A DNA stretch of 22,324 bases from Clostridiales bacterium (GTDB taxonomy: Bacteria; Bacillota_A; Clostridia; Oscillospirales; Oscillospiraceae): positions 1 through 22,324 of the forward strand of contig JALFGI010000097.1 in the NCBI GenBank assembly GCA_022777455.1. The letters run 5' to 3'. Positions 1 through 22,324 of the stretch are shown one piece after another. The first letter of the stretch is position 1, and the number at the start of each line of letters is the position of its first letter. The position numbers and the translations under genes are program-made. The notes beneath the pieces were generated by a model. That model worked only from the letters and a program-made list of their open reading frames with translations. It had not been told where the DNA came from and made no database searches.

Positions 1-2919
1 CTGTCAGGAAATGAATATTTTCTCACCCAGAAGGAACAGGAATATAACCGGCTGGAAAAGGGACATATTCAGGTTTACGTTGTTCCTACATTGGAGGGGG
101 GTATCTGTGCCGAACCGAAACTCCTGTGCGAAATACGCGACACGGACAGACAGCGGGCGATTGCACCACTGGTCTACGAATCAGAAGACCACCGGCAATG
201 GCGGCTCCTGCTGAAAACGGATGGTCAGGAGGCAGTGCTCTGCGTATTCCCAAGGGAGGCCACCAGCGTCCTTCGGAACAATTTCCTGAAAAAAGCGAAT
301 ATCTCCGCAAGCGGAGATCTGAGCTTTGCCGAACGCCTGGTTCACTTCTTTTATGGGCAAGAACAGATCATCCTTTCCAGCACGGATCAGCTGATCACCG
401 AAAACGCCTGCGACGCCTACCGAGTAGAAAAGGGAAAGATTTTTCTCTATATCACACCGATCCGGGAGGGAAAACCCGGCCTGCCGGAGTTTTACTGTGA
501 AATCTCCGATGCCGACGCCCAGCCCGTCTTCCCTGCTTTGGACCATGTAGACAGGAATCATCAGCGCTGGAGACTGATGATTAAAACAGCCGGCGAAGAT
601 GCCGTGCTGGAAAAGCTGCCCAATGCTGTCACGCATGAGCTTGAAGGGAGCTTCCTGCTGAGAAAAAATATTCAAACGTTAGAAAAAGAAGGGTTCCAGA
701 ACAGCCTGATTGAATACTACACGGATCGAATCACCCTGCGGGATCACGCTTTTATCTCCCGCTCCAAGGAAGCGGATAAAAAATCCAGTCAGAAGGTTGT
801 CGGCGTTCTGAAGAATACATTCAGCACTGACGCCCAGTCGGAGTTATCCGGAAATGCCAACTACCAGGCCCTCAGCTATTTGTGCGGGAAAATGAACATT
901 TCTCTGCTGAAGCCGGAGGAACTGACGCTGCGCTGCGGCAAAGACCCCAAGATCACGGATATTGCCAATGCCTCTCATTTTATCTGCCGGAAAGTGGTCT
1001 TGGAACCGGATTGGTTCAAAAGAGACTGCGGTGGCCTGATCGGCACACTGGACAAAGAGGTAGTTGCCTGTGTTCCCGAGAAGAATGGTCAATATCGTGT
1101 TTTCCGAACCTCCAACGCCAGTGTTACAAGGCTGACGCCGGAGCTGGCCCAACAGATTTCTCCTCAGGCCTTTTCCATCGGTAGGACACTGCCCCTGAAA
1201 TCCCTCTCCAAAAAGGATGTGCTGGCTTTTTGCCGCAAGAGCATCCGCCCCCGGGATCTGATGCCATACATCCTGCTGGTACTTTTCTGCTCTCTGATCG
1301 GCGTGCTGATTCCCACCCTCAATGGAATGATCTATGATGATTACATTCCCATTGGCAATATCAGCAACCTGGTCCAGTTGTGTCTGGTGATGCTGTCGTT
1401 TATGGTGGGAAACGTTGCCTTCTCCGTGGTCAAGAATCTGTTTGGCTACCGCACTACCAGCCGGCTTGGAAATGAGCTGCAGAATGCGGTCTATTATCGG
1501 CTGTTTCATTTGCCGGAATCCTTTTTCCGGGATTATGACAGTGCGGATCTGGCAGGTCGGATCATTTCCATCGGTGCCACCGCCTCCCAATATGCAAATA
1601 CTCTGGTACTGAGCAGCATCAGCGCTTTGTTTGCTGTCTTCTACCTGATCCGAATGCTTTCCTACAGTGGGAAGCTTACCTGGATTGGAGTAGCACTATA
1701 TCTTGTTTACCTGGTGCTCAGTACCGTTATCACCGCTGCCTCCCATAAGGGGCAAACACGAGTCGTGGAACAGGATTCCGAATGCCGGGGACGTCTTTTC
1801 CAATACCTCAACGGTGTGGATAAGATCCGAATGGCCGGAGTAGAGGAACAGGCACTGCTGTCTTACATGCGGCCCTTTTCAAAACAGCAGCAGGAAATGA
1901 TTCGGGTCAATCGCCTGGTTTCCGTTCAGGAAGCGCTGGCTACAGTGATCAAATCTGTTTTCTCTATGGTGCTCTACTGGGTCATTGTGAAAAAGCTTTC
2001 CTCGGGCACCCTGTCCATCGGCAGCTTTGTCGCCTTTAATTCCGCTTTTGGCTCCTTTACCGGAGCTCTGGACAGTTTTGTAAATGAACTGCTGGACCTG
2101 ATGCAGAAGCGCAGTGAATTGAAGCGATTCTTCCCGGTGTTCAGCGCGGTTCCTGAGGATGACGATTCCAAGCAGATGCCCGGCGCACTATCCGGTGATT
2201 TGTCCCTGGAGCATGTTTCCTTCTCCTACGGCAAGGGCGGAAAAAATGTGCTGAATGATCTGTCTGTGCATATCAGGCCCGGCGAATATGTGGGGATTGT
2301 CGGTCCCTCCGGCTGTGGAAAATCCACACTTCTCAAGCTCCTTTTGGGATTTGAAACACCTCAGAGCGGTGCGATTATGATCGATAAACAGGATCTCGCT
2401 GCGCTGAATAAGGGAGCTTACCGCCGGCAACTGGGTGTTGTCCTGCAGAATGGCAAACTGATCTCCGGCTCCATTTATGATAACATTACCATCACCGCCC
2501 CGGATACAAACCTGGCCCGGGTAAATGAAGTTGTTGAGCAGGTAGGATTGAAGGATGACATCGCCCAGATGCCTATGGGACTGCATACCATGCTCAGTGA
2601 AAGCAGCAACACCATCTCCGGTGGCCAGCAGCAGCGGATCCTGATTGCCCGTGCGATCTGCGGCAAGCCTAAAATCCTGATCTTCGACGAGGCCACCAGC
2701 GCGCTGGATAATGTGACGCAGGCTACCGTCAGCAGCAGCCTGGATAAGATGAATGTGACAAGAATCGTGGTGGCGCATCGTCTCAGCACCATTAAAAACT
2801 GCGACCGAATCCTGGTGCTGCAGGGCGGCGAGATCATTCAGGAGGGTGATTACGACACCCTGATGCAGGATAAAAACGGACTGTTCTACGCGCTGGCCAG
2901 CCGCCAGATTGCGCAGTAA
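1..2919 (+). CDS. NHLM-type peptide-export ABC transporter (permease-ATPase fusion), 5' end outside window
   Basis: The reading frame is open from base 1, so the start lies upstream; the TTG at 91 is internal to the same frame. From base 91 there are 942 codons. The C-terminal half is a type I ABC exporter: membrane segments within about residues 390-680 (numbered from base 91), then an ATPase with Walker A GPSGCGKST (738-746), Q-loop Q786, signature ISGGQQQR (842-849), Walker B ILIFDEAT (862-869) and H-loop His896, all intact. The long N-terminal part has no visible C39 peptidase. Its region around residues 255-390 resembles the NHLM bacteriocin-system ABC subunit that accompanies Nif11/NHLP leader peptides (family TIGR03797 by my recognition). 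A module of about 123 residues is present twice (see findings). It likely sits in the cytoplasmic membrane and exports the leader peptides encoded at 7627-9528. Leader cleavage would need another protein. Confidence 0.88.
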   Translation: MSGNEYFLTQKEQEYNRLEKGHIQVYVVPTLEGGICAEPKLLCEIRDTDRQRAIAPLVYESEDHRQWRLLLKTDGQEAVLCVFPREATSVLRNNFLKKANISASGDLSFAERLVHFFYGQEQIILSSTDQLITENACDAYRVEKGKIFLYITPIREGKPGLPEFYCEISDADAQPVFPALDHVDRNHQRWRLMIKTAGEDAVLEKLPNAVTHELEGSFLLRKNIQTLEKEGFQNSLIEYYTDRITLRDHAFISRSKEADKKSSQKVVGVLKNTFSTDAQSELSGNANYQALSYLCGKMNISLLKPEELTLRCGKDPKITDIANASHFICRKVVLEPDWFKRDCGGLIGTLDKEVVACVPEKNGQYRVFRTSNASVTRLTPELAQQISPQAFSIGRTLPLKSLSKKDVLAFCRKSIRPRDLMPYILLVLFCSLIGVLIPTLNGMIYDDYIPIGNISNLVQLCLVMLSFMVGNVAFSVVKNLFGYRTTSRLGNELQNAVYYRLFHLPESFFRDYDSADLAGRIISIGATASQYANTLVLSSISALFAVFYLIRMLSYSGKLTWIGVALYLVYLVLSTVITAASHKGQTRVVEQDSECRGRLFQYLNGVDKIRMAGVEEQALLSYMRPFSKQQQEMIRVNRLVSVQEALATVIKSVFSMVLYWVIVKKLSSGTLSIGSFVAFNSAFGSFTGALDSFVNELLDLMQKRSELKRFFPVFSAVPEDDDSKQMPGALSGDLSLEHVSFSYGKGGKNVLNDLSVHIRPGEYVGIVGPSGCGKSTLLKLLLGFETPQSGAIMIDKQDLAALNKGAYRRQLGVVLQNGKLISGSIYDNITITAPDTNLARVNEVVEQVGLKDDIAQMPMGLHTMLSESSNTISGGQQQRILIARAICGKPKILIFDEATSALDNVTQATVSSSLDKMNVTRIVVAHRLSTIKNCDRILVLQGGEIIQEGDYDTLMQDKNGLFYALASRQIAQ

Positions 2920-2929
2920 GGAGAACGAT

Positions 2930-3295
2930 ATGTTGACGAGAAAAATCGAGGCAGATTCCATGCTCTTTTACGACGGCGATACGCTGGTCCTCACGATGAC
3001 GGAAACAGAAACGGGTAAGGATGTGTGCATCACCTTTCAGGGGGAGCTTCGCAGCGACACCACGCACCATATTCAGGACGAATTAGAGGCCTATGTCTCT
3101 GTGGGTGCCAGAATCATTCTGGATTTTGGTGCAGTGACTTTTGTTTCCGCTTCCGTTCTTGATGCTCTGCTGGATGTGCAGCAGCTTGCGGATTTCTTCC
3201 AAAAGGGTGACATTGTTCTGCGGAATCTGACGGATGAGGTGTATCAAATCATGGACAAGCGTGGATTGACAGATCTGCTGACCATCGAAGAGTGA
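2930..3295 (+). CDS. STAS-domain protein (anti-sigma factor antagonist-like)
   Basis: This 121-residue protein starts at ATG 2930, six bases after an AAGGAG site; an upstream in-frame TTG at 2909 overlaps the transporter gene and is less likely. The middle and C-terminal sequence has the STAS pattern of a hydrophobic strand, the LDFGAVTFVSASVLDAL segment (residues 64-80) and a following helix. In SpoIIAA the equivalent loop reads D-S-S-G with the second Ser phosphorylated; here it reads S-A-S-V, so Ser75 could be the phosphoacceptor while the flanking Asp and Gly are missing. No RsbW/SpoIIAB-like kinase or SpoIIE-type phosphatase was recognised in the window. It sits 10 nt after the transporter and 14 nt before the TIR-FHA gene, so it is surely in the same operon. 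Role: probable regulatory switch protein; the partner is unknown. Confidence 0.82.
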   Translation: MLTRKIEADSMLFYDGDTLVLTMTETETGKDVCITFQGELRSDTTHHIQDELEAYVSVGARIILDFGAVTFVSASVLDALLDVQQLADFFQKGDIVLRNLTDEVYQIMDKRGLTDLLTIEE

Positions 3296-3309
3296 GGAGA
3301 TGACATACA

Positions 3310-4854
3310 ATGCTTTGCCGTGCAATTCCTTATGAAGGGAAAGAACCCTATCTGTTTGTCAGTTACTGTCACGCCGACCAGGAGAAGCTCTATCCTCTGT
3401 TTGAGCAGATGGCCTCTGAGGGCTGCCGGCTGTGGTATGACGAAGGAAACCGCCCAGGGGAAGACTGGGTGGAAAACATCGAAGACCATTTGGAGCAGAG
3501 CAACGCCTGCCTGGCCTTTATTTCCTCCAGTTCCAGTCTGTCCCATAACTGCAAACGGGAGATTATTTTTGCCCTGAAATGCCGGAAAAAGGTGATACCG
3601 GTTCTCATTGAGGATGCTGAACTTCCCAAGGGACTGCGGCTTCAGTTGGCTGACATGCATTATCTGAAACGGTGGGACTTTCCCTCTGACAGGGAGCTGC
3701 TGAAAAAACTGTATGAGACCAAAGAAATCAAGGACTGTACATCCGGCAGCAGCGCCGGGCTGCTGCGTTCTGCAAGCGAGCAGATTCCCCCCGCAGAAAA
3801 GGAAACACCCGCCCAAAAGCCAGATGGGGGAATCCTGTCCCAGCTTTTTAGCGGCAGTCTCAAGCCCAGCAATCCGGACATCAAGCTGAAAAAGCCGGAG
3901 CCCGTCACGGAAAAAAAGGATGACCCGCAGAAAGAAAACGGTCACAATCCGGTCTCTGTCCACAAAGTGAAGGTGCGGGAAATCGTCGCGGTATCCAAGC
4001 GGAAGGAAAAGAAGCCGGAAGAAGAGGTGGAAATCCATACGGCTCTGGAAACAGATTCCAAGCCTCAGCCGGAGTGTTTTCCCCAAAATGATTCTGATCC
4101 TGATCAGGACGAAGGGACCATCCTCCAGAAATGTCCGGAAGTACCGGATGACGAGGGAACAGTTCTGGTTTCCGACTTTGACGATGAGAAAACGATTCAG
4201 GCCCCCCGTTTCAGTCCGGCGCTTCTTCTCTGCCCAGGCAAGGATCGGGCTTTCATTCTGAGCAAGCCGCAGATTACCCTGGGCCGCTCTCCCATCAAGT
4301 GCGATGTGATCATAGAAGGGAACGAGTCCATCAGCAAGCATCACGCGGATATCATCATGCTGAACGGAAAATACTACCTTTCTGACGCCGGCTCCACCAA
4401 CGGCACCTATCTGAACGGAGAACGACTGGAACCGGGCAAGCAGATGCAGTTGGAAAACCCCGCTATGTTCAAGCTGAATGATGAACGCCTGATCTTCTTC
4501 AGCGGCCCCTCGGTGAATCGTCTGGTTCATCTGGAAAGCATCGGTCTGCTGATGAACGAAACCGAAACGGCAGTACGTATCATTGACGAGGCCAGAGTTC
4601 CCCTGAACCGCTCCCATCGCTGGCCTGACGGAACTCTGGCGGATCTGGAGATTCACCGCCATGCCCACGCCGTGGTTTGCCTCGATCCGAGCGGCTACAG
4701 TTTGAAGGATGATAATTCCATAAACGGTACCTATCTGAACGGTATCCGGCTGGATCAGGGCGCATCATCATCCCTGTCTTCCGGCGATCAGATCACCCTG
4801 GGGAAAACCACATTACGCTTCTATTCCATTTCTTTGAAAGGGGATAAACAATGA
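3310..4854 (+). CDS. TIR domain protein with two C-terminal FHA domains
   Basis: 514 residues. Residues 12-136 form a TIR domain: the first strand and box YLFVSYCHADQ, then LWYDE (41-45), PGEDW (49-53), a Ser run (72-76) and CKREI (81-85), whose Glu84 is placed like the catalytic Glu of NADase-type TIR domains (inference). Residues 140-300 are a charged, low-complexity linker with three acidic-x-Thr motifs: DEGT (268-271), DEGT (281-284) and DEKT (292-295). FHA domain 1 spans about 315-397, with LGRS, SISKHHADI and GSTNGTYLNG, the canonical phosphothreonine-binding set. FHA domain 2 spans about 420-507; it keeps NSINGTYLNG but its R-S segment is less regular, so it may bind poorly. No membrane segment is seen. 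FHA domains read phosphothreonine, which fits the two Ser/Thr kinases and two PP2C phosphatases nearby. It could be a signalling adaptor or an immunity/effector enzyme. Confidence 0.88.
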   Translation: MLCRAIPYEGKEPYLFVSYCHADQEKLYPLFEQMASEGCRLWYDEGNRPGEDWVENIEDHLEQSNACLAFISSSSSLSHNCKREIIFALKCRKKVIPVLIEDAELPKGLRLQLADMHYLKRWDFPSDRELLKKLYETKEIKDCTSGSSAGLLRSASEQIPPAEKETPAQKPDGGILSQLFSGSLKPSNPDIKLKKPEPVTEKKDDPQKENGHNPVSVHKVKVREIVAVSKRKEKKPEEEVEIHTALETDSKPQPECFPQNDSDPDQDEGTILQKCPEVPDDEGTVLVSDFDDEKTIQAPRFSPALLLCPGKDRAFILSKPQITLGRSPIKCDVIIEGNESISKHHADIIMLNGKYYLSDAGSTNGTYLNGERLEPGKQMQLENPAMFKLNDERLIFFSGPSVNRLVHLESIGLLMNETETAVRIIDEARVPLNRSHRWPDGTLADLEIHRHAHAVVCLDPSGYSLKDDNSINGTYLNGIRLDQGASSSLSSGDQITLGKTTLRFYSISLKGDKQ

Positions 4855-6776
4855 GAAAATACATTACAGGCATTCTGCTGACCGCCCTTCTGCTGGCCGG
4901 CTGCAGCCAGAGCAAACCCACCAGGGATGATCTTCCGCCTGTGGAAACCGGAACGATTCCCACCGGAATCGTTACTGATGGCGAGAATTTCCTTCCCCAG
5001 GGTACTTCCGCAGAATACACCCGGGATGACCCCGTCCTTATCGTACAGGAAGCACTCCCCAGCGGGGTACAGTTCTCCCTTTATGAAGACGGCCGGCTGA
5101 TTCTTTCCGGCGGAAATATTATGGAAAGCATTGTGGATACCCGGGTTTTCAAAGAAAACGTCAGCAGTATTACCATCCTGGAATTCGGGGATGGTGTGGA
5201 GGAGATTGGAGAAAAGGCATTGGCCGGAGCCGAAAAGATTCAGAAGATCGACTTCGGCAGCAGTGTGAAACGCGTCGGCTACTACGCCTTCTCCAACTGC
5301 ACCGGACTGACGGAAATCAGCTTCGGTGACAGCTTGACCACGATTGATGACTTTGCCTTCTCCGGCTGCTCCAAGCTCACGGATGTTAACCTGGATAAAA
5401 GTATTACACAGGTGGGCGGCTATGCCTTTTCCGGCTGCACGGGGCTGAAAAACGCGGTGCTCGGCCCCAGCATTCAGGATTTGGGCAGCAATGTTTTTGA
5501 CGGCTGCACCAGCCTGAACTACCTGCGCATCCAGTGCGATATCACCAGCACCGGTCTGGGGGGCACCCCGAAGCTGGAAAACGTGGTGCTGGAAGACTCC
5601 GTTCAGAATCTGGGGGCCAGAGCCTTCAGCGGCTGCCCGGAGCTGCAGCGAATTACCTTCTCCAAGAATCTCAGGAGCATCGGCGACTATGCTTTTGCCG
5701 ACTGCCCCAAATTGATTGAAATCACCCTGCCGGAGGGCATTACAAAGATCGGCAGTCACGTGTTCAGTGGCTGCTCCGCCCTGACCACCGTTCATGTGGG
5801 CAGCAATGTTGCGTCCATCGGCTACTATGCCTTCGCCAACTGCGCGGGGCTGACCGAAATCAACTTCGGCGACAGCCTGACTCAAATCGAGGACTACGCT
5901 TTCTCCGGCTGCGCCAAGCTGTCGGATGTGAATCTGGGTAAAAACATTTCCCAGGTAGGTGACTACGCCTTCTCCGGCTGCACGGGACTGAAAAATGCAG
6001 TCCTGGGCAACAACATCCGTACGTTGGGCAACAACGTATTTGATGGCTGCACCAGTCTTTCCTATCTGCGCATCCAGTGTGACATCTCCGGAACCGGCCT
6101 GAACGGCTGCCCCAAGCTGGAAAATGTGGTGCTGGAGGATTCCGTGAAGAGCTTGGGTGAACGGGCGTTCAATGGCTGCCCGGAGCTGCAGCGAATCACC
6201 TTTTCCAAGAATCTGACTGCCATCGGCGACTACGCCTTCGCGGACTGCACCAAACTCAAAGAAGTTTCTCTGCCCGACAGCCTCACCGAACTTGGCAACT
6301 ATGTATTTAACGGCTGCACAGGCTTGACCACCGTCCATATCGGCAACAGCGTTCAGACCATGGGCCAACTCGTTTTCAACGGGTGCACCGGGCTAAAGAC
6401 CATCGTCTGCGGTTCCAGCATCGGCAACGCCAGCTTCAAGGACTGCTCCGCTCTGATTACACTGACCCTCAGCGAAACCGTTCACTCCATCGGTGACAAT
6501 GCGTTAAGCGGCTGCAAGGCGCTGACAGAGGTCGTACTGCCCTACGGCGTGGAAACCATCGGCGCGAGAGCTTTCTATGAGTGCACCGGCATGCGCAAGC
6601 TTACCCTTCCCGCCTCCCTCAAATCCATCGGCGATGAATTCATCTACGGCACAACGGAACTGAAAACGTTGCGTTTTGAGGGGAACGGCAACCAGTGGAG
6701 CAAGGTAAAAACCTCCAAAGGCTGGAATAAAAACGTCATGGGTGCTCTTACATGGATTTCGGAGTACGGAAGCTGA
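4851..6776 (+). CDS. BspA-like leucine-rich repeat surface lipoprotein
   Basis: The start overlaps the stop of the TIR-FHA gene by ATGA, implying translational coupling. The N-terminus is a lipoprotein signal with hydrophobic residues 5-15 and lipobox LAGC, so Cys18 would be lipidated and the protein anchored outside the membrane. After a spacer rich in Pro and Asp, residues from about 100 to 630 are tandem BspA-type (LRR_5) repeats of about 23 residues, each with a core such as IGDYAFADC or VGDYAFSGC followed by LTEINF-like strands. A super-repeat of 181 residues is duplicated (bases 5277-5819 and 5820-6362). Such proteins usually bind other proteins or host or cell-surface polymers; there are no catalytic motifs. 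Its place inside an export and signalling operon suggests a surface receptor, target-binding or self-protection role, but that is inference. Confidence 0.9.
   Translation: MRKYITGILLTALLLAGCSQSKPTRDDLPPVETGTIPTGIVTDGENFLPQGTSAEYTRDDPVLIVQEALPSGVQFSLYEDGRLILSGGNIMESIVDTRVFKENVSSITILEFGDGVEEIGEKALAGAEKIQKIDFGSSVKRVGYYAFSNCTGLTEISFGDSLTTIDDFAFSGCSKLTDVNLDKSITQVGGYAFSGCTGLKNAVLGPSIQDLGSNVFDGCTSLNYLRIQCDITSTGLGGTPKLENVVLEDSVQNLGARAFSGCPELQRITFSKNLRSIGDYAFADCPKLIEITLPEGITKIGSHVFSGCSALTTVHVGSNVASIGYYAFANCAGLTEINFGDSLTQIEDYAFSGCAKLSDVNLGKNISQVGDYAFSGCTGLKNAVLGNNIRTLGNNVFDGCTSLSYLRIQCDISGTGLNGCPKLENVVLEDSVKSLGERAFNGCPELQRITFSKNLTAIGDYAFADCTKLKEVSLPDSLTELGNYVFNGCTGLTTVHIGNSVQTMGQLVFNGCTGLKTIVCGSSIGNASFKDCSALITLTLSETVHSIGDNALSGCKALTEVVLPYGVETIGARAFYECTGMRKLTLPASLKSIGDEFIYGTTELKTLRFEGNGNQWSKVKTSKGWNKNVMGALTWISEYGS
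5277..6362 (+). repeat. Tandem 543-bp super-repeat inside the BspA-like gene
   Basis: The segment beginning GGCTACTACGCCTTC at 5277 recurs as GGCTACTATGCCTTC at 5820. Both copies encode the same order of leucine-rich units, including LKNAVLG, then NVFDGCTSL, YLRIQCDI, KLENVVLEDSV and PELQRITFSKNL. The offset is exactly 543 nt (181 codons), so the protein grew by an in-frame tandem duplication. The copies have diverged mainly at strand-surface positions. Confidence 0.85.
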
Positions 6777-6839
6777 GCAGCCTCCCGACTTTTCGCCCGG
6801 AAGAACGCCCCAGGCTATTTTTGTAAGGATGTGATCATC

Positions 6840-7544
6840 ATGCACTATACATATGCATCGTTATCAAACATGGGCGCCCGATCAAATAACGAGGATGCCC
6901 TGCGCGTCCGGAGCCGGGAGGGGAACCTGCTGGCCGTGGTGGCGGATGGTCTGGGCGGATACGACAACGGAGAGCTGGCCTCCCGGCTGGCCGTCGACTC
7001 CATTTTCCGGGAGCTGGAGCCGGAACAGGTGGACGAAGACACCCTGGCTTATTCCCTGATTCATGCCCACAGTGCGGTCCTTTCGGTCCGGAACTGCGGA
7101 AAAACCACTGCGGCGGCACTCTGGCTGTCAGAGAGCCTGGGCGCAGCTGCCCATGTGGGTGACACCCGGATCTACCAGTTCCGGGACGGGCGAATTGTGT
7201 TCCAATCCAAGGATCACAGCATGGTGCATCTGGCGCTGACGGTAGGCGAAATCACGGCCCAGGATCTTCGGCACCACAAGGACCGCAACAAGCTTTTCCG
7301 GGTGCTGGGAGAGGAAACCGAAAGCCCCAAGGTGGACAGCACCGAGCTGGACATCCGCCCGGGAGACCGGTTCCTTCTCTGCTCCGACGGTTTCTGGGAG
7401 CCGGTGACCGAGGAGGAGATGCTCCGGGACCTGGAAGCTTCCCAGACGCCCCAGCAGTGGCTGGACCGGATGGTTCGACGTATCTCGGATGCCGCCGATC
7501 CCAAACAGGATAACTATTCGGCAATCTGTATTTTTGTGGAATAA
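6840..7544 (+). CDS. PP2C-family Ser/Thr protein phosphatase
   Basis: 234 residues from ATG 6840, placed about 10 nt after AAGGAT; an in-frame GTG at 6831 is too close to that site. All PP2C metal-site motifs are present: RSNNED (Glu18, Asp19), VADGLGG (Asp36), HVGDTR (107-110), CSDGFWE (Asp183) and DNYS (Asp224, Asn225). There is no membrane segment or extra domain, so this is a compact cytoplasmic enzyme that removes phosphate from Ser/Thr residues in an Mn/Mg-dependent reaction. It follows the lipoprotein gene by 63 nt on the same strand and is the last gene before the peptide cluster. It probably reverses phosphorylation by the kinases at 11588 and 15692; a second, different PP2C lies at 18412. 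Confidence 0.9.
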   Translation: MHYTYASLSNMGARSNNEDALRVRSREGNLLAVVADGLGGYDNGELASRLAVDSIFRELEPEQVDEDTLAYSLIHAHSAVLSVRNCGKTTAAALWLSESLGAAAHVGDTRIYQFRDGRIVFQSKDHSMVHLALTVGEITAQDLRHHKDRNKLFRVLGEETESPKVDSTELDIRPGDRFLLCSDGFWEPVTEEEMLRDLEASQTPQQWLDRMVRRISDAADPKQDNYSAICIFVE

Positions 7545-7557
7545 TGCTTTCAAATAC

Positions 7558-7586
7558 TGTAACACCGGTCCGATTCCTGTGTATAC
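7558..7586 (+). promoter_or_regulatory. Candidate ECF-sigma promoter A (TGTAAC-N15-GTGTAT)
   Basis: TGTAAC lies at 7558-7563 and GTGTATAC at 7579-7586, separated by 15 nt. The same two blocks with the same spacing occur at 8039, 11137 and 15462. The -10-like block ends 42 nt before the start of the Pro/Phe peptide gene. Both halves carry an ACCGGT palindrome just downstream (7564-7569 and 7585-7590), seen only at this copy. Confidence 0.72.
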
Positions 7587-7626
7587 CGGTATGAAAGCAA
7601 AAACAAAACGCGAAAGGAGAAAAAAC

Positions 7627-7944
7627 ATGGAAGAAAAGCAGGCAAAATTGGAAGAACTCATGAAGGACGAGGCATTCGTGGATGCCATCTTTTCCAAGGA
7701 GAGTTCCGAAGAGGTACAGAAGCTGTTCGCCGAAAAGGGCGTGGAACTGACCATGGAAGAGGTTGAGGGCCTCGCTGCCGCGGTTCTGCAGGCTGCCCCC
7801 GAAGGGAACGGAGAGCTCTCCGAGGATGCCTTGGACTCCGTTGCCGGAGGAACTCACCGGTGGTTCCCTCGTCCGCTCCCCTTCCCCTTCCCCTTCCCCT
7901 TCCCCAGACCGCGCCCCGGCAAATGGCCCTGGATTCGGTGGTAA
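7627..7944 (+). CDS. Nif11-like leader peptide with Pro/Phe/Trp/Arg-rich core (precursor A)
   Basis: 105 residues from ATG 7627, with AAAGGAG seven bases upstream. Residues 1-75 are an acidic Nif11-like leader ending GELSEDALDSVAGG, the double-glycine site used by peptidase-type exporters. Cleavage would release a 30-residue core starting T-H-R-W: it contains RPLPFPFPFPFPRPRP followed by GKWPWIRW. It has 10 Pro, 5 Phe, 4 Trp, 5 Arg and 1 Lys, with no acidic residue and no Cys. The composition is like animal proline-rich and Trp-rich antimicrobial peptides (Bac7 carries RPLPFP, indolicidin carries KWPW). This is a resemblance by eye only and implies convergence, not descent. With no Cys and no Ser it is a poor lanthipeptide or sactipeptide substrate. 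It is preceded by promoter A and likely exported by the NHLM transporter. Confidence 0.85.
   Translation: MEEKQAKLEELMKDEAFVDAIFSKESSEEVQKLFAEKGVELTMEEVEGLAAAVLQAAPEGNGELSEDALDSVAGGTHRWFPRPLPFPFPFPFPRPRPGKWPWIRW
7879..7905 (+). repeat. In-frame hexanucleotide repeat (CCCTTC)4-CCC encoding (Pro-Phe)n
   Basis: Four perfect CCCTTC units run from 7879 to 7902, followed by CCC. They encode Pro-Phe four times plus Pro inside the core of precursor A. Because the unit is two codons, slippage would change the peptide length without shifting the frame. Confidence 0.9.
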
Positions 7945-8038
7945 AAATCGGTAAGGTTCTCATAGTTAAACAACTTTTCCAAGAAAAATTTGCCTCAATG
8001 AAAAAACTTGCGTGATGTTGAAAAAGCAACATTTAGAT

Positions 8039-8067
8039 TGTAACACGCGAGAGGCTGGCGTGTATAC
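8039..8067 (+). promoter_or_regulatory. Candidate ECF-sigma promoter B (TGTAAC-N15-GTGTAT)
   Basis: TGTAAC at 8039-8044 and GTGTATAC at 8060-8067 with a 15-nt spacer, matching promoter A closely, including the following CC and ATGAAAGC shared by both. It lies in the 183-bp gap between precursors A and B, 62 nt before the start of B. Just upstream, ATGTTG (8015-8020) and CAACAT (8027-8032) can form a small weak hairpin. The rest of this gap shows nothing else. Confidence 0.72.
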
Positions 8068-8127
8068 CAACATGAAAGCAACAGAGACTTAAACAAAACT
8101 AATAATATAACAAAAGGAGATTTAAAT

Positions 8128-8499
8128 ATGGAAACAATCAACATGAATGAAAAACTTCAGGACCTGATGAACAACAAGGAATTCATGGAAAGCATTCATA
8201 AAACCGCCAGCATTGAGGAGTATCAGCAACTGTTGGCTGCGAACGGTATTAACACTACTGTTGAGGAGCTGAAGGCTGGCTTTGAACAGGTTTCCTCTCT
8301 GGTCGGCGAAAACGGGGAGCTATCGGTTGAGGTGCTGGATGCCGTTGCCGGTGGGCGCGGTGTTAATGTACTGACACATCTCGGAGTTTGGGGGCAAATC
8401 GGATGTACCCTTGCAATGATGGCATGTGCAACAAATCCGGTAGGCTGGTATATCGCTGCGTGCGCTTGCGGTGCGGTTGCCCTGTGCAGCATGTGCTGA
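8128..8499 (+). CDS. Nif11-like leader peptide with hydrophobic six-Cys core (precursor B)
   Basis: 123 residues from ATG 8128, eight bases after AAAAGGAG; an in-frame ATG at 8143 is possible but less well placed. The leader, residues 1-76, ends GELSVEVLDAVAGG. The 47-residue core is strongly hydrophobic and Gly/Ala-rich, with six Cys, four of them in the last 15 residues (AACACGAVALCSMC). It has two Thr, one Ser and almost no charge, so it could form disulfides or be a substrate of Cys-directed modification; no such enzyme is encoded in the window. A long hydrophobic stretch could insert in membranes. It is the first gene of a B-C-D-E run under promoter B. Confidence 0.83.
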   Translation: METINMNEKLQDLMNNKEFMESIHKTASIEEYQQLLAANGINTTVEELKAGFEQVSSLVGENGELSVEVLDAVAGGRGVNVLTHLGVWGQIGCTLAMMACATNPVGWYIAACACGAVALCSMC

Positions 8500-8507
8500 T
8501 ATAGAAA

Positions 8508-8531
8508 ACTCGCTTGGGTTAGCAAGCGAGT
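8508..8531 (+). other. Intergenic hairpin without U-tract after precursor B
   Basis: ACTCGCTTG (8508-8516) pairs perfectly with CAAGCGAGT (8523-8531) across a 6-nt loop. No run of T follows, so it is unlikely to be an intrinsic terminator. It sits nine bases after the precursor B stop and 26 bases before precursor C, where it could block 3' decay or mark a processing site. Confidence 0.7.
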
Positions 8532-8556
8532 ACGCGTAACAGAAAGGATGATACTC

Positions 8557-8844
8557 ATGACAGTTATTAATGAAGAAAAGTGGAAAGCGTTAGAGCAGAA
8601 TGCCGAACTGAAGGCAGCACTGGAAACTGCAAATTCCCCCGAAATGGCTTATGAGATTCTGAAGCGCTATGGTGCAGATGTTTCGCTGGAGGAAGTCCGG
8701 GAAATGATCCAGAAAGAAGGAGTACTGTCCGAAAATGATCTGGATGATGTAGCCGGTGGTGTTGGTTGGCGTAGAGTTGTGGGCTTTAGAATTGTAATTT
8801 TGTTCAATCCGTTCCGCGTCAAGATGGTTCCGATCTACGGATAA
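8557..8844 (+). CDS. Nif11-like leader peptide with cationic Cys-free core (precursor C)
   Basis: 95 residues from ATG 8557; an in-frame ATG at 8548 overlaps the AAAGGA ribosome site and is rejected. The leader, residues 1-68, has the usual pattern (YEILKRYGADVSLEEV) and ends GVLSENDLDDVAGG. The 27-residue core begins VGWRRVVGFRIVILF and ends VKMVPIYG. It holds four Arg and one Lys, no acidic residue, no Cys, Ser or Thr, so it cannot be a lanthipeptide and is likely exported unmodified or only cleaved. Alternating cationic and hydrophobic residues resemble membrane-active peptides. It is 57 nt after precursor B and 47 nt before D, probably co-transcribed. Confidence 0.8.
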   Translation: MTVINEEKWKALEQNAELKAALETANSPEMAYEILKRYGADVSLEEVREMIQKEGVLSENDLDDVAGGVGWRRVVGFRIVILFNPFRVKMVPIYG

Positions 8845-8891
8845 TCGTATGTAACGAATATTAGGCACTAAATATTTAGGAGGAAACAACC

Positions 8892-9185
8892 ATGAACGAA
8901 AAAATGATGAAAATGGAAGAACTCATCAGAGATGAAGTGAAAGTCGCTGAAATTTTTACCGGCACCCCCGATGAAATCATGAAGAAGCTGGCAATGAATG
9001 GCATCGAATTGACTCAGGAAGAGTTTGATGCTATCTATGACGGTATTCACGAAGATGAGAATAGTGAAAACCTGAGTGAAAAAGACTTGGACGAAGTTGC
9101 CGGTGGATGCGGTGGTTGCTATAATTTCTGGAAGAAGGTCGGCAAGGCCATTGACAAAGCACTTCAGAGAATTTTTGGTCACTAA
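8892..9185 (+). CDS. Nif11-like leader peptide with CxxC and amphipathic cationic core (precursor D)
   Basis: 97 residues from ATG 8892, with an excellent TAGGAGGA site. The leader, residues 1-72, is the most typical of the set (MKKLAMNGIELTQEEF) and ends ENLSEKDLDEVAGG. The 25-residue core starts CGGCYNFWKKVGKAI and ends LQRIFGH: a CxxC pair followed by a segment that would form an amphipathic helix with four Lys, one Arg and one Asp. A disulfide within CGGC or dimerisation through Cys is possible. The helix looks like a membrane-active class II bacteriocin. It shares its leader end with precursor E (LDEVAGG), 37 nt downstream, and the two may act as a pair. Confidence 0.83.
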   Translation: MNEKMMKMEELIRDEVKVAEIFTGTPDEIMKKLAMNGIELTQEEFDAIYDGIHEDENSENLSEKDLDEVAGGCGGCYNFWKKVGKAIDKALQRIFGH

Positions 9186-9222
9186 TAAAAATATATAAAT
9201 AGTTCTAAAGGAGAGCAAAATT

Positions 9223-9528
9223 ATGAACGAAATGACTGCAAAAAAGCTTGCCGAAGTTATGAACGATGTAGAAGCTAACGAAAAGCTGGAATGCGCCAGC
9301 GGTATCGAAGAAATCACTGCCATTCTGAATGAGTATGGTGTGGAAATTACCGCAGCGGAACTGGAGGAAATTGTTGTAAAGTCTTCTGGTGAGGAATTAT
9401 CTCTGGAAAGTCTGGACGAGGTTGCTGGTGGTGGATGGTTTAAGAAAACATGGAAGAGCATTAAGGGGCACATTTCATCTGCATTGAATGGCCTGTTTGA
9501 TGGCTTCCTCGGTGGCTATTCCAACTAA
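9223..9528 (+). CDS. Nif11-like leader peptide with amphipathic Gly-rich core (precursor E)
   Basis: 101 residues from ATG 9223, with AAAGGAG nine bases upstream. The leader, residues 1-70, ends EELSLESLDEVAGG. The 31-residue core begins GWFKKTWKSIKGHISSAL and ends GFLGGYSN: a cationic N-terminal half followed by a Gly-rich hydrophobic half with GLFDG and GFLGG, both fitting the GxxxG helix-contact motif of two-peptide bacteriocins. It has no Cys. It is the last precursor in the run and is followed by a hairpin and the CPBP gene. Confidence 0.83.
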   Translation: MNEMTAKKLAEVMNDVEANEKLECASGIEEITAILNEYGVEITAAELEEIVVKSSGEELSLESLDEVAGGGWFKKTWKSIKGHISSALNGLFDGFLGGYSN

Positions 9529-9553
9529 TTTCAGGGTCCAGAATCAAAAAAGG

Positions 9554-9592
9554 AAGGAAGACGGCAAACAAGCTTGTCTTCCTTTCTTCTCT
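9554..9592 (+). terminator. Possible intrinsic terminator or attenuator after precursor E
   Basis: AAGGAAGAC (9554-9562) pairs with GTCTTCCTT (9576-9584) across a 13-nt loop, followed by TCTTCTCT. The tail is T-rich but interrupted, so termination may be partial, giving lower expression of the CPBP gene than of the peptides. Confidence 0.5.
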
Positions 9593-9623
9593 ATCCTGCA
9601 TAGAGAAAAATGAGGTGAATATA

Positions 9624-10526
9624 TTGAAGAATCTTATAGCTGCAGAATATCCTGTAATAGAAGAAGCCAGAAAAACAGGCAGAGGAAACTCATTTTTCTT
9701 GGAACTGATAAAGTCAACGATTGTCCTTTTTGTAATGATTTGCATCACAGGCGTAATATCAGATCTGCTTTGCGCCTTCATCCCGGAAGATGTCGCCCGT
9801 GAGCCATGGGATAATATTTTAATTCTTTACAGTGAAATATTCAGTATTGGAATTGGAATCATCTATTGCACTGTATTTGAACAGCGAAGCCTTCGGAGTG
9901 TTGGATTTTCTCATCCCATTTGTAAGCCATATGGAATTGGCGCTTTTTTAGGGATACTGGTTATTTCTCTGGTCGTACTCATCAGTACAATTTGCAAAGG
10001 ACTGCACTTTTCCTATATCAATACGAAAGTAAGTATTCCAATCCAGACATTATTACTGGGTGGCTTTATCGTTCAAGGATTATCCGAAGAGGTTCTATGC
10101 AGAGGATATATCTTCGTATCCATCGCTCGAAAGAGTAGTGTTCCTCTCGCCTGCTTGGGAAGTTCTGTCTTATTCTGCCTGATTCACATTTTCAATGATG
10201 GCTTTTCTTTCATACCTATGCTGAATTTGATTTTGTTTGGAATTTTAGAATCATTGTTGTTTCTGAAAACAAACAACATATGGACAGCCGGCGCATTTCA
10301 CAGTGTTTGGAATTATATGCAGGGGTGTGTGTACGGATTAAACGTCTCCGGAAATGGTTTTGCTGATTCCATTTTTGTTTTTGAGCAAACTGACAAAAAG
10401 CTTGTCAATGGCGGTGTATTCGGACCTGAAGGAAGTATCATTGTAACAATTGTGTTGCTTATAACATTGGCCGTGTTAGTCGCAATAATGCATCAAGAGG
10501 CGGCTAAGAAACAGGGAAAAAACTGA
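9624..10526 (+). CDS. CPBP-family intramembrane metalloprotease
   Basis: 300 residues if started at TTG 9624, six bases after GAGGTG; an in-frame GTG at 9615 lies inside that ribosome site. Several hydrophobic segments span residues 30-50, 70-85, 104-123, 142-152, 172-190, 198-214 and 273-290. The CPBP (CAAX protease and bacteriocin-processing) signatures are present: SEEVLCRGY (Glu155, Glu156, Arg160), LIHIFND (His188) and HSVWN (His226, Asn230). The family includes bacteriocin self-immunity proteins and processing enzymes in Gram-positive clusters. Its position right after five leader peptides supports immunity, or leader or core maturation. The gene is visibly AT-richer than the flanking kinase and exporter genes. 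Confidence 0.88.
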   Translation: MKNLIAAEYPVIEEARKTGRGNSFFLELIKSTIVLFVMICITGVISDLLCAFIPEDVAREPWDNILILYSEIFSIGIGIIYCTVFEQRSLRSVGFSHPICKPYGIGAFLGILVISLVVLISTICKGLHFSYINTKVSIPIQTLLLGGFIVQGLSEEVLCRGYIFVSIARKSSVPLACLGSSVLFCLIHIFNDGFSFIPMLNLILFGILESLLFLKTNNIWTAGAFHSVWNYMQGCVYGLNVSGNGFADSIFVFEQTDKKLVNGGVFGPEGSIIVTIVLLITLAVLVAIMHQEAAKKQGKN

Positions 10527-10579
10527 TGGTATGTGCCATAAACGTAATACCTTCCTTATCAATCCTGCAACAACGCAGT

Positions 10580-11119
10580 TTACCCATCCAGCGCAAACTC
10601 TTTCCACTGCTCCAAGCCTATCGCTGACAATTTATCAATGGCCCTGGACAGCAGCACCCGGGCGTTTCCGGGGGTGATGCCTAAGTGCCGGGCGATTTCA
10701 TCCCCGGAGCGGTTTTCAAAGTAGCGCATTTTCACGATCATCTGCTGCCGTTCGGGGAGCCGGGAGATGGCCTGGAGCAGTTTTTCACGGAGCTGTTCCA
10801 GGTAGATTCCCCGGTCCAGGTCAATTCCCATGTCCTGCAGGGTTTCGGCGATTTCGTCGTAGTCCTCGCTGATGACGTGATCCCGATAGTAGTTCTTGAT
10901 GCGGCTGTTGGTGATCAGGTACAGCCAGGTGGAGCGCTTTCCCTTAGCGGGGTCGTAGTCGCTGTAATGCCGGTAGCAGTAAACAAACACCTCGGCAGTC
11001 AGGTCCTCGGCATCTTCCCTGTGGGAGATTTTTTTATAGACATAGTTCAGCACCCGGTTGTAATTGTCCCGATAGAAGGTTTCATAGTCCGGCTGCTGAC
11101 CGTTAAAGGAAATCAGCAT
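10580..11119 (-). CDS. ECF-type RNA polymerase sigma factor
   Basis: 179 residues on the - strand from the ATG complementary to 11117-11119, with GGAG ten bases upstream. Region 2 spans about 13-80: EDAEDLTAEVFVYCYRH (35-51) then STWLYLITNSRIKNYYRD. Region 4 spans about 112-165: LPERQQMIVKMRYFENRS, then the helix-turn-helix EIARHLGITPGNARVLLSRA. The size and absence of regions 1 and 3 fit the extracytoplasmic-function group. It is convergent with the CPBP gene (53 nt between stops) and divergent from the 60-residue gene at 11197. No anti-sigma gene is adjacent. The four TGTAAC-N15-GTGTAT sites in the window are plausible targets, one of them in its own upstream gap but pointing away. How it is controlled is not visible. 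Confidence 0.9.
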   Translation of the reverse strand: MLISFNGQQPDYETFYRDNYNRVLNYVYKKISHREDAEDLTAEVFVYCYRHYSDYDPAKGKRSTWLYLITNSRIKNYYRDHVISEDYDEIAETLQDMGIDLDRGIYLEQLREKLLQAISRLPERQQMIVKMRYFENRSGDEIARHLGITPGNARVLLSRAIDKLSAIGLEQWKEFALDG

Positions 11120-11136
11120 GTTTTTTCACTCCGATC

Positions 11137-11165
11137 TGTAACGGTTTGATTCACTGCGTGTATAC
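11137..11165 (+). promoter_or_regulatory. Candidate ECF-sigma promoter C (TGTAAC-N15-GTGTAT)
   Basis: TGTAAC at 11137-11142 and GTGTATAC at 11158-11165 with a 15-nt spacer, reading toward the 60-residue gene whose ATG is 33 nt beyond the -10-like block. It lies in the divergent gap upstream of the sigma gene. No matching motif reads toward the sigma gene on the opposite strand. Confidence 0.72.
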
Positions 11166-11196
11166 AGTGGTAGAATCACGTTTTGGAGGTGTTGCC

Positions 11197-11379
11197 ATGA
11201 AAAAGAGCATGGAGCAGATGCTGAAGCTGGTGGCAGATTTTGAAGCGTTCTGCGCACCGACTGCCGAAAGCCAGGCGACTTTCGATGGCGATGAATTGGA
11301 CGCAGCGGAGCTGGATCTGATTGCCGCCGCCGGAACCATCCCTCCCCACGCGGAGCAAAAGCCCGGCCCAAAGGAGTAA
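11197..11379 (+). CDS. 60-residue peptide gene, probable divergent leader-peptide relative
   Basis: ATG 11197 follows GGAGGT by about seven bases, and a strong terminator follows the stop. The sequence begins MKKSMEQMLKLVADFEAF and has DELDAAELDLIAAAG at residues 32-46. That stretch parallels the leader ends of the five precursors (GELSxxxLDxVAGG), with A-A-A-G in place of V-A-G-G. The remaining 14 residues (TIPPHAEQKPGPKE) are short and polar, unlike the other cores. It shares the ECF-type promoter with precursors A and B. It may be a shrunken or regulatory precursor, or an unrelated small protein acting on the neighbouring sigma factor. The single-gene unit is clear; the function is not. 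Confidence 0.7.
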   Translation: MKKSMEQMLKLVADFEAFCAPTAESQATFDGDELDAAELDLIAAAGTIPPHAEQKPGPKE

Positions 11380-11389
11380 TCAACCAAAT

Positions 11390-11417
11390 GCGCCCCGTCC
11401 CACCGGGGCGCTTTTCT
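11390..11417 (+). terminator. Intrinsic terminator after the 60-residue gene
   Basis: GCGCCCCG (11390-11397) pairs perfectly with CGGGGCGC (11404-11411) across a 6-nt loop, followed immediately by TTTTCTT. It begins 10 nt after the stop codon and isolates the small gene from kinase 1. Confidence 0.92.
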
Positions 11418-11477
11418 TATGCTGTTCATTTTTTCCGGTTTATTCTATCATTTTTTTCGTAAGGATACAATAGGTAG

Positions 11478-11506
11478 TTGTGCAATTCTGAAAAATATGT
11501 TATATT
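11478..11506 (+). promoter_or_regulatory. Candidate housekeeping (sigma-A-like) promoter for kinase 1
   Basis: TTGTGC (11478-11483), a 17-nt spacer and TATATT (11501-11506) lie 81 nt before the chosen start of kinase 1 (ATG 11588). The -10 matches TATAAT at five of six positions, the -35 at only three. No TGTAAC-N15-GTGTAT element is present here, so kinase 1 may be constitutively expressed while kinase 2 is induced. Confidence 0.5.
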
Positions 11507-11587
11507 TTAACAATGAGGGATAGGCTTGTTTTCACGTTCAGCCATGCGCTTCCAAGCCGGTCTTATACACAGAAAGAGGAGACTTCT

Positions 11588-14500
11588 ATGGAACAAACAG
11601 CATCCTGGCCCGGGTGGGAGACGGTACGGCTGATTGGCCGGGGGAGTTTCGGGGCGGTTTATGAGATTCAGCGGTCGCTTTTCGGCGAGGTGGAAAAGGC
11701 GGCGCTGAAGGTCATTACAATTCCTCAGAACGTCAGTGATATTGAGGAACTGCGCAATGAAGGTTTCGATAAGGAAAGCATCACGGATACCTTCAAGAAC
11801 CATCTGAAAAGCATTGTGGCCGAGTATTCCCTCATGCGGAAAATGAATGGCAGTGCCAACATTGTCAACTGCGACGACGTACGCTATGTGCAGCACGAGG
11901 ACGGCATCGGTTGGGATATCTACATCAAGATGGAACTGCTGACGCCGCTGACGAAGACGCTTCCCGACGCGATTCCCGAAGAAACCGTCATTAAAATTGC
12001 CCTGGATTTGTGTTCCGCGCTGGAACTGTGCAAGAAACACGACATTGTGCACCGGGATATCAAGCCCCAGAATATCTTTGTGTCCGACAATGGGGATTAT
12101 AAGCTGGGCGATTTCGGTATTGCCAAAACGGTAGAAAAAACCATGAGCGGTACCAAGATCGGCACCTATAAGTACATGGCTCCGGAGGTTTATAACAACC
12201 AGCCCTACGGCAGCGCAGCAGATATTTATTCCCTGGGGCTGGTGCTCTATTGGATGCTAAATGGGCGCCGGATGCCTTTCTTACCCCTGCCGCCGGCAAA
12301 ACTCAGCGCTGGCATGAACGAAGCGGCCCGCGCTCGCCGTCTGGCGGGAGAGCCTGTTCCAGCGCCCAAAAATGGCAGCGAGGGACTGAAAGCCATTGTT
12401 TTGAAAGCCTGTGCCTATGAGCCGAAGGAGCGCTATACCGACGCCAGGCAGATGAAGGAGGCGCTGGAGCATTTGTCTGTGACCTCTGAGAGGCCGGAGG
12501 AAAAAGGAACCGTAGCAGTACGGAAACCCATGGCAGGAAAGAAAGTGCCAGTCGTGCCCCTTCGTGAAGAAGTGGCGGAATCGGACGCAACCATTGTGTC
12601 CGCTGTCCAGAAGCCCTTCTCCGGGCAGGAACAGAAGAATGCGCCCCATGCTGCTCCCAAAAAGCGGAGGAGGTCTTTGATTGCCGCAGCCTGCATTCTG
12701 GTAGGAATCATCGTCTGCGGTTCCGTGTTTCTCCTTGGCAAAGGCTCCAGACAAACTGAGATGGCCGCCGGGCCAACCATCGGGGCTACAACGGAAGTGA
12801 CCACTGAGGCCATGACGGAGGCACCTACCGAGGACGAGACTGCCCGCTTGGATGCGGCATATGCTGCCGCAGAGCAATTGCTGCAAGCTGAGAAATACGA
12901 TCAAGCCATTGCTGCCTTTGAAGCGCTGAACGGTTATAAAGACAGTTCTGCGCAGATTGAAATTGCCCATCAGCAGAGCCAATATGCAGAAGCGGAAGCC
13001 TTGGCGCAATCCGGGAAAACCGCAGAAGCGGCTATCGCATTCTATAAACTTGGAGATAAGCAGCGAAGTTTTGCACTTTGGGACGAAGTGGCAGTGCGGG
13101 ATACCATATCAGGAATCGAGCACACTGTAGGCATAAACTCTGATGGTACTGTGGTAGCTGTGGGAGATAATAGATTTAGCCAGTGCAACGTCGGCAGTTG
13201 GAAGGACATTATCGCCATCAGCGCAGGTGATGATTACACCGTTGGTCTGAAGTCTGACGGCACTGTGGTGGCTGTGGGAGATAATAGATCTAGCCAGTGC
13301 AATGTCGGCAGTTGGAAGGACATCGTAGCCGTCAGCTCTGGTTCGGTACACACCGTAGGCCTGAGATCCGACGGTACTGTGGTAGCTGTGGGAGATAATG
13401 GGTTTGGCCAGCGCGATGTCAGCGACTGGACAAACATTGTTGCCGTCAGCGCAGGTTACGGACACACCGTAGGCCTGAGATCCGACGGCACAGTGGTGGC
13501 TGTGGGACATAATGAGTTTGGCCAGTGTGATGTCAGTAGCTGGAAGGACATCACCGCCGTCAGTGCCGGTTACGGACACACCGTAGGCCTGAAATCCGAT
13601 GGCACTGTGGTGGCTGCAGGACATGATAGCAGCAGCTGGGAGTACATCACCGCTGTCAGCGCGGATTCTGGATACACAACAGATCCGAAATCCGACGGCA
13701 CTGTGGCAGCTGTAGGAAATAATTGCAGCAGCTGGAAGGACATCATCGCTGTCAGCGCGGGTGCAATGCATTTTGTGGGGCTTCAATCTGACGGCACTGT
13801 GGTGGCTGTGGGAAATAATGGGTTTGGCCAGTGCGATGTCAGCAGTTGGAAGGACATTATCGCCATCAGCGCAGGTGATGATTACACCGTTGGTCTGAAG
13901 TCCGACGGCACTGTGGTGGCTGTGGGACTTGATGAGTATGGTCGGTGCGATATCAGTGGTTGGAAAGACATGAAACGCCCCCCCATCAGCGCGGAGCACC
14001 AAGCAAAGCTGGACGAGGCCAGGCAGGCATTTGAAGCACAGCAAGCAGCAGATTATGCCGCCGCAGAGGAATTGCTGCAAGCCGGGAAATACGATCAAGC
14101 CATCGCTGCTTTTGAGGCGCTGAATGGCTATCGAAACAGTACCGCACAGATTGAAATTGCTCGTCAACAGAGCCAATATGCAGAAGCGGAAGCATTGGCA
14201 CAATCCGGGAAAACCGCGGAAGCTGCCATTGCATTCTACAAACTGGGGGACAGGCAGCGGAGTTTTGCGCTCTGGGACGAAGTAGCAATACGGGATACGA
14301 TTAGCGCTCAAGGCTTTCACACCGTGGGCCTGAAAGCAGATGGCACAGTGATGGCTGTGGGAGATAACGAGTTTGGCCAATGCGATATCGGCAGCTGGAA
14401 GGACATCATAGCCCTCAGCACAAGTTTTGACCACACTGTAGGCCTGAAATCCGACGGAACTGTGGTGGCTGTGGGAGATAATGAGTATGGCCAATGCGAT

Positions 14501-15439
14501 GTCAGCGACTGGAAAGACATTGCTGCCATCAGCGCGGGATTTGGACACACCGTAGGCCTGAAAGCCGACGGCACTGTGGTGGCTGTGGGAAGTAATGAAA
14601 ACATGGATGGCAATTATGTTGGACAGTGCGATGTCAGCAGCTGGAAGGATATCATAGCCGTCAGCGCGGGAGCGGCACATACCGTAGGCCTGAAATCCGA
14701 CGGCACTGTGGTGGCTGTGGGAAGTAATGAAAACATGGATGGCAATTATGTTGGACAGTGCGATGTCAGTAGCTGGAAGGACATCATAGCCGTCAGTGCG
14801 GGATTTGGACACACTGTAGGCTTGAGATCCGATGGCACTGTGGTGGCTGTTGGCGATAATGAGTATGGCCAATGCGATGTCAGCAGTTGGAAGGACATCA
14901 TAGCCGTCAGCGCGGGATTGGTACACACCGTAGGCCTGAAAGCCGACGGCACTACTATGGCTTCTCCTGATATAAGCCTGCTTGATGTTAGTGTTTGGGA
15001 GAACATCGTAGCTGTCAGCGCGGGAAGCCTTCATACGGTAGGCCTGAAAGCCGACGGCACTGTGGTGGCTGTGGGAGATAATGAGTATGGCCAGTGCGAC
15101 GTTGACGACTGGAAAAACATCAAGCTCCCTTCCTCTTCCGAAGAAATGCAGAATGCTGCAAATCAGTCAGTGAAATCGGCATCAACAGAAGACGTTCAGA
15201 GTGCGGGGGCAAGTGGAAATAGCAGCACTCAGGCATCAAACAAGTCACAGCCTGTGACCAACCCCACGGAAAGTACTGCCCCCTCGTACACACCGGTCTA
15301 TACTCCGCCGACGGAACAGACTGTACCGCTGGAAACTTCTCCGACAGAACCAACTACTGAAACATCTGGTGCCGCATGGTGGATGAATGATGAAATCATT
15401 CCTGACGAAGGATGTGCAACGGGAACTTCCGGAAATTAA
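11588..15439 (+). CDS. Transmembrane Ser/Thr kinase with TPR-like and RCC1-like ectodomain (kinase 1)
   Basis: 1283 residues from ATG 11588, six bases after GAGGAG; an in-frame ATG at 11513 has no ribosome site. The Hanks kinase domain is residues 10-295: GRGSFGAV loop (18-25), Lys41, HRD 155-157, DFG 175-177, activation-loop Ser/Thr (187-193) and APE 198-200, all intact. The cytoplasmic tail carries EKGT (306-309) and SDAT (332-335). A basic stop KKRRR precedes one membrane segment, about 364-384. The outside part has a Thr-rich stalk, a TPR-like module (425-508), eight RCC1-like repeats, a second copy of the TPR-like module, seven more repeats, and a Thr/Pro-rich end. The repeat core is HTVGLKSDGTVVAVGDN then GQCDVSSWKDI. 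Such a propeller-like ectodomain suggests ligand sensing or cell-wall contact, signalling by phosphorylation inside. Confidence 0.92.
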   Translation: MEQTASWPGWETVRLIGRGSFGAVYEIQRSLFGEVEKAALKVITIPQNVSDIEELRNEGFDKESITDTFKNHLKSIVAEYSLMRKMNGSANIVNCDDVRYVQHEDGIGWDIYIKMELLTPLTKTLPDAIPEETVIKIALDLCSALELCKKHDIVHRDIKPQNIFVSDNGDYKLGDFGIAKTVEKTMSGTKIGTYKYMAPEVYNNQPYGSAADIYSLGLVLYWMLNGRRMPFLPLPPAKLSAGMNEAARARRLAGEPVPAPKNGSEGLKAIVLKACAYEPKERYTDARQMKEALEHLSVTSERPEEKGTVAVRKPMAGKKVPVVPLREEVAESDATIVSAVQKPFSGQEQKNAPHAAPKKRRRSLIAAACILVGIIVCGSVFLLGKGSRQTEMAAGPTIGATTEVTTEAMTEAPTEDETARLDAAYAAAEQLLQAEKYDQAIAAFEALNGYKDSSAQIEIAHQQSQYAEAEALAQSGKTAEAAIAFYKLGDKQRSFALWDEVAVRDTISGIEHTVGINSDGTVVAVGDNRFSQCNVGSWKDIIAISAGDDYTVGLKSDGTVVAVGDNRSSQCNVGSWKDIVAVSSGSVHTVGLRSDGTVVAVGDNGFGQRDVSDWTNIVAVSAGYGHTVGLRSDGTVVAVGHNEFGQCDVSSWKDITAVSAGYGHTVGLKSDGTVVAAGHDSSSWEYITAVSADSGYTTDPKSDGTVAAVGNNCSSWKDIIAVSAGAMHFVGLQSDGTVVAVGNNGFGQCDVSSWKDIIAISAGDDYTVGLKSDGTVVAVGLDEYGRCDISGWKDMKRPPISAEHQAKLDEARQAFEAQQAADYAAAEELLQAGKYDQAIAAFEALNGYRNSTAQIEIARQQSQYAEAEALAQSGKTAEAAIAFYKLGDRQRSFALWDEVAIRDTISAQGFHTVGLKADGTVMAVGDNEFGQCDIGSWKDIIALSTSFDHTVGLKSDGTVVAVGDNEYGQCDVSDWKDIAAISAGFGHTVGLKADGTVVAVGSNENMDGNYVGQCDVSSWKDIIAVSAGAAHTVGLKSDGTVVAVGSNENMDGNYVGQCDVSSWKDIIAVSAGFGHTVGLRSDGTVVAVGDNEYGQCDVSSWKDIIAVSAGLVHTVGLKADGTTMASPDISLLDVSVWENIVAVSAGSLHTVGLKADGTVVAVGDNEYGQCDVDDWKNIKLPSSSEEMQNAANQSVKSASTEDVQSAGASGNSSTQASNKSQPVTNPTESTAPSYTPVYTPPTEQTVPLETSPTEPTTETSGAAWWMNDEIIPDEGCATGTSGN
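12860..13111 (+). repeat. TPR-like module, copy 1 of kinase 1 ectodomain
   Basis: Encodes a helical module with KYDQAIAAFEALNGY and KTAEAAIAFYKLGD, ending RDTIS. A nearly identical copy lies exactly 1194 nt downstream at 14054-14305, each followed by an RCC1-like array, showing duplication of a whole ectodomain unit. Confidence 0.85.
13118..13972 (+). repeat. RCC1-like repeat array 1 (eight units of about 38 residues)
   Basis: Units share HTVGLxSDGTVVAVGxN followed by GQCDVSSWKDIIAVSAG; most are about 114 bp. Units five and six are shortened by loss of the FGQCDV segment. DNA identity between units is high, so recombination or slippage is likely. Confidence 0.88.
14054..14305 (+). repeat. 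TPR-like module, copy 2 of kinase 1 ectodomain
   Basis: Second copy of the 84-residue module at 12860-13111, with only scattered substitutions such as NGYRNS for NGYKDS. It follows a short linker (AEHQAKLDEARQAFEAQQ) and precedes the second RCC1-like array. Confidence 0.85.
14315..15124 (+). repeat. RCC1-like repeat array 2 (seven units)
   Basis: Seven further units. Units three and four both carry the inserted SNENMDGNYVGQCDV segment and are almost identical in DNA, indicating a recent tandem duplication of one unit. Unit six is degenerate (ASPDISLLDVSVWENI). Confidence 0.88.
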
Positions 15440-15461
15440 CTCGTAAAAGAATCGAATCTCC

Positions 15462-15490
15462 CGTAACGTTTGTTTCGATTCGGTGTATTT
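15462..15490 (+). promoter_or_regulatory. Candidate ECF-sigma promoter D (CGTAAC-N15-GTGTAT)
   Basis: CGTAAC at 15462-15467 and GTGTAT at 15483-15488 with the same 15-nt spacer as copies A-C; the first base and the last two of the -10 block differ. An inverted repeat, GAATCGAA (15449-15456) and TTCGATTC (15474-15481), brackets the -35 block. It reads toward the RCC1 relic and kinase 2, 203 nt before the kinase 2 start. Confidence 0.62.
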
Positions 15491-15527
15491 ACATAGATGT
15501 AGGCACAACACATCCGAAAGGAGAAAT

Positions 15528-15676
15528 GAGTACTGGAAGAATGCTGCTGCTATCAGCGCAGGAAAACACTGCACGGCAGAAATAATGTTGATGGCACACT
15601 GATCGCTGTGGGGGACAACTAGTCCGGCCAATGCGACATAGTCGACTGGAGAAACATCAAGTTTCCGGCAAAATAG
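15528..15676 (+). pseudogene. Relic of an RCC1-like repeat gene end
   Basis: From 15528 the frame reads EYWKN then AAAISAGKHCTAEI; a frameshift near 15585 leads to VDGTLIAVGDN, an in-frame TAG at 15620, then SGQCDIVDWRNIKFPAK and a stop at 15674. Each piece aligns with the RCC1-like units of kinase 1, and the ending matches its last unit (DDWKNIK). A GAAAGGAG site precedes it. This is a decayed end of a third repeat-bearing gene, left by deletion between the two kinases. Confidence 0.8.
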
Positions 15677-15691
15677 AAAAGAGGAATTTTT

Positions 15692-18382
15692 ATGGAACAA
15701 ATAGTAACCTGGCCCGGATGGGAAACGGTACGGCTGATTGGTCGGGGAAGCTTTGGAGCGGTTTATGAAATTCAGCGGACGCTGTTCGGTGAGGTGGAAA
15801 AGGCGGCTTTAAAGGTCGTTACAATCCCTCAAAATGCCAGCGATATTGAAGAATTGCGCAGCGATGGCTTTGATGAGGAGAGCATCACCGACTCTTTCAA
15901 GAATCATCTGAAAAGCATTGTGTCCGAGTATACACTTATGCGGAAAATGAACGGCTGCACAAATATCGTCAACTGCGACGACGTGCGCTATGTGCAGCAT
16001 GAGGACGGCATCGGTTGGGATATCTACATCAAAATGGAGCTGTTGACTCCATTGGCAAAGACTCTCCCCGATGAAATTTCCGAGGATACCGTCATTAAAA
16101 TAGCCACGGATTTGTGTTCCGCCCTGGAGCTGTGTGAAAAATTTGGCATCATTCACCGAGACATCAAACCCCAGAATATCTTTGTGTCCGACAACGGGGA
16201 TTATAAGCTGGGTGATTTCGGCATTGCCAAGACGGCGGAAAAGACGATGAGCGGCACCAAGATCGGCACCTATAAGTACATGGCTCCGGAGGTTTATAAT
16301 AATCGGCCTTACGGAAGCGCTGCGGATCTCTATTCTTTGGGTCTGGTGCTCTACTGGCTCTTGAACGAGCGTCGTATGCCCTTCCTGCCGCTGCCGCCTG
16401 CAAAGCTCAGTGCGGGCATGGACGAAGCGGCCCGCGCTCGCCGCTTGGCGGGAGAACCGATTCCCGCACCCAAAAACGGCAGCGAGGGACTGAAACAGAT
16501 CATCCTGAAAGCCTGCGCCTATGATCCAAAGGAGCGCTATCCGGATGCAAAGAAAATGAAGGAAGCGCTGAACAAGCTGCGCACAGCTGTGCCCGAGGAG
16601 CAGGAGGAGCAGGAGGAGCAGGATGAAGATGCAACAGTAGTTAATTACAGGTCCTCGGCAAAAGGATGCGCGCGAACTGACATGCCGGGAGGCAGCGTTC
16701 CTGCCACGGAGGTAGAAAAACCAGTGCAGCCCTCCCCTGACCTAGGATCTGTTCCGGAGGCAAAGCCATCTTCTACGTCCCAGAAGCGGAAGAATATTAC
16801 CGAGCCAAAAAGCAAAGATTCGGGTGCCGCAGTATCTCCCCCGCCCCAAAAAAGGAAAAAGCATAAACCGGTAAAAATATTGCCAATTGCCTGCCTGGTC
16901 ACGCTGATCATGATTCTGTCTCTGGTGACTGTTGGATGGTTCAACTGCTGGTTTGGACATCAATGGAGCGAAGCAACCTGCACTTCCCCCCAAATCTGTC
17001 AGAGGTGCGGTACCCAGAGTGATAAGATTGCGGAGCATCAATGGAGCGAAGCAACCTGCACCTCACCACCCACCTGCCAGATATGTGGCGCCCAGGATGG
17101 TGAGGTTTTGGGACACCAATGGAGCGAAGCAACCTGCATCTCCCCCCAAACCTGCCAGAGATGCGGTGCCCAGAAGGGCGAAGCTTCGGGTCATCAGTGG
17201 AGCGAAGCAACCTGCACTTCCCCCCAAACCTGCCAGGTGTGCGGCACCCAGAGGGGGGAGGTTCTGGAACATCAATGGACCGGAGCAACCTGCTCCTCCC
17301 CCCAAACCTGTCAGGTGTGCGGCGCCCAGAATGGTGAGATTTTGGGACATCAATGGAGCGAAGCAACCTGCACCACAGCCCAGATCTGTCAGCGGTGTGG
17401 TGCCCAGAATGGTGAAGCTTTAGGACACCAATGGAACAAAGCAACCTGCGCCGCAGCCCAGACCTGTCAACGGTGTGGTGCCCAGGAGGGTACAGCTTTG
17501 GCGCATCGATGGAGTGAGGCCACCTGCACCACGGCTCAAACTTGCCAATTGTGTGGAGCGACCATGGGAAAACCTTTGCCGCATTCATGGGCAGACGCAA
17601 ATCAGAACTCAACTTATTGCAAGGTCTGCGGCATAAAAAAGAATAAAATGATGCCTTCGGAAAATTTGGGGTACATGAGCTTGGATAAGAGGAAGGATGC
17701 ATTCCTTTGGGGACAATCAACCTTCCGCAGAAGTGACGTTACGTCGATTGTATTCTCCGGTGCGATTGACAAAGCCCCCGCCAGTGCGTGGGATGTATCT
17801 GCCTCCCGTGACAAAAGTGTTCTTGCTTGGTTGGATAAAGGCCGCCTGACAATTGCATCTGACGGAATTATCGGTGCGCATCCGAATTCTTCGTGGCTGT
17901 TTGCAGAGTTCAGAAATGTAACATCCATTGATTTTTCGGATAGATTTGATACATCCACCGTTTCAAATATGAATGCGATGTTTTCGGGCTGTTCGGCTGT
18001 TCGTGAGTTGGATCTTTCTGCATTTCGTACTTCCAAAGTATCCGATATGGGCGGCATGTTCAACAATTGTAATGAATTGGTGTCCGTGGATGTTTCGAGC
18101 TTTGATACATCAAATGTCCGCCACATGCAGTGGATGTTCGGGCAAAACAGCAAACTGAAAAGCCTTGATATTTCGAACTTTGATACAAGTCGTGTTATGG
18201 AGGATGGTTTCATCTTCTATTATTGCTCACAACTATCCAGTGTTACCCTCCCCAAAAACATGTCCAGAATTGGCGCTTCGGCGTTTGAGGGTTGTGCAAA
18301 CTTGAAAGAAGTTACCATCAGTCGGAGCTGCGCCGTTCAGGATGGGACTTTCCCGAAGGGCTGCACTGTGAAGTACTATTAA
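15692..18382 (+). CDS. Transmembrane Ser/Thr kinase with Cys-rich repeats and BspA-like ectodomain (kinase 2)
   Basis: 896 residues from ATG 15692 with AAGAGGA upstream. The kinase domain (10-295) is nearly identical to kinase 1: GRGSFGAV, Lys41, HRD 155-157, DFG 175-177, APE 198-200. The tail has an acidic run EEQEEQEEQDEDATVV (303-317) holding an acidic-x-Thr motif, then a Pro/Lys-rich stretch. One membrane segment spans about 395-416. Outside, residues 423-655 are eight 26-residue repeats and a worn ninth: H-x-W, five residues, Cys, six residues, CxxCG. This spacing suggests a small metal- or disulfide-stabilised knuckle. Residues about 660-896 are BspA-like: FDTSTVSNMNAMFSGC and FDTSNVRHMQWMFG (DUF285 type), then a leucine-rich end (IGASAFEGC). 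It probably senses an extracellular surface or peptide cue and signals inside; PP2C follows 29 nt later. Confidence 0.92.
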   Translation: MEQIVTWPGWETVRLIGRGSFGAVYEIQRTLFGEVEKAALKVVTIPQNASDIEELRSDGFDEESITDSFKNHLKSIVSEYTLMRKMNGCTNIVNCDDVRYVQHEDGIGWDIYIKMELLTPLAKTLPDEISEDTVIKIATDLCSALELCEKFGIIHRDIKPQNIFVSDNGDYKLGDFGIAKTAEKTMSGTKIGTYKYMAPEVYNNRPYGSAADLYSLGLVLYWLLNERRMPFLPLPPAKLSAGMDEAARARRLAGEPIPAPKNGSEGLKQIILKACAYDPKERYPDAKKMKEALNKLRTAVPEEQEEQEEQDEDATVVNYRSSAKGCARTDMPGGSVPATEVEKPVQPSPDLGSVPEAKPSSTSQKRKNITEPKSKDSGAAVSPPPQKRKKHKPVKILPIACLVTLIMILSLVTVGWFNCWFGHQWSEATCTSPQICQRCGTQSDKIAEHQWSEATCTSPPTCQICGAQDGEVLGHQWSEATCISPQTCQRCGAQKGEASGHQWSEATCTSPQTCQVCGTQRGEVLEHQWTGATCSSPQTCQVCGAQNGEILGHQWSEATCTTAQICQRCGAQNGEALGHQWNKATCAAAQTCQRCGAQEGTALAHRWSEATCTTAQTCQLCGATMGKPLPHSWADANQNSTYCKVCGIKKNKMMPSENLGYMSLDKRKDAFLWGQSTFRRSDVTSIVFSGAIDKAPASAWDVSASRDKSVLAWLDKGRLTIASDGIIGAHPNSSWLFAEFRNVTSIDFSDRFDTSTVSNMNAMFSGCSAVRELDLSAFRTSKVSDMGGMFNNCNELVSVDVSSFDTSNVRHMQWMFGQNSKLKSLDISNFDTSRVMEDGFIFYYCSQLSSVTLPKNMSRIGASAFEGCANLKEVTISRSCAVQDGTFPKGCTVKYY
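16958..17655 (+). repeat. Tandem 78-bp Cys-rich repeats (nine units) in kinase 2
   Basis: Units start with CATCAATGGAGCGAAGCAAC or a close variant at 78-bp intervals from 16958. The protein consensus is HQWSEATCTSPQTCQRCGAQ followed by about six variable residues. The ninth unit (HSWADANQNSTYCKVCG) lacks the first Cys position. The variable tail between units (for example NGEILG, KGEASG, EGTALA) shows most divergence. Confidence 0.9.
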
Positions 18383-18411
18383 CTATCTAATCAAAATCGA
18401 GGTGTTTCATT

Positions 18412-19173
18412 TTGGCATTCACACTGGAAGCCGCCTGCTTTTCACACATCGGAAAACGCAGGAGCAATCACGAGGACAATTTCTTCTTTGATGGGAAGTG
18501 TCTGGCGGAGGAGAATCACGGCACGGAAGCGCCCCTTTTTCTTGAACGCCCTCTGACGGCAGGGCAGTGCCTCTGCGTTTTCGACGGTATGGGTGGTGAA
18601 AGCAATGGTGAGACGGCTGCCTTTGTGGCGGCGGAGCGGATGAAAGAATATGTCCGCAGGCCGAAAGGATTCTTCATTTCAGAGGATACATATCTGAAAA
18701 GAATGGTAGAGCAGCTCAATTCCGCCGTTGTCGCCAGGGCAGAGGAACTGCTGATCAGCCGCATGGGCACCACCATGGCAGCGTTGTACTTTACCAGGCG
18801 GCAAGTTTACTGCTGCAACGTGGGTGACAGCCGTGTCCACCGGCTGCGCAGGGGGGCTTTTACCCAGCTATCAATGGATCATGTGTCTAAAATGTCCCTG
18901 AACCGGGGGCGGAAAGCCCCTTTGACCCAGCATCTGGGAATGGATCCCCAGGAGGTTTTATTGGAGCCGTATATTAATAAATATAATCTGCTCCCGGGAG
19001 ATCAGTATATGCTGTGCAGTGATGGATTGACGGATATGCTTGAGGACAGCGATATTGTGGAAATCCTGCAAAAAAACAACTCCATCCAAGATGCCGTCCT
19101 GCAACTGGTCAATGCCGCACTGGAACACGGCGGAAGGGATAACATCACTGTTATCCTCTGCCGCATCCGATAG
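18412..19173 (+). CDS. PP2C-family Ser/Thr protein phosphatase (second copy type)
   Basis: 253 residues starting at TTG 18412, seven bases after GAGGTG; no ATG lies in a comparable position. PP2C motifs are RRSNHEDN (Glu21, Asp22), VFDGMGG (Asp58), NVGDSR (136-141), CSDGLTD (Asp204) and GGRDNITV (Asp243, Asn244). The N-terminal part is longer than in the phosphatase at 6840, with an insertion around residues 28-50, and the two are clearly distinct subtypes. Cytoplasmic, no membrane segment. It begins 29 nt after kinase 2 stops, so kinase 2 and this enzyme form a writer/eraser pair in one operon, presumably under promoter D. Confidence 0.9.
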   Translation: MAFTLEAACFSHIGKRRSNHEDNFFFDGKCLAEENHGTEAPLFLERPLTAGQCLCVFDGMGGESNGETAAFVAAERMKEYVRRPKGFFISEDTYLKRMVEQLNSAVVARAEELLISRMGTTMAALYFTRRQVYCCNVGDSRVHRLRRGAFTQLSMDHVSKMSLNRGRKAPLTQHLGMDPQEVLLEPYINKYNLLPGDQYMLCSDGLTDMLEDSDIVEILQKNNSIQDAVLQLVNAALEHGGRDNITVILCRIR

Positions 19174-19199
19174 AACGTAAGTGTTCAATAGTACCATCA

Positions 19200-19230
19200 A
19201 ACGGCAGTCTCCAAATCGGAGGCTGCCGTT
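19200..19230. other. Strong inverted repeat downstream of the second PP2C gene
   Basis: AACGGCAGTCTCC (19200-19212) pairs with GGAGGCTGCCGTT (19218-19230) with one G-U pair and a 5-nt loop. No T-run follows on either strand, so it is either a factor-assisted terminator of the kinase 2 operon or an RNA 3'-end stabiliser. The following 100 bases show nothing recognisable. Confidence 0.65.
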
Positions 19231-19339
19231 CAAATCATCAGTCTGTGAATGTGCAATTGCGTAGGAGTGTCCATCTTTTGTTCTGCGTAGATACTGCTTT
19301 CCTGACGGAAAATCGTGTGCCACGAAACCGCCGGTTTCA

Positions 19340-19455
19340 TTGGATTCTTCCCGCCACAGAGGGCGCTGCCCTCCTTTGGATTCCACCTGCCAAGAGTACT
19401 CTGTCCCCTTTGGATTCCCCAGCCAACAGGGCGCTCTCACTCCTATTGGAAACCC
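19340..19455. repeat. Degenerate tandem repeat of about 35 bp
   Basis: TTGGATTC starts at 19340, 19376 and 19410, and TTGGAAAC at 19446, giving spacings of 36, 34 and 36. Units one and three also share AGGGCGCT. The unit lacks the palindromic repeat and unique equal-length spacers of CRISPR arrays. It probably marks a repetitive intergenic element. Confidence 0.6.
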
Positions 19456-19461
19456 AGAGTG

Positions 19462-19494
19462 GGGGCTGTCTCACTAACGGAGTGAGGCAGCCCC
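19462..19494. other. 14-bp hairpin in non-coding region
   Basis: GGGGCTGTCTCACT (19462-19475) pairs with AGTGAGGCAGCCCC (19481-19494), with one G-U pair and a 5-nt loop, followed by GAAAAT. It lacks a T-tract on the + strand. Confidence 0.7.
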
Positions 19495-19504
19495 GAAAAT
19501 ACAG

Positions 19505-19531
19505 CGCCCGGCTCTTGAAAAGAGTCGGGCG
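19505..19531. other. 12-bp hairpin in non-coding region
   Basis: CGCCCGGCTCTT (19505-19516) pairs with AAGAGTCGGGCG (19520-19531) around a GAA loop. It lies 10 nt after the preceding hairpin; the pair may be a remnant of a terminator region or a mobile-element end. Confidence 0.65.
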
Positions 19532-19554
19532 TTGGCGTATCATTAAGGTGTGAA

Positions 19555-19691
19555 ACAAAACTACACACAAGTAGAGTATACAGCATAAAGTACGCCCGGC
19601 CCCAGGGAATCTTGATGAGATTTACCACGAGAATGTCCGCAAAAATCACCAGCAGAAACACCGCCGCCACCCCGGACGCATTGCCCACGAC
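19555..19691 (-). pseudogene. Possible membrane-protein fragment
   Basis: Read on the - strand, this stretch gives [18 protein letters not shown] then a second hydrophobic run with [13 protein letters not shown], without a start codon in a good context and with no recognisable continuation. It resembles the membrane core of an integral membrane protein; a PAP2-type origin is conceivable but unproven. It overlaps the adjacent decayed region. Confidence 0.25.
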
Positions 19692-19825
19692 GGACTGCGG
19701 CAGATGAAAAACATGGCATCTGTACCGCTACCGGGGTGTCCCGAGCCGCAATTCGGGGCGGACTGGATCCCCAGTTGGCGTTCAGTATGTCGGATTTGTA
19801 TATTCAGAAGCTGGAGCTGATGCGG

Positions 19826-19972
19826 GATGTAGCCACCGTGGAGCGGCTGGGCGTGGCCGCCTTCATGGTCACGGACGGCCCTCACGGTCTGCGAAAGCAG
19901 GCGGGGGAATCCGACCATCTGGGCCTGAATGCCTCCGTACCCGCGACCTGCTTCCCCACGGCAGCGGCAACG
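19826..19972 (+). pseudogene. Glycoside hydrolase family 3 fragment
   Basis: The + strand encodes [20 protein letters not shown] then [20 protein letters not shown], which is the N-terminal signature of GH3 beta-glucosidase-like enzymes (the DGPHGLRKQ and CFPTA segments). Only about 49 codons match; the catalytic Asp region and the rest of the roughly 700-residue enzyme are missing, and the sequence diverges right after the match. This is a decayed remnant. Confidence 0.72.
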
Positions 19973-19995
19973 ACCTGCTGGAAGACCTTTCTATC

Positions 19996-20115
19996 TTGAA
20001 AGAACCCCCTTTTTCCGATCAGGGAAGCATTGTGGAAGTATTTACGGATCTGTCTATCTGGGCAGCGATTCGGAAAGCCATTGATCGGGAGAACCCAAAC
20101 GCTTTGGCTGCATGA
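19996..20115 (+). pseudogene. Unidentified coding-like fragment
   Basis: A frame from 19996 to the stop at 20113 reads [20 protein letters not shown] then IWAAIRKAIDRENPNALAA. It has the look of a real protein C-terminus in a different frame from the GH3 remnant directly before it. I do not recognise the family with certainty. It is likely the end of a deleted gene fused to the GH3 relic. Confidence 0.35.
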
Positions 20116-20155
20116 AAATCTGTTTTCGATTTGTGGAGGGAAAACCATTATAAAC

Positions 20156-20192
20156 AGCCCCAGTGGACGACTGTGTGTCATCTACTGGGGCT
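20156..20192. other. 9-bp hairpin with weak T-rich tail
   Basis: AGCCCCAGT (20156-20164) pairs perfectly with ACTGGGGCT (20184-20192) across a 19-nt loop, followed by CATCTCTCCTTG. It may be the former terminator of the fragment ending at 20115. Confidence 0.5.
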
Positions 20193-20361
20193 CATCTCTC
20201 CTTGATGTACTTCGCAGCTTGTTCAGGACGCAGACGCCCATGGAGCCGACTCCCCGGAAGGTCAGGTTGCCGTTGAAAAAGCAGTCCGCAAACAAAACAA
20301 AGCCGACTGCATTTCGGAAAAAACACGATTTTTGCTTGTCGTATGACAGAATGAGTGATAA

Positions 20362-20690
20362 AATGGAACGAAGCTACCAGAAAACAGGATTTCCGGTGAA
20401 CTGAAAAATATAATCCACAGCCTTTGGAAAATCGTTTTGACCGGCGGCATTTATCAGGAATCCGGCAGCAGCAAGCAAAACGTCAATTCCGCCATCCGCA
20501 GGCTGGAAGGCGAAGACATTTTCGATCTGACCCATTTCAAAGGAAAAAGCAACCAGGTGTTTCCAGCCGAGAACGGGAAGCGTTTTGCCATTGAGACGGT
20601 TGCCCGGATTTATGAGGCGGAAAGCAGGGCCTTCGCCTCCCGGACGGAAGAGGAAATCAATATACATGTCCGGCTTCTGTTGACTCCTTC
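20362..20690 (+). pseudogene. MarR-type regulator fragment
   Basis: The frame open from 20362 reads WKIVLTGGIYQESGSSKQNV then NSAIRRLEGEDIFDL, followed by a wing-like NGKRFAIETVARIYEAE and SRTEEEINIHVRLL. The SKQNVNSAIRRLE helix and the wing match the winged helix-turn-helix of MarR-family regulators. The N-terminal dimerisation part and the normal C-terminus are absent, and the frame runs on into the response-regulator gene. No start or ribosome site was found. Likely decayed. Confidence 0.6.
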
Positions 20691-20771
20691 CCCGTGCAGC
20701 TCCAGGCCTTACAGCAGGATCCCGCGCCCTGGGTGCGGAATCCTTCATAACAGAATGAGAGAAGGAAAACC

Positions 20772-21479
20772 ATGCGAATTGCGATTGTTGAGGACGAGGC
20801 AATCTATGCAGAAAAATTGCGGGACTATTTGCAAAGGTACACCCAGGACTACGGGCAGGAATGGGATGTTTCCTTTTTCGCAGACGGCATTTCATTTCTG
20901 AACAGCTTCAAAGGGCAGTTCGATGTGATCCTGCTGGATATCTCCATGCCGGTGCTGGATGGAATGGAGGTTGCCAAACGGCTTCGCGCCATTGATTCGG
21001 AGGTGGTGCTGCTGTTTGTCACCAACCTGGCACAGTACGCCATCCGGGGCTATGAGGTGGGGGCTTTTGACTACATTCTGAAACCCATCCATTACTTTCC
21101 CTTTTCCCAGCGTCTCAGCCGGGCGGTGGGCAGGGTCAAAAGCAAGGCGAAGAATTACCTGGTACTGAACGCCCGGGAAGGGATGCAGAAGCTGGATGTG
21201 AATGCCATCTACTATGTGGAAAGCCGGAACCACGATCTGATCTTTCACACGGAATCCGGCATTTTCACATTGGGCGGCACCATGAAGGACGTTGAGGAGC
21301 GGCTCCAGCCTTACTCCTTTTTTCGCTGCAACAAGGGTTATCTGGTGTCCCTGCGGCATGTGGACAGTGTTCAGGATGGATGCGCCCTTGTCCATGGGCA
21401 GAAGCTGCTGATCAGCAGAACCCGAAAGAATGAATTTATGGAAGCGCTGATCAACTATGTGGGAGGTGGTGTGCTGTGA
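20772..21479 (+). CDS. LytTR-family response regulator
   Basis: 235 residues from ATG 20772 with AAGGA five bases upstream. The receiver domain (1-120) has the acidic pocket Glu7/Asp8, phosphoacceptor Asp56 in LLDISMP and Lys in DYILKPI (about 105). The C-terminal half (about 135-232) is a LytTR DNA-binding domain, with VNAIYYVESRNHDLIFHT and the closing FFRCNKGYLVSLRHVDSV pattern. Such regulators control peptide pheromone and bacteriocin genes in many Firmicutes. It overlaps the next gene by four bases (GTGA). It lies beyond the decayed region, so a link with the peptide cluster is possible but not shown. Confidence 0.92.
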   Translation: MRIAIVEDEAIYAEKLRDYLQRYTQDYGQEWDVSFFADGISFLNSFKGQFDVILLDISMPVLDGMEVAKRLRAIDSEVVLLFVTNLAQYAIRGYEVGAFDYILKPIHYFPFSQRLSRAVGRVKSKAKNYLVLNAREGMQKLDVNAIYYVESRNHDLIFHTESGIFTLGGTMKDVEERLQPYSFFRCNKGYLVSLRHVDSVQDGCALVHGQKLLISRTRKNEFMEALINYVGGGVL

Positions 21480-22324
21480 ACGCTGCTGTTTTGGACATCC
21501 CCCGGATTTATACCGGCATTGCCGAATGGATGGCCTGCATGATTTTCGCGCTTCAATTCAAGCCCCGTGTCCCGAAAAGATGGACCTGCCTGATCTGCGC
21601 CGGGGCACTGGTCTGTCAGTGCGCGTTTTTGGAGCTGACCGACGATCTGCCCATCTTTTTCTGGATTCCCTGCATGGCCGCGGCGGCGGGGATGATGCTG
21701 GGGCTGCTGATGGCGCTGTGTGACCTGGATTTTCCGGCCTGTGCCTATACCTGCGTCCGGGCGTTTATCCTGGCGGAGTTCGCCGCATCCCTGGAATGGC
21801 AGATTCACTGTTATTTATGGCCGTCAAACCGGGCAATCTGGTGGCAGCGCTATGGCCTGTTGCTGCTGGTGTATGGCAGTGTTTTTCTGGTCATGACGCT
21901 GCTGGAGCGGCGGTGCAGCCCCAGAGAAGAACGCCTGATGATTACGCCCCATGAGCTGGTGACAACCGCCATCATGGGTATTTGTGTGTTTGCAATCAGC
22001 AACCTCAGCTTCTATGTCAAGAGCACCCCATTCAGCGGGCAGTATGCCAGCGAGATCAACAACATCCGTACCTTTTCCGATCTGTGCGGCGTGATGATCC
22101 TGTATGCCTACCATCTGCAGCGAATGCAGAACCGGGCCCGGGAGGAACTGGGTGCCATGCAATCCATTCTGGAGAGCCAGTATGCCCAGTACCGTCTGGG
22201 CCGGGACTCCATCGACATGATCAACCGGAAATATCACGACCTGAAGCACCAGATTTCCGCGCTGCGGGCGGATAATGACCCGGCTGTCCGCAACCGGTGG
22301 CTGGACGAGATGGAAGAGGATATC
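21476..22324 (+). CDS. GHKL-type sensor histidine kinase, 3' end outside window
   Basis: Starts at GTG 21476 overlapping the regulator stop; 283 codons are visible and the frame is open at the window edge. The N-terminal half is strongly hydrophobic with about six membrane segments (for example FFWIPCMAAAAGMMLGLLMA and YGLLLLVYGSVFLVMTLL). It is followed by a helical linker and the phosphoacceptor region YHDLKHQISAL, whose His in D-x-K-H is the expected autophosphorylation site of AgrC/BlpH-like kinases. The ATP-binding GHKL domain lies outside. It pairs with the LytTR regulator as a two-component system; the polytopic sensor half suggests a peptide or membrane signal. Confidence 0.9.
   Translation, partial: MNAAVLDIPRIYTGIAEWMACMIFALQFKPRVPKRWTCLICAGALVCQCAFLELTDDLPIFFWIPCMAAAAGMMLGLLMALCDLDFPACAYTCVRAFILAEFAASLEWQIHCYLWPSNRAIWWQRYGLLLLVYGSVFLVMTLLERRCSPREERLMITPHELVTTAIMGICVFAISNLSFYVKSTPFSGQYASEINNIRTFSDLCGVMILYAYHLQRMQNRAREELGAMQSILESQYAQYRLGRDSIDMINRKYHDLKHQISALRADNDPAVRNRWLDEMEEDI

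Follow-up and report, generated by a model that had tools for sequence, protein, structure and literature searches.

Gene content of the locus

The window, by which we mean the whole 22,324-nt stretch analysed here, opens on the + strand with the gene for a permease/ATPase subunit of an NHLP exporter (91..2919), whose TIGR03797 score of 745.2 bits lies above the 709.4-bit cut-off and marks it as an NHLM-type ABC exporter. On the same strand lie genes, assigned by Pfam, for a STAS-domain protein (2909..3295), a protein with a TIR domain and two FHA stretches (3310..4854), a BspA-type leucine-rich repeat (LRR_5) protein whose start looks, by eye, like that of a lipoprotein (4851..6776) and a PP2C phosphatase (6831..7544). 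Five + strand genes encode small GG-leader precursors: A (7627..7944, with a Pro/Phe/Arg-rich tail), B (8128..8499), C (8548..8844, the start possibly being the ATG at 8557), D (8892..9185) and E (9223..9528). All five match TIGR03798 below its 32.3-bit cut-off (best score 28.9 bits; E 4e-5 for precursor A, 1e-6 for precursor E), and precursor E also matches Pfam Nif11 below cut-off. A CPBP/Rce1-like membrane protease (9615..10526, +; PF02517) ends the B-E array.

The - strand gene at 10580..11119 encodes an ECF sigma factor of 179 residues that consists of sigma2 and sigma4 domains only (Sigma70_r2 at 15-81, Sigma70_r4_2 at 111-164), has the length of about 180 residues that is expected of its class and exceeds the TIGR02937 cut-off. 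Its neighbours are the CPBP protease and, divergently transcribed, a 60-residue protein (11197..11379, +) with a terminator-like hairpin 3' of its gene (11390..11411, +). No anti-sigma domain is recognisable in either neighbour, and the 17 window proteins scanned yielded neither a known anti-sigma domain nor a peptide-modifying (RiPP) enzyme. Farther along the + strand are kinase 1 (protein kinase with RCC1 repeats, 11588..15439), kinase 2 (protein kinase with DUF285/LRR, 15692..18382) and a second PP2C phosphatase (18412..19173), all assigned by Pfam; a LytTR response regulator is encoded at 20772-21476.

The 60-residue protein resembles a precursor leader and has no Pfam or NCBIfam match at E 0.01. 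Among its 53 homologs, inspection by eye finds Ala-Ala at the place of the precursors' Gly-Gly in 51 and Gly-Gly there in none; the double-glycine type cleavage site that defines a GG-leader precursor is missing from the window protein as well. Judged by these alignments it belongs to a leader-like family outside Pfam and NCBIfam, which is reported as new here and is referred to below as the AA peptide. AlphaFold, given an alignment of 38 rows (the window protein and 37 of the 53 homologs), models three helices at a mean pLDDT of 74 and a pTM of 0.34, too uncertain for fold comparison.

A two-block element at fixed spacing

The preliminary description of this DNA placed TGTAAC and GTGTAT blocks at 7558, 8039, 11137 and 15462, with a constant 15-nt spacer and each reading toward a nearby start. 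A scan of the window bears out the blocks and their spacing. Three exact + strand copies of TGTAAC-N15-GTGTAT (which can equally be written TGTAAC-N16-TGTATA) lie at 7558-7584 (copy A, with its -35-like block at 7558-7563 and its -10-like block at 7579-7584), 8039-8065 (copy B) and 11137-11163 (copy C); copy D, also on the + strand at 15462-15488, has one mismatch, C replacing the first T. The nearby start holds for copies A, B and C, which stand 42, 62 and 33 nt from the next gene, and fails for copy D, which is 203 nt 5' of kinase 2. Copy C points toward the AA peptide gene and away from the sigma gene.

Three further matches with two mismatches (at 3240, 8427 and 15358) bring the matches with up to two mismatches to seven in the window, against a mean of 0.46 and a maximum of 3 over 100 shuffles. 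Exact pairs at one fixed spacing are expected 0.002 times from the hexamer counts, and three are seen. When spacers of 10-22 nt were tried, exact and one-mismatch pairs turned up solely at 15 nt (three and one, respectively). The - strand of the window has no match with up to two mismatches, which disposes of the idea that the element is read in both directions and so accounts for expression of the sigma gene, which no window copy faces. A sigma-A promoter at these positions was likewise rejected: no + strand sigma-70-type site falls on any of the four copies, and one - strand site of that type (9/12) overlaps copy B.

Copies A and B share a longer element, TGTAACAC-N13-GTGTATAC-N4-ATGAAAG, and transcription would start near the ATGAAAG block. 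At 8 distinct sites in the genome of a relative (G001, described below), TGTAACAC is present in all 8 and GTGTATAC in 7, while ATGAAAG is exact in 3 and a variant in the others. Of this extension copy C has just the AC after GTGTAT, and copy D has none of the three blocks. A scoring matrix trained on the G001 sites alone and then run on the window ranks B (34.5), A (26.7), C (9.3) and D (5.1) as the top four sites, in that order; when 60 simulated maxima are set beside these scores, none is higher than that of copy A, 4 are higher than that of C and 7 than that of D. Viral contigs served as a negative control: TGTAACAC-N13-GTGTATAC occurs in five of their stretches, with no GG-leader gene or sigma gene at the motif (ORF lists, by eye). 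Scanned with the sigma alignment, viral contigs yielded 18 weak matches, at 24-35% identity.

The element and the sigma in relatives

The sigma has 433 homologs. Twelve of 391 genomes of the class passed 1e-28 in a survey for it; the loci of two (G001 and G591) were examined, and the other ten scored 103-117 bits. At 1e-38, two of 148 genomes passed in the family of G001 (G001 and G650) and one of 398 at the level of the phylum (G001); the family (16 genomes) and order (31 genomes) of G591 returned G591 alone. Neither an exporter nor the motif was seen when 20 kb of G650, whose sigma score is not much lower (159 bits), were inspected by eye. A further genome, G056, was picked up by the motif, and a sigma (175 bits), an exporter and a small peptide gene were found there afterwards. 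The comparison thus rests on three relatives with such a locus. Their sigmas are 35-39% identical to that of the window (35% for G001), and the same element, with the same spacing, is found at their sigma/exporter loci. There, all ten exact pairs have the 15-nt spacer; one-mismatch pairs number 4 at 15 nt and 9 in all at other spacers.

Genome-wide counts of the motif, the search that the preliminary description had proposed, were taken from the relatives' genomes. G001 has 11 exact copies against none in the reversed control, and all 11 precede genes of the kinds that make up the system (precursor, exporter/sigma, signalling and LRR/zinc-ribbon genes), the weakest case being C39, at a distance of about 413 nt. 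G591 and G650 each have one exact match without evident link to the system. Across 245 genomes of one order the motif is enriched in G001 only; by manual count, the 18 other genomes with matches hold 20 in total, against 30 in the reversed control across all 245.

The relatives also share the company that the element keeps. In G001 the exporter families all score above cut-off (TIGR03796 981.7, TIGR03797 758.7, TIGR03794 167.2). In G056, ABC1 and ABC2 match TIGR03796 and TIGR03797 above cut-off, TIGR03794 scores 148.2, below its 156.2, the motif and an AA peptide are present and a one-mismatch copy precedes the sole TIGR03798 match. An exact copy precedes AA-peptide genes in both of these genomes. 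G591 has an exact copy 215 nt 5' of its sigma ATG, a one-mismatch copy before a VVGG peptide gene, and genes for an AA peptide, STAS and TIR; no TIGR03798 match was found there at E 0.01, its first ABC gene scores 597.7 for TIGR03796, below the cut-off of 853.3, and its second has no family match at E 1e-150. At the level of sequence, then, the same signal marks the same kinds of gene in distant relatives.

G001 has, in addition, what its sequence identifies as a second sigma/exporter system with a promoter-like element of its own, TATCCC-N15-CGTATAAA, which is reported as new here. Exact copies number 11, with none in the control; as the motif was derived by eye from four upstream regions, 4 of the 11 fit by construction. 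Nine of the sites are in loci that were read, the remaining two being the C30 site and C3:107851; of the nine, those at C3:121490 and C3:128774 have no precursor behind them. The distinctness of this element, together with the location of 20 of the 25 G001 TIGR03798 matches on contigs that lack the first motif, argues for orthogonality of the two systems.

Candidate readers of the element

The geometry of TGTAAC-N15-GTGTAT fits an ECF-sigma promoter, and the two-part signal is very likely an on-switch, read by the nearby sigma, for genes of exported small peptides; that sigma very likely uses copies A, B and C as its promoters. From the association of element and sigma gene in the window and in three other genomes, we hold with considerable confidence that the ECF sigma at 10580-11119 reads the element itself and directly starts the genes that follow these copies. 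It would start precursor A from copy A, precursor B (and probably C-E) from copy B, and the AA peptide gene, divergent from its own, from copy C. In the relatives it would also drive two further operons, exporter/sigma and STAS-TIR, and a positive loop would thereby close. The kinase, PP2C, FHA and STAS genes may carry the input signal. The local regulon of the preliminary description is upheld in so far as copies A-C have the two blocks and the rigid spacing that are conserved with the sigma. Its inclusion of kinase 2 is not established, because copy D has one mismatch, no extension, a matrix score exceeded by 7 of the 60 simulated maxima and a distance of 203 nt. The one-mismatch matches of G001 also weaken the case, being at background level (5 of them, where the control has 11 with up to one mismatch). 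Copy D is thus a doubtful promoter of kinase 2 and may or may not belong to the regulon.

That background also bears on a narrower view, in which only A, B and the relatives' sites are real and both C and D arose by chance or have decayed; most of the extension is missing from C and D and their scores fall inside the simulated range. We consider this unlikely, since the core of copy C is exact and stands before a gene whose G001 and G056 relatives likewise follow exact copies. Alternatively, a DNA-binding activator, for instance the LytTR regulator encoded in the window, might bind the two blocks as its operator: both contain TGTA, and with a distance of 22 bp, roughly two turns of the helix, TGTAAC and TGTATAC could pass for direct repeats. 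This is very improbable given that the ORF lists of the element-bearing G591 and G056 stretches, read by eye, hold no LytTR-like gene, that every match with up to two mismatches ends at or before 15488, short of the LytTR gene, and that the sister element of G001 keeps the geometry yet forms no direct repeat. We also give very little weight to the reading of the element by another ECF sigma of the cell, with the adjoining one doing something else. Association alone ties the window sigma to the element and there are ECF-like matches to spare (12 in G001, 4 in G056), but G001 alone is enriched among the 245 genomes, the two genomes with matches at such a locus, G001 and G056, each have a sigma of this group there, and the exact copy in G591 lies 215 nt 5' of the ATG of a member of it.

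Reading by the adjoining sigma has a parallel in MibX/MibW, the ECF sigma/anti-sigma pair that governs the microbisporicin lantibiotic cluster of Microbispora corallina (PMC4973701). As described there, the MibX consensus GAACC-N15-GCTAC lies 8-10 nt upstream of transcription starts and before several operons, and there is positive feedback; in both cases an ECF sigma specific to the pathway goes with a two-block element, spaced N15, ahead of operons in one peptide cluster. They differ in exporter and leader type, in that the microbisporicin precursor operon lacks the consensus whereas the window precursors themselves carry the element, and in the co-transcription of MibW, which has no recognisable counterpart among the window proteins scanned. 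With the NHLP/Nif11 systems (Haft 2010, PMC2887384) the locus shares its array of GG-leader precursors and TIGR03797, and G001 and G056 share the pair TIGR03796 and TIGR03797; genes for the sigma, the AA peptide and the STAS and TIR-FHA proteins are added here, and the word 'sigma' does not occur in that paper's main text. The same paper mentions a large Ser/Thr kinase beside Burkholderia precursors.

Proximity to protein kinases likens the window sigma to EcfP of the EcfP/PknT pair (ECF43), a kinase-activated ECF sigma that lacks the DAED motif (PMC8999054). The four residues of that motif are invariant in the 19 aligned sigma rows (alignment A1), the window's included (the G591 sigma, which is outside these rows, reads LAED), and activation of the strict EcfP type was rejected for that reason. 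Other kinase-linked ECF groups described in PMC8999054 keep DAED, so that phosphorylation of the sigma by another route might still operate.

The AA peptide is possibly a partner of the sigma and may control it. The small anti-sigmas FlgM and NepR (for the latter, PMC8999054) are similarly paired with their sigmas; the likeness lies in the genetic pairing, whereas the AA peptide has the look of an export leader. One speculative scheme, to which we assign a small probability, makes the AA peptide a leader mimic, a decoy gauge by which the sigma would sense export traffic, so that transcription is coupled to secretion. Resembling a precursor leader but probably uncut at the Gly-Gly place, and made under the control of the sigma with which it is genetically paired, it would bind the sigma while the exporter stands idle or is full, freeing it once precursors flow. 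FlgM couples transcription to secretion for flagella; the coupling proposed here would be the same, except that a decoy leader would serve as gauge. With a leader look-alike present beside sigma genes, how such systems might sense their own export becomes a question that can be tested.

NHLP/Nif11 peptide-export clusters are themselves already known; a literature search on their switching by sigma factors found no paper. The sigma is a possible inducer of silent clusters. With its portable 27-bp promoter, a dedicated ECF sigma also offers a DNA signature for finding more small precursor genes, and the G056 locus was reached in this way, from the motif alone.

The element in the window

Comparison with related genomes makes it well supported that TGTAAC-N15-GTGTAT (motif 1) is a real ECF-type promoter family and that copies A, B and C, exact matches at 7558, 8039 and 11137, belong to it. 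Copy D, at 15462, has one mismatch; all four lie on the + strand, and the motif search bears out their identical 15-nt spacer. In the preliminary description the ECF sigma factor (10580-11119, - strand) drove all four; for A, B and C that assignment has good support, and for D and kinase 2 it is doubtful. Likewise, each copy had been placed near a gene start, which holds for A, B and C (42, 62 and 33 nt) and fails for D (203 nt from kinase 2).

Allowing up to two mismatches, the window holds seven matches, compared with a mean of 0.46 in shuffles. Exact pairs at one fixed spacing are expected 0.002 times from hexamer counts, and a scan of spacers from 10 to 22 nt found exact or one-mismatch pairs only at 15 nt. 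Read as TGTAAC-N16-TGTATA, the element has the usual ECF layout (sigma-W type, AAC ... CGTA). Core and spacing are nearly fixed across 16 compared sites (three of them one-mismatch), with A following TGTAAC in 14. Copies A and B share an extended element, TGTAACAC-N13-GTGTATAC-N4-ATGAAAG, and among the eight distinct sites of a relative, G001, exact TGTAACAC is found in all eight, GTGTATAC in seven and ATGAAAG in three. In the microbisporicin system transcription begins 8-10 nt past the ECF consensus (PMC4973701), so the ATGAAAG-like block would be the expected transcription start. When the window is scored with a matrix built from the eight G001 sites alone, the reported sites take the first four places, with B at 34.5, A at 26.7, C at 9.3 and D at 5.1. 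Simulation of 60 sequences gave a top score of 12.7, and four of their maxima were above C and seven above D, so that A and B lie clear of the simulated maxima and the case for C and D depends on their match to the core.

These copies lie in a region encoding an NHLP exporter subunit (TIGR03797, above cut-off) together with STAS, TIR-FHA, LRR and PP2C genes and five GG-leader precursors (A-E, 7627-9528; TIGR03798 matches, all five below cut-off), then a CPBP protease, the sigma factor, a 60-residue protein (11197..11379; a leader-like "AA peptide", with Ala-Ala where the precursors have Gly-Gly), two protein kinases (11588..15439 and 15692..18382) and a second PP2C. A single transcript from copy B through precursor E is plausible from the sequence: the hairpin at 8508-8531, between precursors B and C, is terminator-like on the - strand only, and a weaker + strand terminator-like site lies inside the fourth precursor. 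A strong terminator-like hairpin comes 3' of the 60-residue gene, and copy C therefore probably serves that gene alone. Past copy D comes AGGAG-ATG, followed only by a very short reading frame, and the stretch up to kinase 2 (15489-15691) contains RCC1-repeat-like pieces in two frames with stops (read by eye), perhaps the decayed tail of a kinase-1-like gene. A LytTR response regulator is encoded at 20772-21476, about 1.6 kb past the second PP2C, with no copy of the element nearby at up to two mismatches.

The element in related genomes

A sigma scan of genome contigs found only two loci, both in G001 (an uncultured Clostridia), each with three exact copies of motif 1 directly 5' of GG-leader genes. 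The genome-wide search and listing of downstream genes that had been proposed as a check was run in this relative and found 11 exact copies, compared with none for the reversed control. Three of these, on contig C29, duplicate copies on C27, leaving eight distinct sites. GG-leader precursors lie downstream of seven of the 11 (four distinct); at C27:2930 the precursor is followed by sigma, an HlyD-type protein, ABC1 and ABC2, the exporter genes matching TIGR03794, TIGR03796 and TIGR03797, all above cut-off. One copy precedes a 71-residue AA peptide, with STAS and then an FHA protein that matches TIR weakly; downstream of three others are proteins identified by eye as zinc-ribbon or LRR types. 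The weakest case, on C39, has its protein start about 413 nt away. The cluster, its three copies included, is present on both C27 and C29, each of which also has a downstream gene read by eye as a transposase. Directly past the ATGAAAG-like block, several G001 stretches (L011, L014-L016) have short inverted repeats whose arms differ yet stay complementary (GGTG...CACC, GGC...GCC), perhaps hairpins at mRNA 5' ends; inspection by eye found none in the window copies.

Among 245 genomes of G001's order, only G001 is enriched for motif 1; the other 18 matching genomes have 20 matches in total, set against 30 for the reversed control across all 245. The first reading frames past all 20 were inspected, and one match, in G056, has an ABC2 gene on one side and a 72-residue AA peptide on the other. 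Its locus has a sigma gene (175 bits), then an HlyD-type gene that scores 148.2 with TIGR03794, narrowly under the cut-off, and ABC1 and ABC2 genes that exceed theirs. Motif 1 led to this locus, which was then shown to have sigma and exporter, so the motif had predictive power for the system. A search with the sigma profile led to G591, which has an exact copy 5' of its sigma gene and a one-mismatch copy 5' of genes for a short VVGG peptide, an AA peptide, STAS and TIR. The G591 exporter resembles the others less closely: its first ABC protein matches TIGR03796 below cut-off, the second has no family match at E 1e-150, and a search at E 0.01 found no TIGR03798 match. The TIR protein (L057, 16688-18190) includes a C-type lectin domain and matches PASTA weakly, below cut-off; a family search found no FHA match.

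Against the reading of motif 1 as the sigma's promoter count exact copies at G591:C101 and G650:C10 with no evident tie to the system, and the G650 sigma (159 bits), which has neither motif nor exporter nearby in 20 kb read by eye. For it speaks a second system in G001. TIGR03798 marks 25 precursor-like places there (E 0.01); five follow motif 1, and the other 20 are on C3 (16), C23 (3) and C5 (1), contigs on which the genome-wide search found no exact motif 1. Some C3 and C23 precursors have an upstream element TATCCC-N15-CGTATAAA (motif 2, read by eye). WWTMCC-N15-CGTATAAA gives 11 exact matches in G001 (C3 eight, C23 two, C30 one), compared with none for the control; in the loci read, seven of nine sites precede precursors, one of these being an additional copy a short way 5' of its neighbour; the remaining two sites do not. 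In the C23 locus (L136, G001:C23:34000-50000, 1140-7282) an HlyD-type gene that matches TIGR03794 in part is followed by ABC1 and ABC2 (each above cut-off), motif 2, two precursors, a 62-residue AA peptide and a second ECF sigma, 26% identical to the window sigma and 34% to G001's first. Thus, as motif 1 being the sigma's promoter predicts, a different sigma goes with a different element before the same kind of gene.

The 60-residue protein and a possible signal path

The system is a new form of ECF-controlled peptide cluster. Literature searches, with subscription journals mostly outside their coverage, found nothing on Nif11/NHLP precursors with a sigma factor, an ECF sigma factor and bacteriocin promoter with TGTAAC, an NHLP ABC transporter and kinase with a sigma factor, or an ECF sigma factor and lanthipeptide precursor peptide promoter; a search combining anti-sigma factor, RiPP leader peptide and ECF returned only a Vibrio resequencing paper, unrelated by title. 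What stands out most in the system is the 60-residue leader-like protein, which had no Pfam or NCBIfam match when the window's proteins were scanned at E 0.01. A first search found 12 homologs and a profile search 53. The leader-like part ends E-L-D-x-(I/V)-x-A-A, exactly at the V-A-G-G place of the precursors. Read by eye, 51 of the 53 homologs have Ala-Ala and none has GG there; the exceptions are P0124 (Ala-Val) and P0170 (cut short). A simple-pattern script counted 41 AA, eight SA, one AV and three none, the eight SA rows being V-S-A-A shifted by one. The usual endings of C39 peptidase substrates are GG, GA and GS (PMC6363468), so the protein is probably uncut at that place.

In the window the gene for it points away from sigma. 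In the second G001 system it shares one base with an ATG start of sigma, and both in the first G001 system and in G591 it is followed by STAS. The longest contig is 8963 bases for both homolog P0122 and sigma P0004, which suggests linkage; in G650 a more distant small gene, without the AA pair, is divergent from sigma. The protein is a likely candidate partner of sigma, and perhaps its inhibitor.

Most likely, judging from domains only, an outside signal would reach sigma through the receptor-like kinases, phosphatases, and FHA and STAS proteins; sigma would then start the precursor operons and the 60-residue protein, to which the relatives would add the exporter, the STAS-TIR operon and sigma's own gene. 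A strict EcfP mechanism is unlikely here, as the window sigma keeps DAED, invariant in 19 aligned rows; the G591 sigma reads LAED. The kinase parts at 11588-12487 and 15692-16591 are 87% identical over 296 residues, and the tails differ (RCC1 repeats versus Cys-rich HQWSEATC repeats with DUF285/LRR), which looks like an exchange of the sensor part.
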